From positions 124,001-188,000 of the forward strand of contig NZ_FOVE01000002.1 of assembly GCF_900115065.1 (NCBI RefSeq): DNA of 64,000 bases. The letters are read 5' to 3'. The position numbers and the translations under genes were made by a program. Origin of the DNA: Formivibrio citricus (GTDB lineage: Bacteria; Pseudomonadota; Gammaproteobacteria; Burkholderiales; Chitinibacteraceae). Below are positions 1 through 64,000 of this stretch, piece by piece. Positions within the stretch are counted from its first letter, which is position 1; each line of letters begins with the position of its first letter. Below the pieces are notes generated by a model, which worked only from the letters and a program-made list of their open reading frames with translations, made no database searches and was not told where the DNA came from.

Positions 1-23
1 GCGATCCCGCGTTTCCTGAAGCG

Positions 24-932
24 TCAGGCCGCCGACCAATCCAGACTGCGCCGGCTTTCGAAACGCCTGAATTGGCCGTTGAGCGGATCGACGAACTCGA
101 TAGCCCGCGCCAGCAACAGCAGGGGGCGGCTGAAGTCGCTGCCCTTGTCCGGCAACAGCTCCGGATACCAGATGTCGTTGAGGATCGGGATGCCGAGTGC
201 AGCCAGATGCGCGCGCAACTGGTGCTTCTTGCCGGTGTGCGGCAGCAGGCGGTAATGCGCCTTGTCGCCGCGCCGCTCCAGCAGTTCGATCCGTGTCTCG
301 CTGTTGATCTCGCCCTCCACCTCATGCATCGCAAAACAATCGGGTCGCTCCTCCAGCCGGCTGCGATGCACGTGCGGCAACGCCAGATCGTTCCGGTACG
401 GGGCGATGGCCTCGTATTCCTTGCTGACGACACGGCTCGCAAAAAGCTGCTGGTACGCCCCGCGCTTTGACGGATCGGCGCAGAACACCATCACCCCCGC
501 GGTTTCGCGGTCCAGACGGTGGATCGGGCTCAGGTGCGGCAGGTTCAGCTCGTGCCGCAAGCGCGTGAGCAGCGTCTCGCGCAGATGCCGGCCTGCGGGG
601 ATGCAGGACAGGAAATGCGGCTTGTCGGCCACCACGAGGTATTCGTCTTGATAGAGCACCGGGGAATCGAACGGCACCGGGATTTCCGGCGGCACCTCGC
701 GGTAGTACCAGATACGGCCATGCCCCGGATACGGGCTGTCGAGCGAAAGCGGATTGCCCGCATGATCGTAGATCGCCCCGCGCCGCAGCCGGTCGTGCCA
801 GAGCTCGGGCGCGACGTGCGCGCAATGCCCGACGAGGAACGCCAGCATGCTCGGCCAGCGACCGCCGGGCAGGTTCATGTAACTCGGCGCCACGCCATCG
901 AGCAGCGGCAGGGGGGCAGTGCGTTGGCTCAT
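24..932 (-). CDS. RluA-family 23S rRNA/tRNA pseudouridine synthase
   Basis: A 302-residue protein that should isomerise uridine to pseudouridine in rRNA or tRNA. The catalytic motif HRLDRETAGVMVF lies at residues 138-150, with Asp141 as the expected nucleophile. The segment YLVVADKPHFLS upstream and KKHQLRAHLAALG near the C-terminus are also family hallmarks. I chose the ATG at 932, where the text becomes family-like (MSQRTAPLPLL), over an upstream ATG at 986 that would place a terminator hairpin inside the gene. No N-terminal S4 domain is evident. The exact target nucleotide cannot be read from the sequence. It is downstream of the parvulin gene but separated from it by a terminator. Confidence 0.9.
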   Translation of the reverse strand: MSQRTAPLPLLDGVAPSYMNLPGGRWPSMLAFLVGHCAHVAPELWHDRLRRGAIYDHAGNPLSLDSPYPGHGRIWYYREVPPEIPVPFDSPVLYQDEYLVVADKPHFLSCIPAGRHLRETLLTRLRHELNLPHLSPIHRLDRETAGVMVFCADPSKRGAYQQLFASRVVSKEYEAIAPYRNDLALPHVHRSRLEERPDCFAMHEVEGEINSETRIELLERRGDKAHYRLLPHTGKKHQLRAHLAALGIPILNDIWYPELLPDKGSDFSRPLLLLARAIEFVDPLNGQFRRFESRRSLDWSAA

Positions 933-984
933 ACGAGTGATTCGGTTGACGAGGGGCGCAGTGTACCCGCAGGCGCATCGATAC

Positions 985-1015
985 AAAAAGAGCCGCCCAG
1001 CAACTGAGCGGCTCT
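985..1015 (-). terminator. Rho-independent terminator after the parvulin gene
   Basis: On the minus strand an 8 bp perfect stem (AGAGCCGC / GCGGCTCT, 989-996 with 1008-1015) is followed by a run of five T. It lies 75 bp after the parvulin stop codon and before the pseudouridine synthase start. Confidence 0.75.
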
Positions 1016-1089
1016 CTTCGCCAACAAGTGAAAATCAGGGACGTTCTTAACAAGCCGGCGAGAAGGCGCAGCCTCCAAATGGGCCAGGT

Positions 1090-1368
1090 TTAGCCGCGGC
1101 TGGTGACAATCAGCAAGTGATACCCGAATTGGGTTTTGACCGGGCCTTGTACTTCATTCAGCGGGGCGCTGAAAACCACCTTGTCGAATTCCGGCACCAT
1201 CATGCCGCGGCCGAAACGGCCCAGATCGCCGCCCTGGGCAGCGGAAGGGCACAGGGAGTGCTCTTTGGCGACGGCGGCGAAATCGGCGCCGGCCAGGATT
1301 TGTTCTTTCAGCTTGAGACATTCCTCTTCGCTGTTGACCAGCAGATGGCTTGCGGTGGCTTGTACCAT
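1090..1368 (-). CDS. ppiC: Small parvulin-type peptidyl-prolyl isomerase (PpiC-like)
   Basis: A 92-residue single-domain parvulin that catalyses cis-trans isomerisation of prolyl bonds. The family core is seen as ATASHLLVNSEEEC at the N-terminus, CPSAAQGGDLGRFGRGMMVPEFD in the middle and the terminal beta strand VKTQFGYHLLIVTSR. It has no signal peptide or anchor, so it is predicted to be cytoplasmic, like the E. coli PpiC of similar size. It is transcribed alone and followed by a terminator. Confidence 0.9.
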   Translation of the reverse strand: MVQATASHLLVNSEEECLKLKEQILAGADFAAVAKEHSLCPSAAQGGDLGRFGRGMMVPEFDKVVFSAPLNEVQGPVKTQFGYHLLIVTSRG

Positions 1369-1539
1369 TGGATAACTCCGGGAATAGGCATCGGATCGAT
1401 GCAGGATTAAAAAACCACAGACAGTGGCTCCGCTTCAAGATGGCGACTGTCCCGCGAATTTCAACATGGCGCACCCTCATCGTCACGGCCTTTTCTGTTA
1501 TGGTTCGCTCCATCCATCCAGATCTGCGCCACTCACCCC

Positions 1540-2502
1540 ATGCCATCGAAGAAAATTTTTCCCGCCGAAAAAAGCAGCCTGCACGCGCGCAACCCGCATC
1601 GTGCCCGTTATGACTTCCCGGCTCTGGTCGCGAGCCATCCGCCGCTGGCCCCGTTCGTGGTCGTCAACCCGTACGGCGACGAATCGGTCGACTTTGCCAA
1701 CCCCGCAGCGGTCAAGGCGCTCAACCGCGCACTGCTGGCGCATTTTTACGGCATCCGCGACTGGGACATTCCGGATGGCTACCTGTGCCCGCCGATCCCC
1801 GGCCGCGCCGATTATGTGCATAGCGTTGCCGACCTGCTGGCGATCAGCAAGGGCGGTACGATTCCGCGCGGCGACAAGGTGCGGGTGCTGGATGTCGGCG
1901 TCGGTGCCAATGCCATCTACCCGATCATCGGGCGCGTCGCGTACGGCTGGCAGTTTGTCGGCAGCGAAATCGATGCTGCCGCACTGAAAAACGCTGAAAC
2001 CCTCTTTGCCCGCAACCCGGCTCTGGCCGGCGGATTCAAGGGCCGCCTGCAAAGCCGCACTGAAAACATCTTCGAAGGCGTGATCCGGCCGGATGAGCAT
2101 TTCGACCTGACGATCTGCAACCCTCCGTTTCACAGCTCCGCTGCCGATGCCGCGGGCGGAACCCGGCGCAAGCTGCGCAATCTCGGCAAAGCCGCTCCGG
2201 GCAAGCCGGTCTTGAACTTCGGCGGGCAAAGCAACGAGCTGTGGTGCGAAGGGGGAGAAATCGCCTTTGTACGGCAAATGATCCGCGAAAGCCGCCTGTT
2301 CGCGCAGCAATGCCTGTGGTTCACGACGCTGGTTTCCAAGCAGGACAACCTGCCGCTGATCTACGCCGCGCTGGAGCGCGTCGCCCCGCGTGCCGTGTTC
2401 ACGCTGGACATGGCGCAAGGCCAGAAAATCAGCCGGGTGGTGGCGTGGAGCTTTTATCCGCAGAGTGAGCATGAGGATTGGGCCAAGCAACACTGGCGCT
2501 AA
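1540..2502 (+). CDS. rlmF: 23S rRNA (adenine-1618-N6)-methyltransferase RlmF
   Basis: A 320-residue SAM-dependent methyltransferase expected to modify A1618 of 23S rRNA. The SAM-binding segment [18 protein letters not shown] and the N6-adenine methylase motif NPPF (residues 194-197, followed by HSSA) are visible. The early motif [12 protein letters not shown]-like stretch ([18 protein letters not shown]) and the late [13 protein letters not shown] are typical of RlmF. The gene stands alone; a non-coding repeat begins one base after its stop codon. Confidence 0.93.
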
Positions 2503-2503
2503 A

Positions 2504-2644
2504 CACCTGCCCATCAGGCGGCTGCGCCTTCGCATCTGGCAGTCGGGCGGTGCTCGGAATCCTCATGTACTCGCATGTACATTCCGGTTCCTGCGCTCCG
2601 TCCTCCTGCCACCTGCTTTGGCTCGCGCGCCCGCTGGACAGGTG
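2504..2644 (+). repeat. Intergenic repeat element, copy A (full length)
   Basis: A 141 bp non-coding element with imperfect inverted ends (CACCTGCCCATCAGGCGG against CACCTGTCCAGCGGGCGC read from the other end). The interior holds a short palindromic core, CATGTACTCGCATGTACAT. Closely similar copies occur at 6540-6674 and 55490-55616, with partial copies at 14396, 46150 and 60481. It begins one base after the rlmF stop. There is no plausible gene in it. Confidence 0.85.
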
Positions 2645-2666
2645 CTGAACCTGAAAATCCCGGTTC

Positions 2667-2756
2667 AAGCACAGAGGCACAGAGAGAAAAACGGCGATTG
2701 CCACTTCCCGGACTCCGGCTTTCCTCCTTCTCTGTGGCTCTGTGACTCTGTGGTAA
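2667..2756 (+). repeat. CACAGAG inverted-repeat element, copy 1
   Basis: About 90 bp bounded by AGCACAGAGGCACAGAGAGA on the left and its approximate inverse (TCTCTGTGGCTCTGTGACTC TGTGGT) on the right, with an unrelated centre. A second copy with an expanded left arm lies between gcvH and gcvP. With copy A of the other repeat it fills most of the 350 bp gap between rlmF and cydD; the last 95 bp before cydD should hold the promoter but I see no clear hexamers. Confidence 0.75.
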
Positions 2757-2852
2757 GTTAATCGGGTTTGAAAAAACACCGCGGCAATATCTGCCTTGCC
2801 AATGCGAACGGTTCGCGTTTTACTGTGATCTGACTCGTCCAGAACAATCCCC

Positions 2853-4610
2853 ATGACCGATCAACCCGCCTCCGTCCAATCTGTGCGCCAATGGCTGCAA
2901 GCCCTGGCCCGGCAGGGGCGGCCGTGGGATACGCTGGCGATGCTGGCAGGCATCCTTCAGGGGATGGCGATCATTGCCCAGTCGGCCCTGCTCGCCAAAC
3001 TGCTGCACGGCTTGATCATGGAGGGCGCTTCGTTGCAGGCGCTCTCCACGTACTGGATCGCGTTGCCGCTGGTGTTCCTGCTGCGCGCGCTGGCGAACTG
3101 GGCGCGCGACGAAGCCGGAAGCCGGGCCTCGGCGAAGATTCGCCGACAGTTGCGCGTTCGCCTGCTTGACGCCACGCATCGCAACGGCCCGGCGTGGCGC
3201 AGCGCCCAGGCTGGCGGCGCGCTGGCTTCGACCTTGCTGGAGCAGATCGACGCGCTGGATGCTTTTTACTCGCGCTACCGGCCGCAGGTGATCCTGTCCG
3301 GCATCATCCCGCTAATGATTCTGGTCGCCGTCTTTCCCCGCAACTGGGCGGCCGGGCTCATCCTGCTGCTGACCGCCCCGCTGATTCCGCTTTTCATGGC
3401 GCTGGTCGGGATGGGCGCGCAAGCGCGGCAACGCCAGCAACTGCAGGCGCTCAATCGCATGAGCGGCTATTTTCTCGATCTGGTGCGCGGCATGCAGAGC
3501 CTGCGGCTGATGAACGCCCACCGGCGCCAGATCCCGAAGATCGCTGACCTCGCCGAGGAATTCCGCATCCGCACCATGAGCGTGTTGCGTCTGGCCTTCC
3601 TGTCTTCGGCGGTGCTCGAATTTTTCACCTCGCTGGCCATCGCGGTTTCTGCGGTCTATCTGGGCTTTTCCTTTCTGGGGCATCTGGATTTCGGCCATTA
3701 CGGCGCCCCGCTCACGCTGGAAACTGCCTTTTTCGTGTTGTTGCTCGCTCCCGAGTTTTACTGGCCGTTGCGCGAGCTGGGTATCCACTACCATGCGAAA
3801 GCCGAAGCGCAGGCCGCGGCCGAGCACCTGATGCCCATCGACGAGCACATCCGCAGCGCGCAGCAACTCGGCGGCACGCGCCCGCCGCCCGCCGGCGCTC
3901 CGGGCATCGCCTTGCGCACGGTTTCGTTCGCGCACGTTGCGGCCGTGCCGGTCTTGCGCGAACTGGATCTGGAAATCGGCCGCGCCGAAGCTGTCGCCAT
4001 CGTCGGCGCGAGCGGCGCTGGCAAGACCACGCTACTGCGCCTGATTCTCGGGCAACTGGCCGCAACCGAAGGAGAAATCCGCATCGACGGCGACCCGCTG
4101 GCCGAACTCGACCTGCAAGCCTGGCGCGAGCGGATCGGCTGGATGAGCCAGCATCCGCGCCTGATGTCCGCGAGTCTTGCCGACAACCTGCGCGTGGCGC
4201 GCCTCGATGCAGACGATGTGCAGTTGATTGCGTCGCTCGAATTTGCCGGCCTCAGCGGCTGGTTTGCCGCGCTGCCGCAAGGTCTGGACACCCGTCTGGG
4301 AGAGGGCGGGCGCCAGCTTTCCGGAGGTCAACTGCGGCGGCTGGCACTGGCGCGGGTCTGGCTGCGCGATGCGCCTTTGTTGCTACTCGACGAGCCCACG
4401 GCCAGTCTCGACCACGAAACCGAAGCCGTCATCATGGCCGGTCTGGCCAAGCTGCGACAGGGGCGCACGGTTGTCATGCTCACCCACCGCAGCGCGCCCT
4501 TGCAGTTGGTCGACCGGGTTGCACTGCTGGAAGGAGGGCGGATCGTGGAATCTGCCGCCGATTACCGTAACGGGCGTATCGGCGCGTTTCTGGCGGGGGT
4601 GAGCGAATGA
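2853..4610 (+). CDS. cydD: Thiol reductant ABC exporter, subunit CydD
   Basis: A 585-residue half-transporter. With CydC it exports glutathione and cysteine to the periplasm, which is needed to assemble cytochrome bd and c-type cytochromes. The N-terminal half has about six hydrophobic segments. The C-terminal ATPase has a Walker A GASGAGKTT near residues 385-395, the signature LSGGQLRRLALAR near 488 and a Walker B LLLLDEPTAS. Its stop overlaps the cydC start by four bases (ATGA), so the two are translationally coupled. No cydAB oxidase genes are nearby. Confidence 0.93.
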   Translation: MTDQPASVQSVRQWLQALARQGRPWDTLAMLAGILQGMAIIAQSALLAKLLHGLIMEGASLQALSTYWIALPLVFLLRALANWARDEAGSRASAKIRRQLRVRLLDATHRNGPAWRSAQAGGALASTLLEQIDALDAFYSRYRPQVILSGIIPLMILVAVFPRNWAAGLILLLTAPLIPLFMALVGMGAQARQRQQLQALNRMSGYFLDLVRGMQSLRLMNAHRRQIPKIADLAEEFRIRTMSVLRLAFLSSAVLEFFTSLAIAVSAVYLGFSFLGHLDFGHYGAPLTLETAFFVLLLAPEFYWPLRELGIHYHAKAEAQAAAEHLMPIDEHIRSAQQLGGTRPPPAGAPGIALRTVSFAHVAAVPVLRELDLEIGRAEAVAIVGASGAGKTTLLRLILGQLAATEGEIRIDGDPLAELDLQAWRERIGWMSQHPRLMSASLADNLRVARLDADDVQLIASLEFAGLSGWFAALPQGLDTRLGEGGRQLSGGQLRRLALARVWLRDAPLLLLDEPTASLDHETEAVIMAGLAKLRQGRTVVMLTHRSAPLQLVDRVALLEGGRIVESAADYRNGRIGAFLAGVSE

Positions 4611-6274
4611 TGCGCGATCTACTCCCATTCCTGCGGCTGATGCTGCAGCAACGCAAATGGCTGATTCTCGGCATGGCGCTGACGCTCGCTTGTCTGATCT
4701 CGGGGCTAGGCTTGCTCGGCACCTCGGGGGCCTTCCTGACCGGCACGGCGATTGCCGGGCTCAGTGTGGCAAGCACACAGGCATTCAACTTCCTGCTGCC
4801 CTCGGCTGGCGTGCGCTTCTTTGCGATTGCCCGCACTGCCACGCGCTGGCTGGAGCGCGTGGTCACCCACGATGCCACGTTCCGTCTGATCGGCGGTTTG
4901 CGGGTCTGGCTTTACCGGCGGCTGGTACGCCTCTCCCCGCGGCAACTGGGCGGCTATCACGGTGCCGACGTGCTCAACCGGCTGACGCGCGACATCGATG
5001 CGCTCGACAACCTCTACCTGCGCCTGTTCCTGCCCATGCTCGCCGCCGCCATCTGCCTGGCCCTGCTCGGCGCGGTGCTGGTGAGCCAGGCGCCGGTCCT
5101 GCTCTGGCCTTGGTTGGGGTTGACCTTGCTCTCGCTGCTGGTCTTGCCCTGGCTTGCCTATCGCATCGGCCGCCCGCTCGCCCCCCGGCTGGTTCAAGCC
5201 CAATCCGACCTGCGCCGCGACCTGCTCGATGCCGTCGACGGGCTGGAGGATTTCTCGCTGCACGCCCCGGCTTGGGCCGCGCAAAGGCAAAAGGTTCTGG
5301 CGGGCGACAGCCAGCGCATTGCCGACCAACTGCGCCTGCAGCGCATGGGCTCGCTGCTGCGTGCGTTGCAACTGTTCGGGGTGGGGCTGACCGTCTGGCT
5401 GGTCATCACGCTCGCGGCTTCGCAGTCACAAGCGATGAGCGGCCCCTGGCTGGCGGCGCTGGTATTGCTGGTACTGGGCTCGCTGGAAATCGTGCAGGGG
5501 TTGCCGCTTGCCTGGCTGGAGTTGCCCGGCACGCTGGCCAGTGCTGCGCGCCTGCAGCAGCTTGCCGAGCAGACGCCCGATCCGGCTTATGTGGAACAAG
5601 GCCCGCAACCGGCTGGTTTCGATCTGGCGCTGCACGAAGTCGGCTTTGCCTACGATCCGCTCGCTCCCGTGCTGGAACGGGTTTCGCTGACCGTTGCGGC
5701 GGGCGAACACGTGGCGCTGCTCGGCCCGAGCGGCGGCGGCAAGACCACGCTGATCCAGCTTCTGAGCCGCCTGCTCGATCCGCAACAGGGCGAAATCCGT
5801 CTCGGGGGCCAACCGCTCACGGCGCTCGACGAGGATACGCTGCGCGCCCATGTCGCCTGCGCAGCCCAGGAGCCCTGGCTCTTCACCGCGCCGCTTGCGG
5901 ACAACCTGCGGCTCGCCCAGCCGGATGCCAGCGATGCGGAACTGTGGGCCATGCTCGATCTGGTCGGCTTGAAAGACACTGTAGCCGCTTGGCCCGACGG
6001 GCTTCAAACCTGGATCGAGGAACGCGGCGCGAGCCTTTCGGGCGGCGAGCGCCGCAGGCTGGGCCTCGCGCGCGCCCTGTTGCGCAATGCCCCCGTCACG
6101 CTGCTCGACGAGCCCACCGAAGGGCTCGATCCTGCCAGCGAGCAGGAGATCATCCGCCGTATCCGCCGACATCAGGCTGGCCGAACCTTGGTCTGGGTGA
6201 CGCACCGATCTGCGGGGCTGGCCGACTTCGACCGGGTTTTTCGGCTGGAAAACGGTTGTTGCCCGGAGCAGTAG
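4607..6274 (+). CDS. cydC: Thiol reductant ABC exporter, subunit CydC
   Basis: A 555-residue partner half-transporter for CydD. It has a membrane region with hydrophobic segments over the first 300 residues, containing the CydC-like text GTSGAFLTGTAIAGLS and RWLERVVTHDATFR. The ATPase has Walker A GPSGGGKTT near residue 376, signature LSGGERRRLGLAR near 477 and Walker B VTLLDEPTEGLD. It overlaps cydD by four bases. The next transcribed element is the glycine riboswitch leader, so cydDC is probably a two-gene operon. I see no clear terminator before that leader. Confidence 0.93.
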   Translation: MMRDLLPFLRLMLQQRKWLILGMALTLACLISGLGLLGTSGAFLTGTAIAGLSVASTQAFNFLLPSAGVRFFAIARTATRWLERVVTHDATFRLIGGLRVWLYRRLVRLSPRQLGGYHGADVLNRLTRDIDALDNLYLRLFLPMLAAAICLALLGAVLVSQAPVLLWPWLGLTLLSLLVLPWLAYRIGRPLAPRLVQAQSDLRRDLLDAVDGLEDFSLHAPAWAAQRQKVLAGDSQRIADQLRLQRMGSLLRALQLFGVGLTVWLVITLAASQSQAMSGPWLAALVLLVLGSLEIVQGLPLAWLELPGTLASAARLQQLAEQTPDPAYVEQGPQPAGFDLALHEVGFAYDPLAPVLERVSLTVAAGEHVALLGPSGGGKTTLIQLLSRLLDPQQGEIRLGGQPLTALDEDTLRAHVACAAQEPWLFTAPLADNLRLAQPDASDAELWAMLDLVGLKDTVAAWPDGLQTWIEERGASLSGGERRRLGLARALLRNAPVTLLDEPTEGLDPASEQEIIRRIRRHQAGRTLVWVTHRSAGLADFDRVFRLENGCCPEQ

Positions 6275-6313
6275 GCACAAACGCAAGCCTGCTGTTATGA
6301 TGAGCACTCACAA

Positions 6314-6526
6314 GGATGTTTTCAGGAGAGCGTGGCACCGGCCACCGCCGAAGGCGTAACTCCCATAATCGCTCAGGCAAAAGAACTGGCAACATCCGGC
6401 CACACCGCAAGGTAAAGGCCATAACCGATCTGGAGAGAGGCGGCTTTCAGAGCCGCCCACCGAAGGGGCACCCAGCCGGCCATGCCGCGCTGAAAACTCT
6501 CAGGTAGAAGGGACAGAGGGACGGTT
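6314..6526 (+). promoter_or_regulatory. Tandem glycine riboswitch
   Basis: Two adjacent glycine aptamers lead to gcvT. The first runs from 6314 to 6397 and is closed by a P1 helix GGATGTT (6314-6320) with AACATCC (6391-6397). It holds the conserved pieces GGAGAGCG and GCTCAGGCAAAAGAAC. The second runs from about 6423 to 6526, closed by AACCG with CGGTT, and holds TGGAGAGAGGC, CCACCGAAGGGGCA, ACTCTCAGGTAGAAGGGACAGAGGG. Glycine riboswitches of this type usually turn glycine cleavage genes on when glycine binds. I cannot see a clear terminator-antiterminator pair, so the mechanism of control is open. Confidence 0.95.
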
Positions 6527-6539
6527 GACTGTTTTTAGC

Positions 6540-6674
6540 CTGTTCATCAGGCGGCTGCGCCTTCGCATCTGGCTGTCGGGCGGTGCTCGGAATCCTCATG
6601 TACCCGCATGTACACTCCGGTTCCTGCGCTCCGTCCTCCAGCCACCTGCTTTGGCTCACTCGCCTGCTGAACAG
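6540..6674 (+). repeat. Intergenic repeat element, copy B (full length), inside the gcvT leader
   Basis: A 135 bp copy of the intergenic element, with ends CTGTTCATCAGGCGG and, inverted, CTGTTCAGCAGGCGA. It sits between the glycine riboswitch and the gcvT start and so is probably part of the gcvT leader RNA. The interior closely matches copy A, differing by scattered substitutions. Confidence 0.85.
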
Positions 6675-6741
6675 TCTCCCTGCCACTTATTGGCAGCTAT
6701 AAAACAGTCATCCGTCTTTTTTTGCGTCCAAGGATCGGAAC

Positions 6742-7866
6742 ATGACTGAAACCCTGCTACATACCGCTCTCGCATCCCTGCATCACGAACTCGGTGCCCG
6801 CATGGTGCCTTTTGCCGGCTACAGCATGCCGGTGCAATATCCTGCCGGCGTGCTCAAGGAGCTCCTGCATACCCGTGAAAAAGCCGGGCTCTTCGATGTC
6901 TCGCACATGGGCCAGTTGCGCCTGTGGGGGCCGGACGCCGCTGCGGCGCTGGAAACGCTGGCTCCGGTCGATCTGGTCGACCTGCCGGTCGGTCAGCAGC
7001 GCTATGCCTTCTTCACCAATACCACCGGCGGCATCCTCGACGACCTGATGATCACCAACGCCGGCGATCATCTGTTCGTCGTCATCAACGCTGCCTGCAA
7101 AACGCAGGACATCGCCCACCTGCGCACCCATATTGGCGAACGCTGCCGCATCGAAGTGCTGGCCGAGCACGCCCTGCTCGCCCTGCAGGGGCCGGCCGCG
7201 GCCACCGTGCTGGCACGGCTCGTCCCGACCGCCGATTTTGCCGGCTGGTCCTTCATGACCGCACGCACGCTGCTGCTTGCCGGCGTGGAATGCTGCGTGA
7301 CCCGTTCCGGCTACACCGGCGAAGACGGTTTCGAGATATCCATCCCCAACAGTCACGCAGAACAACTCGCCCGCGCCTTGCTTGCCGAGCCCGAAGTCGC
7401 GCCGGTCGGCTTGGGCGCGCGCGATTCGCTGCGGCTGGAAGCCGGCCTGTGCCTGTACGGCCACGACATCGACACCGGCACTAGCCCGGTCGAAGCTGGG
7501 TTGCTCTGGGCGATTTCCAAATCCCGCCGCGTCGGCGGAATCCGCGAAGGCGGCTTCCCCGGCGAAGACCGCATCCTGGCCGAAATCGTGCAGGGCACCT
7601 CGCGCAAGCGCACCGGTCTGGTCGGTCTGGAACGCACCCCGGTACGCGAAGGCACCGAGATCACCAACCTCGCCGGCGAAGTCATCGGCAAGGTCACGAG
7701 CGGCGGCTTCGCGCCCAGCCGCAACGGCGTGGTCGCCATGGCCTACCTGCCTGCCGAATACACCGCCGACAGCGCCGAGGTGCTGGCGCTGGTACGCGGC
7801 AAGCCGGTACGCATGCAGGTCTGCAAAATGCCTTTTGTGCCCCAGCGTTACTACCGGGGCGTCTGA
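6742..7866 (+). CDS. gcvT: Glycine cleavage system T protein (aminomethyltransferase)
   Basis: A 374-residue folate-dependent aminomethyltransferase. It releases ammonia from the aminomethyl-lipoyl arm of GcvH and passes the methylene group to tetrahydrofolate. Visible signatures are FDVSHMGQLRLWG near residue 52, RSGYTGEDGFEIS and GLGARDSLRLEAGLCLYGHDID. The ATG at 6742 follows AGGATCGGAAC, a moderate ribosome binding site. First gene of gcvTHP, controlled by the upstream riboswitch. The L protein is not in this window. Confidence 0.96.
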   Translation: MTETLLHTALASLHHELGARMVPFAGYSMPVQYPAGVLKELLHTREKAGLFDVSHMGQLRLWGPDAAAALETLAPVDLVDLPVGQQRYAFFTNTTGGILDDLMITNAGDHLFVVINAACKTQDIAHLRTHIGERCRIEVLAEHALLALQGPAAATVLARLVPTADFAGWSFMTARTLLLAGVECCVTRSGYTGEDGFEISIPNSHAEQLARALLAEPEVAPVGLGARDSLRLEAGLCLYGHDIDTGTSPVEAGLLWAISKSRRVGGIREGGFPGEDRILAEIVQGTSRKRTGLVGLERTPVREGTEITNLAGEVIGKVTSGGFAPSRNGVVAMAYLPAEYTADSAEVLALVRGKPVRMQVCKMPFVPQRYYRGV

Positions 7867-7905
7867 TCGTTCTTCGAACACCACTCAAAAACCAAAGGAA
7901 ACAAC

Positions 7906-8271
7906 ATGAAATACACCCCCGACCACGAATGGCTGCGCGTTGAAACCGACGGCACCGTCACCATCGGCATCACCCACCATGCGCAAGACGCGCTCGGCGA
8001 TCTGGTCTTTGTCGAACTGCCGGAAATCGGCAAGCACTTTGCCAAGGAAGAGCCGGCCTGCGTGATCGAATCGGTCAAGGCCGCCGGCGACGTGAAGATG
8101 CCGGTTGCCGGCACGATCCTCGCGGTCAACGAAGCACTCGTCGATGCGCCGGAAAAGGTCAACGAAGATGCAGAAGGCGAAGGCTGGTTCATCAGGGTGA
8201 AGCCGGATGACATTGCCGACGTCGATGGCTTGATGGATGAGGCAGCCTACAAGGCTCTGCTCAACGAATAG
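7906..8271 (+). CDS. gcvH: Glycine cleavage system H protein
   Basis: A 121-residue lipoyl carrier protein that shuttles the aminomethyl group between GcvP and GcvT. The lipoylation site lies in ACVIESVKAAGDVKMPVAG, with the modified lysine in ESVKA. The usual N-terminal YTPDHEWLRVE is present. It follows gcvT by 39 bases with a good ribosome binding site (AAAGGAAACAAC). A repeat-containing gap of about 180 bp separates it from gcvP. Confidence 0.97.
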   Translation: MKYTPDHEWLRVETDGTVTIGITHHAQDALGDLVFVELPEIGKHFAKEEPACVIESVKAAGDVKMPVAGTILAVNEALVDAPEKVNEDAEGEGWFIRVKPDDIADVDGLMDEAAYKALLNE

Positions 8272-8281
8272 GAAATTCTTG

Positions 8282-8418
8282 AACCACAGAGTCACAGAGA
8301 CACAGAGACACAGAGACACAGAGACACAGAGACACAGAGACACAGAGAAATGCGTGAGCCGGACGGATGGACGGCTTCTTGGCAAGGTGTTCTCCCGGAC
8401 TCTGTGCCTCTGTGGTGA
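8282..8418 (+). repeat. CACAGAG inverted-repeat element, copy 2, with 8 bp tandem array
   Basis: The element is bounded by ACCACAGAG on the left and CTCTGTGGT on the right. Its left arm contains seven perfect head-to-tail copies of the 8-mer CACAGAGA (8293-8348). The right arm (CTCTGTGCCTCTGTGGT) has only two units. It fills most of the gcvH-gcvP gap. Copy 1 at 2667 lacks the expansion. Confidence 0.85.
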
Positions 8419-8447
8419 AGAATTAAACAAACAAAGGGAAAACACGC

Positions 8448-11285
<2,838 letters not shown>

Positions 11286-11296
11286 CGAAAGGGGTA

Positions 11297-11326
11297 TTGA
11301 CAGAGGCAAAGGTTGGCTGGCAGAAT
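11297..11326 (+). promoter_or_regulatory. Sigma70-type promoter of the tRNA-Met gene
   Basis: A perfect -35 hexamer TTGACA (11297-11302) and a -10 CAGAAT (11321-11326) are 18 bp apart. The -10 ends 14 bases before the first tRNA base. Confidence 0.7.
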
Positions 11327-11340
11327 CTCGCCTCTATTTT

Positions 11341-11417
11341 GGCTATGTAGCTCAGCTGGTTAGAGCACAGCACTCATAATGCTGGGGTCAGTGGTTCAAG
11401 TCCACTCATAGCCACCA
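11341..11417 (+). tRNA. tRNA-Met (CAT), elongator
   Basis: A 77 nt cloverleaf with the acceptor stem GGCTATG / CATAGCC, D arm GCTCAGCTGGTTAGAGC, anticodon loop CTCATAA with CAT, and TTCAAGT in the T loop. CCA is encoded. The sequence is close to E. coli elongator tRNA-Met; it lacks the initiator features (C1-A72 mismatch and three GC pairs above the anticodon loop). A tRNA-Ile with modified CAU anticodon was considered and is less likely. Confidence 0.95.
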
Positions 11418-11423
11418 GATAGC

Positions 11424-11452
11424 AAGGCCCAGAGTTCGCTCTGGGCCTTTTC
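11424..11452 (+). terminator. Rho-independent terminator after tRNA-Met
   Basis: An 11 bp stem AAGGCCCAGAG / CTCTGGGCCTT around a TTCG tetraloop, followed by T residues. Confidence 0.9.
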
Positions 11453-11478
11453 TGCTTTGGGACATTCAGGACACGAAC

Positions 11479-12786
11479 ATGACCAACCAGGAACTCCTGC
11501 AGCGCAGCCTCGCCGCCGTCTGGCATCCCTGCACCCAGATGAAGCATCATGAAAACTTCCCGCTGATCCCGATTGCGCGCGGTGAAGGCGTCTGGCTCTA
11601 CGATTGCGACGGGACGCGTTATCTGGATGCGGTTTCGAGCTGGTGGGTCAACCTTTTCGGCCACAACGAGCCGCGCATCAAGGCCGCAATTGCCGCGCAG
11701 ATGGATTCACTGGAGCATGTCATGCTCGCCGGCTTCACCCACGAGCCCGCAGTGCGTCTTTCCGAGCAACTGGCCGAACTCACCGGGCTGGGCCATGCCT
11801 TTTACGGCTCCGACGGCGCCTCCGCGACCGAAATCGCGCTGAAGATGAGCGCACATTGCTGGCGCAACCTCGGCCTGCCGGAGAAGAACCGCTTCGTCTA
11901 CCTGGAAAACAGCTACCACGGCGAAACGCTGGGCGCGCTCTCGGTGACCGACGTCGCCATCTTCCGTACAGCCTATGCTCCGCTGGTGCAGGAAAACTTC
12001 TGCGCGCCCAATCCGGACTGGCGCCAAGCCGCCGAGGGCGAAAGCGCCGAGGATGTTGCCGAGCGCGCCGCGCAGGCCCTGGAAAAAATCTTTGCCGAAA
12101 ACCACGAGCGCATCGCCGCAATCATCCTGGAGCCGCTGGTTCAGGGCGCTGCCGGCATGGCGATGTACCACCCGCACTACCTGCGCCGCGTTCGGTCACT
12201 TTGTGACAAATATGGCGTGCATTTCATCGCCGACGAAATCGCCGTGGGCTTCGGCCGCACCGGCACGATGTTCGCCTGCGAACAGGGCGGCATCCGTCCC
12301 GACCTGATCTGTCTGTCCAAAGGCATTACCGGCGGCTATCTGCCGCTTGCTGCCGTGCTGTGCGGGGATGACATTTACCGCGCTTTCTACCATGATGAAA
12401 CTGCGCGCGGCTTTCTGCATTCGCATTCCTATACCGGCAACCCGCTGGCCTGTGCTGCGGCGTTGGCTACGCTGGCGATTTTCCGTGACGACAGGATCGT
12501 GGAACAGAATGCGGCCAAGGCCGTGAGGTTCGATGCCCTGTTTGGTGAACTGGCAAACCACCCCGCCATCCGCAACTGGCGGCGCACCGGCATGATCTGG
12601 GCGTTCGACGTGGCGGGCGTCGCTGCGGGCTTTGCCCAGCGCTTCTTCGAAGCTGCGCTGGCCCAAGGTTTGCTGGTAAGACCGATCGGGAATACGGTTT
12701 ATTTCATGCCGCCGTATGCACTGAACGAAGAGGAAGCCGGACTGCTTGCCGCAGGCACGCTGGTCGCGCTGGACCAAACCATCTGA
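11479..12786 (+). CDS. bioA: Adenosylmethionine-8-amino-7-oxononanoate aminotransferase
   Basis: A 435-residue class III aminotransferase that makes 7,8-diaminopelargonic acid in biotin synthesis, using S-adenosylmethionine as amino donor. Diagnostic text includes VWHPCTQMKHHENFPLIPI at the N-terminus, AVSSWWVNLFGH, YGSDGASATEIALKM and the pyridoxal-phosphate lysine Lys281 in LSKGITGGYLPLA. Other bio genes are not adjacent; it sits between the tRNA and a PilZ-like gene. Confidence 0.95.
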   Translation: MTNQELLQRSLAAVWHPCTQMKHHENFPLIPIARGEGVWLYDCDGTRYLDAVSSWWVNLFGHNEPRIKAAIAAQMDSLEHVMLAGFTHEPAVRLSEQLAELTGLGHAFYGSDGASATEIALKMSAHCWRNLGLPEKNRFVYLENSYHGETLGALSVTDVAIFRTAYAPLVQENFCAPNPDWRQAAEGESAEDVAERAAQALEKIFAENHERIAAIILEPLVQGAAGMAMYHPHYLRRVRSLCDKYGVHFIADEIAVGFGRTGTMFACEQGGIRPDLICLSKGITGGYLPLAAVLCGDDIYRAFYHDETARGFLHSHSYTGNPLACAAALATLAIFRDDRIVEQNAAKAVRFDALFGELANHPAIRNWRRTGMIWAFDVAGVAAGFAQRFFEAALAQGLLVRPIGNTVYFMPPYALNEEEAGLLAAGTLVALDQTI

Positions 12787-12829
12787 AACCGGCCTCCCGG
12801 AAGCCGGTCCCGGAAAAGGGAACTACCCC

Positions 12830-14395
12830 ATGCAGCTTTTGCTTGATCTGCCAGAGGTCAATCCGGAACTGGCCAAGGCTGTGGAAACCAATCCGAAACG
12901 GCTGAAAGACTGGCTGATTGGTTTACCCGCTTCCGACGTCATCGAATGCGGGCGCTTCATTTTCGATGCGCTGGCTTCGCTCAACCGCATCGAACTTGGT
13001 GTCGACGAGCGCGTCGCGCTGCTCAGCGAATACGAAACCATGCTGGATGTGCTGGCCGGCGGTTTTGAAGCCACCTATGCCTCGGCCGGGCTGCCGATGA
13101 AGGACCGCGCCAGACAGGCCGCGCTGCTTTATCGCAACCTGTGGCTGGAAATGTCCATGGGCTGGAAAGTGGCGCTGGTCAACCGCATGGAAAAGCGCGG
13201 GTTGTTCAGCAGTGGCAAGGTGGAGCCGTTTTTCGTGCAGCGGGTGCTGTATTGCTACTGGCGTTTCTTCCGCATCAATTGCCGCCTTTTCATGCCCATG
13301 CCCAAAGGCATCTGGAGCGAGGCGCACCAGATGTTCCGTCTTGGCGCCGAGAATAAGTTCCTCGACGAACCAACGGAGCCCAAGAACCGCTCCATTGCCA
13401 CGATATACAAGCGGCTCTTGCTGCTTTCCCTTGCCGATCCGCTGCGCTTCGCGCCGCTGGAGCAGGACAAGGTCGTGGACATCGTCGAGAACTACGGGCA
13501 TCTGGCGCACTTCCAGCCGCTATCCAAGCTGCTCAATACGGCAGGTTATTTCCTGGTCGAGCTCGATAGCGACAAGGCACCTTATTTCGTCGGCAACCGT
13601 ACTTCCGATTTGCCCACGCCGGTTGCCATCCTGCTGGAAACCGGTGAACTTTCTCGCCATCTGCACAAGACCGAGGCCGCGATCGAGGCCAAAACGCCGC
13701 TGGCGCATGATCGTGCCAGAGTGCTGGCACGCTTGCAGATTCTGCGGCGGGCCATGCGGCAGTGGGCCATCTCGCCGCAGCGCACCTATCAGCGTATTGC
13801 ATCGCAAACGCTGGTCGATATCGCGTTCGGCATCCGTTCGGTCGTGACCCAGCTCAACGATGGAAAAATGATGGTTTCGCCGCAAACCGCTCCGGATCTG
13901 GACGAGAACCAGGAAACACCGGCTCCGGAAGGCCGTTTGCGGGAAGTCCTGCTTTCCAAGTGGCAAGTGCTCAATGAAAGCCCGGGCGGATATGCCGTAC
14001 GTTCATTGGCCATAGCTGACGAACAAGTCCGGGCGGGCGATATCGTCGCCTTGCGCGCTTTCCCGGAGGCCGCCTGGATGATAGCCTCGGTGCGCTGGCT
14101 GCAGCAGGACGAAGAAAACTGCATCGAAATGGGCTTGCAAGTGCTTTCTTCGCGAGCGGTTCCGGCGCTGGTACGGCCGACTATTGCCACGGAAGGCCAG
14201 CACTACTTGCCGGCGCTGCTTTTGCCGGAAATTTCCATCCTCAAGCAGCCGGCCCGCATCGCGGCCACCAAGGGCACCTACACGCCGCTGCGCGAGCTTT
14301 CCATCCTGACGCCGGACGGCGAACGCAAGGTGCGTGCCACCAGACTGATCGAGCAGCAGATGAGTTATGACCTGTTCGATTTCCAGGCGAGTTAG
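12830..14395 (+). CDS. Conserved protein with PilZ-like C-terminal region (possible c-di-GMP receptor)
   Basis: A 521-residue protein. The start at 12830 (MQLLLDLPEVNP) was chosen because the upstream in-frame ATG lies inside bioA and this one has AAAGGGAACTACCCC before it. The first 340 residues are largely helical with conserved-looking blocks YCYWRFFRINCRLFMPMPKG. Around residue 395 the segment WQVLNESPGGYAVRS followed by AGDIVALR fits the N-x-S-x-x-G and beta-barrel pattern of PilZ domains. The overall form resembles the FimW-type c-di-GMP receptors of Pseudomonas, recalled from memory. No signal peptide or membrane segment is seen. Function is inferred, not shown. Confidence 0.6.
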   Translation: MQLLLDLPEVNPELAKAVETNPKRLKDWLIGLPASDVIECGRFIFDALASLNRIELGVDERVALLSEYETMLDVLAGGFEATYASAGLPMKDRARQAALLYRNLWLEMSMGWKVALVNRMEKRGLFSSGKVEPFFVQRVLYCYWRFFRINCRLFMPMPKGIWSEAHQMFRLGAENKFLDEPTEPKNRSIATIYKRLLLLSLADPLRFAPLEQDKVVDIVENYGHLAHFQPLSKLLNTAGYFLVELDSDKAPYFVGNRTSDLPTPVAILLETGELSRHLHKTEAAIEAKTPLAHDRARVLARLQILRRAMRQWAISPQRTYQRIASQTLVDIAFGIRSVVTQLNDGKMMVSPQTAPDLDENQETPAPEGRLREVLLSKWQVLNESPGGYAVRSLAIADEQVRAGDIVALRAFPEAAWMIASVRWLQQDEENCIEMGLQVLSSRAVPALVRPTIATEGQHYLPALLLPEISILKQPARIAATKGTYTPLRELSILTPDGERKVRATRLIEQQMSYDLFDFQAS

Positions 14396-14456
14396 ATCGG
14401 GATGGTGCGCATGGCGCACCCTTCCTCTGCTTTGGCTCGCTCGCAGACCGGACAGT
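14396..14456 (+). repeat. Intergenic repeat, partial right end (copy F)
   Basis: The text CTCTGCTTTGGCTCGCTCGC and GACCGGACAG match the right end of copies A and B. The left part of the element is missing. It occupies the gap between the PilZ-like gene and the convergent xerC. Confidence 0.55.
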
Positions 14457-14458
14457 CG

Positions 14459-15406
14459 TCAGTCTTTCTTCTTCGCCCGCGGATGCGCCTTGTCGTAGAT
14501 TTCCGCCAGATGCTGGAAATCCAGATGGGTGTAGACCTGTGTCGTGGCAATGCTGGCATGCCCCAGCAACTCCTGCACCGCGCGCAAGTCGCCCGAGGAT
14601 TGCAGCAAGTGACTGGCGCAACTGTGGCGCAGCTTGTGCGGATACAGCGGCTCAGCGATGCCGAGCCGCTGTCGCCACTGAGTCAACCGCAATTCGATGG
14701 CGCGGGTTGTCAAACGGTGCCCGTTCTTGCCCACGAACAATGCCGTCTCGCCCGGCGTAGCCAGCAGGTTGCGCTCCGGTAGCCAGTTTGCCAGCGCCTC
14801 CAGCGCTTTTTCGCCAACCGGCACAACACGCGTCTTGCTGCCCTTGCCAAAGACCTTGGCCATACCTTGTTCCCGGTCCAGATCGCCGAGTTGCAGTCCG
14901 GCCAGTTCGGCTACCCGCAAGCCAGATGAATACGCGAGCTCGAAAATCGCCCGGTCACGCACCGCGAGCGCATCGTCATCCGGCAGGTTGTCGAGGAAAC
15001 CGCCGGCGTCGTCAGTCGTCATGGCTTCGGGGAGCTTTTTTGCGCTGCGGGGCGGGCGCACGCCTTCGACCGGATTGGCCGGCCAGGCAAAATCGCGTGC
15101 CATGATCCGGTAAAACGCGCGCCAGGCGGAAAGCACGCGAGCGATGCTGCGCCCCGATAACCCGCGTGCGGACAGCTTGCGTACCATGCCGCGGATATCG
15201 GCCGGGGAAAGCTGCTGCAGATTGGGTGAGCCTGCGAGTTCGGTCAGCAAGGCCAGGTCGCGCAGATACGCTGCCAAGGTATGCGGGCTCGCGCCGGCCT
15301 CGCCGGTCAGGTAACGCTGGAAATGGGAAAAAAGTAGACCGGTTCCCGCCGGGGTTTCAGCGGGAACCGTGAGCGGATCAATCTTCAGAGACGTTTGCAG
15401 GCTCAT
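14459..15406 (-). CDS. xerC: Tyrosine recombinase XerC
   Basis: A 315-residue site-specific recombinase that resolves chromosome dimers at dif together with XerD. The catalytic C-terminal domain has LAYSSGLRVAELAGL, PHKLRHSCASHLLQSSGDLRAVQELLGH and the nucleophile Tyr292 in TTQVYTHLD. The N-terminal SAM-like domain has HTLAAYLRDLALL. The start at 15406 (MSLQTSLKIDPL) is preferred; it overlaps the end of the DUF484 gene by 29 bp. The order dapF-DUF484-xerC is the common arrangement in beta- and gammaproteobacteria. Confidence 0.93.
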   Translation of the reverse strand: MSLQTSLKIDPLTVPAETPAGTGLLFSHFQRYLTGEAGASPHTLAAYLRDLALLTELAGSPNLQQLSPADIRGMVRKLSARGLSGRSIARVLSAWRAFYRIMARDFAWPANPVEGVRPPRSAKKLPEAMTTDDAGGFLDNLPDDDALAVRDRAIFELAYSSGLRVAELAGLQLGDLDREQGMAKVFGKGSKTRVVPVGEKALEALANWLPERNLLATPGETALFVGKNGHRLTTRAIELRLTQWRQRLGIAEPLYPHKLRHSCASHLLQSSGDLRAVQELLGHASIATTQVYTHLDFQHLAEIYDKAHPRAKKKD

Positions 15407-16055
15407 CGCGGACGATGCGCAGCAGCGCTGCGGAAACCAGGTCGGAAAGGCGTTGCAGGTAGAGCGTGCCCATGTCGGGGTAGAAGCGGTCGCTGTCTTC
15501 GCTTGCCATCGCGAGGATGCCGAAAGGCTCCTCACCTGCGCGCAGAGCGAACTGGGCAAACGATTTGAGCCCCGGCCCGGCCTCGCCGAACCAGCCCAGC
15601 ACCTCGTCGGTTACGTACGGGCCGCAGTAGGGCGATACGAGATTCTGTGCCAACCGCGTTACGTCCTCGCCCACCGGTTCGAACTCGCGCAGACTGCCTT
15701 CCATGCCCGGTAGCCACAGGCGCAATGCCACGTGCGGGACGCCGAAACGTTCGCGCAGGTGGTATTCCAGCGTGCCGATGATGCCGGGCATGTCGGTGGC
15801 GCGCATGAGGTCCACGGTCAAGCGGTGCAGCTTGTCGGACGTGATGTCATTTTCTTCGCCGAACTGCAACAGTTCGGACAGGCGCAATTCCAGCGCCCGG
15901 TTTTTGTCGCGCAGCGTCAGCAACTGGCGCTCAGCCAGCGAGACGGCCTGCCCTCGGTGCGAATGCGGAACGTAGATTTCCGCGAGTTCGTCGGCAAATT
16001 CCTCGAAAAACTCCGGGTTCTGCCGGAGCCATTCCACGATATCGATCGGCTGCAT
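15378..16055 (-). CDS. DUF484 family protein (GAF-like fold)
   Basis: A 225-residue DUF484 protein with the typical N-terminal WLRQNPEFFEEFADELAEIYVPH and SLAERQLLTLRDKNRALELRLSELLQFGEEND, a predicted coiled coil, then a GAF-like C-terminal half. Biochemical role unknown. It lies 13 bp after dapF and overlaps xerC, so it is part of a three-gene operon. Confidence 0.9.
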   Translation of the reverse strand: MQPIDIVEWLRQNPEFFEEFADELAEIYVPHSHRGQAVSLAERQLLTLRDKNRALELRLSELLQFGEENDITSDKLHRLTVDLMRATDMPGIIGTLEYHLRERFGVPHVALRLWLPGMEGSLREFEPVGEDVTRLAQNLVSPYCGPYVTDEVLGWFGEAGPGLKSFAQFALRAGEEPFGILAMASEDSDRFYPDMGTLYLQRLSDLVSAALLRIVRDEPANVSED

Positions 16056-16068
16056 GCCGCGCTCTCCC

Positions 16069-16899
16069 TCAGATAGTCAGATTGCCTTCAAAAACCGTCT
16101 CGGCCGGGCCGGTCATCCAGACCGGTTCGCCCGAGCCTTCCCAGCGAATGGTCAATTCGCCGCCGCGTGTCGTCACGCGCACCGAAGAGTCCAGCAAACC
16201 GCGGCGAATACCCGCCACCACGGCGGCGCAGGCTCCAGTGCCGCAAGCCAGTGTTTCGCCCGCTGCGCGCTCGAATACCCGCAGACGGATCGCTTCGCGC
16301 GACACGACCTGCATGAACCCGACATTGACCTTCTGCGGGAAGCGGGCATGGCATTCGATCAGCGGCCCCTGTTCGGCCACTGGCGCGGCATCGGCATCGG
16401 CCACCACCTGCACCGCGTGCGGGTTGCCCATCGACACCACGCTGATGTCCACGGCCTTGCCCGCCACGTCAAGCGCATGAGTCACGGCATCGGTATCCGC
16501 CACGAAAGGGATCTCGCCCGGAGCAAAACGCGGCACGCCCATGTTGACCGTAACTTCGCCGCTGTCTTCCAGGCGGGGATAAATCACGCCCTTGGCGGTT
16601 TCCACAGCGATTTCGCGCTTTTCGGTCAGTTTCTTGTCGTGGACGAAACGCGCAAAGCAGCGCGCCCCGTTGCCGCATTGTTCCACTTCCGATCCGTCGC
16701 AGTTGAAGATGCGATAGCGAAAATCGGCCCAAGCCGATTCGGGCCGCTCCACCAGCAACAGCTGGTCGAAACCGACGCCGAAATGCCGATCACCCAGACG
16801 CTTGATCAGCGCGGGATCGGTATTGAAGGACTGGGTCACGCCGTCAATGACCATGAAGTCATTGCCGAGGCCGTGCATTTTGGTGAAGCGCAGATTCAT
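16069..16899 (-). CDS. dapF: Diaminopimelate epimerase
   Basis: A 276-residue epimerase converting LL- to meso-diaminopimelate for lysine and peptidoglycan synthesis. The two catalytic cysteines are visible: Cys75 in [12 protein letters not shown] and Cys219 in [12 protein letters not shown]. The N-terminus [20 protein letters not shown] is diagnostic. First gene of the dapF-DUF484-xerC operon. The 241 bp upstream gap separates it from the divergent fabI and should hold both promoters, though I see no confident hexamers. Confidence 0.97.
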
Positions 16900-17140
16900 T
16901 TGCGGGCTGCCGGACTGAATATCCCGCTAGCGTAACGGCAAAGGTGGATGCTTTCAAATGGAAACGAAAGATTTTGGGCTTGATCCTGCTGCCGTGGATT
17001 TTGTGCGGAATGGCCATATATGGAAACAAGCGTTTTGTGATTGTTACCAAGACGCGGGTGCGGCATTTTTTTCGGTGAAAAACCGGCTGGCGTGCTAGCT
17101 TGAAAAAATGTGATTTTTACTTTGAACGGAGTGCAAGCAA

Positions 17141-17911
17141 ATGACAGAACAGACTTTGGCCGGCAAGGTGGCGCTGGTATTGGGGGTTGCCAACAATCAA
17201 TCCATCGCTTACGGAGTTGCCAAGGCATTGCGCGCACGGGGCGCAACCATTGTCATGCCGTACCAGACCGACCGTACCCGCGATTTCATCGCGCCGCTCC
17301 TGGAAGAGCTTGGCGTTGAAATCGCCATGAAATGCGATGTGACCGAAGCGGGCAGCATGGAAGCCGTGTTCGATGCGATCAAGCAGAAATACGGTCGGCT
17401 GGATATAGGTGTGCATTCGATCGCGTTTGCGCCGCGCGAGGATCTGCATGGCCGCATCGTGGATATTTCTGCAGAAGGCTTCAAGTTGGCGCTGGAGGTA
17501 TCGTGCCACTCGTTCATCCGCATGGCCAAACTGGCCGAGCCGTTGATGGTCGATGGCGGAACCCTGCTGACCATGAGCTACTACGGCTCGGAAAGAGTGG
17601 TGCCGACCTACGGCATCATGGGGCCGATCAAGGCCGCACTGGAATGCTCGGTCAAATACCTGGCCTATGACCTCGGGCCGAAAAAAATTCGCGTCCATGC
17701 CGTTTCGCCCGGTCCGATCAAGACCCGTGCCGGCAGTGGCATCCGTGAGTTCGACGCGCTGATCGAACAGTCCGCCCAGGCTGCGCCGCTCAAGGAGCTT
17801 GCGGACATAGATGACGTGGGTGAAGTTTCCGCGTTCCTGTGCGAGCCGGGTTCGGCGCGCCTGACCGGCAGTGTGATGTATGTGGATGGTGGCACCAACA
17901 TCATGTCGTGA
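17141..17911 (+). CDS. fabI: Enoyl-[acyl-carrier-protein] reductase [NADH]
   Basis: A 256-residue short-chain dehydrogenase of the FabI type, carrying out the last step of fatty acid elongation. The N-terminal nucleotide-binding loop is GVANNQSIAYGVA, and the FabI-type catalytic pair is Tyr157-x6-Lys164 in TYGIMGPIKAAL. The C-terminus SVMYVDGGTNIMS is typical. It is monocistronic, followed by a good terminator. Confidence 0.96.
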   Translation: MTEQTLAGKVALVLGVANNQSIAYGVAKALRARGATIVMPYQTDRTRDFIAPLLEELGVEIAMKCDVTEAGSMEAVFDAIKQKYGRLDIGVHSIAFAPREDLHGRIVDISAEGFKLALEVSCHSFIRMAKLAEPLMVDGGTLLTMSYYGSERVVPTYGIMGPIKAALECSVKYLAYDLGPKKIRVHAVSPGPIKTRAGSGIREFDALIEQSAQAAPLKELADIDDVGEVSAFLCEPGSARLTGSVMYVDGGTNIMS

Positions 17912-17927
17912 TTTTGAGGCGGGAAAG

Positions 17928-17955
17928 AACCGCTGGGTTTTCCGGCGGTTTTTTT
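17928..17955 (+). terminator. Rho-independent terminator after fabI
   Basis: Stem AACCGCTGG (17928-17936) with CCGGCGGTT (17942-17950) including one wobble pair, then a T run. Confidence 0.85.
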
Positions 17956-18030
17956 GTCCCGATCACGACCTCGCAGCAAGAGCGTCAGCAAGAGCGTAAA
18001 CAAATTCTGGAAAATTTCAGGAAATCAGCC

Positions 18031-19008
18031 ATGCAAATGCGGTGTATTCGTTTTCACAAGACCGGCGGCCCGGAAGTGCTTTCCCTGGAGCGGGTCGAAC
18101 CGGGGATCCCCGGGGAGGGGGAAGTTCTGCTGCAGCAGCGTGCCGTTGGCGTCAATTTCATTGATACCTACCATCGCAGCGGTTTGTACCCCGTGCCGCT
18201 GCCTTCGGGAATCGGAATGGAGGCTGCGGGTGTCGTCCAGGCGGTTGGGCCGGATGTGAGCGAGTTCAAGCCGGGTGATCGCGTGGCCTATGCCGGCGGG
18301 GCGCTGGGCGGTTATGCCGAATACCGGATCATGCCTGCCGAACGGCTGGTTCCCGTTCCGGATGGCGTGCCTGACGAAGTGGCGGGTGGCGCGTTGTTGC
18401 GCGGCATGACTGCGGAATACCTGTTGCGTCGCACTTTCAAGGTAGAGCCTGGCATGACGGTGCTGATCCATGCCGCAGCGGGCGGGGTCGGGCAAATCGC
18501 CTGCCAGTGGGCCAAGGCGCTTGGCGCGACGGTGATCGGCACCGTCGGCTCCGAAGCCAAAGCTGCGATTGCCCATGCTCACGGGTGCGATTACGTAATC
18601 AATTATGCCCTGGAGAATTTTGCGGCGAGAGTGTTTGAGATCACGGGCGGCAAAGGGGTGCCGGTGGTCTACGACGGAGTGGGGGCCGCGACCTTCGAAG
18701 GTTCGCTCGACAGCCTGTCCCCGCGCGGCATGCTGGTGAGCTTCGGTAATTCCTCCGGCGCCGTTCCGCCGTTTCCCCCCGGCATTCTCTCGCAGAAGGG
18801 GTCCTTGTTTTTCACTCGGCCGACCCTGTGGCATTACACCTCGAATCGCAGCGACCTGCTTGAAAGTGCGGCAGCGTTTTTCGATGTGGTTTCAAGCGGC
18901 AAGGTGAAAGTGGAAGTTGCTCAACGCTACCCGCTGGAGCAGGCAGAGCAGGCGCACCGCGATCTTGAGGCGCGTCGTACCACCGGCGCGGTCGTATTGC
19001 TGCCGTGA
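18031..19008 (+). CDS. NADPH:quinone oxidoreductase, zinc-free MDR family
   Basis: A 325-residue medium-chain reductase of the quinone oxidoreductase type. It has the GroES-like N-terminal part with GVNFIDTYHRSGLYPVPLPSGIGMEAAGVV, and the NADP-binding segment HAAAGGVGQIACQWAKALGATVIGTVGS. Structural zinc cysteines are absent, as expected for this branch. I chose ATG 18031, which has AGGAAATCAGCC before it. Its stop overlaps the next gene's GTG start by four bases. Confidence 0.9.
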   Translation: MQMRCIRFHKTGGPEVLSLERVEPGIPGEGEVLLQQRAVGVNFIDTYHRSGLYPVPLPSGIGMEAAGVVQAVGPDVSEFKPGDRVAYAGGALGGYAEYRIMPAERLVPVPDGVPDEVAGGALLRGMTAEYLLRRTFKVEPGMTVLIHAAAGGVGQIACQWAKALGATVIGTVGSEAKAAIAHAHGCDYVINYALENFAARVFEITGGKGVPVVYDGVGAATFEGSLDSLSPRGMLVSFGNSSGAVPPFPPGILSQKGSLFFTRPTLWHYTSNRSDLLESAAAFFDVVSSGKVKVEVAQRYPLEQAEQAHRDLEARRTTGAVVLLP

Positions 19009-19604
19009 GCGAAATCCTGCCGCATCTTGTTTACCTGCATGGTTTCCTGTCATCGCCGGACTCGAAAAAGGCGAGGGAAACCGGGGATTGGCTGGCCGAA
19101 CGGGGATTGGGAGCCAAATTTCATTGCCCGGTATTGCCCCCCGTGCCATTGCAGGTGGCGGAATTGCTGCGCGGGTTGTATCAAGAATTGAAGGGTGCGC
19201 CGGTTTTTGTGGTCGGCAGTTCGCTGGGCGGGTTCTATGCCACATGGTTTGCCGAAGAGTTCGGATGCCATGCGGTGCTCATTAATCCCGCTGTCCGGCC
19301 TTATGAGCTGCTGAAGGATTACATCGGCCCGCAGCGTAATTACCAGACGGGCGAGATACAGGTCGTCGAACCGGGATTTGCCGACGACCTGCGTACACTG
19401 GAACGCAAACCATCCCGCCCGGACAGGTACTGGGTGCTGCTGCAGACCGGCGACGAAACACTGGATTACCGGGATGCTGCCGATTTTTATGCCGGCAGCA
19501 GACTGAGCGTGATGGAAGGCGGCGACCACAGTTTTGTCGGCTATGCCGACTGGTTGCCGCAGATCTGGGCATTTGCCCGGTCAAATTCTTCGCAAGGAGC
19601 GTGA
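19005..19604 (+). CDS. YqiA/YcfP-type alpha/beta-hydrolase (esterase)
   Basis: A 199-residue serine hydrolase of the YqiA/YcfP group. It has LVYLHGFLSSPDSKKA near the N-terminus, the nucleophile elbow VVGSSLGGFYA and the acid/histidine region LQTGDETLDYRDA and EGGDHSFVGY. It starts with GTG in a GTGA overlap with the oxidoreductase stop, so it is translationally coupled. Its substrate is unknown. Confidence 0.88.
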   Translation: MSEILPHLVYLHGFLSSPDSKKARETGDWLAERGLGAKFHCPVLPPVPLQVAELLRGLYQELKGAPVFVVGSSLGGFYATWFAEEFGCHAVLINPAVRPYELLKDYIGPQRNYQTGEIQVVEPGFADDLRTLERKPSRPDRYWVLLQTGDETLDYRDAADFYAGSRLSVMEGGDHSFVGYADWLPQIWAFARSNSSQGA

Positions 19605-19607
19605 AAT

Positions 19608-20531
19608 ATGCCGACACCGCAGAACGGGATTCTTCCCGATGCCAGCCAGCATGCCCTGTTCTTGTTGTTCCGCCGCCGCATCGGTCGCCGCGCCAGCCCC
19701 AAACTCAAGGCGATGATGGCGCAATTGCCCGAGCGGGTGGAAAAGATGCTTGCCGAATGCCCGGCCTCGCGCTTGGGGACCGTGATCGCATTCGGTTCGG
19801 CGGTTTGGGCCGAGTTGTGGAGCGACCGCCCGCAGGCGCTGCATCCATTCCCGCGTATTCCCGGCGCTGTTCATCCCGTGCCGATTACCGAAGCCGATGT
19901 TTTCCTGCATCTGCGCGCCGATCACTACGACGTGTTGCACGATCTGGCCGACCAGTTGACCCAGGAATTCGCCGAATGGTTGGACCTCCTGGAAGTGGTG
20001 CATGGTTTCCGTTACCGCGACGGACGGGATTTGCTGGGTTTCATGGACGGCGATGGCGCGATCGCGGCTGATGCGCGTCCCGAGATCGCACTGGTTGGGA
20101 AGGAAGATCCGGCATGGGTCGGCGGGAGCTACATTCACGTCCAGCGCTATGTGCATCGCATGGAAGAATGGAACAAGCTGCCGTTGAAGCAGCAGGAAAC
20201 CGTGATGGGGCGGACCAAGCAGGGCAATGTCGAGTTCTCTAGGGAAGACCGGGCGCTGACTTCGCACCAGCATCGGGTCAGTATCGAGCAGGACGGCAAG
20301 CCACTCGAGATACTGCGTCGCTCAATGCCTTATGGCATTCCCGGGGGCGAGCGCGGCATGTATTTCTGTTCATACTGCCGCACGCCGCAGATCTACGAAA
20401 AAATGCTGGCCCGCATGGTGGCCCCCACGATCGACGGGCGGGTGGACCATTTGCTCAACTTCACCCGCGCCGTGACCGGTGCGGCGTTTTTCGCCCCCAG
20501 CGTGGAAAACCTCAAGCGGCTGGCGGCCTGA
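19608..20531 (+). CDS. Dyp-type heme peroxidase
   Basis: A 307-residue dye-decolourising peroxidase of the YfeX-like group. The family GxxDG motif is GFMDG at residues 144-148, where Asp147 acts in peroxide cleavage. The proximal-histidine region GGSYIHVQRYVHRMEEW follows at about residue 165. No Tat or Sec signal is seen, so it is probably cytoplasmic. It follows the esterase by three bases with AGGAGCGTGAAAT as binding site and ends the operon at a strong hairpin. Confidence 0.92.
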   Translation: MPTPQNGILPDASQHALFLLFRRRIGRRASPKLKAMMAQLPERVEKMLAECPASRLGTVIAFGSAVWAELWSDRPQALHPFPRIPGAVHPVPITEADVFLHLRADHYDVLHDLADQLTQEFAEWLDLLEVVHGFRYRDGRDLLGFMDGDGAIAADARPEIALVGKEDPAWVGGSYIHVQRYVHRMEEWNKLPLKQQETVMGRTKQGNVEFSREDRALTSHQHRVSIEQDGKPLEILRRSMPYGIPGGERGMYFCSYCRTPQIYEKMLARMVAPTIDGRVDHLLNFTRAVTGAAFFAPSVENLKRLAA

Positions 20532-20547
20532 CTTTGCATTTGCCATA

Positions 20548-20583
20548 CAGGGTCTCCTGCTCAAGGCAGGAGACCCTGCTTTT
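20548..20583 (+). terminator. Rho-independent terminator after the Dyp peroxidase
   Basis: A 13 bp perfect stem CAGGGTCTCCTGC (20548-20560) with GCAGGAGACCCTG (20566-20578), then CTTTT. Confidence 0.88.
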
Positions 20584-20673
20584 GTAGAGTTCCGGCGTGG
20601 CTTTTTCTGTACGCCGGCGGGGACTTATGGCAAAGTCGCTGCTTCCGTGAACAAGAATAACCAGTTGGGGGAA

Positions 20674-21858
20674 ATGATGCCCGGATTCGTCAAGACAGCC
20701 CTGTTGCCGGTTGCTGCGGCAGCGTTGTTGCTCGGCTGCGGAAAGGAAAACGCAGCGCCCAAGACAACCGTCGCGTCCAAGGCGGCAGAAGCCGCCGAGG
20801 TGGTGAAAATCGGTTTCGCCGCGCCGCTGACCGGGCCGCAGGCTCACTATGGCAAGGGTTACCAGAACGGCGTCCAGATGGCGATCGACGACGTGAATGC
20901 GGAAAACCCGACCCTGGGCGGGAAAAAGGTGAAGTTTGTCCTGCTGGCTGAAGACGACATGGCCGATCCGAAATCCGCGACCCAGGTGGCGCAGAAATTC
21001 GTCGATGCCAAGGTCGCAGGCATGATCGGCCACTTCAATTCCGGCACCTCGATCCCGGCATCCAAGATCTACAGCGATGCGGGCTTGCCACAGATTGCCA
21101 TGGCGACTGCGCCGGCTTATACCGCGCAGGGTTTCAAGACCACTTTCCGTTCGATGACCTCCGATACCCAGCAGGGTTCGGTGATCGGCAAGTTCGTGGT
21201 TGAAAAGCTCAAGGCCAAACGCATTGCCATCATTGATGACCGCAGCGCCTATGGCCAGGGGCTGGCCGACGAATTCGAGAAGGCCGCCAAGGCGGCCGGA
21301 GCCGAGATCGTCAAGCGTGAGTTCACCAGCGACAAGGAAACCGATTTCACCTCGATCCTGACCGCGATCAAGGGCGTGAAGCCGGACGTCATCTTCTTCG
21401 GCGGCGCCGATGCGCAATCCGGGCCGATGGTGAAGCAGAAAAAACGTCTGGGGATGACCATTCCGCTGGTTTCCGGCGAAATGACCCGCTCCGACACCTT
21501 CCTCAAGCTGGCAGGCGCCGACGCCGAAGGAACGATCGCCTCGATGGCCGGCGTGCCGATTGAGCAGATGCCCGGCGGCAAGGCGTTCCTGGAGCGCTAC
21601 AAGGCCAAGTACGGCGAGATGGAAATCTATACGCCGTATGGCTACGACGCGACGCGTGTGCTGCTGGCTGCGATGAAGAAGGCTGATTCCGCCGTTCCGG
21701 CCAAGTATCTGCCGGTGCTGGCGCAGATCAGCCACAGCGGCGTGACCTCTGCCAGGATCGCCTACGATGGCAAGGGTGACCTGAAAGATGGCGGCATCAC
21801 CGTGTTCAAGGTCCAGCAGGGCAAGTGGACGGTGCTGGAAACCATCGGCGCGAAGTAA
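20674..21858 (+). CDS. Branched-chain amino acid type ABC substrate-binding lipoprotein
   Basis: A 394-residue type I periplasmic binding protein of the LivJ/LivK family. A lipoprotein signal ends in LLLGC with the lipidated Cys22. The mature part starts with VVKIGFAAPLTGPQAHYGKGYQNGVQMAIDDVN, the family hallmark. No permease or ATPase genes of the liv type are adjacent, so it is an orphan binding protein here. Residues just after the lipidated cysteine (GKENAAPKT) are identical to those of the unrelated polyamine-binding lipoprotein at 23864-24997. Start ATG 20674 or 20677; GGGGGAA precedes both. Confidence 0.92.
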   Translation: MMPGFVKTALLPVAAAALLLGCGKENAAPKTTVASKAAEAAEVVKIGFAAPLTGPQAHYGKGYQNGVQMAIDDVNAENPTLGGKKVKFVLLAEDDMADPKSATQVAQKFVDAKVAGMIGHFNSGTSIPASKIYSDAGLPQIAMATAPAYTAQGFKTTFRSMTSDTQQGSVIGKFVVEKLKAKRIAIIDDRSAYGQGLADEFEKAAKAAGAEIVKREFTSDKETDFTSILTAIKGVKPDVIFFGGADAQSGPMVKQKKRLGMTIPLVSGEMTRSDTFLKLAGADAEGTIASMAGVPIEQMPGGKAFLERYKAKYGEMEIYTPYGYDATRVLLAAMKKADSAVPAKYLPVLAQISHSGVTSARIAYDGKGDLKDGGITVFKVQQGKWTVLETIGAK

Positions 21859-21874
21859 GCGTTTGCGCTTCGTC

Positions 21875-21908
21875 AAAACCCGCTTGGCCTGTGGCAAGCG
21901 GGTTTTTT
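21875..21908. terminator. Terminator, probably bidirectional
   Basis: A 12 bp stem AAAACCCGCTTG (21875-21886) with CAAGCGGGTTTT (21895-21906), flanked by A and T runs on the respective sides. It serves the binding protein on the plus strand and could end the sirtuin transcript on the minus strand, whose stop codon it overlaps. Confidence 0.85.
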
Positions 21909-22683
21909 ACATCTTCAGTCCGGTCATCAGGCAGGTTAACGCAGTCGCCGCGCCACAACGCCAGCGCAGATGGGCTGAGTCGCTGACCTGGGTTTCTGCC
22001 GGGTTGATTTCCACCGAGAGTGCGCCGATGTGCCGTGCCCGCACAAAAGGGTGGGCGATGTAGGGAAAGACGCTGGTGGTGCCGATGCTGAACACCACGT
22101 CGTACCCTTCTTCGGTGGTAGCGTACAAATGGGCCAGCGCCTTTTCCGGCAGCATTTCGTTGAACAGCACCACGCGCGGGCGCAGCCAATGGCTGCACTG
22201 CGGGCAGGGCGGCGGCAACTCGGTCAGGCCGGAATAGTCTGCAACGGTTTCTTCATGGCCGCAGCGCGGGCAGTACAGGTCGAACAGGTTGCCGTGGATT
22301 TCGATTACGTCCTCGCTCCCCGCTCGGTGATGGAAGCCGTCGATGTTCTGGGTCAGCACCGTCACGGGGCAGTGTTGCTGCAAGTGCGCGATGGCTTCGT
22401 GGGCCGCGTTGGGGCGCGCTGCCCGGCAAGCCGCTTCGATTTGCGCCAGGTATTTCCAGGTGACTCCCGGTGTGCGGCGCATGACTTCGCCGGAGAGCGC
22501 CACTTCGATGGGCATGCCCTCATCGGTATGCTGGTCGTTGTAGAGCCCCCCGATGCCGCGATAGGTGGGCAGGCCGGAGTCGGCGGAGATTCCAGCGCCG
22601 GTGATGAAAAGCACGCGCTTGGCCTGTTGCAGGCGTTTGATGACTTGTTCAAGTCCGGCGAGTTCGGTGTTCACGCTATCCAT
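21907..22683 (-). CDS. Sir2-family NAD-dependent protein deacylase
   Basis: A 258-residue sirtuin. It has GAGISADSGLPTYRG (residues 29-43), TQNID (111-115), the catalytic His130 in EIHGNL and a complete zinc site Cys138, Cys141, Cys160, Cys163. It should remove acyl groups from lysines using NAD. The start at 22683 (MDSVNTELAG) was preferred over a far upstream ATG inside the VanZ gene; it overlaps the VanZ stop by 13 bp, so the two genes are coupled. It is not CobB-like in its N-terminal text. Confidence 0.9.
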   Translation of the reverse strand: MDSVNTELAGLEQVIKRLQQAKRVLFITGAGISADSGLPTYRGIGGLYNDQHTDEGMPIEVALSGEVMRRTPGVTWKYLAQIEAACRAARPNAAHEAIAHLQQHCPVTVLTQNIDGFHHRAGSEDVIEIHGNLFDLYCPRCGHEETVADYSGLTELPPPCPQCSHWLRPRVVLFNEMLPEKALAHLYATTEEGYDVVFSIGTTSVFPYIAHPFVRARHIGALSVEINPAETQVSDSAHLRWRCGAATALTCLMTGLKM

Positions 22684-23792
22684 TTTTCTTCCCGGTGTTG
22701 TCGCAAGACGATGTAAAACAGCCAGAGGCTGGCCAGCGCAGGCCACAGATCGCCGATCAGTGCCGCCAGACCGCTGAAATGCCGCAGATGGCCGTAATGC
22801 CAGCGGAACAGCGAGAGCCCGTCGGCAAACTGCGGCGCGAGCGGCCATGTCCAGCTTACCACTTGGGCCGCCGAGAGGCTCAACAAAGCCAGTAGTGCCC
22901 GCAGGCGGCGCGCCAGCCGCCACAGTTGCGTGAGCAGCAGTATCCCCAGCAGCCCGCCGATCACGATATTGGGGTTGATCCAGGCAAAGAACTGCGCCGG
23001 TTTGAGGAGCATGCCGGCAAAGCCCATTTTCGCGAGCAGGGCGATGCCCAGCGTCAGAACGATGGCGCGCGGCACTTGGGCCGTATGGCGTACCAGTGCC
23101 GACACGTAGAGTGCGACACCCAGGAAATTCAGCATCATTCCGCTGCCTTCCAGCAGGCGCAGGAACAATGCCGCGTCAGAAATCGGCGATACGAATGGTT
23201 GTGGCAAGCCACGCGGAGTGACGACCACACCGAGAAAGGGCTGGGTAGGGTCAAGTTGCGAAACGAACCACAGCAGGAGCCAGGCGAATCCCCACTCCAT
23301 GGCTGCGCCGGGAGCGAGCGAGGCGTGGCGCCACATCTGCCACAGACGCAGGCCGCGTCTGCTGCCCAGTACCATGGCCAGCAAGCCGCCTGCCGCAGCG
23401 CCGGCTGCGTTGGTCAGGATGTCGAGATTCGAGGCAATGCGTCCCGGCAGGAATTGCTGGACGAATTCCATGATTGAGGAAAAGAGCAGTCCGGACAGGA
23501 TCGCAAGCAGCCATGCCGATCCGGTGCGTCCTCGAATCAGGGTGATGCAATACCCCACCGGCAGGTAGGCAATGAAATTGATCAGGTTGTCGAAAAACGT
23601 GAAGTAATGCGGCAATGGATAGAAAAAGAACGCCAGTACCGGGGGGCCGTTGTGGTGCCAGCCGGTATACGGGTAAAGGCTGACCAGCAGGATGACCAGC
23701 AGGGTGCAGATCAGAAAATAACGGGCGAAACGCGGTGGCGCATCGTGGCGCGAAAGGTAGGCGAAGGGAGGTAGCGTGCTTTTCGGTCCCAT
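22671..23792 (-). CDS. VanZ-family integral membrane protein
   Basis: A 373-residue membrane protein. The N-terminal 130 residues fit VanZ: LLVILLVSLYPYTGW, FFDNLINFIAYLPVGY, LLFSSIMEFVQQFLPGRIASNLDILTNAAGAAAGGL. Several more hydrophobic segments follow to the C-terminus. The function of chromosomal VanZ proteins is not settled. It overlaps the sirtuin gene downstream. Confidence 0.85.
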   Translation of the reverse strand: MGPKSTLPPFAYLSRHDAPPRFARYFLICTLLVILLVSLYPYTGWHHNGPPVLAFFFYPLPHYFTFFDNLINFIAYLPVGYCITLIRGRTGSAWLLAILSGLLFSSIMEFVQQFLPGRIASNLDILTNAAGAAAGGLLAMVLGSRRGLRLWQMWRHASLAPGAAMEWGFAWLLLWFVSQLDPTQPFLGVVVTPRGLPQPFVSPISDAALFLRLLEGSGMMLNFLGVALYVSALVRHTAQVPRAIVLTLGIALLAKMGFAGMLLKPAQFFAWINPNIVIGGLLGILLLTQLWRLARRLRALLALLSLSAAQVVSWTWPLAPQFADGLSLFRWHYGHLRHFSGLAALIGDLWPALASLWLFYIVLRQHREEKWIA

Positions 23793-23828
23793 CGGGGTGC
23801 AGTTCTTGTCTAGGAGTGTCCCGCAAGG

Positions 23829-23855
23829 AAAAACGGGCGGCCGTGCCGCCCGTTT
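23829..23855 (-). terminator. Terminator of the polyamine transporter operon
   Basis: On the minus strand a stem AACGGGCGGC / GCCGCCCGTT with a three-base loop is followed by a T run. It lies just after the stop of the binding-protein gene. Confidence 0.88.
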
Positions 23856-23863
23856 GCGTGTGT

Positions 23864-24997
23864 TTACTTCTTGGCGGTCTTGACCTGCGTCCAGAGCTTG
23901 TTCAGTTCACGCAGCTGCGCTCCTTCGAGGGAGCCGAGCTGGGTCAGCTTCTTCTGGGCTTCGGCATCCGGGAATACCGCGGCGATTTTCTTGATGTCGG
24001 CTTGCACGAACTCGGCAGCGGCCTTGTTCGGGTTGCCGGAGCCGATCATGTTGGTCAGCTCGGAAGAGTTCTTGCCGTCCAGCATGAAGTTGATGAACTT
24101 GTAGGCCAGGTCGGGGCGCGGCGCGGTCTTCATGATCATCATGTTGTCCACTGACAGGGTGTTGCCTTCCTTCTGCAGAGAGTAGCCGATGCCGAACGGG
24201 CGGTTGGCTGCCTTGGCATCCTGGTTGGCCTGGAACATGTCGTTGGAATAGCCGTGCGCAACCCAGATGTTGCCCAGGGTGAGTTCCTTGATGTAGCTCT
24301 GGGTGTTGAAGGCGGCCCAGAACGGCTTGGCCTTGAGGATGGTTTCCTTGGCCTTGGCCAGCTCTTCCGGCTTGGTGGAATTGGCCGAGAAGCCGTTGTA
24401 CATCAGGGCTGCGGCAAAGAGTTCGCGCGAATCGTCCAGAACCGTGACCTTGCCCTTGATCTTGGCGAGGATGGCCGGATCGAAAATGATGGACCAGGAG
24501 GTCGGATCGAGTTTCAGCTCTTTGAGCTTGGCATCGTTGTAGCCGACCAGCGTGGTAGTGAAGGCATAGGGCAGCGAGTACTTGTTGCCCTGATCGAACG
24601 CGCTGTTCATGAAGCCCGCATCAAGGTTCTTGACGTTGGTAAGCTTGGAGAGATCCAGAGGTTGCACCAGATTCTGTTTCACCAGAGGCTGGATGGCAAA
24701 GCCGGTCGGCACGATGATGTCGTAGCCTTTGGCTCCGGCGGACAGCTTGGCCAGCATTTCTTCCATGGCGCCGTAGTAATCCTGGACCACCTTGCATTTG
24801 CAGCTTTCTTCGAACCGTTTCACGGTTTCAGGTGCGATGTAGTTGTTCCAGTTATAGATGTGCAGTACATCGGCACTTGCCTTGGGCGCAGAAGCTGCTT
24901 GCGGCGCAGACGCCGTTTTCGGTGCAGCGTTTTCTTTTCCACAGCCAGACACCATCAAGGCGGCAGCCACCGGCAAAGCCAACAGTAACTTTTTCAT
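23864..24997 (-). CDS. potD: Polyamine ABC transporter, substrate-binding lipoprotein (PotD/PotF-like)
   Basis: A 377-residue binding protein for spermidine or putrescine. The mature start VLHIYNWNNYIAPETVKRFEESCKCKVVQDYY is diagnostic for PotD/PotF, as are YGAMEEMLAKLSAGAKGYDIIVPTGF and the later YSNDMFQANQDA. The signal ends at LMVSGC with lipidated Cys19, whereas E. coli PotD is a soluble periplasmic protein. The start at 24997 (MKKLLLALPVAA) has AAAGGTAACCGAG upstream. Last gene of potABCD, 120 bp after potC. Which polyamine is bound cannot be decided. Confidence 0.92.
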   Translation of the reverse strand: MKKLLLALPVAAALMVSGCGKENAAPKTASAPQAASAPKASADVLHIYNWNNYIAPETVKRFEESCKCKVVQDYYGAMEEMLAKLSAGAKGYDIIVPTGFAIQPLVKQNLVQPLDLSKLTNVKNLDAGFMNSAFDQGNKYSLPYAFTTTLVGYNDAKLKELKLDPTSWSIIFDPAILAKIKGKVTVLDDSRELFAAALMYNGFSANSTKPEELAKAKETILKAKPFWAAFNTQSYIKELTLGNIWVAHGYSNDMFQANQDAKAANRPFGIGYSLQKEGNTLSVDNMMIMKTAPRPDLAYKFINFMLDGKNSSELTNMIGSGNPNKAAAEFVQADIKKIAAVFPDAEAQKKLTQLGSLEGAQLRELNKLWTQVKTAKK

Positions 24998-25117
24998 CTC
25001 GGTTACCTTTTCCAGAAAGACACAGCGGTTTGAAAAATATGAAAAGGGCGGGGAACCCTTGTTCCTCGCCCCCTGCGGGCGATTATGCCACGATTTATTT
25101 TGCTGCAAAGTGCTCAA

Positions 25118-25897
25118 CTATTCCGAGCGGAATGCATTTGGCGCAATTTTGCTCACGATCAGGATCAGCGACAGGGTCAGCATCATCAGCAGGGTCGAAA
25201 CAGCGTTGACCTCCGGGTTGAGCTTCATGGGTACCTTGACGCGGGAATAGATTTCCAGGGGGAGCGTGTTTGAGCCGACTCCGGCGGTAAAGAAGCTGAT
25301 GACAAAGTCGTCGATCGACAACGTGAAGGCCATCAGGGCGCCGGCGATGATGCCGGGCATGATCAACGGCAGGGTGACCTGACGGAATGCCATGAAAGGC
25401 GTGGCGCCCAGATCCCGTGCGGCTTCGACCAGCGATTCATCCATGCCTTGCAGGCGTGAGCGCACAACGATGGCGACAAAGCCGATGCAGAAGGCGATGT
25501 GCGAAAGCGTGATCGAGACCAGCCCCAGCGTCATGTCGAGCATCACAAAGAAGATCAGGAGCGATACCCCCATCAGGATTTCCGGGATGGCGATGGGGGT
25601 CAGCACCAGCGCGGGCAAAAGCCGCAAGCGCCATTTGTACATGGCATAGCCGGCCATGGTCCCCAGCACGGTGGAGCAGGCGCAGGTGACCAGCCCGATC
25701 AGCAGCGTATCGGTCGCAGCCTCCAGCATGGCGCGATCCTGGAACAGCATCACGTACCATTTCAGGGTAAAGCCCACCCATTCGGCGTTGAGGTTGGAAT
25801 CGTTGAAGGAAAACAGCACCACGATGGCCAAAGGCAGATACAGAAAGGCATAGACGGCAAGGGCGACGCCCCACACCCAGCGAGCGACAGGCTTCAT
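25118..25897 (-). CDS. potC: Polyamine ABC transporter permease (PotC-like)
   Basis: A 259-residue inner membrane permease with about six membrane segments. The coupling EAA-like motif is EAARDLGATPFMAFRQVTLPLIMPGI. The N-terminal YLPLAIVVLFSFNDSN is typical of PotC/PotI. It overlaps potB by four bases. Confidence 0.93.
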   Translation of the reverse strand: MKPVARWVWGVALAVYAFLYLPLAIVVLFSFNDSNLNAEWVGFTLKWYVMLFQDRAMLEAATDTLLIGLVTCACSTVLGTMAGYAMYKWRLRLLPALVLTPIAIPEILMGVSLLIFFVMLDMTLGLVSITLSHIAFCIGFVAIVVRSRLQGMDESLVEAARDLGATPFMAFRQVTLPLIMPGIIAGALMAFTLSIDDFVISFFTAGVGSNTLPLEIYSRVKVPMKLNPEVNAVSTLLMMLTLSLILIVSKIAPNAFRSE

Positions 25898-26823
25898 TTC
25901 TTTCCCTTCTTCTTGTGGCGACTACCGGCCCAGGAGGCAATCGCGGCCAGCAGCAATACGGTCAGCGTCAGCATGATCGAAAGTACCGAGCCGAACGGCC
26001 AGTCCCGGCTGTCGAGGAATTGCTGCTTGATCAGGTTGCCGACCATCATGCTGTTGGTTCCGCCCAGCAGGTCGGGAATCGCGAACATGCCCAGCGCCGG
26101 AATGAAGACCAGCGCCACGCCGGCCCAGACGCCCGGAAGACTGAGCGGCCAAGTGACTTTCCAGAAGCGCTGCCACGCATTGGCGCCGAGATCCTGTGCG
26201 GCATCCAGCAGGGTCATGTCGTGTTTTTCCAGGTTGGCGTAGAGCGGCAAGACCATGAATGGCAGGTGCACGTAGACCAGACCGACGATGACGGCGAATT
26301 GCGAGAACAGCAGCGAAACGGGTTCGATGCCGAAGACGGCCAGTACCTTGTTCAGCGTGCTGCTGAAATAGCTTTGCGGCCCCAGAATGATCATCCAGGC
26401 GTACACCCGGATCAGGAAGTTGGACCAGAACGGCAGGATGACCAGCAACACCAGAAGGTCGCGGGTTTTTCTGGCGCTGCGCGCGATGAGCCAAGCCAGC
26501 GGGTAGGCCATCACCAGGCAGACCAGCGTCGTCAAACCGGCATACCAGAATGACTTGATGAACAGTTCGACGTAGACCTTGTCCTCGACGAAGCGCAGGA
26601 AGTTTTCCAGTGTCAGGAACTCGCGCCAGTTGTTCTGGTTGATGAGCCAGGTCGATGCGCCGGCATCGCTGGTGCTGACGAGCGGCATCAATCCGCCGTA
26701 GTCGCCCGGGAAGCGAAAGGCGGCAAAGGCCATGATCAGCGAAGGGATCGCAAAGAAGATGAGCAGGTAAAGGAGCGGCGGACCGGAGATCAGCCACTTG
26801 GTCGTGTGTTTGGAATGCGCCAT
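25894..26823 (-). CDS. potB: Polyamine ABC transporter permease (PotB-like)
   Basis: A 309-residue permease with about six membrane segments. Typical text includes SGPPLLYLLIFFAIPSLIM and the coupling loop LLDAAQDLGANAWQRFWKVTWPLSLPGVWAG. The start at 26823 (MAHSKHTTKW) follows GGAGTTGACG. It begins 11 bp after potA and overlaps potC by four bases. Confidence 0.93.
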   Translation of the reverse strand: MAHSKHTTKWLISGPPLLYLLIFFAIPSLIMAFAAFRFPGDYGGLMPLVSTSDAGASTWLINQNNWREFLTLENFLRFVEDKVYVELFIKSFWYAGLTTLVCLVMAYPLAWLIARSARKTRDLLVLLVILPFWSNFLIRVYAWMIILGPQSYFSSTLNKVLAVFGIEPVSLLFSQFAVIVGLVYVHLPFMVLPLYANLEKHDMTLLDAAQDLGANAWQRFWKVTWPLSLPGVWAGVALVFIPALGMFAIPDLLGGTNSMMVGNLIKQQFLDSRDWPFGSVLSIMLTLTVLLLAAIASWAGSRHKKKGKK

Positions 26824-26834
26824 CGTCAACTCCT

Positions 26835-27923
26835 TCAGACTGGCAGGAAGTGGCCGGCGTCGAAGCGCCAGGCGAGTTCCACCAGATCGTTGTCGTCGAA
26901 GAACTTGGCCTTGCCGGGATCGGAATTGGGCAGCATGGTTTCGACCAGTGTGCCGTTTTCCAGCTCGATGATGTAGATGGTGACGTCGCCCAGGTACAGG
27001 CAGTCGTGCACCTGTCCCTTGAAATGGACTTCGTCGGCATCGTCGGCCGGCAAAGTGACGCCGAGCTTGATCTTTTCCGGGCGCAGGGAAAGGGCTCCCT
27101 TGGTTCCGATCTCGATCCCTTCGACTTTCTGCGCTTCGGCGATGCCCACGCCGGCGATCTCGATTTTCATGCGCTCGGCGCCGATTTCCGTAACGGTGGC
27201 GTCGAGCAGGTTGCACTGGCCGATGAAGTCGGCGACGAAGCGGTTTTTCGGGTAGCTGTAGATGGTTTCCGGAACGTCGAGCTGTTCGACCTTGCCCTTG
27301 TTCATGACCGCGATGCGGTGCGACAGCGCCAGCGCTTCGCCCTGATCGTGGGTCACATAAACGAAGGTGACGCCGACTTCCTTCTGCAGCGTGATCAGTT
27401 CGATCTGCATCTGCTCGCGCAATTTGGCATCGAGCGCCGAAAGCGGTTCGTCGAGCAGCAGCAGACGCGGACGGCTCACGAGCGCGCGAGCGATGGCCAC
27501 GCGCTGGCGCTGGCCGCCGGAGAGTTCGTGCGGGAAGCGGGTCGCGAACTGTTGCAGACGTACGTCTTCGAGCGCTTCCTGCACCATGGCCTTGATTTCG
27601 GCTTCCGGGCGCTGCTCCATTTTCAGCGGGAAAGCGATGTTCTGCGCCACGGTCATGTGCGGGAACAGGGCGTAATTCTGGAATACGGTGTGGACCGGGC
27701 GCTTTTCCGGAGGGACGTGAGCCATGTCCTGACCGTCGAGGATGATCTGGCCGTGATCCGGTTTCTCAAAGCCAGCCAGCATGCGCAAGAGCGTGGTCTT
27801 GCCGCAGCCGGACGGGCCGAGCAGGGTGAAGAATTCGCCAGCCTCGATCGACAGGCTGACATGATTCACGGCGGTGAAATCGCCGAATTTCTTTACAACG
27901 TCGCGAATCTCCAGGAGTGCCAT
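26835..27923 (-). CDS. potA: Polyamine ABC transporter ATPase (PotA/PotG-like)
   Basis: A 362-residue ATPase that energises polyamine uptake. It has Walker A GPSGCGKTTLLR, signature LSGGQRQRVAIARAL, Walker B LLLLDEPLSALDAKLREQ, and a C-terminal TOBE-like region with LSLRPEKIKLG. I chose ATG 27923 (MALLEIRDVV) with GGGGATGATC in front; two further ATGs lie 6 and 12 bases upstream. First gene of the potABCD operon. The 263 bp upstream of it hold no gene I can support. Confidence 0.94.
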   Translation of the reverse strand: MALLEIRDVVKKFGDFTAVNHVSLSIEAGEFFTLLGPSGCGKTTLLRMLAGFEKPDHGQIILDGQDMAHVPPEKRPVHTVFQNYALFPHMTVAQNIAFPLKMEQRPEAEIKAMVQEALEDVRLQQFATRFPHELSGGQRQRVAIARALVSRPRLLLLDEPLSALDAKLREQMQIELITLQKEVGVTFVYVTHDQGEALALSHRIAVMNKGKVEQLDVPETIYSYPKNRFVADFIGQCNLLDATVTEIGAERMKIEIAGVGIAEAQKVEGIEIGTKGALSLRPEKIKLGVTLPADDADEVHFKGQVHDCLYLGDVTIYIIELENGTLVETMLPNSDPGKAKFFDDNDLVELAWRFDAGHFLPV

Positions 27924-28186
27924 GATCATCCCCACGAAAAATGGCCGCTATTCTAGCAAAAACGCGGGCGGGTAACAGGGCATTTTTTCCAAGAAATGCA
28001 AAGACTTGGCGATGATCGGATGATCGGGGGATGTCGTGGTGCCGGAGCGGGTTTTTTGAGGGCGTGGCAGGTCTTTGTTGCGGGGGTAGGCCGATTTTTG
28101 CTTGCGCCGAGCTTGCGCAAAAGGGGCATTTTGGGCCGCGCGCTGCCCCGGCGCGACAGGCCGGGACGGCGCGTGGACAGGCGGAC

Positions 28187-30609
<2,423 letters not shown>

Positions 30610-30771
30610 AAACCCCTTCCAGGGGAAGGCTAATCGCCCATTGGAAATGAATCGCGGTGTGATTTTTATTGTTTTTAGCCGGGATGCAAAAACTTGTATT
30701 TCTTAAAGCCAATGTGCATAATCAAGCGGGCAAGAAATTAATTTCCAACCGATCGAACATTGGAGAATGTC

Positions 30772-31089
30772 GTGGCAGATCTTTCCACCCTGAGCCTTGT
30801 TGAGCTCGCTGATTTGAAGAAAAAGATTGACGTCGAAATCGTACGTCGCAAGGAAGCTGAAAAGCAGAATTTGCGGGCAGAAATGCTGCGTATGGCTGCG
30901 GCTGCAGGCCTGTCTCTGGCCGATGTGCTCGGCGCAGAAAAGAAGGGCCGCAAGGTTGCTTCTTCCGGTGTTGCCCAATTCCGCAATCCGGCCGATGCCG
31001 AGCAAACCTGGACCGGCCGTGGCCGCAAGCCGCAATGGGTGCTGGACTGGCTTGCCAGCGGCAAATCCATCGACGATTTGCGTATTTGA
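30772..31089 (+). CDS. H-NS-family nucleoid protein
   Basis: A 105-residue H-NS-like DNA-binding protein. The N-terminal part is a coiled-coil oligomerisation region (LVELADLKKKIDVEIVRRKEAEKQN). The C-terminal DNA-binding motif is TWTGRGRKPQWVLDWLASGKS. I chose a GTG start at 30772, which has GGAG six bases upstream, over an in-frame TTG at 30760. Such proteins silence AT-rich and foreign DNA. It is transcribed alone with its own terminator. Confidence 0.93.
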   Translation: MADLSTLSLVELADLKKKIDVEIVRRKEAEKQNLRAEMLRMAAAAGLSLADVLGAEKKGRKVASSGVAQFRNPADAEQTWTGRGRKPQWVLDWLASGKSIDDLRI

Positions 31090-31106
31090 GCATGTTGAAC
31101 CCATGC

Positions 31107-31134
31107 AAAAGGGCGGCGTGAGCCGCCCTTTTTT
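31107..31134 (+). terminator. Rho-independent terminator after the H-NS gene
   Basis: Stem AAAAGGGCGGC (31107-31117) with GCCGCCCTTTT (31122-31132), loop GTGA, followed by further T. Confidence 0.9.
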
Positions 31135-31167
31135 GTTCGAATTGAATTCGCCAATGACGGGCTTTTT

Positions 31168-33285
31168 ATGTCTCACGCACTGACACGGCATCTTAATCCG
31201 GAACAAATGGCCGCAGTGGAACTGCCGGCCGAGCATGCACTGATCCTGGCCGGAGCGGGAAGCGGCAAAACCCGTGTTCTGACAACACGGATTGCGTGGC
31301 TGCTTTCCACGGGGATGGCGACCCCCTCCGGCATTCTTGCGGTGACTTTCACCAACAAGGCCGCCAAGGAAATGCTGACCCGCCTAACGGCGATGCTGCC
31401 GCTCAATCCGCGCGGCTTGTGGATCGGCACGTTCCACGGTCTGTGCAACCGCATGTTGCGCCTGCATTGGCGCGAAGCCGGCCTGCCTGAGGCGTTTGCC
31501 ATTCTCGATAGCCAGGACCAGCTCTCGGCGGTGAAGCGGGTCATGAAAGCGATCAATGTCGATGACGAGCGCTACCCCCCCAAGACCGTGCAACTCTATA
31601 TCAACGGCCACAAGGAAAACGGCCGCCGCGCGGAAAGCGTCGATGCATGGGACGACTATTCGCACATGCTCAGAACGATTTACACGGAATACGAGCGCCA
31701 GTGCCAGCGCGAAGGCGTGGCCGATTTTGCCGAGCTGCTGCTGCGCTGTTATGAATTGCTGGAGCGCAATCAGGCTTTGCGCGCGCACTACCAGTCGCGA
31801 TTCAGGCATATCCTCGTCGATGAATTCCAGGATACCAATCGTTTGCAGTATCAATGGCTGCAGCTTTTTGTCGGCGAAAGCAATGCGCTGTTTGCCGTGG
31901 GCGATGACGACCAGTCCATTTATGCCTTTCGTGGTGCCAATGTTGGCAATATGCAGGACTTCCAGCGTGATTACGCGGTAAAGCATGTGATTCGTCTTGA
32001 GCGTAATTACCGCTCGCACGGCAATATTCTCGATGCCGCCAATGCGGTAATTGCTCGAAACCGTCAACGTTTGGGTAAAAACCTCTGGACCGAGGCAGAG
32101 GCGGGCGAGCCGATACGCGTTTATGAGGCCGCGACGGATTTCGAAGAAGCGGAATTCATTGTCGATGAAGCACGCAATCTGGTGCGCGATGGAGTCAATC
32201 CGACCGAAATCGCCGTGCTATATCGTGCCAATGCCCAATCGCGGATTGTCGAGCATGCTCTGTTCACCGCCGGAATCCCCTATCGCGTTTACGGCGGGTT
32301 GCGCTTTTTCGAGCGCCAGGAAATCAAGCATGCCATGGCGTATTTGCGCCTGATTGCCAATCCCGAAGACGACAATGCCCTGCTGCGGATCATCAATTTC
32401 CCCACGCGCGGAATCGGCGCACGTACCGTCGAAGGATTGCAGGATCAGGCGCGCATGGCGGGCACCAGTCTGTGGCAGGTAGCCTGTGGCGGGGCCGGCG
32501 GGCGTGGCGGTGCGGCGGTAGCCCGGTTCGTCCAGTTGGTCGAAACGCTGCGCAGCCAGGTGCAATCCCTGCCGTTGCCGGAAATGGTCGATGTCATGCT
32601 GGACGTTTCCGGCTTGCGCGCGCATTACCGGTCCGAGCGTGAAGGGGAAGAGCGGCTGGCCAACCTCGACGAACTGATCAATGCCGCAGCCACCTTTGTC
32701 GCCGAAGATGAAAACGACCTGCTCGCATTCCTCTCCCATGCCTCCCTCGAAGCGGGCGAACATCAGGCCGGTTCGGGCGAAGCAGCGATTCAGCTCATGA
32801 CGGTGCATGCGGCCAAGGGGCTGGAATTCCACGCCGTATTCCTGAGCGGGCTGGAAGAAGGGTTGTTTCCGCATGACAACAGCCTGAACGACGCCAACGG
32901 GCTGGAAGAAGAGCGCCGCCTCATGTATGTGGCGATCACGCGCGCCCGGCGCCGTCTCTACCTGTCTCTGGCGCAGAGCCGCATGCTGCACGGGCAGACC
33001 CGCTTCGGGATCGCGTCGCGTTTCCTGGCGGAGATTCCTGCCGATCTGCTCAAATACCTGAACCGCGGCTATGCCCCGTCCGCGCAGCCCGTGGCGAGAA
33101 AGGTGGAGGCAGCTCCGGAACATGGTCTGGCCATCGGCATGACGGTGCAGCATCCCAAATTCGGCCAGGGGGTCGTGGTCGATAGCGAAGGGCAGGGCAA
33201 AGGGGCCAACGTGCAGGTCAACTTCCGTGATCATGGCCTCAAATGGCTTGCGGTTGCTTATGCCAAACTGCAACCGGTAGGCTAA
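31168..33285 (+). CDS. uvrD: DNA helicase II (UvrD/PcrA)
   Basis: A 705-residue superfamily 1 helicase acting in nucleotide excision and mismatch repair. It has the Q-motif LNPEQMAAVE, Walker A AGAGSGKTRVL, motif II DEFQDTNRLQYQWL, motif III GDDDQSIYAFRGA, motif V VHAAKGLEFHAVFLSGLEEGLFPH and motif VI EEERRLMYVAITRARRRL. The C-terminal Tudor-like end GMTVQHPKFGQGVVVDSEG is typical of UvrD/PcrA, and separates it from Rep. Nine bases downstream begins the receiver-TPR gene. Confidence 0.95.
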   Translation: MSHALTRHLNPEQMAAVELPAEHALILAGAGSGKTRVLTTRIAWLLSTGMATPSGILAVTFTNKAAKEMLTRLTAMLPLNPRGLWIGTFHGLCNRMLRLHWREAGLPEAFAILDSQDQLSAVKRVMKAINVDDERYPPKTVQLYINGHKENGRRAESVDAWDDYSHMLRTIYTEYERQCQREGVADFAELLLRCYELLERNQALRAHYQSRFRHILVDEFQDTNRLQYQWLQLFVGESNALFAVGDDDQSIYAFRGANVGNMQDFQRDYAVKHVIRLERNYRSHGNILDAANAVIARNRQRLGKNLWTEAEAGEPIRVYEAATDFEEAEFIVDEARNLVRDGVNPTEIAVLYRANAQSRIVEHALFTAGIPYRVYGGLRFFERQEIKHAMAYLRLIANPEDDNALLRIINFPTRGIGARTVEGLQDQARMAGTSLWQVACGGAGGRGGAAVARFVQLVETLRSQVQSLPLPEMVDVMLDVSGLRAHYRSEREGEERLANLDELINAAATFVAEDENDLLAFLSHASLEAGEHQAGSGEAAIQLMTVHAAKGLEFHAVFLSGLEEGLFPHDNSLNDANGLEEERRLMYVAITRARRRLYLSLAQSRMLHGQTRFGIASRFLAEIPADLLKYLNRGYAPSAQPVARKVEAAPEHGLAIGMTVQHPKFGQGVVVDSEGQGKGANVQVNFRDHGLKWLAVAYAKLQPVG

Positions 33286-33294
33286 ATTGAAGTC

Positions 33295-34995
33295 ATGGCA
33301 GAAATCCGTCCCTACTCCTTCATAAAACCCGCGCCGGTTCCCGAGGCTGAAGCGGAGCCCGTTCCGGCTTTTTCGGCCGGGCCGGACCTGTCGCGCCTTT
33401 CCTTCCTGGTCATCGACAGCGTGACGGACATGCGGGTGGCTACCTGCTCCATGCTCAACGAGTTCGGCGCCGGCAATGTCGATTACGCCGCGCGCTCCGG
33501 CGATGCGCTGGGCATGCTGCGGCGCAAGGAATACGACGTCGTGCTGTCCGAATACGACCTTGGGCACGGGTTCGACGGCTTGTATCTCTTTGAGGAAGCG
33601 CGTCGTCACGGCATCCTGAAAGCCTCATGCGTATTCATGATCGTGACCGCGGAGCGGCGCGCAACACGCGTGATCGGCGCTGCCGAACTGGCGCCCGATG
33701 CCATCGTACTCAAGCCCTATACCGGTGACATGCTGTACGGCAAGCTGGTCCGCGCCATCCGTCGCAAGGCGCGTCTCCGCCCCATCGACGAGGCGGTTCT
33801 GGCGCACGATTTCCTGCGCGCCATCCATCTGTGCGAAGCCGAAATCGAAGCCGGCGGCGATGATGCGACCAGCTTCCTGCGCATGAAGGTGCATTTGCTG
33901 CTGCGGATAGGTGACTGGGCCGCGGCACGGGACTTGTGCCGCGAAGTTCTCGCACAAGCCGATCTCCCGTGGGCGCGCATGGCGCTGGGCAAGTCGCTCT
34001 ACCATCTGGGAAGCCATGAAGAAGCACGTACCGTTTTCCAGGGGGTGATCGCGGAGCATGAGCTGGTCATGGAGGCCTATGACTGGCTGGCCAAAAGCCA
34101 GAGTGCTGGCGGGGATGGCCCCGGGGCGCTGGAGACCCTGCGACGGGCGGTGGCCCGCTCGCCCTATGTGATCGGACGGCAGCGCGATCTGGGCGATGTG
34201 GCGTGGCATAACGGCGATCTGGCGACTGCCGATGCTGCGATATCCGAAACGGTGCGCCTGTCGCGCTACTCTTTCTGGCGCGACCCGGGAGACTACGGCC
34301 GGCTGGCGCAAGTGCAGATTGCGCGCGGCGACACCCTGGGCGCGCGACGAACGGCTACGGAAATTCGTCGGGAATTCAAGGATGCGCCGGCTGCAGCCAT
34401 GGCCGATGCGCTGGATGCGGATATCTGGCTGAAGCACGGGGACAAGATCAGGGCACGCGATGCACTGGACCAGGCATTGCACGGCCTGTCCACGCTGCTC
34501 GCGCCGCCGCCTTCCGAAGTCGGGCTCGTGCTGGCGCAAGCCTGCATGAACCAGCAGCGTTTCGAGGTCGGCGAAAAGATTGTCCGGACAGTCCTGAAAA
34601 ACCGGCACGATGACGCCGGCTTGCAGGGACGGGTTACGACGCTGTTCCGCCAAGCCGGGCGCGAAGAGGTGGCATCGCGGCTGATCGAGGAAACGAACCA
34701 GGATATCGTCACCCTCAACAACGAAGCCGTGCGCCTGGCCCAGAGCGGCGAGCTGGCGGCTGCCGCGGAGCGGTTCATCAAGGCCGTGGCCGACATGCCT
34801 GCCAACCTGATGGTCTTGCTCAATGCGATCAACGCGCTGCTGGCATTCGTGAATCGGGAAGGCTGGCACGAAACCTACATGCGCCGGGCTGCGGAATACC
34901 TTGAGCGCGTACGGGAGCTGGATCAGGATAACGGCCGGGCGCTGCAACTTGCCGAGATCCACCGCAAGACCTGCCAGCGTTTTGGAAGAACTTGA
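33295..34995 (+). CDS. Degenerate receiver domain fused to TPR repeats
   Basis: A 566-residue protein. Residues about 35-150 have a CheY-like fold pattern (FLVIDSVTDMRVATCSMLNEFG to IVLKPYTGDMLYGKL). The second acidic residue of the metal pair is Ser42 and the phospho-acceptor aspartate is replaced by Glu86 (VVLSEYDLG), while Thr118 and Lys130 are kept. It may therefore be locked in one state rather than phosphorylated. Residues about 165-560 are helical repeats with TPR-like text such as WARMALGKSLYHLGSHEEARTVF. No output DNA-binding or enzymatic domain is seen. Possibly cotranscribed with uvrD. Function unknown. Confidence 0.8.
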   Translation: MAEIRPYSFIKPAPVPEAEAEPVPAFSAGPDLSRLSFLVIDSVTDMRVATCSMLNEFGAGNVDYAARSGDALGMLRRKEYDVVLSEYDLGHGFDGLYLFEEARRHGILKASCVFMIVTAERRATRVIGAAELAPDAIVLKPYTGDMLYGKLVRAIRRKARLRPIDEAVLAHDFLRAIHLCEAEIEAGGDDATSFLRMKVHLLLRIGDWAAARDLCREVLAQADLPWARMALGKSLYHLGSHEEARTVFQGVIAEHELVMEAYDWLAKSQSAGGDGPGALETLRRAVARSPYVIGRQRDLGDVAWHNGDLATADAAISETVRLSRYSFWRDPGDYGRLAQVQIARGDTLGARRTATEIRREFKDAPAAAMADALDADIWLKHGDKIRARDALDQALHGLSTLLAPPPSEVGLVLAQACMNQQRFEVGEKIVRTVLKNRHDDAGLQGRVTTLFRQAGREEVASRLIEETNQDIVTLNNEAVRLAQSGELAAAAERFIKAVADMPANLMVLLNAINALLAFVNREGWHETYMRRAAEYLERVRELDQDNGRALQLAEIHRKTCQRFGRT

Positions 34996-35084
34996 TCGAC
35001 GCCGCAAAGCCGGTTTGAATCTTCCGGCAACAGCGCCTAGATTAATAATCTGGATTACGGCTACAGGAAACGGAGAGCCCCCTC

Positions 35085-35384
35085 ATGCAAGCCATTTTGA
35101 CCATAGAAAAACACAAAGCGCACATTGCCCTTGATGGGGTCTTTACTTTTGAGGCGCATCGCGAGTTCAAGGCAGCCACGATGGGCGCACTTGGCAACGA
35201 AGGGGTCGAAGAGATCGAAATCGATTTCAATGCCGTGGAATATATCGATTCCGCAGCGTTGGGCATGTTGCTGCTGTTGAACGAGCGCGCCGGAGGGCGC
35301 AAGATCGTGCTGCGCAACTGCACCGGAACGGTCAGGGCGGTGCTGGACGTGGCCAATTTCGGGAAGATATTCGAAATCAGGTAA
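35085..35384 (+). CDS. STAS-domain protein (anti-sigma factor antagonist type)
   Basis: A 99-residue single STAS domain. The conserved loop with the phosphorylatable serine is NAVEYIDSAALGMLLLLNERAG. Such proteins bind anti-sigma or kinase partners and are switched by phosphorylation of that serine; PP2C phosphatases often reverse it. No partner kinase is adjacent, but a PP2C phosphatase (siaA) lies 11 kb away. CGGAGAG precedes the ATG. A terminator follows. Confidence 0.9.
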   Translation: MQAILTIEKHKAHIALDGVFTFEAHREFKAATMGALGNEGVEEIEIDFNAVEYIDSAALGMLLLLNERAGGRKIVLRNCTGTVRAVLDVANFGKIFEIR

Positions 35385-35405
35385 CCGCAAGCGCGCAATC
35401 AAGAG

Positions 35406-35433
35406 AAAAGCCGGCTGTCATGCCGGCTTTTTT
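35406..35433. terminator. Terminator between the STAS gene and the lytic transglycosylase
   Basis: Stem AAAAGCCGGC (35406-35415) with GCCGGCTTTT (35422-35431) and flanking A/T runs; it can act on both strands for these convergent genes. Confidence 0.88.
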
Positions 35434-35459
35434 GACTTTCTGATTTTGGGTTTGCAGTC

Positions 35460-37358
35460 CTACGGCAGGTTGTTGACCGACCCGCCCTTGGCAGGGATGG
35501 TGCCGATCCGCGCCTTGAGCGAAGTCGAGTTGCTGCCGAAGTCGGGCGCGTAGTGCATGGCGTTGGCCATGACTTTTTTCACATAGTCGCGCGTTTCGGT
35601 GAACGGAATGTTCTCGATGTAGACGGCCGCTTCGAGTGGTCGGTCGGCCTGCCAGGCGCGGGCGCGCCCTGGACCGGCGTTGTAGCCGGCGCTGGCAAGT
35701 ACCTGGCTGGAACCCAGCTTCTTCCAGACCTCGCCGAGATAATGGCTGCCCAGCGCTACGTTGTTGGAAATCTCGTTGACGTTGTTGAGGTCGAATTTCT
35801 TCCAGCCCAGTTTCTTGGCAACCCATCTGGCGGTTGCGGGCATCAGCTGCATCAGGCCGCGGGCGCCGACGCCGGATTTTGCGTCGCTGATGAAGCGGCT
35901 TTCCTGGCGCATCAGGCCATAGACCCAAGCCGGATCGAGCCCTTCCGCCCGTGCCCTTTTCTCGACGATGTCGCGGTACGGAGTCAGGTAGCGCAACTCG
36001 TAGTTGTGCAATTGCTTGGTACGGTCGGCGGCGTAGATGGCACGGTCGTGCCACCGTTCGCGGCGAGCGCCCTCGGCCGCGGCGATCAGCATCTGGTCGG
36101 AAAGCCCACGCATGGCCCAGTTCCATTCTCGTATGGCTTCCGTGCGCCAGTTCTGCTGCAGGAGCGCGAACGCACGTTTTACGCCGGGCTGCGCCATCAT
36201 GGCGCGGATCTCGTCCTCGCTGGCCCGGTACTGAACGGCCGGGGTGGAAAGCACGGTGCCAAGTTCCTCGCGGGCGAGCAGGCTGTAAAACTCGTCGCCG
36301 TTGGTAATGTTGCTGAAAAGCTGGTTGGCCTCCACTGTGCGCCCCAGCTCGCGCAGGGCGCGCGCGCGCCAGTAGCGCCAGACGGTTTCCTTGCGCTCGG
36401 TATCCGGCAGCGCGTCGATGCGGGCCAGCACGCCTCTCCAGTCGCCGGCACGCAATCCTGCACGGATGGCCCAGGCGCGCGATTCGGCATTCATCCCGCC
36501 TGCGCCGGCATGCGCAAGCCAGGCATTGGCCTGCGGATGGTGGCGCTTGGCGGCCAGGACGCCGATTACGCGCCAGCCGTAGCGGCGGTCGGCTTCCGGC
36601 CAGTGCGACTCCATGCCGGAGAGCAGTTTGGCTGCCTGTTCGGGATCGTTGCGAGCCAAACGCGAGAGCGCATAAAGCGCGGCTTCGCGTCCGGCGCGGG
36701 ATTCTGCTGCCTGTTGCCCGCCGCGGGCCGGTTGCTGGCGCAAGCCGGCGAGATTCTTGGCCGAAAGTGCGGCTGGCGAGCCGACGCGCGCTGCGATCTG
36801 TGCCGCCAGTTCGGTGTTGTCATCGAACAGGGCAAGGCGAATGCGCTTCCACGCGTCTTCGGTATTGAGCAGGCCTTGCGCGAAAAGCGCATCGAAGACA
36901 GGTGCGCAAGCCAGCGGCAGCCCCTGCCCGGTGAGCCAGAGCGGTTTTGCTTGCAACAGGACAGGCCGCTGTCCGAGCGCGAGGCCCGCCTGAGCCTGAT
37001 AGCACTGGAGCTCGGTCGCGGGCTTCTCCAGTTTCGGGTATTCGGCAACGTAGGCTGGCCAGTCCTGACGGCGGCCCAGTTCCTTGAGCCATTCTGCGCG
37101 GAAGCGCTCGGCAAGCGGCGTATCCGGGTAACGGGTAAAGAAATCGGCGACTTCGACGGCGCTCAGGGTGCGGATGCGGTCGCTGAGCCAGTAATAGCGC
37201 GGGTACATTTCCAGTAGGTCGCCCTGGCTTTTTTCCATGAGCCGGGCCAGTTGCGGCGTGTTGTGGCTGCGCGCGGCTTCCAGCACGGCGGGAAGATCGA
37301 CTTTGGCGTGGACGGGCAGGACGAGGGCGAACAGCAGGGTGGACAGCAGTTTCTTCAT
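35460..37358 (-). CDS. slt: Soluble lytic murein transglycosylase (Slt70-like)
   Basis: A 632-residue periplasmic muramidase. A signal peptide ends near residue 18 (LPVHA-KVDLP). A long helical superhelix region follows. The catalytic domain has YGLMRQESRFISDAKSGVGARGLMQLMPATARWVAKKLG with Glu486 as the expected catalytic acid, and the later GSHYLGEVWKKLGSSQVLASAGYNAGPGRARAW. The start at 37358 (MKKLLSTLLFALV) is supported by the signal peptide. It is convergent with the STAS gene. Confidence 0.94.
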   Translation of the reverse strand: MKKLLSTLLFALVLPVHAKVDLPAVLEAARSHNTPQLARLMEKSQGDLLEMYPRYYWLSDRIRTLSAVEVADFFTRYPDTPLAERFRAEWLKELGRRQDWPAYVAEYPKLEKPATELQCYQAQAGLALGQRPVLLQAKPLWLTGQGLPLACAPVFDALFAQGLLNTEDAWKRIRLALFDDNTELAAQIAARVGSPAALSAKNLAGLRQQPARGGQQAAESRAGREAALYALSRLARNDPEQAAKLLSGMESHWPEADRRYGWRVIGVLAAKRHHPQANAWLAHAGAGGMNAESRAWAIRAGLRAGDWRGVLARIDALPDTERKETVWRYWRARALRELGRTVEANQLFSNITNGDEFYSLLAREELGTVLSTPAVQYRASEDEIRAMMAQPGVKRAFALLQQNWRTEAIREWNWAMRGLSDQMLIAAAEGARRERWHDRAIYAADRTKQLHNYELRYLTPYRDIVEKRARAEGLDPAWVYGLMRQESRFISDAKSGVGARGLMQLMPATARWVAKKLGWKKFDLNNVNEISNNVALGSHYLGEVWKKLGSSQVLASAGYNAGPGRARAWQADRPLEAAVYIENIPFTETRDYVKKVMANAMHYAPDFGSNSTSLKARIGTIPAKGGSVNNLP

Positions 37359-37665
37359 GGCAGGCGGCACAACGGTGAGTGAACCCAGCATAAACGATGC
37401 GCCCGGGACTGTCATGCGGGGGGATGTAACAAAACCTATTCATTCCCGTTCAGGTTCAAAACGATGCTTGGTCATCGGCATTTGTCGTGCGGTCTGGCGT
37501 CCGTTTCATCTGCAGCTCAAAATTTTCATGTTCTACTTGTGCGCCCCTGTTTTTGCGCTGCTCTTCACCCCGCTGACGGCTTATCGCGACAGATCGTGAA
37601 GAGGTTCCTGGAAAATGTGGGAGTGGATGCAATCCGCGAACCCGATGCTTGCCAAAAACAACGCC
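37359..37665. other. Intergenic stretch without a recognised gene
   Basis: About 300 bp upstream of slt. Short open frames exist on both strands but none has a ribosome binding site plus family-like text. The slt promoter should be here. I see no convincing RNA gene. Confidence 0.5.
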
Positions 37666-38004
37666 CGGTCATGTGCCGTAATGCCGTTCACTTAAGAAAA
37701 GTGAGCGGCATTTTTCTTGAACAGCGCGGCATGCAGCACGCTCCGCCCTGGAAGGCGCCGAGAAGCACAGCAAGGCGCGGGAATTCGGCGAGCACTGTTT
37801 GAGGCCGCAGGCCGAGTTGCGCAGCCGCCGCGTCTTGCGAGCATCGCAGGGAACCCCGCAGGGGCGCCGGAGTGGGCTCGCCTAGGGGTGAAGGGGATTT
37901 GGCGAGACAAATCCCTTTCCCGTCTGCCGGGCGGAACCGGCTGTAAACCCTGCGCCGCAGGCGCATAAAAATCCTTAAGTGAACAACATTGCGGTCATGT
38001 GCCG
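37666..38004. mobile_element. MITE-like element with terminal inverted repeats and 13 bp flanking direct repeats
   Basis: The 13-mer CGGTCATGTGCCG occurs at 37666-37678 and again at 37992-38004. Between them lie 313 bp whose ends are imperfect inverted repeats: TAATGCCGTTCACTTAAG at the left and, read inward from the right, CAATGTTGTTCACTTAAG (15 of 18 match). The inside is GC-rich, has no convincing gene, and contains short hairpins such as CCCCGCAGGGG and GGGATTTGGCGAGACAAATCCC. The layout suggests a non-autonomous transposable element. Confidence 0.6.
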
Positions 38005-38040
38005 GGCGTTGCCTGTTCAGGGCGGAGGGCGTGTGCCGAT

Positions 38041-39654
38041 TCACTCTACCAGTTCAACCGCCGCCTTCGACAAATACCAGCGCTTGCCGCTCATGACCAT
38101 CACGCCCGGCAGGTCGATTTTCATGCCGTTGGAAAGTGCATGGTTCTTGTTTTGCGGAAAGCGCCACTCCTGTCCGTTCTTGCGCACGACCAGCACCGGG
38201 TTGTTCGCATCGGAATGATCTACGCTGGTTTGTGCTCCGGCCTTGGCGAAAGCGCTTTCCGCTTCCACGTACAGGGTCGAGGTGGCCTTTTCCAGGTCGA
38301 GGCCGAGATGCCGGGCCATGGTTTTGGCCACGTCGGTGTTTTCGATCACGCCGGTGGGGTGGGTGCGTTTCGGCGTCCAGGCATACCAGACCACGTCTTC
38401 GCCCGTGTGGCCGTTGGTGGTGAAGCCGATCTTGGCGCGGCGCGCCAGGATCGGGCCGGTGGCATAGTTGATGTCCGCGGCCTTGGCCTTGACCACGCTG
38501 GCGACTTCTTCGTCGCTCAGGTCGTCGATCCCCCATTCCTCGGCGATTACCTCGCGCACGTTGCTGCGATCCTTGTTCAGCTTGAGGCCGATGCCTTCGC
38601 CGGTCAGGCGCGCGCGGCGCAGCGGTTCGACGAATACGAAGAGCGGTTCTTTGTCATAGCTCTTGGATGTGGTCTGGTTGCCCATGGTGATGCCGGAGTT
38701 GCCGTGGTCGGAAAGGGCAAAGACGGCGGTGTGGCCATCCTTCCTGGCAAAGGCCAGCGCTTCGGCCACGGCGCGGTCGAAGGCCAGAACGTCGGAAACG
38801 ATCCCGGCCGGATCGTTGGCATGCGCGGCCCAGTCGATCTTGGAGCCTTCAACCATCAGGAAAAAGCCGTTCGGGTTTTTCGAGAGCAGCTCGATGGCCT
38901 TGCGCGTCATTTCGGCGAGCGACGGTTCTTTGGCCGGATCGCGGTCGAGCTCGTATTTCATGTCCTTGGCGGCAAACAGCCCCCAGACCTTGTCGCGCTT
39001 GAGCGAGGCCATTTCGGCCGGTGTATTCACGATGGCATAACCCTGTTCTTTCAGCGAGCCGATCATGTCTTCCCTGTCCTTGCGGTTTTCCGCCAGCAGA
39101 TACCGGTATCCGCCGCCGAAAACGACGTCGATGCGGTTGTAGACCTGCTGTTCGCTGAGATTGTCGTAGGCCTTGCGCGAGGGATCGTGCGCCGAAAAGT
39201 CGGCCGGCGTGGCGTGCATGATTTCGCTGGTGGCCACGAGGCCGGTGGATTTTCCGGCGAGCCGTGCGGCTTCCAGAATGGTGGCGACCGGGCGGTGGAC
39301 TTCGTTTTTTGGTGTGGCCGGTACGCCGGGCATGCCGACCTTGGCCGGTAGTACAGCGACGTTGCCGGTCTGGCTCTTGAAACCCGTGGCGAAAGCCGAG
39401 CCGGCCGGCGCGGAATCGCCGATCGGTGTGTCCGCGTTGTAGGTGCGCACGAGCCCCGCTGCCATTTCGTCGAGCGCCAGCGGTTTGCCGCCCTGCACCC
39501 AGCGCGCCAGCGTGGTTCCGCCCACGCTCATGCCGTCGGGGATCAGGATGATGACGTTCCTGATGTCGGGTATCGGGGGTGGGGCTGCTTGCGTACCGAG
39601 CGCAAGGCTGCAAAAAACGGAACCGATCAAAAGCTGGAGGGTGCGGTTTTTCAT
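38041..39654 (-). CDS. phoA: Alkaline phosphatase (PhoA family)
   Basis: A 537-residue periplasmic phosphomonoesterase. A signal peptide ends near residue 23 (LGTQA-APPPI). Metal and catalytic motifs are present: IILIPDGMSVGG with the first metal aspartate, nucleophile Ser81 in GDSAPAGSAFATGF, FLMVEGSKIDWAAHANDP and FALSDHGNSG and TNGHTGEDVVWYAW with metal histidines. The protein is longer than E. coli PhoA. The start at 39654 has AGGAACAAGCCTCG upstream. I found no Pho box near it. Probably cotranscribed with the small gene before it. Confidence 0.92.
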   Translation of the reverse strand: MKNRTLQLLIGSVFCSLALGTQAAPPPIPDIRNVIILIPDGMSVGGTTLARWVQGGKPLALDEMAAGLVRTYNADTPIGDSAPAGSAFATGFKSQTGNVAVLPAKVGMPGVPATPKNEVHRPVATILEAARLAGKSTGLVATSEIMHATPADFSAHDPSRKAYDNLSEQQVYNRIDVVFGGGYRYLLAENRKDREDMIGSLKEQGYAIVNTPAEMASLKRDKVWGLFAAKDMKYELDRDPAKEPSLAEMTRKAIELLSKNPNGFFLMVEGSKIDWAAHANDPAGIVSDVLAFDRAVAEALAFARKDGHTAVFALSDHGNSGITMGNQTTSKSYDKEPLFVFVEPLRRARLTGEGIGLKLNKDRSNVREVIAEEWGIDDLSDEEVASVVKAKAADINYATGPILARRAKIGFTTNGHTGEDVVWYAWTPKRTHPTGVIENTDVAKTMARHLGLDLEKATSTLYVEAESAFAKAGAQTSVDHSDANNPVLVVRKNGQEWRFPQNKNHALSNGMKIDLPGVMVMSGKRWYLSKAAVELVE

Positions 39655-39697
39655 CGAGGCTTGTTCCTGTGAAGGTAGATGGGGAGGCTTGGGTGAA

Positions 39698-39922
39698 TCA
39701 CTTCGCGGCACCGCAGATCAGCGCGTCGATGGCCTGTGCGCGCGGAATGTGGGCGTTGACGTGTTTGTAGGCGTAGCGCACACCGGGCCTGAGCTGGTCG
39801 GCGTAGGTCATGGGCGCAAGCGCGGCGCGCAGTGCGGGCTCTCCGCCGGGATAGCGGTCCGCGTAATAGCGGATGTGCAGCTCCTGGATTTGCAGAGCCA
39901 TTTCCCTGGTCAGACTGAACAT
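39698..39922 (-). CDS. Small conserved-looking protein of unknown function
   Basis: A 74-residue soluble protein, rich in charged and aromatic residues (ELHIRYYADRYPGGEPALRAALAPMTYADQLRPGVRYAYKH). Its ATG follows GAGGTGAAGC, a good binding site, and its stop lies 43 bp before phoA, so an operon with phoA is likely. I do not recognise it. A shadow frame is possible but the binding site and placement favour a real gene. Confidence 0.55.
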   Translation of the reverse strand: MFSLTREMALQIQELHIRYYADRYPGGEPALRAALAPMTYADQLRPGVRYAYKHVNAHIPRAQAIDALICGAAK

Positions 39923-40020
39923 GCTTCACCTCGATAGCGATGGAAGGTGCAGGCATGTTCGCCGGGTTTTGTTACGCCAGGATTTCGCGATTTCAATCTG
40001 TCTGTGTAAATCGTGTTTTT

Positions 40021-40048
40021 TTGTCAAGTTGGTAAAACTACCAATAAT
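40021..40048. promoter_or_regulatory. Putative divergent promoter with operator dyad
   Basis: On the plus strand TTGTCA (40021-40026) and AATAAT (40043-40048) are 16 bp apart. On the minus strand TTGACA is read at 40027-40022. A perfect dyad TTGGTA-AAAC-TACCAA (40029-40044) fills the space between the plus-strand hexamers, the usual place of a repressor site. The plus strand leads to the chemosensory-like operon, the minus strand to the 74-residue gene and phoA. The rest of this 312 bp gap (39923-40234) shows nothing further. Confidence 0.45.
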
Positions 40049-40234
40049 GGAGGTGGGTTTGCCCAAAAAAGCCTGTATCTACTTGGTGTTAGGGTGTTTT
40101 TAGTTTTCCGTGCGGTTTGCGCGGGTCGTCGCCGTAACAAGAAATTCATATTCCCCTGAAATACTCCGCCCCGAACGTAATTCAGAAAATCCTGATATTC
40201 CGGATCGAATCCAATCCATTTGGGGAAAGACAAA

Positions 40235-42676
40235 ATGAGTCTGCGCCATCGCATCGTGTTCCTCGTAGCCCTGACGTTCGTGGCGATTGCCGCCATCGGC
40301 GGCTACAGCGTTATCCAGTCCCGGAAAAACGCGTCCAACGTAAAAACCGTGACCGAGGGCGTTGTGCCCAGCGCGCTGGCTTCGGCCGATCTGGTGGCGT
40401 TGCTCAAGGAAGTGCAGCTCGCCACGATGACGCTGGCGAGTGCGCCGGACCAGACGCTGGCCGAGGAAGCCAGGGAAAAACTTGCGGCTCAGAAAACCCA
40501 GCTCAAGGACGGGCTCGACCTGCAATTCAAGCAGGCTACGGGGCAGGCCCAGCAGGGGTTGATCGAGCAGACCCGCGAGAGCCTCGACAACTACTTTGCG
40601 GCCATCGACGAGATGGCGCAGCTCAAGCTCGCAGGCCAGACCGATCTGGCGCAGGCGGTGCTGTTTGCCAGCGTGGCGCAGTACAAGCGCGAGATGGAGC
40701 AAGTGATCGATACGCTGCGCATTGAAAAGAACCGCAGCAAGGATGAAGCCATCACGGCCCTGAACGAGAATCTGGCCGGTGCCGTGTCGGCACTGTCGAT
40801 GGCGACCGTGCTGGCTATCGTGGCGCTGGGTGCGGCCGGGACGCTGCTCTACCGCCAGATTGTGCGGCCGGTCGGCACCATGCAGTCGTTGATGACCGAA
40901 ATCGCGACCAGCCAGGATTTCACGCGCCGTCTGCCGGTTGAGCGCATGGACGAGATCGGCCAATCGACCGTGGCCTTCAACGCGATGATCGAGAAAATCC
41001 AGGAAAGCTCGGAGCAACTGAAGCAGAAGACCACCGACATCCAGACCATGCTGCAGAACATTCCGCAGGGCATCCTGACGATTGCCGACGGCAACAAGGT
41101 GCACCCGGAATATTCGGCTTACCTCGAAACCATCTTCGAAACGCGCGACATCGCCGGGCGCGACATGATGGCGCTGGTGTTTGCCGATACCAACCTCGGC
41201 GCCGATGCGCTGGCGCAGGTCGAAGCCGCTGCCGGCGCCTGTATCGGCGAAGACTGCATGAACTTCGAGTTCAACCAGCATCTTCTCGCCGGCGAAGTCG
41301 AAAAGCGCATGCCCGATGGCCGCGTGAAGATCCTCGATCTGAACTGGTCGCCGATCACCAACGATGCCGACACGATCGTGCGCCTGATGCTGTGCGTGCG
41401 CGATGTGACCGAACTGCGCAAGCTGGCCGCCGAAGCCAACGAGAAGAAACAGGAGCTGGAAATCATCGGCGAGATTCTCGCGGTCAGCCAGGAGAAGTTC
41501 CACGACTTCATCGCCGGCGCGCTCAAGTTCATCGACGAAAACGAACTCATCCTGCACCAGTATCCGGAGCAGGACGCGCAAGCCATCGCGCAACTCTTCC
41601 GCAACATGCACACGATCAAGGGCAATGCCCGTACCTATGGCCTGCAGCACCTGACCAACCTCGTGCACGAGGCCGAACAGACCTACGACGAATTGCGCGG
41701 CGCTCATCCGGATATCGCCTGGGATCAGGGCCTGTTGCTGGAAGAGCTGGCCGGCGTGCGCGATGCCGTTGAGCGCTATGCACGGATCAACGAAGTCAGC
41801 CTGGGCCGCAAGGGGCCGGGCCGCCGCGGCAGCGTGGAACGCTACCTGATGGTGGACAAGGAACAGATCCAGCAAACGATCCACCGCCTGGAAACGGTCA
41901 ATACCGGCAACCTGCACGAACTCGTTGCCGCACGCGACGCGGTGCGCAAGACGCTGCGCTTGCTCGGCACGGAGCCGCTTGGCAAGGCGCTGGCCGGCAT
42001 CCTTGCCTCGCTCCCGTCCCTGGCGAAAGAGCTCGGCAAGAGACCGCCCATGATCCGGATCGAGGACCACGGCTACGTGCTGCGCAACCAGATATCCGGC
42101 GTGATCAAGAATGTGTTCATGCATCTGCTGCGCAATTCGCTCGATCATGGTCTGGAAAGCAAGGAAGAACGTCTGGCGCAGGGCAAGTCCAAGGCCGGTT
42201 TGATCGATCTGGAAATGAATGTGGCCGATGGCCAGTTGCAGATCAGGTTGAGCGACGACGGTCGCGGGCTGGCTTTGGCCCGTATCCGCAAGACTGCCAT
42301 CCAGAAAGGACTGATCCGCGCCGATGAACACCTCGGCGACGAGGACATCGCCCGCCTGATCTTCCGCCCCGGTTTCTCGACTGCCGAAAAGGTGAGCGAA
42401 ATCTCCGGCCGCGGCGTGGGCATGGACGCGGTGCAGGATTTCGTCAAACGCGAGCACGGCAAGATCGAGATCCGCTTCCTCGATAACGCTATCGGCGCTG
42501 ACTTCCGCCGCTTCGAGACCGTGGTGCTCCTGCCGGAAAGCAGCGCCTTGTATGTCGAGGGCCGCGAAACGCTTTATGTCTACGATTTGCGCGAGATGGC
42601 GAAGGAAGCCGAGGCAAGCGAAGCCGACGTGGCCGGGTCGCCGGTTGCCGGCAAGCCCCAACTGCGCGTGGTTTGA
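40235..42676 (+). CDS. Membrane CheA-like hybrid sensor kinase (HAMP-PAS-Hpt-HATPase)
   Basis: An 813-residue kinase. Membrane segments lie near residues 6-28 and 183-205 with a mostly helical periplasmic part between. A HAMP domain (206-258, with RQIVRPVGTMQ and DEIGQSTVAFNAM) and a PAS-like domain (268-395) follow. An Hpt-like module carries His459 in NMHTIKGNARTYGL. The CheA-type ATPase has HLLRNSLDHGLE (630-640), DDGRG (674-678) and SGRGVGMDAV (724-733). The CheW-like domain that normally ends CheA is absent. The start at 40235 has GGGGA seven bases upstream; an in-frame TTG at 40220 is less likely. First gene of a six-gene operon. It probably phosphorylates the CheY two genes downstream. 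Confidence 0.85.
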   Translation: MSLRHRIVFLVALTFVAIAAIGGYSVIQSRKNASNVKTVTEGVVPSALASADLVALLKEVQLATMTLASAPDQTLAEEAREKLAAQKTQLKDGLDLQFKQATGQAQQGLIEQTRESLDNYFAAIDEMAQLKLAGQTDLAQAVLFASVAQYKREMEQVIDTLRIEKNRSKDEAITALNENLAGAVSALSMATVLAIVALGAAGTLLYRQIVRPVGTMQSLMTEIATSQDFTRRLPVERMDEIGQSTVAFNAMIEKIQESSEQLKQKTTDIQTMLQNIPQGILTIADGNKVHPEYSAYLETIFETRDIAGRDMMALVFADTNLGADALAQVEAAAGACIGEDCMNFEFNQHLLAGEVEKRMPDGRVKILDLNWSPITNDADTIVRLMLCVRDVTELRKLAAEANEKKQELEIIGEILAVSQEKFHDFIAGALKFIDENELILHQYPEQDAQAIAQLFRNMHTIKGNARTYGLQHLTNLVHEAEQTYDELRGAHPDIAWDQGLLLEELAGVRDAVERYARINEVSLGRKGPGRRGSVERYLMVDKEQIQQTIHRLETVNTGNLHELVAARDAVRKTLRLLGTEPLGKALAGILASLPSLAKELGKRPPMIRIEDHGYVLRNQISGVIKNVFMHLLRNSLDHGLESKEERLAQGKSKAGLIDLEMNVADGQLQIRLSDDGRGLALARIRKTAIQKGLIRADEHLGDEDIARLIFRPGFSTAEKVSEISGRGVGMDAVQDFVKREHGKIEIRFLDNAIGADFRRFETVVLLPESSALYVEGRETLYVYDLREMAKEAEASEADVAGSPVAGKPQLRVV

Positions 42677-42697
42677 ATTCAGCAGGAAAGTGACACG

Positions 42698-43678
42698 ATG
42701 AACAGCAACAAAATGGTAGTCAGCAAGGTTCTGGTGCTCGACGGCGCCGGTCTGCCCCCCGATAGTCTGAAAGCCTTTTGCGAGGAATGCGGCTTGGTGG
42801 CGATCAAACCGCAACAGGGCGATGCCGACAGCGTCATGACGATCCTCAAATCCAACGTCGATCTTGGCGGCATCCTGCTGCACGAAAACTACGGCGGCAA
42901 GACGGGGCAGGGGCTGGAGTTGGCGCGAGCCATCCACGCCTCGCGGCCCGAGCTGCCGCTGTTCCTGCGCCGCGATGCCGTATCCAGCGTGGCCGGGCTG
43001 GCCGAGCAGGACGCAGCGATGTTCCGCTGCGCCTATACGCTGGCCGACCTGCAACTGCTCAAGGCCACGCTGGAAGCCTCGATTTTCAGCCGGGTGTATC
43101 CCAACGATCTGGTGCGCGGCATTACCGAAATTACGCGCGGTGCGCTGCAGCCCCTGTTCCGCGAATGCGATATCGACGTCGAAACGCCTTACCTCGTGAA
43201 GGACCGCATCATCTACGGCGAAGTGTTCACCATGATGGCCATCGACAGCCACTGGTGCCGCGGTTACATGATGCTGCAGGCGGCAGAGGAAGCCATGATG
43301 GCGTTGATAAGCCGCGAGGCGGGTATCGACGAGGGCGAGACGATGACCTTCCGCGAGCTCAACAACGTGCTGGGCGAGGCCACCAACCTCGCTTGGGGCG
43401 CATTCAAGAGCCGCTACGTTTCCCAGGATGTGAACCGGTGCCAATGCCAAACACAGGTGCCGATCATCATCAATCACCAGCGTCGCTATATCTCGTTCGG
43501 CTCGGAAGATCCGCAGCTTTGCATCAAATACACGCTGCGAGAACGGAACCGGCCCGATGTGGCACCGGTTCCGTTGTTCCAGCGCTTCGTTTTCAACCTG
43601 AACTGGTCGCCGGATGAATTCCGGGAAAACCCGACCGTCGAATCGCTGGTTGAATCCGGCGAGCTCGAACTGTTCTGA
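42698..43678 (+). CDS. Pseudo-receiver fused to CheX-like phosphatase domain
   Basis: A 326-residue protein. Residues 8-125 resemble a receiver (KVLVLDGAGLPPDSLKAF, GILLHENYGGKTGQGLELARAI) but the phospho-acceptor position is His62 or Glu63 and only one acidic residue is kept at the metal site, so it should not be phosphorylated. Residues 130-285 look like the CheC/CheX fold; the catalytic pattern E-x2-N is Glu220 and Asn223 in TFRELNNVLGEATNLAWG. The C-terminus is VESGELELF, nearly the same as that of the second CheX-like protein in this operon. Likely role: dephosphorylation of the neighbouring CheY. The ATG follows AGGAAAGTGACACG. Confidence 0.7.
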   Translation: MNSNKMVVSKVLVLDGAGLPPDSLKAFCEECGLVAIKPQQGDADSVMTILKSNVDLGGILLHENYGGKTGQGLELARAIHASRPELPLFLRRDAVSSVAGLAEQDAAMFRCAYTLADLQLLKATLEASIFSRVYPNDLVRGITEITRGALQPLFRECDIDVETPYLVKDRIIYGEVFTMMAIDSHWCRGYMMLQAAEEAMMALISREAGIDEGETMTFRELNNVLGEATNLAWGAFKSRYVSQDVNRCQCQTQVPIIINHQRRYISFGSEDPQLCIKYTLRERNRPDVAPVPLFQRFVFNLNWSPDEFRENPTVESLVESGELELF

Positions 43679-43712
43679 TTTTTTGCCGTTTCAAAAATAA
43701 AGGAGTTTTCTC

Positions 43713-44078
43713 ATGGCACAAGTCCTCGTAGTCGACGATTCCAGCACCGTGCGCAACGAAGTTTGCGATTTTCTCAAAGCCAACGGCCTGACCGTGGTTC
43801 CTGCCGTCGATGGCAAGGACGGGCTCGACAAGCTCAAGGCCAATTCGTCGATCAAGCTCGTGGTCAGCGATGTGAACATGCCCAATATGGACGGCCTCAC
43901 CATGGCCGAGAAGATTCGCGGCGAGCTGAAGAATTCGTCGGTCAATATCATCATGCTGACCACGGAAAACAGCCCGGCCATGAAAGAACGCGGCAAGGCC
44001 GCCGGTATCAAGGGCTGGATCGTGAAGCCTTTCAATGGCGCTGCGGTTATCGGCTCGCTGAAGAAATTGATTGCCTGA
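43713..44078 (+). CDS. CheY-like single-domain response regulator
   Basis: A 121-residue receiver with all key residues: Asp8 and Asp9 (VVDDSS), phospho-acceptor Asp53 (VVSDVNMPNMDG), Thr83 or Thr84 (MLTTE) and Lys105 (VKPF). No output domain. It is the only intact receiver in the operon and the likely phosphate sink for the upstream kinase. AAAGGAG lies before the ATG. Confidence 0.93.
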   Translation: MAQVLVVDDSSTVRNEVCDFLKANGLTVVPAVDGKDGLDKLKANSSIKLVVSDVNMPNMDGLTMAEKIRGELKNSSVNIIMLTTENSPAMKERGKAAGIKGWIVKPFNGAAVIGSLKKLIA

Positions 44079-44097
44079 TTTTGGCTGAAGGAAAGTG

Positions 44098-44883
44098 ATG
44101 GACTGGTCGGTAAGCAGTTTTGTATGGCTCGGCGCGGGAATCGGGCTGGGCATGATTCCCCTGGCGTGGAAGCTCGCTGCACAGCGCCGGGATTTTCAGC
44201 ATAAGCTTGATGAGGCGCGCAGGCTGGCCGATGCCTTGTCCGGTCACATTCCCGCCGAAGAGGCCGAGGCGCGCCTGGCGGACGTTCGTGCCGAAGCCCA
44301 GGCGCTGCGCGATGAGTTGCTCGGGCAAGCGGCCGGGCATGCCGGGGCGTTGGCCGCGGCGCTGGAGCAGGCCGCCAGCGAAGGCGAAGATCGCCTGCAG
44401 CAGGCCCGCCACGAACACGCTCAGGAGTTGGCCCGTCTGCGCACCACGCTGGAAGCGGAACACGCCTCGCTGCAGCAGGACATCGAATCGCTGCTGGGCA
44501 TGGTCAGGACCGTCGAGCGCTGGCACGACGAAATGCAGTCCATCCTTACCAACAACCGCGAGTTGAAGCAGCAGAACGACGAGTTCTCGCGCATCATCAA
44601 GAACGTGGTGATGCTGGCGCTCAATGCTTCGATCGAAGCGGCACGGGCCGGCGAGCACGGGCGCGGTTTCGCGGTTGTGGCCGACGGGGTGCGGGAGCTG
44701 GCGCTGTCGTCGTCCAATTGGGCGCAGAAGTACAAGCAGAACCTCGACAAGAACGATCTGGTCACGACGACAACCTTCCAGGACATGCAGGCCAGCGGCA
44801 ACATGATCCGCACGGCGGTGTTTGGGCTGAAGGCTGCCAACGACAAAATAGGTACAACGATCATCGGTGCAGGTGGCCTATGA
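44098..44883 (+). CDS. Short membrane-anchored MCP-like signalling protein without sensor domain
   Basis: A 261-residue protein. One membrane segment (residues 6-26) is followed by a long predicted coiled coil (31-165) and the chemoreceptor hairpin tip (167-202) with [38 protein letters not shown] normal MCP cytoplasmic bundle is far longer and a periplasmic sensor is missing, so it may be a scaffold or input platform. No methylation-site regions or pentapeptide tether are evident. A GTG three bases upstream is an alternative start. Its stop overlaps the next start (ATGA). Confidence 0.82.
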
Positions 44884-45449
44884 TCGGTGCCAATGCTGGC
44901 GTGGCGCTCGAAAAACTGTTCGAGCGCGCCATACTGGACAACGCTGCCACCGGGGCGGAGCAGCGCTGCGCGGTGGCGCGCAACCATGGCGTTGCAGTCC
45001 AGGACAAGGCGGCGAACCGGCCGCTGGTTGTCCTCAACATTTCTTCCTACCTGTTCCGCATCGTGGCCCTGTTCGAATTCGGCACGGATGCGCGAGCCAT
45101 CGAGCAACTGGCGCGGGCTACACGCAGCCCGGCCAAGCTGGAAGGGCAGGCCTTGCGCGATGCCTGTGCGGAATTTGCCAACATGCTCTGCGGCGCGGTC
45201 AACCGCAGCCTGTGCAAACAGTTCCGGCATGTCGGCATGTCGACGCCGTTTGTTCTGGAAAATACCTGCGCGCAATACCTCGCCATGCTGGAGCCATCGC
45301 TGACGCAATCGTTCACCGTGAGTGTCGATGGTGCCGAATGGTTCGGGCTGACGGTATGCACCTGTACTGCTGACGGCATCGCGCTGGATTTTTCGGCGGA
45401 CGAGGTTGTTCAGGAAGAGGCCATGAGCGGCGAGTTGGAGTTTTTCTGA
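44880..45449 (+). CDS. CheX-like CheY-phosphatase
   Basis: A 189-residue CheC/CheX-type protein. The signature D-x3-E-x2-N is Asp94, Glu98 and Asn101 in [19 protein letters not shown]. It has one such helix, as in CheX. The C-terminus is AMSGELEFF, shared with the pseudo-receiver CheX protein upstream. It should hydrolyse the phosphate of the CheY gene product. It overlaps the MCP-like gene by four bases and the next gene by one. Confidence 0.75.
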
Positions 45450-46009
45450 TGACTGAATTGGCTAAGGGCGAGGCGGACTGGGAAAAGGCCGTTTATTCGA
45501 AGACCGGCAAGGCGCTCGAAGAGCTTGCCGAACGGCGCTACGGGCTGAGGGCCAAGGCCCGGCAATTGCTGGTGCTGCTGGACGGCAACCGTCCGCTGGG
45601 GGCGTTGTCCGGCATGATGCCCTCGCAGGAATTGCGGGGGTTGCTGCACGATCTTCGCGAAGGCGGCTTCATCGAGCGCCAAATCGCTGGCGGGCCACCA
45701 AAGGCCATCCAGCCCATTCAGGTTTTTCCGGCGGAGCATTCAAATCTCATTGCAGAGCAAGCGCCCGAACCGCCGCTTGATCCCGTGCGGCTTACCCGCA
45801 CCAAAGCCTACCTCATCGAAACCAGCCAGCAGCATCTCGGATTGATGGCTGCAAAATTGCAGCAGGAAATCGCACAGACGGACGATGCGACGCAACTTCG
45901 TTCTGCGCTCGCTCACTGGAATATGGCGATCCGCGAATCGCTGGCTGGCTCGGATGTTGCCAGTGCTTGCCTGAGCCATGCTCATGAACTGATAGGCTGG
46001 AAACAGTAA
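45449..46009 (+). CDS. Unknown protein, last gene of the chemosensory-like operon
   Basis: A 186-residue soluble protein. Residues about 30-75 have the pattern of a winged helix (KARQLLVLLDGNRPLGALSGMMPSQELRGLLHDLREGGFIE). The region after residue 115 is helical. No recognised family or catalytic motif. Its ATG overlaps the stop of the CheX gene (TGATG), so it is translationally coupled and is very probably part of the same system. Confidence 0.7.
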   Translation: MTELAKGEADWEKAVYSKTGKALEELAERRYGLRAKARQLLVLLDGNRPLGALSGMMPSQELRGLLHDLREGGFIERQIAGGPPKAIQPIQVFPAEHSNLIAEQAPEPPLDPVRLTRTKAYLIETSQQHLGLMAAKLQQEIAQTDDATQLRSALAHWNMAIRESLAGSDVASACLSHAHELIGWKQ

Positions 46010-46121
46010 ATTCCAGCCCGCCCATCTCTGATTCCGGGTAGTCGGTCATGCGGGCACTGCCATGCTCGGCTCACCCGTGTCTCCATTCGTTTTGCCGTGC
46101 ATCCCGGCCATTGGCACACTC

Positions 46122-46142
46122 CCGCCATCTTGGAGATGGCGG
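46122..46142. other. Strong hairpin after the chemosensory-like operon
   Basis: A 9 bp perfect stem CCGCCATCT / AGATGGCGG with a 3-base loop, 113 bp after the last stop codon. It has no T run, so it is a transcript-end or RNA-stability hairpin at best. Confidence 0.45.
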
Positions 46143-46149
46143 CTCGGTC

Positions 46150-46242
46150 GGCCCTGGAGCAATAGCCGGCATGTACATGGAAGTACGTGAGGCTTCCGAG
46201 CCTCGCCCGCCCGCCAGATGCGAAGACGCAACGGTCTGATGA
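46150..46242 (-). repeat. Intergenic repeat, diverged left part (copy D), reverse orientation
   Basis: Read on the minus strand, 93 bp match the left two thirds of the repeat: CATCAGACCGTTGCGTCTTC, GCATCTGGCGGGCGGGC, GGCTCGGAAGCCTC, CATGTACATGCCGGC. The right end is unrecognisable. It ends about 15 bp before the putative sia promoter -10. Confidence 0.65.
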
Positions 46243-46262
46243 AATGGGCTCTAAGTTATAAT
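46234..46262 (+). promoter_or_regulatory. Putative siaA promoter
   Basis: A perfect -10 TATAAT (46257-46262) lies 36 bases before the siaA ATG. The -35 region at 17 bp spacing (GTCTGA) is weak and falls in the end of repeat copy D. Confidence 0.45.
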
Positions 46263-46297
46263 TGCAACTTGATATATTGAGCCTCGCAGGAAAAAGG

Positions 46298-48292
46298 ATG
46301 GCACTCTGGCGTTTCGGGTTGAGGGCTAAAGCGATATCGGCGCTGTTGCTTGCTTGCCTGCTGGCGATGTTGCCGGCAGGTTTGATTGGCTGGCAGTTAT
46401 TCGAGCGGGTACGCAATCATTTCGGCGAAGCCTACGCGGTCAATTTCACGCTGCTCAAGCGTCAAAGCATCCTGGCGCCGATCTCCCGCGAATTGGCGCT
46501 TTCCCGGCGGCTTGCCGATTCGGTGGTTGCCATTCAATGGTTGCAGGATGAGAACAATCCTGAAAAAAGGGCGCTGTTCTTCAAGGAGGCCGAGAGATAC
46601 CGCAAGGATTTTCGCGACCATGCCTATTCCATCGCCAGCGTGGGTAGCCGGAGCTATTACGCCAACGATAACAGCAAACCCTACAGTGAACAGCCCCGGT
46701 ACAACCTGAGTCGGGACAATAGTGGCGATTCCTGGTTTTTCAGTTCACTGGCGCGCAACGAAGATTACAACATCAACGTTGATTATGACCGCGTCTTGCA
46801 GGTGACGCGTGTCTGGTTCAATGTCCTTGTGCGCGATGGCGAACGCAAGCTTGGCGTCGCTGGGGCCGGCATCGACCTGAGCAGTTTTCTCAAGGATTTC
46901 ATCGCCAGCAGCGAACCGGGCGTCGCTTCGATCGTCATCAATCAGGCCGGAGCCATCCAGGCGCATGGCGACGAACGCTTGATTGCCTACAACACCGCGG
47001 CCAGCGATGCCGGCGCGAGCCAGACCCTGGCAGGGCTCCTGCCGGAAGGCGAACAGCGCGGCGCATTGGCAGAAGCGATGGGAAAGGCGTTTTCCCAGCC
47101 AGGGAAAGTATTCACATTGCATGTCTCGCTGGATGGCCGGGAGCAATTGCTCGCCTTGTCCTACATACCGGAGTTGAAGTGGCATGTCGTCACTGCAGTG
47201 GATTTGCAGACGGCGCAGGTGCTGGACAAGACCTGGACCAATGCCGCTGTCGCAGTGTTCGCCGCATTGCTGACTTTTTTGCTGGTTGCTTTCGCCTGGG
47301 CAGTGGAGAGGCTGGTGCTGCATCCCCTGAACAAGCTGAAGCTTTCGGCTGCTGCCATGGCGCAGGGCGATTTCAATGTGTCCCTGCCGCCCCCCTCGCA
47401 GGATGAGCTGGGTGATTTGAGCCGGGCTTTCGGTGTCATGGCTGACCAGGTTCGCCGTAATACCGAAGAGCTTGAAAACAAGGTCCTGGCCCGCACGCAG
47501 GCGCTTGAAGCTGCAAACATGGAAATGCGGCGCGCTCAGCAGAAAATCGGGGATTCTCTCGACTATGCCAGCCTTATCCAGCGCGCTACGCTACCCGATC
47601 AACAACTGAAACAATCATTGGGACGGCATCACTTCGTCCTCTGGCGTCCGCGCGATGTGGTGGGCGGCGATTTTTACGTTTTCAGGGCGGAAGGCGAGCG
47701 CTGTCTGATCGGCGTGGTAGATTGTGCCGGGCATGGCGTTCCGGGCGCGTTGATGACCATGCTGGCGCGATCGGCGCTGGATAATGCAACGAATCGAGTC
47801 GGGATTGAATCGCCTGCGGCGATCCTTGAACAGACAGACGAGTCGATCCGTAGCATGATCGGCCAGTGCGACTTTCCGCGGGCGATTGCGACCAACATGG
47901 ATACCGGGCTGGTCTATGTCGATCGGTCAAGGAACATCCTGCGTTTCGCCGGTGCCAAAATTGGTTTGTACTGGAGTGATGGCCGCGAAGTCGAAGAGAT
48001 TAAAGGCGTGCGCCGGGCGATCGGAGACCGTCGGCGGGGATGCTATGCCGACACGGAAATCGCCGTGCGGCCCGATGCGACATACTATCTGGTCACCGAT
48101 GGCTTCCTCGATCAGGCTGGCGGCGAACTGGGCTATGGCTTTGGCAATACCCGCTTTACCCAGCTGCTTCTGCAGCATGCGCGCTTGCCGATGGAGGCGC
48201 AGGCCGCGGCGCTGGACCGGGCGCTGGACGATTACCGTGGGGAGTGTCCCCAGCGGGACGACATCACGATATTATCTTTCCGATTCGACTGA
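46298..48292 (+). CDS. siaA: SiaA-type membrane PP2C (SpoIIE) protein phosphatase
   Basis: A 664-residue membrane phosphatase. Membrane segments lie near residues 11-32 and 315-337 with a Cache-like periplasmic sensor between. A HAMP domain (338-390) and a coiled segment lead to the PP2C domain (about 440-664) with metal motifs VVGGDFY (Asp458), VVDCAGHGVPGALMT (Asp475), YLVTDGFLDQ (Asp601) and QRDDITIL (Asp654/655). In Pseudomonas aeruginosa SiaA dephosphorylates SiaC. The start at 46298 has GCAGGA upstream; an in-frame TTG at 46262 is less likely. First gene of siaABCD. Confidence 0.88.
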   Translation: MALWRFGLRAKAISALLLACLLAMLPAGLIGWQLFERVRNHFGEAYAVNFTLLKRQSILAPISRELALSRRLADSVVAIQWLQDENNPEKRALFFKEAERYRKDFRDHAYSIASVGSRSYYANDNSKPYSEQPRYNLSRDNSGDSWFFSSLARNEDYNINVDYDRVLQVTRVWFNVLVRDGERKLGVAGAGIDLSSFLKDFIASSEPGVASIVINQAGAIQAHGDERLIAYNTAASDAGASQTLAGLLPEGEQRGALAEAMGKAFSQPGKVFTLHVSLDGREQLLALSYIPELKWHVVTAVDLQTAQVLDKTWTNAAVAVFAALLTFLLVAFAWAVERLVLHPLNKLKLSAAAMAQGDFNVSLPPPSQDELGDLSRAFGVMADQVRRNTEELENKVLARTQALEAANMEMRRAQQKIGDSLDYASLIQRATLPDQQLKQSLGRHHFVLWRPRDVVGGDFYVFRAEGERCLIGVVDCAGHGVPGALMTMLARSALDNATNRVGIESPAAILEQTDESIRSMIGQCDFPRAIATNMDTGLVYVDRSRNILRFAGAKIGLYWSDGREVEEIKGVRRAIGDRRRGCYADTEIAVRPDATYYLVTDGFLDQAGGELGYGFGNTRFTQLLLQHARLPMEAQAAALDRALDDYRGECPQRDDITILSFRFD

Positions 48293-48304
48293 ACGGGGGC
48301 TGCG

Positions 48305-48847
48305 ATGGAATCAATCGATATTTTTGCGCTGCGCGAGCATTTCAACAGCAGGCAAATCCTGCTCTGCTTCAACGGCCCCATTTCCCGCAGCCTGATCGAG
48401 GAAATCGGCAACGCCCTGAAGAATTATCTGCAGGCGGACAATGCCCAACCCTCGGCTGCCATGGACGTGTTCGGTGTTTATGTCGAGATGACCCAAAACA
48501 TCCGCCACTATGCGCTCGCGCGGGGCTACGACGAAAAAGACAGTTCGGCCACCGTTATCGTTGCACGCGATGCCGAAGGCCGTTATCTGGTCGAAGCTTG
48601 TAACCAGGTGGAAAAGAGCGATGGCGAGGCGCTGCTCGCCAGAATCGAAGAACTCGCAACAATGGACAAGACCGGGCTCAAGGCCGCCTACAAAACCCAA
48701 TTGCGGCTGCCTCGCACCGAAGAAGCCGCCAGCGGGGCGGGACTGGGCCTGATCGATATGGCAAGAAAATCGGTGGAGCCGCTCCGCGGGAGCTTGGCGC
48801 CAGTCAGCACCACGCGCTCGTTTTTCAGCCTGCGCGCGGTTATCTGA
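48305..48847 (+). CDS. siaB: SiaB-family protein kinase
   Basis: A 180-residue protein matching the SiaB type, a GHKL-like kinase that phosphorylates SiaC. The ATP-binding N-box equivalent is YVEMTQNIRHYALARGY; the glycine-rich part is SGAGLGLIDMARKS. Twelve bases after siaA. Assignment rests on both its sequence pattern and its place in the siaABCD order. Confidence 0.85.
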   Translation: MESIDIFALREHFNSRQILLCFNGPISRSLIEEIGNALKNYLQADNAQPSAAMDVFGVYVEMTQNIRHYALARGYDEKDSSATVIVARDAEGRYLVEACNQVEKSDGEALLARIEELATMDKTGLKAAYKTQLRLPRTEEAASGAGLGLIDMARKSVEPLRGSLAPVSTTRSFFSLRAVI

Positions 48848-48868
48848 AATCCCTCTCTGGATGTAACG

Positions 48869-49249
48869 ATGAATGAATTGAACGTTCAAGGAAGCCAATC
48901 GACGCCCTGCATCCGCGGCGATTGGGAGCAAGGAACCTTGGCCATGGAAGGGGATTCCTACCCGGAAAATTCCTTCGAATTCTTCGGTCCGGTCATTGAC
49001 TGGGTCGAACGTTTTCTCAAGGACTCATCCATGCCGTTGAAGCTCGAACTGAAGCTGGTTTACATGAACACCAGCTCGGTCAAAGCGATGATGGACATCT
49101 TCGATCTGCTCGAAGATGCGTACACACAGGGGCGCCAGGTCAGCGTGAACTGGTTCTACGATCCCCGCAACGAGCGGGTACTGGATCTGGCCGACGAGTT
49201 TCGCGAGGACTGCAGTTTCCCCTTCGAGATCGCTGCCGATGTCCGATAA
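48869..49249 (+). CDS. siaC: SiaC-family switch protein (DUF1987)
   Basis: A 126-residue DUF1987 protein. The phospho-acceptor of P. aeruginosa SiaC is Thr68; here Thr68 is also present in VYMNTSSVKAMMDIF. The segment PENSFEFFGPVIDWVERFL is typical. In the known system unphosphorylated SiaC activates the cyclase SiaD. Its 3' end overlaps siaD by 11 bases. Confidence 0.9.
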   Translation: MNELNVQGSQSTPCIRGDWEQGTLAMEGDSYPENSFEFFGPVIDWVERFLKDSSMPLKLELKLVYMNTSSVKAMMDIFDLLEDAYTQGRQVSVNWFYDPRNERVLDLADEFREDCSFPFEIAADVR

Positions 49250-50045
49250 ACCGTCATTGCCGCAGATCGACGCCGAAAAGGAACTCATCCGGCACATCGA
49301 AACGCTGCTGGCCGATCCGGCGCACGAGGGCAACCCGCTGCGCGAGCCGCTTGCACGGTTGCTTGAGCAGAACGCAGGGCAACGGCAGCGGCTGGAACGT
49401 CTGGTCAGGATTTCCGATGGCTATCACTTGCTGTCCAGGGCCAACAGCGAAACCCTGTCGCAGCAATATGACCGCCAGTTGAGACGAGTCGAAAAGCTGA
49501 TGCGAATCTCGGATCGCTACCAGCAAAGCCTGCGGGAAATCAGCGAAGCGCTCAGGGAAGCTTCGTTGCACGATCCTTTGACCAGTCTGGGCAATCGCCG
49601 TTTCCTGATGGAGCGGCTTGGTGAAGAGACGGGGCGCGCAGTCCGCAACAGCACGCCTTACTCCCTCGGCATTATCGATATTGATTTTTTCAAATCCATC
49701 AATGACCGGTATGGGCACGACGCTGGCGACAAGGCGCTATGCGAGGTTTCCTGCGCGATCAGGGATTCGCTCCGCGAATATGACATCTGCGGACGCTGGG
49801 GCGGTGAGGAATTCCTGTTCATCCTGCCCGAGACGCCGCTCGACCTTGCCGTTCAGGTCGCCGAGCGGGTGCGCCTCGGCATCGAGAATATTCGACACGA
49901 CCACATCGACTACCGCATCACGGCCTGCATAGGCGTCACCCTTTATCGGTATGGGGAACACTATTCCGATACGATCAAGCGCGCGGACGAGGCTTTGCGG
50001 CATGCCAAGGAAGCCGGGCGCAACAGGGTAGAGTCCCGTTTATAA
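49239..50045 (+). CDS. siaD: SiaD-type diguanylate cyclase
   Basis: A 268-residue soluble cyclase making c-di-GMP. A helical N-terminal stalk (about 1-105) with repeated VRISDGYHLLSRAN / MRISDRYQQSLRE is the expected SiaC-binding part. The GGDEF domain has DPLTSLGNRRFL and the active site GGEEF at 188-192. An RxxD inhibitory site (Arg179-Asp182) five residues before it is kept, so product inhibition is likely. Last gene of siaABCD, convergent with phoR. Confidence 0.92.
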   Translation: MSDKPSLPQIDAEKELIRHIETLLADPAHEGNPLREPLARLLEQNAGQRQRLERLVRISDGYHLLSRANSETLSQQYDRQLRRVEKLMRISDRYQQSLREISEALREASLHDPLTSLGNRRFLMERLGEETGRAVRNSTPYSLGIIDIDFFKSINDRYGHDAGDKALCEVSCAIRDSLREYDICGRWGGEEFLFILPETPLDLAVQVAERVRLGIENIRHDHIDYRITACIGVTLYRYGEHYSDTIKRADEALRHAKEAGRNRVESRL

Positions 50046-50086
50046 GAACCGGTTCGCGATCTTGCAGCGAAGCCGTGACCGGTTCT
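50045..50086. other. Hairpin between convergent siaD and phoR
   Basis: Perfect 9 bp arms AGAACCGGT (50045-50053) and ACCGGTTCT (50078-50086) separated by 24 bases. No T run on either side. It may slow or process transcripts; a standard terminator is not seen. Confidence 0.4.
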
Positions 50087-50111
50087 GAGCGCGGGGATTC
50101 TTCCTGTTGAT

Positions 50112-51407
50112 TTACAGTGCCACGCGCGCAGCAGGAAAGCGCACGGCGAAGCAGCTGCCCTGACCGGGTTTGCTGTGGATGTGCAGTGAGGCCTGGTGGC
50201 GGGTGATGGCGTGCTTGACGATGGCGAGTCCCAGCCCGGTGCCGCCCGATTCGCGCGAACGGCCGCGATCAACGCGGTAGAAGCGTTCGGTCAGGCGCGG
50301 GATGTGTGCGGGGTCGATGCCGATGCCGGTATCCTCGACGGCGAATTCGGCCCCTTCGGCGCTGCTGCTCCAGTGAATACGGATCGAACCGCCGGCGGGC
50401 GTGTAGCGCACGGCGTTGGAAACCAGGTTGCTCAGTGCGCTGGTGATCTCGCCTTCCGAGCCGAAGAGGTCGGCATGGCAGCCCTGGATCAATTCGACCT
50501 GGTGCTGGCCGTTCGACAGCGCTTCGGCATCGCGGCGCAGTTTATCGAGCAGCGAGGTCATGTTGATGCGCTCGTCGGTCGGGGGCGGCGGAGCGGCTTC
50601 CATGGTCGAGAGCAGCAGCAGTTCCTGCACGATGCGCTGCATGCGGTCCGATTGCTCGGCCATGATGCCGAGGTAATGGTTGCGTTCCTCGGGGTTCAGA
50701 TCCAGCTCGCGCAGCGTTTCGATGAAGCCGTGCAGCACCGTGAGCGGTGTGCGCAGTTCGTGCGATACGTTGGCGACGAAATCGCGGCGCATCTGGTCGA
50801 CGCGTTCGGTCTGCGTGATATCGGTGATCTGGATGAGTTGCCGTTTCTTGCCGTAGGCGATGACGTGCACGGACAGCAGCGCATCGCCGGCGCGCTCCGA
50901 GCGCATTTGCAGCGGGGCGGCGAAATCGCCGGCCGTCAGGTAGTTCAGGAATAGCGGTTGCCGGACGAGGTGGGTGATCGGTTCGCCGATGTCGGTTTGC
51001 TGGTTCAGGCCCAGTTGCTGCTCGGCCATGCGGTTGCACCATTCGATGCGCCAGCCCTCGCCGACGATGATGGCGCCAACCGTCAGCGCCTGGCCCGCGG
51101 CGCCGAAGCGCGCGAGTTCTTCCTGCCAGTAGGCGATCTGGCGGCGCAGGTCGCGTTCGTGCCGGTAGAGGTGGGCAAACGGCTCGCTCCAGACGCCGCT
51201 GCCGACGAGTTCGGTCGCCGGGGACGGATTGCGCGCCCAGCGTTCCAGAGCGATCCATTGCCGAAGATGGTAGGCAAGCTGCAGCAGGAGCCCCAGTACC
51301 AGCGTGGCCCAAGCTGCATGGGCCGACCCGAACAGCCAGACCACGGCGGCGATTGCCAGGGTGAGCAGGGTGTAGCCCAGTGCGCGTACCACGGGGTGGA
51401 AATTCAT
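50112..51407 (-). CDS. phoR: Phosphate regulon sensor kinase PhoR
   Basis: A 431-residue kinase. Two N-terminal membrane segments (about 10-45) are followed by a charged linker, a PAS domain (about 100-200), the His216 phosphorylation site in FVANVSHELRTPLTVLHGF and an ATPase with SNLVSNAVRYTPAGG, VEDTGIGI and GGTGLGLAIVKHA. It senses Pst activity through PhoU and phosphorylates PhoB. It overlaps phoB by four bases. Confidence 0.95.
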   Translation of the reverse strand: MNFHPVVRALGYTLLTLAIAAVVWLFGSAHAAWATLVLGLLLQLAYHLRQWIALERWARNPSPATELVGSGVWSEPFAHLYRHERDLRRQIAYWQEELARFGAAGQALTVGAIIVGEGWRIEWCNRMAEQQLGLNQQTDIGEPITHLVRQPLFLNYLTAGDFAAPLQMRSERAGDALLSVHVIAYGKKRQLIQITDITQTERVDQMRRDFVANVSHELRTPLTVLHGFIETLRELDLNPEERNHYLGIMAEQSDRMQRIVQELLLLSTMEAAPPPPTDERINMTSLLDKLRRDAEALSNGQHQVELIQGCHADLFGSEGEITSALSNLVSNAVRYTPAGGSIRIHWSSSAEGAEFAVEDTGIGIDPAHIPRLTERFYRVDRGRSRESGGTGLGLAIVKHAITRHQASLHIHSKPGQGSCFAVRFPAARVAL

Positions 51408-52105
51408 GATTCCACTTTCTCCGCGCCGCGGAAGCGGTAGCCGGTGCCGCGCACGGTTTCCAGCCGCTTGTGGTGCCCGGTGATTTCAAGCGCGGCGCGC
51501 AGGCGGCGGATGTGGACGTCCACGGTACGCTCCTCGATGAACACGTGGTCGCCCCAGACGCTGTCGAGCAACTGGGCGCGGCTGTAGACGCGCTCCGGGT
51601 GCGTCATGAAGAAAAACAGCAGGCGGAATTCGGTGGGGCCGAGTTCCAGCGGTTCGCCGTTGCAGGTGATGCGGTGCGTGGCCGGATTGATGGCCAGTCC
51701 TTCGATCTCGACCGCTTCACCGGCCAGATGCGGCGCGCGGCGGCGCAGCACGGCGCGTACTCGCGCGATGAGTTCCTTGGGCGAGAACGGTTTGGTGATG
51801 TAATCGTCCGCGCCGGATTCGAGTCCCTGAATCTTGTCTTCCTCGTGCACGCGCGCAGTCAGCATGATGATGGGGATCTCGCGGGTGCGCTCGTCGGCGC
51901 GCAACTTCTTGGCCAGCGCTACGCCCGATTTGCCCGGCAGCATCCAGTCGAGCAGGATCAGGTCGGGCAGTGCGGCGCGAATGGCCGATTCGCCTTCTTC
52001 GGCGCTACCGGCGCGAATGACCAGAAAGCCAGCGTGCTTGAGGTTGATGGCGAGCAGTTCCTGGATCGCCGGCTCGTCCTCGATCACAAGAATGTTCGGG
52101 TTCAA
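51404..52105 (-). CDS. phoB: Phosphate regulon response regulator PhoB
   Basis: A 233-residue OmpR-type regulator that binds Pho boxes. The receiver has Asp53 in LILLDWMLPGKSG; the winged helix has TEFRLLFFFMTHPERVYSRAQLLDSVWG. The only start giving the family N-terminus (MNPNILVIEDEPAIQELL) is a TTG at 52105, preceded by AAGGAG at 8 bases. That TTG overlaps the phoU stop as TTGA. A longer in-frame opening upstream is inside phoU and was rejected. Confidence 0.93.
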   Translation of the reverse strand: MNPNILVIEDEPAIQELLAINLKHAGFLVIRAGSAEEGESAIRAALPDLILLDWMLPGKSGVALAKKLRADERTREIPIIMLTARVHEEDKIQGLESGADDYITKPFSPKELIARVRAVLRRRAPHLAGEAVEIEGLAINPATHRITCNGEPLELGPTEFRLLFFFMTHPERVYSRAQLLDSVWGDHVFIEERTVDVHIRRLRAALEITGHHKRLETVRGTGYRFRGAEKVES

Positions 52106-52800
52106 GATGCGGACTCCTTGAACGCAGGCGGGTTGTTGCGTCCTTCGACGATGTAGATGATGTGCTCGGCGATGTTCTTGGCATGGTCGCCGATGCGCTC
52201 GATGGCGCGCGCAATCGAGATGATGTCGATCGAGGTGGTGATCGTGCGCGGGTCTTCCATCATGTAGGTGACGAGCTGGCGGATCACGGCCTTGAATTCG
52301 GTATCGACCTCGGCATCGCTGCGGATGATCTGGCGCGCTTCTTCGGTGTCGAGCCGGGAGAAGGTGTCGAGCGAGCGGCGTACCATGTCGGCCGCGGCCT
52401 TGGCGATGTGGCGCACGTCTGCGGTATGTGGCGGCAGCGATTTCGGCCCTTCGCCGTGGATGCGCCGCGCGCCCTTGGCGATGCGCTTGGCTTCGTCGCC
52501 GATGCGTTCCAGGTCGGTGACGATCTTGGTCACGCCGAGGATCAGGCGCAGATCGGTGGCTGCGGGCTGGCGCTTGGCGATGACCTGGGCGCACTCGTCC
52601 TCAATCAGTGTCTGGAAGACGTCGATCTTGCGGTCGGTTTCGACGATGTCGGAAACCGTGGAAATTTCCCCCGAGGTGTAAGCCTGCGTTGCGGCCAGAC
52701 ATTGGGCTTCGACCAGCCCGCCCATTTCCAGCACATGGCTGCGCAGGGTGGTGAGCTCGTCGTCAAAAGCGCGGGAAACGTGTTTTTCGAATTCGTTCAT
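52102..52800 (-). CDS. phoU: Phosphate transport accessory protein PhoU
   Basis: A 232-residue PhoU with two repeated three-helix bundles; the metal-binding motifs are DLERIGDEAKRIAKGA and AIERIGDHAKNIAEHI. It links the Pst transporter to PhoR. The start MNEFEKHVSRAFDDEL at 52800 follows AAAGGAACCAAC. It overlaps phoB by four bases and lies 69 bp after pstB. Confidence 0.96.
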   Translation of the reverse strand: MNEFEKHVSRAFDDELTTLRSHVLEMGGLVEAQCLAATQAYTSGEISTVSDIVETDRKIDVFQTLIEDECAQVIAKRQPAATDLRLILGVTKIVTDLERIGDEAKRIAKGARRIHGEGPKSLPPHTADVRHIAKAAADMVRRSLDTFSRLDTEEARQIIRSDAEVDTEFKAVIRQLVTYMMEDPRTITTSIDIISIARAIERIGDHAKNIAEHIIYIVEGRNNPPAFKESAS

Positions 52801-52869
52801 GTTGGTTCCTTTATGGCAATCCTGTGCAGGTTCGGCCAATGTTTTCAGGGATCGGGCGCGGCTGCCTCG

Positions 52870-53652
52870 TTAACCCATGCGACCGGTGATGTAGTCTTCC
52901 GTGCGTTTGTCTTTGGGTTTGACGAAAATATCGTCGGTCTTGCCGAATTCGACCAGCTCGCCCAGATACATGTAGGCGGTGAAATCCGAAACCCGCGCGG
53001 CCTGTTGCATGTTGTGGGTCACGATGGCGATCGTGAACTCCGACTTGAGTTCGTGGATCAGCTCTTCGATGCGGCCGGTGGAAATCGGGTCGAGCGCCGA
53101 GGTCGGTTCGTCGAGCAGCAGCACCTGCGGTTTGACCGCTACGCCGCGCGCGATGCACAGACGCTGTTGCTGGCCGCCGGAAAGGCTGGTGCCGGGCTGC
53201 TTGAGTTTATCCTTGACCTCGTTCCAGAGCGCGGCCTTGGTCAGCGCCCATTCGATGCGGTCGTCCATTGCACTGCGGTTGAGCTTTTCATGCATGCGCA
53301 CGCCGAAAGCGATGTTTTCGTAAATCGACATCGGGAAGGGCGTGGGTTTCTGGAACACCATGCCGACACGGGCGCGCAGCGCGATGGTGTCCACGTTGCC
53401 GTGCAGGATGTTCTCGCCGTCGATCAGCAATTCGCCTTCGGCGTGCTGGCCGGGGTAGAGGTCGTACATGCGGTTGATGGTGCGCAGCAGCGTCGATTTG
53501 CCGCAGCCGGACGGGCCGATGAAGGCGGTGACCTTGCCCTTGTAGATATCCAGATTGATTCCCTTGAGGGCTTGCGCTTTGCCGTAATAGAAGTTCAGGT
53601 TCCGGATGCTGATCTGCGGGACCAGTGCCTGGGCGGAGGATTCGATAGGCAT
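52870..53652 (-). CDS. pstB: Phosphate ABC transporter ATPase PstB
   Basis: A 260-residue ATPase with Walker [14 protein letters not shown], signature [14 protein letters not shown] and Walker [16 protein letters not shown]. The N-terminal [21 protein letters not shown] and C-terminal [14 protein letters not shown] are typical of PstB. Confidence 0.97.
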
Positions 53653-53663
53653 CTTTTATTTCC

Positions 53664-54503
53664 TTAACGTTGCGGGCTGCTTCTGAACATGACGCGGGCG
53701 ATGATGTTCAGGATGAGTACGCCGAGAGTGATGATGAATACGCCGGCCCAGGCGAGTTGCTGCCAGTCGGCGAACGGGCTCATGGCGAACTTGAAAATGG
53801 TGGCCGGCAGGCTGGCCATCGGCTCGGAGAGATTGGTACTCCAGAACTGGTTGGACAGCGCGGTAAACAAGAGCGGGGCAGTTTCGCCGGAAATGCGCGC
53901 TACGGAGAGCAGAATGCCGGTCACGATGCCCGATTTGGCAGAGCGCAGTGTCACCATCAGGATCACCCGCCACTTCGGCGCGCCGAGCGCGAACGCGGCT
54001 TCGCGCAGCGAATTGGGGACCAGCGCCAGCATGTTTTCGGTGGTGCGCACCATGACCGGAATCGCCAGCAGCGCCAGTGCCAGCGCGCCGGACATGCCGG
54101 AAAATTTGCCGGCCTTGGCGACGTAGATCGCGTAGACGAACAGGCCGATCACGATGGAGGGCGCTGAGAGCAGGATGTCGTTGACGAAGCGCGTGACCTT
54201 GCCGAGCCAGCTGCGCTGACCGTATTCGGCCAGGTAGATGCCGGCCAGCGTGGCGAGCGGGGTGGCGATCAGCATTGCCAGGCCCACCATGATGAGGCTG
54301 CCTGCGATGGCATTCTTCAGTCCGCCCGCCTCGCCCGGAGGCGGCGTCATTTCGGTGAACAGCGTGGGCTTGAGCGCGCCAACGCCCAGGTCGAGCACCA
54401 TCCACAGAATCCAGAATAGCCAGAACAGGCCGAAAGCCATGGCTGCCAGCGACATGGAGAGCGCAAAAAAATTGACGGCTTTGCGTTTGGTCGAGAGTTT
54501 CAT
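53664..54503 (-). CDS. pstA: Phosphate ABC transporter permease PstA
   Basis: A 279-residue permease with about six membrane segments. Family text includes [27 protein letters not shown] and the coupling region [28 protein letters not shown]. Six bases after pstC, eleven before pstB. Confidence 0.95.
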
Positions 54504-54509
54504 TGGTTC

Positions 54510-55466
54510 TTACCCGACGTGCTTTCCGCCGGAATTCTTTTCCAGCGAATGCAACAGCAGTTTGGACAGCGAGAGCACGATGAACGTGATCACGAACAGG
54601 ATCAGGCCGAGCTCGATCAGTGCGGCGGTGTAGAGCCCCGGCGAGGCTTCGGCGAATTCGTTGGCGAGCAAGGACGTGATGCTGTTGCCCGGCATGAAAA
54701 GCGACGGGCTTTCGAGCAGGCTCGCATTGCCGATTACGAAGGTCACGGCCATGGTTTCGCCGAGTGCGCGGCCCAGGCCGAGCATCACGCCGCCGATCAC
54801 GCCGACGCGGGTGTAGGGCAGCACCACGTTGCGCACCACCTCCCAGGTCGTTCCCCCGAGGCCGTAGCACGATTCCTTGAGCATGGCCGGGGTCAGCTCG
54901 AACACGTCGCGCATGACCGAGGTGATGAACGGGATGATCATGATAGCCAGAATGATGCCGGCAGCCAGAAGGCCGATGCCGAAGGTCGGGCCGGAAAAGA
55001 GTTCGCCGATGACCGGCACTTCGCCGAGCGTTTCGGCGATCTTGGGCTGCACGTGTTCACCGAACACCGGCGCGAAAACCAATAACCCCCAGATGCCGTA
55101 GACGATGCTGGGAATGCCGGCCAGCAACTCGATGGCGATGCCGAGTGGGCGGCGCAACCAAGTGGGCGAAAGCTCAGTCAGAAAGAGCGCGATGCCGAAG
55201 CTGATTGGCAGCGCGATGACCAGCGCGATCAGCGAAGTCACCAGCGTGCCGTAGATCGGCACCAGTGCGCCGAACTGCTCGGCGGGCGGGTTCCATTCGC
55301 TGCTGGTGAGAAAGCCGAAGCCGAAGGTCTTGATCGAAGGCCAGGCGCTGATGGTCAGGGAAACGATGATCCCGGCCAGCACCAGCAGCGTCAGCATGGC
55401 CACGGCGCGGGTCAGGTTGAAGAACAACAGGTCGCCCAGCTTGCTCTTGGAGGGTGAGTTTTTCAT
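54510..55466 (-). CDS. pstC: Phosphate ABC transporter permease PstC
   Basis: A 318-residue permease with about six membrane segments. Family text includes [36 protein letters not shown] and [28 protein letters not shown]. The start at 55466 ([12 protein letters not shown]) follows GGAACCC. Between it and pstS lies 197 bp occupied mainly by a repeat element. Confidence 0.95.
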
Positions 55467-55489
55467 GGGTTCCGTTTGTCTGGGAAACG

Positions 55490-55616
55490 CTGAACAATTG
55501 CTGCGAAGGCGCATGGCGGCGTCGCGCGGTGCTCGAAATCCTCATGTATTCGCATATACATTGCGGTTTCTGCGCTCCGGGCTCCTTGCCCTGCGTCTTC
55601 TCGCTGACTTGTTCAG
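55490..55616 (+). repeat. Intergenic repeat, copy E (full length), inside the pst operon
   Basis: A 127 bp copy with perfect 8 bp inverted ends CTGAACAA and TTGTTCAG. The core GGTGCTCGAAATCCTCATGT and the CGCATATACATTGCGGTTTC stretch match copies A and B at most positions. It lies between pstS and pstC. Confidence 0.8.
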
Positions 55617-55663
55617 TATTTCCTTTGTAGAGGGCCGGCAACCGCCGGCCCGGGTTGCATAAA

Positions 55664-56719
55664 TTACTTGGCCACGAGTACCGGCTTGCCCGCGCCATCC
55701 TTGATGCCGGCAGTCCACGAACCATAGATCTGCTTGACCAGGTTGTCCGGCAGGGCCACGTATTCCAGATCAGCCGCCATCTTGCCGCCGTTCTTGAACG
55801 ACCACTGGAAGAACTTCAGCACTTCCGCACCCTGAGTCGGCTTGGCCTGGCTCTTGTGCATCAAGATGAAGGTTGCACCCGTGATCGGCCAGCTATCCTT
55901 GCCCGGCTGGTTGGTCAGGATCTCGCCGAAGTTGGACTTGGCCCAGTTGGCGCCGGCTGCGGCAGCCTTGAAGGTCGTATCGTCCGGAGCAACGAAGTTG
56001 CCGGAGGCATTCTGCAGTTTCACCCAAGCCAGCCTGTTCTGCTTGGCATAGGCGTATTCCACGTAGCCGATCGAATTGGGGATGCGCTGCAGGAAGGCAG
56101 CCACACCTTCGTTACCCTTGCCGCCCATGCCGGTGCCCGGCCATTTCACAGCGGTGCCTTCACCGACTTTCTGCTTCCATTCGGCGTTAACCTTGGAGAG
56201 GTAGTTGGTGAAGATGAAGGTGGTGCCGGAGCCGTCGGCGCGGCGTACCACGGCGATGCTGGTGCCAGGCAGCTTCACGCCCGGGTTCAGATCGGCAATC
56301 GCCTTGTCGTTCCACTTCTTGATCTTGCCCAGATAAATGTCGGCGAGCACCTGGCCGCTCAGGCGAAGCGCACCGGGCTGAACGCCGGCCACGTTGACGA
56401 CCGGCACCACGCCGCCGATCACGGCCGGGAACTGGGTCAGCCCGTTCTTGTTCAGGTCTTCAGCCTTGAGCGGCATGTCGGAAGCGCCGAAATCGACGGT
56501 CTTGGCGGTGATCTGCTTGATGCCGCCGCCGGAGCCGATCGACTGGTAGTTCACGCGGTTGCCGGTGGCTTTCTGGTAGGCATCGGCCCACTTGGCGTAC
56601 AGCGGAGCCGGGAAGGAAGCGCCCGCGCCGGTGATCTCGGCGGCTTGCACGGCCAGGGAGGCGGCGCCCATCGCCAGGGCAAGGGCGGAAATCTGGAGCA
56701 ACTTGAATTTGCGCAACAT
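55664..56719 (-). CDS. pstS: Phosphate-binding protein PstS
   Basis: A 351-residue periplasmic phosphate-binding protein. A signal peptide is cut after residue 26 ([12 protein letters not shown]). The mature start [31 protein letters not shown] and [16 protein letters not shown] are diagnostic. The start at 56719 has AAAGGACTCCCCG upstream. First gene of pstSCAB-phoUBR, behind a double Pho box. Confidence 0.97.
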
Positions 56720-56755
56720 CGGGGAGTCCTTTGTTTGGCTGTTGGTGATGGCGCC

Positions 56756-56810
56756 ACTGTACGAATTGATTGTTACAACAATGTGACATGTTGCAGCGGT
56801 GTGACAGGTG
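56756..56810 (-). promoter_or_regulatory. Pho-box promoter of pstS
   Basis: On the minus strand two adjacent Pho boxes are read: CTGTCACACCGCTGCAAC followed directly by ATGTCACATTGTTGTAAC (about 56807-56772). Each has the CTGTCA/TGTCAC and CTG(T/C)AA-like half-site pair. A -10 TACAGT (56761-56756) follows the box by about 11 bp, the normal spacing for PhoB-activated promoters, with no sigma70 -35 needed. Confidence 0.85.
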
Positions 56811-56958
56811 ATTTTTGCCAACCTCCGACAAAAGGAGGGGGTGAAGAAACCCCGCGAGGTTGTGTGATTCGCGTCGATTTCCCCTCAGCCTTGAAAAGAA
56901 AGTAAAATCCCACCTTTGGTGCAAATCCGGCCGCCCGAGAGCGGCAGAGAAAAGAATC

Positions 56959-57849
56959 ATGCTGACATTCCAGGAAATCCTGCTTACCCTCCAGAAATAC
57001 TGGGCCCGCCACGGCTGCGCTTTGCTGCAGCCCTACGATATCGAAGTTGGCGCGGGGACATTCCATACGGCCACATTCCTGCGCGCGCTCGGCCCGGAGC
57101 CGTGGAATGCTGCCTACGTGCAGCCTTCGCGCCGCCCCAAGGACGGCCGTTACGGCGAGAACCCCAACCGTCTGCAGCACTATTACCAGTACCAGGTGGT
57201 GCTCAAACCCAGCCCTGACAACATCCAGGACCTGTATCTCGGTTCGCTGCGCGAGCTGGGCATCGACCCGACCGTGCATGACATCCGCTTCGTGGAAGAC
57301 GACTGGGAATCTCCGACACTGGGCGCTTGGGGTTTGGGCTGGGAAGTGTGGCTCAACGGCATGGAAGTGACGCAGTTCACCTACTTCCAGCAGGTTGGCG
57401 GCCTCGATTGCAAGCCGGTGCTGGGCGAAATCACTTACGGCGTCGAGCGTCTGGCGATGTACCTGCAGGGCGTGGAGAACGTCTACGATCTGGTCTGGAC
57501 CGTGTACCCGAACGGCCAGAAGGTGACCTACGGCGACATCTACCACCAGAACGAAGTCGAACAGTCCACCTACAACTTCGAGCATTCGAACGTCGAGTTG
57601 CTGTTCCGCCTCTTCAATGATTTCGAATCCGAGGCCAAGCGCCTGATGGATGCCGGGCTGGCGCTTCCGGGCTTCGAGATGGTGATGAAGTGTTCGCATA
57701 CCTTCAACCTGCTCGATGCGCGCGGCGCGATTTCGGTGACCGAGCGCGCGGCCTATATCGGCCGGGTGCGGGCGCTGGCGCGGCAGGTGGCGCAAGCCTA
57801 CTACGACAGCCGCGAAGCCCTGGGCTTCCCGATGTGCCGAGCCGAGTGA
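56959..57849 (+). CDS. glyQ: Glycine-tRNA ligase alpha subunit
   Basis: A 296-residue catalytic subunit of the alpha2beta2 glycyl-tRNA synthetase. Typical text: [36 protein letters not shown] at the start, [34 protein letters not shown], and [21 protein letters not shown]-like text at the end. Start ATG 56959 is set by the family N-terminus. A small lipoprotein gene separates it from glyS. Confidence 0.97.
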
Positions 57850-57880
57850 GCCGAGTAATTCCTTTTCCGGAGTGAAACCG

Positions 57881-58366
57881 ATGCGAAAGTTCCTGATCCT
57901 GCTGTTGCCCGTGATGCTGGTGGCTGCTTGTGACGGCAAGCTCGGTTACGAACAGGGCCGCCCCGGCGATCCCCCGCCCTTCAAGGGCGAGTGGCGGCGC
58001 TACGGCACGATGCCGGACTTCGACGTGCTGGTGAACGTGGACGCGATTTCGCGCGACGATCGCTATGCCAAGGACAAGTATGTCTACGTCTGGATGCTGC
58101 AAAGCTTCCGCACGGCGCAGATCGATGGTGTCTCGAAGGGCAAGTACCGCAAGAAGTTCACCCGCCAGGCCATCGAGTGCAAGAGCGGGCGCATGGCGGC
58201 GACGACTGCCGTGCTGACCGACGAAAACAACGCCGAAGTGGCGCGCTATGACGTGCCGGGTTATCAGTGGGAATTCTCGACGCCGACGCCGAATACCTAC
58301 GGAGCCGACTTCATGCGCCAGGTCTGCCAGATCCATGCAGACAAGGAAGCGGCCAAGAAACAATGA
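57881..58366 (+). CDS. CNP1-like family lipoprotein
   Basis: A 161-residue predicted lipoprotein. The signal ends at LVAAC with Cys17. The mature part has WRRYGTMPDFDVLVNVDAISRDDRY and QAIECKSGRMA, typical of the betaproteobacterial CNP1-like family. Role unknown. ATG 57881 is preferred, with CCGGAG eight bases before; a GTG nine bases upstream is an alternative. It sits between glyQ and glyS. Confidence 0.85.
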   Translation: MRKFLILLLPVMLVAACDGKLGYEQGRPGDPPPFKGEWRRYGTMPDFDVLVNVDAISRDDRYAKDKYVYVWMLQSFRTAQIDGVSKGKYRKKFTRQAIECKSGRMAATTAVLTDENNAEVARYDVPGYQWEFSTPTPNTYGADFMRQVCQIHADKEAAKKQ

Positions 58367-58406
58367 TTCCGGGTAGCCCCGGACCTGAACAACTGGATGA
58401 CGCGAT

Positions 58407-60476
58407 ATGTCCCAAACACTGCTGATTGAATTGTTGACCGAAGAACTGCCACCCAAGGCGCTATCCCGGCTGGGAGCGTCCTTTGCCGGAACCGTTTTCG
58501 AGGAACTGGCGAAGCTCGGTTTTGTTGCGAAAGAGGCCGAATATGCCACCCATGCCAGCCCGCGCCGCCTTGCGGTGTCGATTCCGGGCGTGCTGGCCGT
58601 CCAGCCCGATCAGCAGGTCGAAAAGAAAGGCCCGGCCGTGGCGGCCGGTTTCAAGGATGGTCAGCCGACGCCGGCGCTGCTCGGCTTTGCCCGGTCGGTC
58701 GGTCTTGCCACCGATCAGCTCGATCAACTGGAAAAGGCCTCGGACGGCAAGCAGGAAGTCTTCCTGTTCCGTTCGGTGAAGCAGGGCCAGCCTTTGGCTG
58801 GCGTGCTCTCCGGCATCATCGAGGCCGCGCTGAAGAAGTTGCCAGCGCCGAAGATGATGCGCTGGGGCGACCGCGACGGACAGTTTATCCGTCCGGTGCA
58901 TCGCCTGACCGTGCTGCACGGTGCGGATGTGATTCCGGCCAAGGTGCTGCATCTGGAATCCGGCCGCACCACGCTCGGCCACCGCTTCCTCTCGCAAGGC
59001 GAGATTACGCTGGCGAACGCCGACGAATACGCCGGAAAACTCTACGAACAGGGCCGCGTAGTGGCAAATTTCGCCGCACGCCGTCACCAGATCGAAGAAG
59101 CGCTGGCTGCTGCTGCCGCGGCGCAGGGCGCGCATATCGCCCCGTCCGAAGGCCTGCTCGACGAAGTGACCGCGCTGGTCGAATGGCCCGTGGTGTATGT
59201 CGGCGAGTTCTCTGCCGACTTCCTCAAGGTGCCGCAGGAATGCCTGATCCTTTCCATGCAGCAGCACCAGAAGTATTTCCCGTTGCTCGATGCAAACGGC
59301 AAGTTGTTGCCGCGCTTCCTCGTGGTTTCCAACCTCGAAACCGCCGATCCGTCGCACATCATCCAGGGCAACGCCCGCGTGCTGCGTGCGCGCTTGTCCG
59401 ATGCCAAGTTCTTCTTCGAGCAGGACCAGAAAACCCCGCTCGAAGGCCGCGTCGCCAAGCTCGGCTCGGTTGTTTACCACAACAAGATCGGCAGCCAGAT
59501 GGAGCGTGTGCAGCGCTTGCAGAAGCTCGCCGGCGAGATTGGCCCGGCGCTCGGTGCCGAGCGCAAGATCGCCGAACGTGCGGCATTCCTGGCCAAGGCT
59601 GACTTGCTGACCGACATGGTGGGCGAGTTCCCCGAGCTGCAAGGCATCATGGGCATGTATTACGCGCGCATCGACGGCGAAGATGAACAAGTGGCGGCGG
59701 CGATTGAAGGCCACTATCACCCCCGCTTCGCGGGCGACAGTCTGCCGGTAGGCCCGGTGGCCACTGCCGTGGCGCTTGCCGACAAGCTGGAATCCATCGT
59801 GGGTATCTACGGCATCGGCCTGATCCCGACCGGCGACAAGGACCCGTTCGCGCTGCGTCGCGCCGCGCTTGGCGTGTTGCGCATGCTGCTGAACTTGCCG
59901 CTCGACCTGCATTCGCTGCTGATGGCGACTGCCGCCACCTTCCCGGCTGGCGTGATCGCAGAAGGGACGGTTGAGGGTGTGTACGAATTCATGCTGGAAC
60001 GCCTTAAGAACCTGCTGGCTGCGGAGCACCCGCTTGCCGACATCGATGCGGTGCTGGCGCTGAAGCCGACCCGTTTCGACGACGTGGCTGCGCGTCTCTC
60101 GGCCGTGGCGGCGTTCAAGGCGCTGCCGGAAGCCGCTGCGCTCGCCGCTGCGAACAAGCGTATCCGCAACATCCTGAAGAAGGTCGAAGGCAAGATTCCG
60201 GCGCTCAACCCCGCGTTGTTCGCCGAGGCCGCGGAAACCGCGCTGCATGCCGAATTCGCGAAGCTTGCTCCGGGCGTCGAAGCCCAGCTCAAGGCCGGCG
60301 ACTTTACCGGCGCGCTCAAGACGCTGGCTGCGCTCAAGACGCCGGTCGATGCCTTCTTCGATGGCGTGATGGTGATGGCTGACGACCTGGCCGTGCGCGG
60401 CAACCGTCTGGCCTTGCTGAATGCGTTGGCCGAGCTGATGAACCGGGTTGCGGAGTTGTCGCTGCTGGCCGAATAA
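58407..60476 (+). CDS. glyS: Glycine-tRNA ligase beta subunit
   Basis: A 689-residue beta subunit that binds tRNA-Gly. Diagnostic text: LLIELLTEELPPKALSRLG at the N-terminus, FIRPVHRLTVLHG, GLLDEVTALVEWPVVYVGEF, LSMQQHQKYFPLLD and PTGDKDPFALRRAALGVLRMLL, and the C-terminal anticodon-binding-like region ending with VMADDLAVRGNRLALLNAL. Confidence 0.97.
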   Translation: MSQTLLIELLTEELPPKALSRLGASFAGTVFEELAKLGFVAKEAEYATHASPRRLAVSIPGVLAVQPDQQVEKKGPAVAAGFKDGQPTPALLGFARSVGLATDQLDQLEKASDGKQEVFLFRSVKQGQPLAGVLSGIIEAALKKLPAPKMMRWGDRDGQFIRPVHRLTVLHGADVIPAKVLHLESGRTTLGHRFLSQGEITLANADEYAGKLYEQGRVVANFAARRHQIEEALAAAAAAQGAHIAPSEGLLDEVTALVEWPVVYVGEFSADFLKVPQECLILSMQQHQKYFPLLDANGKLLPRFLVVSNLETADPSHIIQGNARVLRARLSDAKFFFEQDQKTPLEGRVAKLGSVVYHNKIGSQMERVQRLQKLAGEIGPALGAERKIAERAAFLAKADLLTDMVGEFPELQGIMGMYYARIDGEDEQVAAAIEGHYHPRFAGDSLPVGPVATAVALADKLESIVGIYGIGLIPTGDKDPFALRRAALGVLRMLLNLPLDLHSLLMATAATFPAGVIAEGTVEGVYEFMLERLKNLLAAEHPLADIDAVLALKPTRFDDVAARLSAVAAFKALPEAAALAAANKRIRNILKKVEGKIPALNPALFAEAAETALHAEFAKLAPGVEAQLKAGDFTGALKTLAALKTPVDAFFDGVMVMADDLAVRGNRLALLNALAELMNRVAELSLLAE

Positions 60477-60480
60477 GCGC

Positions 60481-60526
60481 CTGTTCATCAGGCGGCTGCG
60501 CCTTCGCATCTGGTGGTCGGGCGGCT
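60481..60526 (+). repeat. Intergenic repeat, truncated left end (copy C)
   Basis: 46 bp starting CTGTTCATCAGGCGGCTGCG, matching the left end of copies A and B almost base for base, then breaking off. It begins four bases after the glyS stop. The 62 bp that follow lead to gmhB. Confidence 0.75.
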
Positions 60527-60588
60527 AATATGAATATGGTTTTATTTGTGCTCTTGGTGTCCTGGGTGGTGAAAAAAGGGTTGAATCC

Positions 60589-61152
60589 ATGAAACTGCTT
60601 GTACTCGACCGCGATGGCGTGATCAACGAAGACAGCCCGGAATACATCAAGGCGCCGGATGAATGGCATCCGATTCCTGGCAGTATCGAGGCAATTTCCG
60701 AACTGTCTCGTGCCGGTTGGTCGATTGTCGTGGCGTCCAATCAGTCCGCGGTCGGTCGCGGCATGATCAGCGTCGATACACTCAACCGCATCAACGCCAA
60801 AATGCACCGCGTGGTGGCGGCGGCGGGCGGGCATATCGATGCCATCTTCTTCTGTCCCCACCATCCGGAGGAGGACTGCGAGTGCCGCAAGCCCAAGCCC
60901 GGCATGCTGCAGGAAATTGCCCACCGTTATCATGTCAACGCCATGGATCTCATCATGGTCGGCGATTCGTTGCGCGACCTCGAAGCGGTGGCTTCCATGG
61001 ATGGCATGCCCATTCTGGTACGGACCGGCAAGGGCAAGAAAACCGAAGCGGCAGGCAATCTACCGCTCAATACACTGATATTTGACGATCTCCAGGCGGT
61101 GGCCACTTACTTGTTGGCCCACGATATGGGGATGAGTGTTTTCCCGAAATGA
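60589..61152 (+). CDS. gmhB: D-glycero-beta-D-manno-heptose 1,7-bisphosphate 7-phosphatase
   Basis: A 187-residue HAD phosphatase of heptose synthesis for lipopolysaccharide. The catalytic motif is LDRDGVINED (Asp7, Asp9), then ASNQSAVGRGMIS, the zinc-binding loop CPHHPEEDCECRKPKPGM and GDSLRDLEAV. It overlaps plsC by four bases. Other heptose genes are not nearby. Confidence 0.95.
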   Translation: MKLLVLDRDGVINEDSPEYIKAPDEWHPIPGSIEAISELSRAGWSIVVASNQSAVGRGMISVDTLNRINAKMHRVVAAAGGHIDAIFFCPHHPEEDCECRKPKPGMLQEIAHRYHVNAMDLIMVGDSLRDLEAVASMDGMPILVRTGKGKKTEAAGNLPLNTLIFDDLQAVATYLLAHDMGMSVFPK

Positions 61153-61886
61153 TCCTGATTCGTTCGCTGATTTTCTGGGCCGGCTGGGCGTTGCTGACAG
61201 TCGTCTATACCCTTATCGCGCTGGTCATCATGCCCATGTCGCCGGTGCCGCGCTACCGGGTGATGTCCACCTGGTCGAAGCTGGTCACTCATTGGCTGGC
61301 GCTGTCCTGCGGGTTGAGCTACCGCGTCGAAGGGCTGGAAAATCTGCCGGAAGGGCCGGCGATGTTCATGCCCAAGCACCAGTCGGCGTGGGAAACCATG
61401 GCGTTCCAGTGTTTCATTCCGCCCGTGGCGTGGGTGCTCAAGCGCGAGCTGCTGCTGATTCCGTTCTTCGGCTGGGCCGTGCGCGCCACTTCGCCGATTG
61501 CCATCGACCGCCAGAAGAAGGTGCAGGCGCAGCGGCAGATCATGACCCAAGGCCATGACCGGCTGGCCAAAGGCTTTTGCCTGATCGTGTTCCCCGAAGG
61601 GACGCGAGTCGGTGCCGGCGAGCGCGGAGTGTACAAACACGGCGGTTCGCGTCTGGCTGCCGATCTGGAAATTCCGGTGGTGCCGATTGCGCACAATGCG
61701 GGCGAATTCTGGCCGCGCAATTCGTTGCTGAAATGGCCCGGCGTCATCACCGTCAAGATCGGCAAGCCGATCCCGACCGCAGGCCGCGAAGCGGCCGACA
61801 TCACCGCCGAGGTCGAAGCCTTCATCGAAGGCGAGATGGCGCGCATCCCGCCCGAGATGCGTGGCCCCTGCTACCTAAAAAAATGA
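61149..61886 (+). CDS. plsC: 1-acyl-sn-glycerol-3-phosphate acyltransferase (PlsC-like)
   Basis: A 245-residue membrane acyltransferase making phosphatidic acid. An N-terminal hydrophobic segment (LIFWAGWALLTVVYTLIALVIM) anchors it. The acceptor motif usually written HX4D reads His77-x4-Glu82 (KHQSAWET), a variant I recall as common in this branch; the FPEGTR motif (148-153) is intact. It lies between gmhB and the metallopeptidase with four-base overlaps on both sides. Confidence 0.92.
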   Translation: MILIRSLIFWAGWALLTVVYTLIALVIMPMSPVPRYRVMSTWSKLVTHWLALSCGLSYRVEGLENLPEGPAMFMPKHQSAWETMAFQCFIPPVAWVLKRELLLIPFFGWAVRATSPIAIDRQKKVQAQRQIMTQGHDRLAKGFCLIVFPEGTRVGAGERGVYKHGGSRLAADLEIPVVPIAHNAGEFWPRNSLLKWPGVITVKIGKPIPTAGREAADITAEVEAFIEGEMARIPPEMRGPCYLKK

Positions 61887-62566
61887 AATCGGCCCGTATT
61901 GGCTTGCCCGATGGACGCGAGCTGGCCTATACGCTCAAGCGCAGCGCCCGGCGCAGCATCGGCTTGCGCATCGGGCCGGACGGACTGAGCATCACCTTGC
62001 CGCTGCGCGCCCCGCAGGCCGATGCCGAGCGCGCCATTTTCCAGAAACTCGACTGGATTCTTCCCCGCCTTGTCTCGCGGCCAAGCGCCGAAACGCCACA
62101 GCTACGCGCCGGCGCGCCGTTTTTCTGGCTGGGCGAAGCGGTGGTGCTGGCTGCCGGTGCGGGGCGTACCCGGCTCGATGGCGAACTGTTGCACGTGGCT
62201 GCGGAAGATGAGGCCGGCATGAGCGTGGCGCTGGCCCGTTTCATGAAGCGCCGCGCCGCGGAATTCCTGCCGCAGCGCGTGGCGTACTGGAGCGCGCGCA
62301 TGGGCTTGCAACCGGCGCGGGTGGGTTTGTCCTCGGCGCGCCGGCGTTGGGGCAGTTGCGCCGCGCATGGCGGGATTCGCCTCAACTGGCGGCTGATGCA
62401 GGCGCCGCCTGCCGCGATCGATTACGTCGTGATCCATGAGCTGGCGCATCTGGCCGAACTCAACCACTCGCCGCGCTTCTGGGCGCTGGTCGAGGTCCAT
62501 TGCCCGGACTGGAAACACCAACGCGACTGGCTCAAGCGGCATGGGGCGCAGTTGCTGGGGTGGTGA
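61883..62566 (+). CDS. YgjP/SprT-like zinc metallopeptidase family (DUF45)
   Basis: A 227-residue protein with the zinc motif HELAH (His185, Glu186, His189) and a third likely ligand in AELNHSPRFW. The N-terminal RSIGLRIGPDGLSITLPL and SSARRRWGSCAAHGGIRLNWRL are typical of the YgjP/DUF45 group. The start ATG 61883 overlaps the plsC stop as ATGA. Its substrate is unclear; E. coli YgjP has been reported as a nucleotide pyrophosphatase, so a peptidase role is not certain. Confidence 0.88.
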   Translation: MKSARIGLPDGRELAYTLKRSARRSIGLRIGPDGLSITLPLRAPQADAERAIFQKLDWILPRLVSRPSAETPQLRAGAPFFWLGEAVVLAAGAGRTRLDGELLHVAAEDEAGMSVALARFMKRRAAEFLPQRVAYWSARMGLQPARVGLSSARRRWGSCAAHGGIRLNWRLMQAPPAAIDYVVIHELAHLAELNHSPRFWALVEVHCPDWKHQRDWLKRHGAQLLGW

Positions 62567-62573
62567 TTCCGGG

Positions 62574-64000
62574 TCAATGCCGGATGATTTCGCCTGCCGG
62601 AGCATAGTCCGATGCCTTGAGCGGGCTGCGGGCGGCAATGAATTCGCTCAGCACGTCGGCATCCACCAAGCCCGTGTCGGCATAATGCCGGTGGCCTGAC
62701 AGGGCCGGATACTGGTCGGCGCCGGAAGCCTGGAAGCTGTTGAGCACCAGGCGATAGGTTTTCCCCGGCTCGACCGGCGCCCCCTTGATGCGGGCACTTT
62801 CGACCTTGCCGCTCCGGATGGCCAGTTCGATTCCGGCAAATTGCGGGAATCCGCCCGAACCCGGCGTCATTTTCGCCGCGGCGTCCAGGTAGTCCATCAC
62901 TTCCCTGCCTGTCAGCTTGACGGTGACCAGCGTGCTGCCGAAAGGAAGCACCTTGAGCACATCCTTGCGGGTGATCTTGCCCGCTTTCAGGGAATCCCGG
63001 ATGCCGCCGCCGTTGATCATGGCAAAGTCGGCGCCGGTTTTTTTCAGCATGGCGCGGCCCAGCAATTTTCCCATGGCGGCCGGGCGCGAGCGCACGATGT
63101 CGCGTCCCCCTGCGATGGCCGCATCGGTGCTGCCGATGGTGTTGTCCAGTTGCTGCTGGCCGAAAGCCTGAAAGGGTTTCAGTAGCGCCAGCATGTCCGG
63201 GTCTTCCGGGATTTCCTCGGTATAGGGGCGATAGCCGATCTTGCCGTTTGCAGCCGTTACCGGCTTTTTCAGATTGACCGGGATCAGGGCGTAGTTGACC
63301 AGTTTGAGCGTGCCCTTGCGGTATTCGAAATCTGCCCGGCCGACATATTTGCCCCATTCGTGCGCCTGTACGATCCAGGTGCCGTTCTGGCGGTCCGGCT
63401 GGCAAGCGGTGCCGGGAACGTAATCGTTGTTCCGCACGTTCTCCGCTTTCATGCAGGCTGGATTCTGCGAGTGGCCGCCGATGATCAGGTCGATGCCTTT
63501 CACTGAACGGGCCATTTCAACGTCGCCCGGCGCGAGGGTGCCATGGTCGCCGTTCTCGTAATGCCCCATATGGGAGATGGCAATGACGATATCCGCCTGG
63601 TTGCGCAGTTCCGGGAGCAGCGAGGCGGCTTCGGATTGCGGATTGCGAAATTCGATTCCTTTGATGCGATCCGGGTTGACCAGCTTGGCGGTGTCTTCGG
63701 TGGAAAGCCCCAGTACGCCGACGCGTACGTCGCCCAAGCTGAAAATTTCATAAGGACGGAACATGCGCTGGCCATTCCGGTAAATGTTGGCTGACAGCAT
63801 CGGGAACTTGATCAGTTGCTGCTGCATTTTCAGCACGGACAGCGGCTTGTCGAATTCGTGATTGCCGACCGCCATGGCCTGGTAGCCGAGCAGGTTCATG
63901 CCGACAAAATCCGGAATGGCATGCTGCATGTCCGACTCGGGAACGCCGGTGTTGATGTCGCCGCCGTCGAGCAGCAGGGTGTGGCCGCCCTGTTCGGCCA
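62574..64000 (-). CDS. Bifunctional metallophosphatase / 5'-nucleotidase (UshA-like), 5' end outside the window
   Basis: At least 475 residues of a UshA-type periplasmic nucleotidase. The reading frame stays open to the window edge; text before the internal Met at 63929 (TLLLDGGDINTGVPESDMQHA) is still family-like, so the true start and signal peptide lie beyond 64000. Metal-site motifs GGD, VGNHEFDKPL, HMGHYEN and GGHSQN are visible. The C-terminal substrate domain has GADFAMINGGGIRDSLKAG and FGSTLVTVKLTGREVMDYL. It is convergent with the YgjP-like gene. Confidence 0.92.
   Translation of the reverse strand, partial: AEQGGHTLLLDGGDINTGVPESDMQHAIPDFVGMNLLGYQAMAVGNHEFDKPLSVLKMQQQLIKFPMLSANIYRNGQRMFRPYEIFSLGDVRVGVLGLSTEDTAKLVNPDRIKGIEFRNPQSEAASLLPELRNQADIVIAISHMGHYENGDHGTLAPGDVEMARSVKGIDLIIGGHSQNPACMKAENVRNNDYVPGTACQPDRQNGTWIVQAHEWGKYVGRADFEYRKGTLKLVNYALIPVNLKKPVTAANGKIGYRPYTEEIPEDPDMLALLKPFQAFGQQQLDNTIGSTDAAIAGGRDIVRSRPAAMGKLLGRAMLKKTGADFAMINGGGIRDSLKAGKITRKDVLKVLPFGSTLVTVKLTGREVMDYLDAAAKMTPGSGGFPQFAGIELAIRSGKVESARIKGAPVEPGKTYRLVLNSFQASGADQYPALSGHRHYADTGLVDADVLSEFIAARSPLKASDYAPAGEIIRH

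Follow-up and report, generated by a model that had tools for sequence, protein, structure and literature searches.

CheW or a CheW-like domain is regarded as the coupler of receptors to CheA, and a cluster of six genes in Formivibrio citricus raises the question of whether a chemosensory pathway can be built without it. If true, a conserved CheW-free pathway would show which chemosensory parts can work without an array. The cluster was located at positions 40235-46009 of the window, the stretch of 64,000 nucleotides analyzed here. All six genes were confirmed on the plus strand, in the order of a membrane kinase, a pseudo-receiver fused to CheX (REC-CheX), CheY, a sensor-less MCP-like protein, a second CheX, and gene 6. 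The intergenic gaps were 21, 34, 19, -4, and -1 bases, and the last two junctions represented overlaps of stop and start codons. The tight packing described in the first-pass annotation of this DNA was thus borne out, but its treatment of the six genes as one unit was not, as gene 6 was not conserved with the core and REC-CheX was optional. CheW and flagellar genes had also been described as missing. This was correct at the locus, where the cluster (40235-46009) contained no CheW, CheR, CheB, or CheD, but not for the rest of the genome, which carried FliM, CheZ, and nine CheW matches. The sigma-70 and terminator scans gave scores not above those of shuffled controls.

Domain organization of the membrane kinase

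The first gene (40235..42676, plus strand) encoded a CheA-type membrane sensor kinase; its reading frame opened at TTG 40220, and the start was placed at ATG 40235. The Pfam domains comprised 4HB_MCP, HAMP, a weak PAS, Hpt, and HATPase_c, with a transmembrane segment after 4HB_MCP. The proposed fusion of sensor and kinase was therefore confirmed, the sensory domains lying in the same protein as Hpt and HATPase_c. The invariant Hpt histidine was found within the motif HTIKGN[AG]R, and the ATPase carried the N box HLxRNxxDHG and the G boxes DDGxGL and SGRGVGMDAV. The best NCBIfam matches over the ATPase were CheA models.

Two hallmarks of CheA, the phospho-histidine of the Hpt (P1) domain and the CheA-type HATPase (P4), were present in the kinase. 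However, it had no CheW/P5 domain, with just a short variable tail after the ATPase, and it possessed its own sensor (4HB_MCP and HAMP), which is not a feature of CheA. The P3 region gave no Pfam match to H-kinase_dim, and the CheA matches reached into the region before the ATPase. No Pfam match to CheW was obtained for the window kinase at E<1. Among 25 members of the kinase family searched with Pfam, HAMP, Hpt, and HATPase_c were detected in 25/25 and a CheW domain in 0/25; a CheW-like domain at the C-terminus was the finding that the first-pass annotation had named beforehand as decisive against its reading. In a survey of CheA homologues, all contained four core domains including CheW (Berry et al., PMC10542144), and the kinase falls outside that definition of CheA because its CheW domain is absent.

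The canonical CheA-CheW-MCP systems (F1-F17, ACF, and Tfp) share with this cluster the Hpt, the CheA-type ATPase, CheY, the MCP hairpin, and the CheX family. In contrast, the kinase here lacks a CheW domain and carries a built-in membrane sensor; CheW, CheR, CheB, and CheD are absent from the cluster; and the MCP-like protein is sensor-less with a shortened signaling domain. The cheA2-cheW3-cheX-cheY3 cluster of Borrelia is similar in combining CheX with a stand-alone CheY, but its kinase is a P1-P5 CheA and CheW lies within the cluster (PMC10703414). The Flm system of Comamonas is likewise a chemosensory-like cluster from a beta-proteobacterium, with biofilm as its output. It belongs to the Tfp (Pil-Chp) class and comprises the CheA-like FlmA, the chemoreceptor FlmB, and the CheW-like FlmC (PMC6391922), and it was rejected as the same system since the window cluster contains no CheW-like protein. 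The earlier remark that no named system of this composition was recognized agreed with the open-access literature, in which no published system of this composition was found; subscription-only papers lay outside the search.

Two CheX proteins with a common C-terminal tail

Both proteins earlier described as CheX-type were recognized, one by Pfam and the other by its predicted fold. REC-CheX (42698..43678, plus strand) contained a Pfam CheX domain at E 1e-10. Its N-terminal part showed a receiver fold in the predicted structure and lacked the phospho-Asp in the alignment, which agreed with its description as a pseudo-receiver. The second CheX (44880..45449, plus strand) was below threshold in Pfam (CheX, 7e-5), and its predicted structure (model pLDDT 87) matched the CheX of T. 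maritima in Foldseek at 1.4e-8. The CheX fold was predicted for both proteins and is also that of the CheX of Thermotoga and Shewanella. The ExxN spacing is the signature of the CheC/CheX family. It was found at E227-N230 in REC-CheX and at E98-N101 in the second CheX; these residues were invariant across the respective alignments, and the two motifs aligned to each other in the profile comparison. By fold and motif, both are predicted to be CheY-P phosphatases.

The two proteins end in almost the same peptide, SGELELF in REC-CheX and SGELEFF in the second CheX. The tails themselves, GELELF (43658..43675, plus strand) and GELEFF (45429..45446, plus strand), were delimited by the tail alignment and a genome pattern search. 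At the fetched loci, a tail of the form G-x-[LI]-[ED]-x-F, mostly GELELF, ended 44/44 second CheX and 32/32 REC-CheX proteins, a count of 76/76 in which close relatives (many of them Pandoraea) are included, as are a small number of loci retrieved twice. The coding pattern GEL/FEL/FF-stop occurred twice in the window genome, both times in the CheX genes of this operon, and the reversed-pattern control gave zero occurrences. This near-invariant GELELF-type tail, common to both CheX proteins, is a new observation.

The C-terminal peptide of CheZ binds CheY. In the window genome CheZ ends in DDLLESLGF, so that it shares with the CheX proteins an acidic tail ending in Phe, a likeness that is short and was judged by eye; unlike CheZ, the phosphatases here have the CheX fold. 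Because the CheZ tail is acidic, ends in Phe, and binds CheY, we propose by analogy that the GELELF-type tail may dock both CheX proteins to one common partner, most likely CheY. As a short docking element, the common tail is open to direct testing.

MCP-like protein, stand-alone CheY and the proposed pathway

The fourth gene (44098..44883, plus strand) encoded an MCP-like protein with one hydrophobic stretch at the N-terminus followed by a coiled coil. No sensor domain was recognized, as MCPsignal was the only consistent match in the family, and the claim that this protein lacks a sensor was upheld. The MCPsignal match spanned only positions 23-118 of the 172 in the profile. The hairpin-tip region was conserved in the family alignment of 18 rows (loci L024 and L030 were left out, with stops within the coordinates tried). 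After the tip lay a family-specific segment, NDLxTTxTFQDxQA, in which N219, D220, T223, T224, F227, Q228, Q231, and A232 were invariant and D229 nearly so. This invariant segment, specific to the MCP-like protein, is likewise newly observed. Its FQD part resembles the FQD helix motif of CheZ. A CheZ active site was not supported here, since no Gln follows four residues after the Asp and there was no Pfam match to CheZ.

The conserved hairpin tip bears on a different explanation, that the module plugs into ordinary arrays, with the MCP-like hairpin joining receptor trimers or binding CheW from other clusters and the kinase providing an auxiliary input to the main array instead of a separate pathway. 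CheW was found in all 19 carrier genomes searched (5-17 matches each), so that CheW from other clusters may act in trans, and every carrier also had FliM. However, the kinase has no CheW/P5 domain, and the MCP-like protein matches the profile only in part and carries a family-specific segment after the tip; we consider this explanation unlikely.

The stand-alone CheY (43713..44078, plus strand), as reported before, was present with intact active-site residues. It had no output domain. In 52 distinct sequences of this CheY family, the active site and the stretch MLTTExspxMKeRGkAxGxkGWIVKPF were conserved. The CheZ-linked CheY of the same genome differed from it in the conserved alpha4-beta5 region, which suggested a conserved output face particular to the module CheY family and a target that may be other than the motor. 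Another reading is an orphan two-component pathway, gene-regulatory or of some other kind, whose MCP-like and CheX proteins are unconnected to chemotaxis or flagella. It would fit the loci, since no flagellar or canonical che gene was recognized beside any cluster at the 17 loci read, but a CheY without an output domain and the presence of FliM in all carriers checked argue against it, and we rate it the least probable of the readings. FliM was found in 19/19 carriers, compared with 267/399 genomes (67%) of the Burkholderiales sample. The association was modest (hypergeometric P ~0.001 with genomes as the unit and ~0.009 with genera, relatedness uncorrected).

The reading we prefer, with confidence slightly better than even, is a compact CheW-less pathway in which a sensor-kinase signals to CheY, with two tail-bearing CheX phosphatases, an MCP-like scaffold, and a motility-related output. 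In this pathway, the kinase would sense through its own periplasmic four-helix bundle, HAMP, and PAS, and its CheA-type ATPase would phosphorylate its own Hpt histidine. The phosphoryl group would then pass from Hpt to the stand-alone CheY, from which the two CheX-family phosphatases would remove it, and their GELELF-type tails, by the analogy with CheZ, would dock both to one partner, most likely CheY. The sensor-less MCP-like hairpin may act as a scaffold or coupling element tethered to the membrane, and the output is probably flagellar motility or a motile-sessile switch. More tentatively, and at somewhat less than an even chance, such clusters could constitute a CheW-free chemosensory class, in which a receptor-kinase fusion signals to CheY, the MCP hairpin acts as a scaffold, and the tails tether the two CheX proteins to one partner. 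The module may have branched off from bacterial chemotaxis signaling in a reduced form.

Distribution of the gene set and its neighborhood

A genome-contig scan gave 43 loci. In per-gene tblastn searches, the kinase, CheY, the MCP-like protein, and the second CheX recurred together as a core, and REC-CheX was found at many loci and undetected at others. Gene 6, which the first-pass annotation had counted in the six-gene operon, did not belong to the recurring set. The main gene orders were kinase-(REC-CheX)-CheY-MCP-CheX and kinase-MCP-CheX-(REC-CheX)-CheY. Near full-length kinases were found in five relatives by genome search. The set, of four to five genes, was scattered among flagellated beta-proteobacteria: about 16 of the 399 Burkholderiales genomes sampled, from some 14 genera, carried it, as did a few other gammaproteobacteria. 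Andreprevotia chitinilytica and Pseudogulbenkiania subflava are among the carriers. The second-CheX profile matched 17/399 Burkholderiales genomes, one of them weakly (2e-8), and 4/369 class-drawn genomes besides the window genome. No recurrent neighbor was found among the flanking genes read at 17 loci. Recurrence in many genera, between unrelated flanking genes, makes the association more than chance. It is a real, conserved and apparently undescribed chemosensory variant, observed in its domain anatomy and conservation, for which we infer the function. A distantly related kinase (41%) was found on a plasmid of Ideonella dechloratans (L109:8004-11663) together with an MCP-like gene and a third gene, of hypothetical annotation. 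No CheY was annotated in this stretch, and integrase and diversity-generating retroelement genes came next.

Gene 6 (45449..46009, plus strand) was coupled to the second CheX by overlapping codons, gave no Pfam or NCBIfam match, and was single-copy in the window genome. It was rejected as a core component because it had no match at the fetched loci and its best congener orthologues adjoin murJ. These closest orthologues (59%) were located upstream of murJ in both congeners (L097:7652-8227 and L098:7703-8236), and gene 6 therefore seems to have moved.

The first-pass account of the operon was sound in part; it left unmentioned a siaABCD operon at 46262-50045, directly downstream on the plus strand. 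This operon consisted of siaA (PP2C phosphatase; 46262..48292; NCBIfam NF038263, 1030 bits), siaB kinase (48305..48847; NCBIfam), siaC (48869..49249; Pfam/NCBIfam), and a siaD-like diguanylate cyclase (49239..50045), the last assigned by its GGDEF in the translation and its position after siaC. The NCBIfam equivalogs of SiaA, SiaB, and SiaC were all matched. A gap of 252 bases (46010-46261) separated gene 6 from siaA. A 9-base perfect hairpin (CCGCCATCT TGG AGATGGCGG) was found in this gap and TTATAAT just 5' of the siaA frame, which suggested that siaABCD is a separate transcription unit.

The siaABCD operon of P. aeruginosa presumably adjoins the che2 cluster. In that species, SiaC activates SiaD in its unphosphorylated form, its phosphorylation being under the control of SiaA and SiaB (PMC8457831). 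The neighboring operon is of the same type as SiaABCD of Pseudomonas aeruginosa, but it does not belong to the conserved chemosensory genes. Such adjacency raises the explanation that the pathway feeds c-di-GMP through siaABCD and controls aggregation or biofilm, rather than the flagellar motor. SiaC was detected in 8/19 carrier genomes and was adjacent to the cluster in 2/8: downstream in the window genome, and in congener G001 as part of a different siaABCD set that lies upstream of the kinase and is divergent to it. At least two adjacent cases of eight would have a chance of ~0.001 under random placement, with both cases being congeners. Against this, 11/19 carriers had no SiaC match, SiaC was on another contig in a third congener, and the 252-base gap precedes siaA here. 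We thus regard a c-di-GMP output as quite improbable, and siaABCD was rejected as a general partner of the module, given SiaC in 8/19 carriers only. It is a neighbor, possibly functionally linked to the cluster, and the motility-related pathway is retained as the preferred reading. The siaABCD-type set of congener G001 (L064:3614-6637) encoded a SiaA-like protein of ~410 aa and contained the only SiaC match of that genome.

In the window, the chemosensory cluster and siaABCD together were flanked on one side by a minus-strand alkaline phosphatase-like gene (38041-39711) and on the other (50112-56821) by minus-strand phoR-, phoB-, phoU-, and pstBACS-like genes, all judged from their translations.
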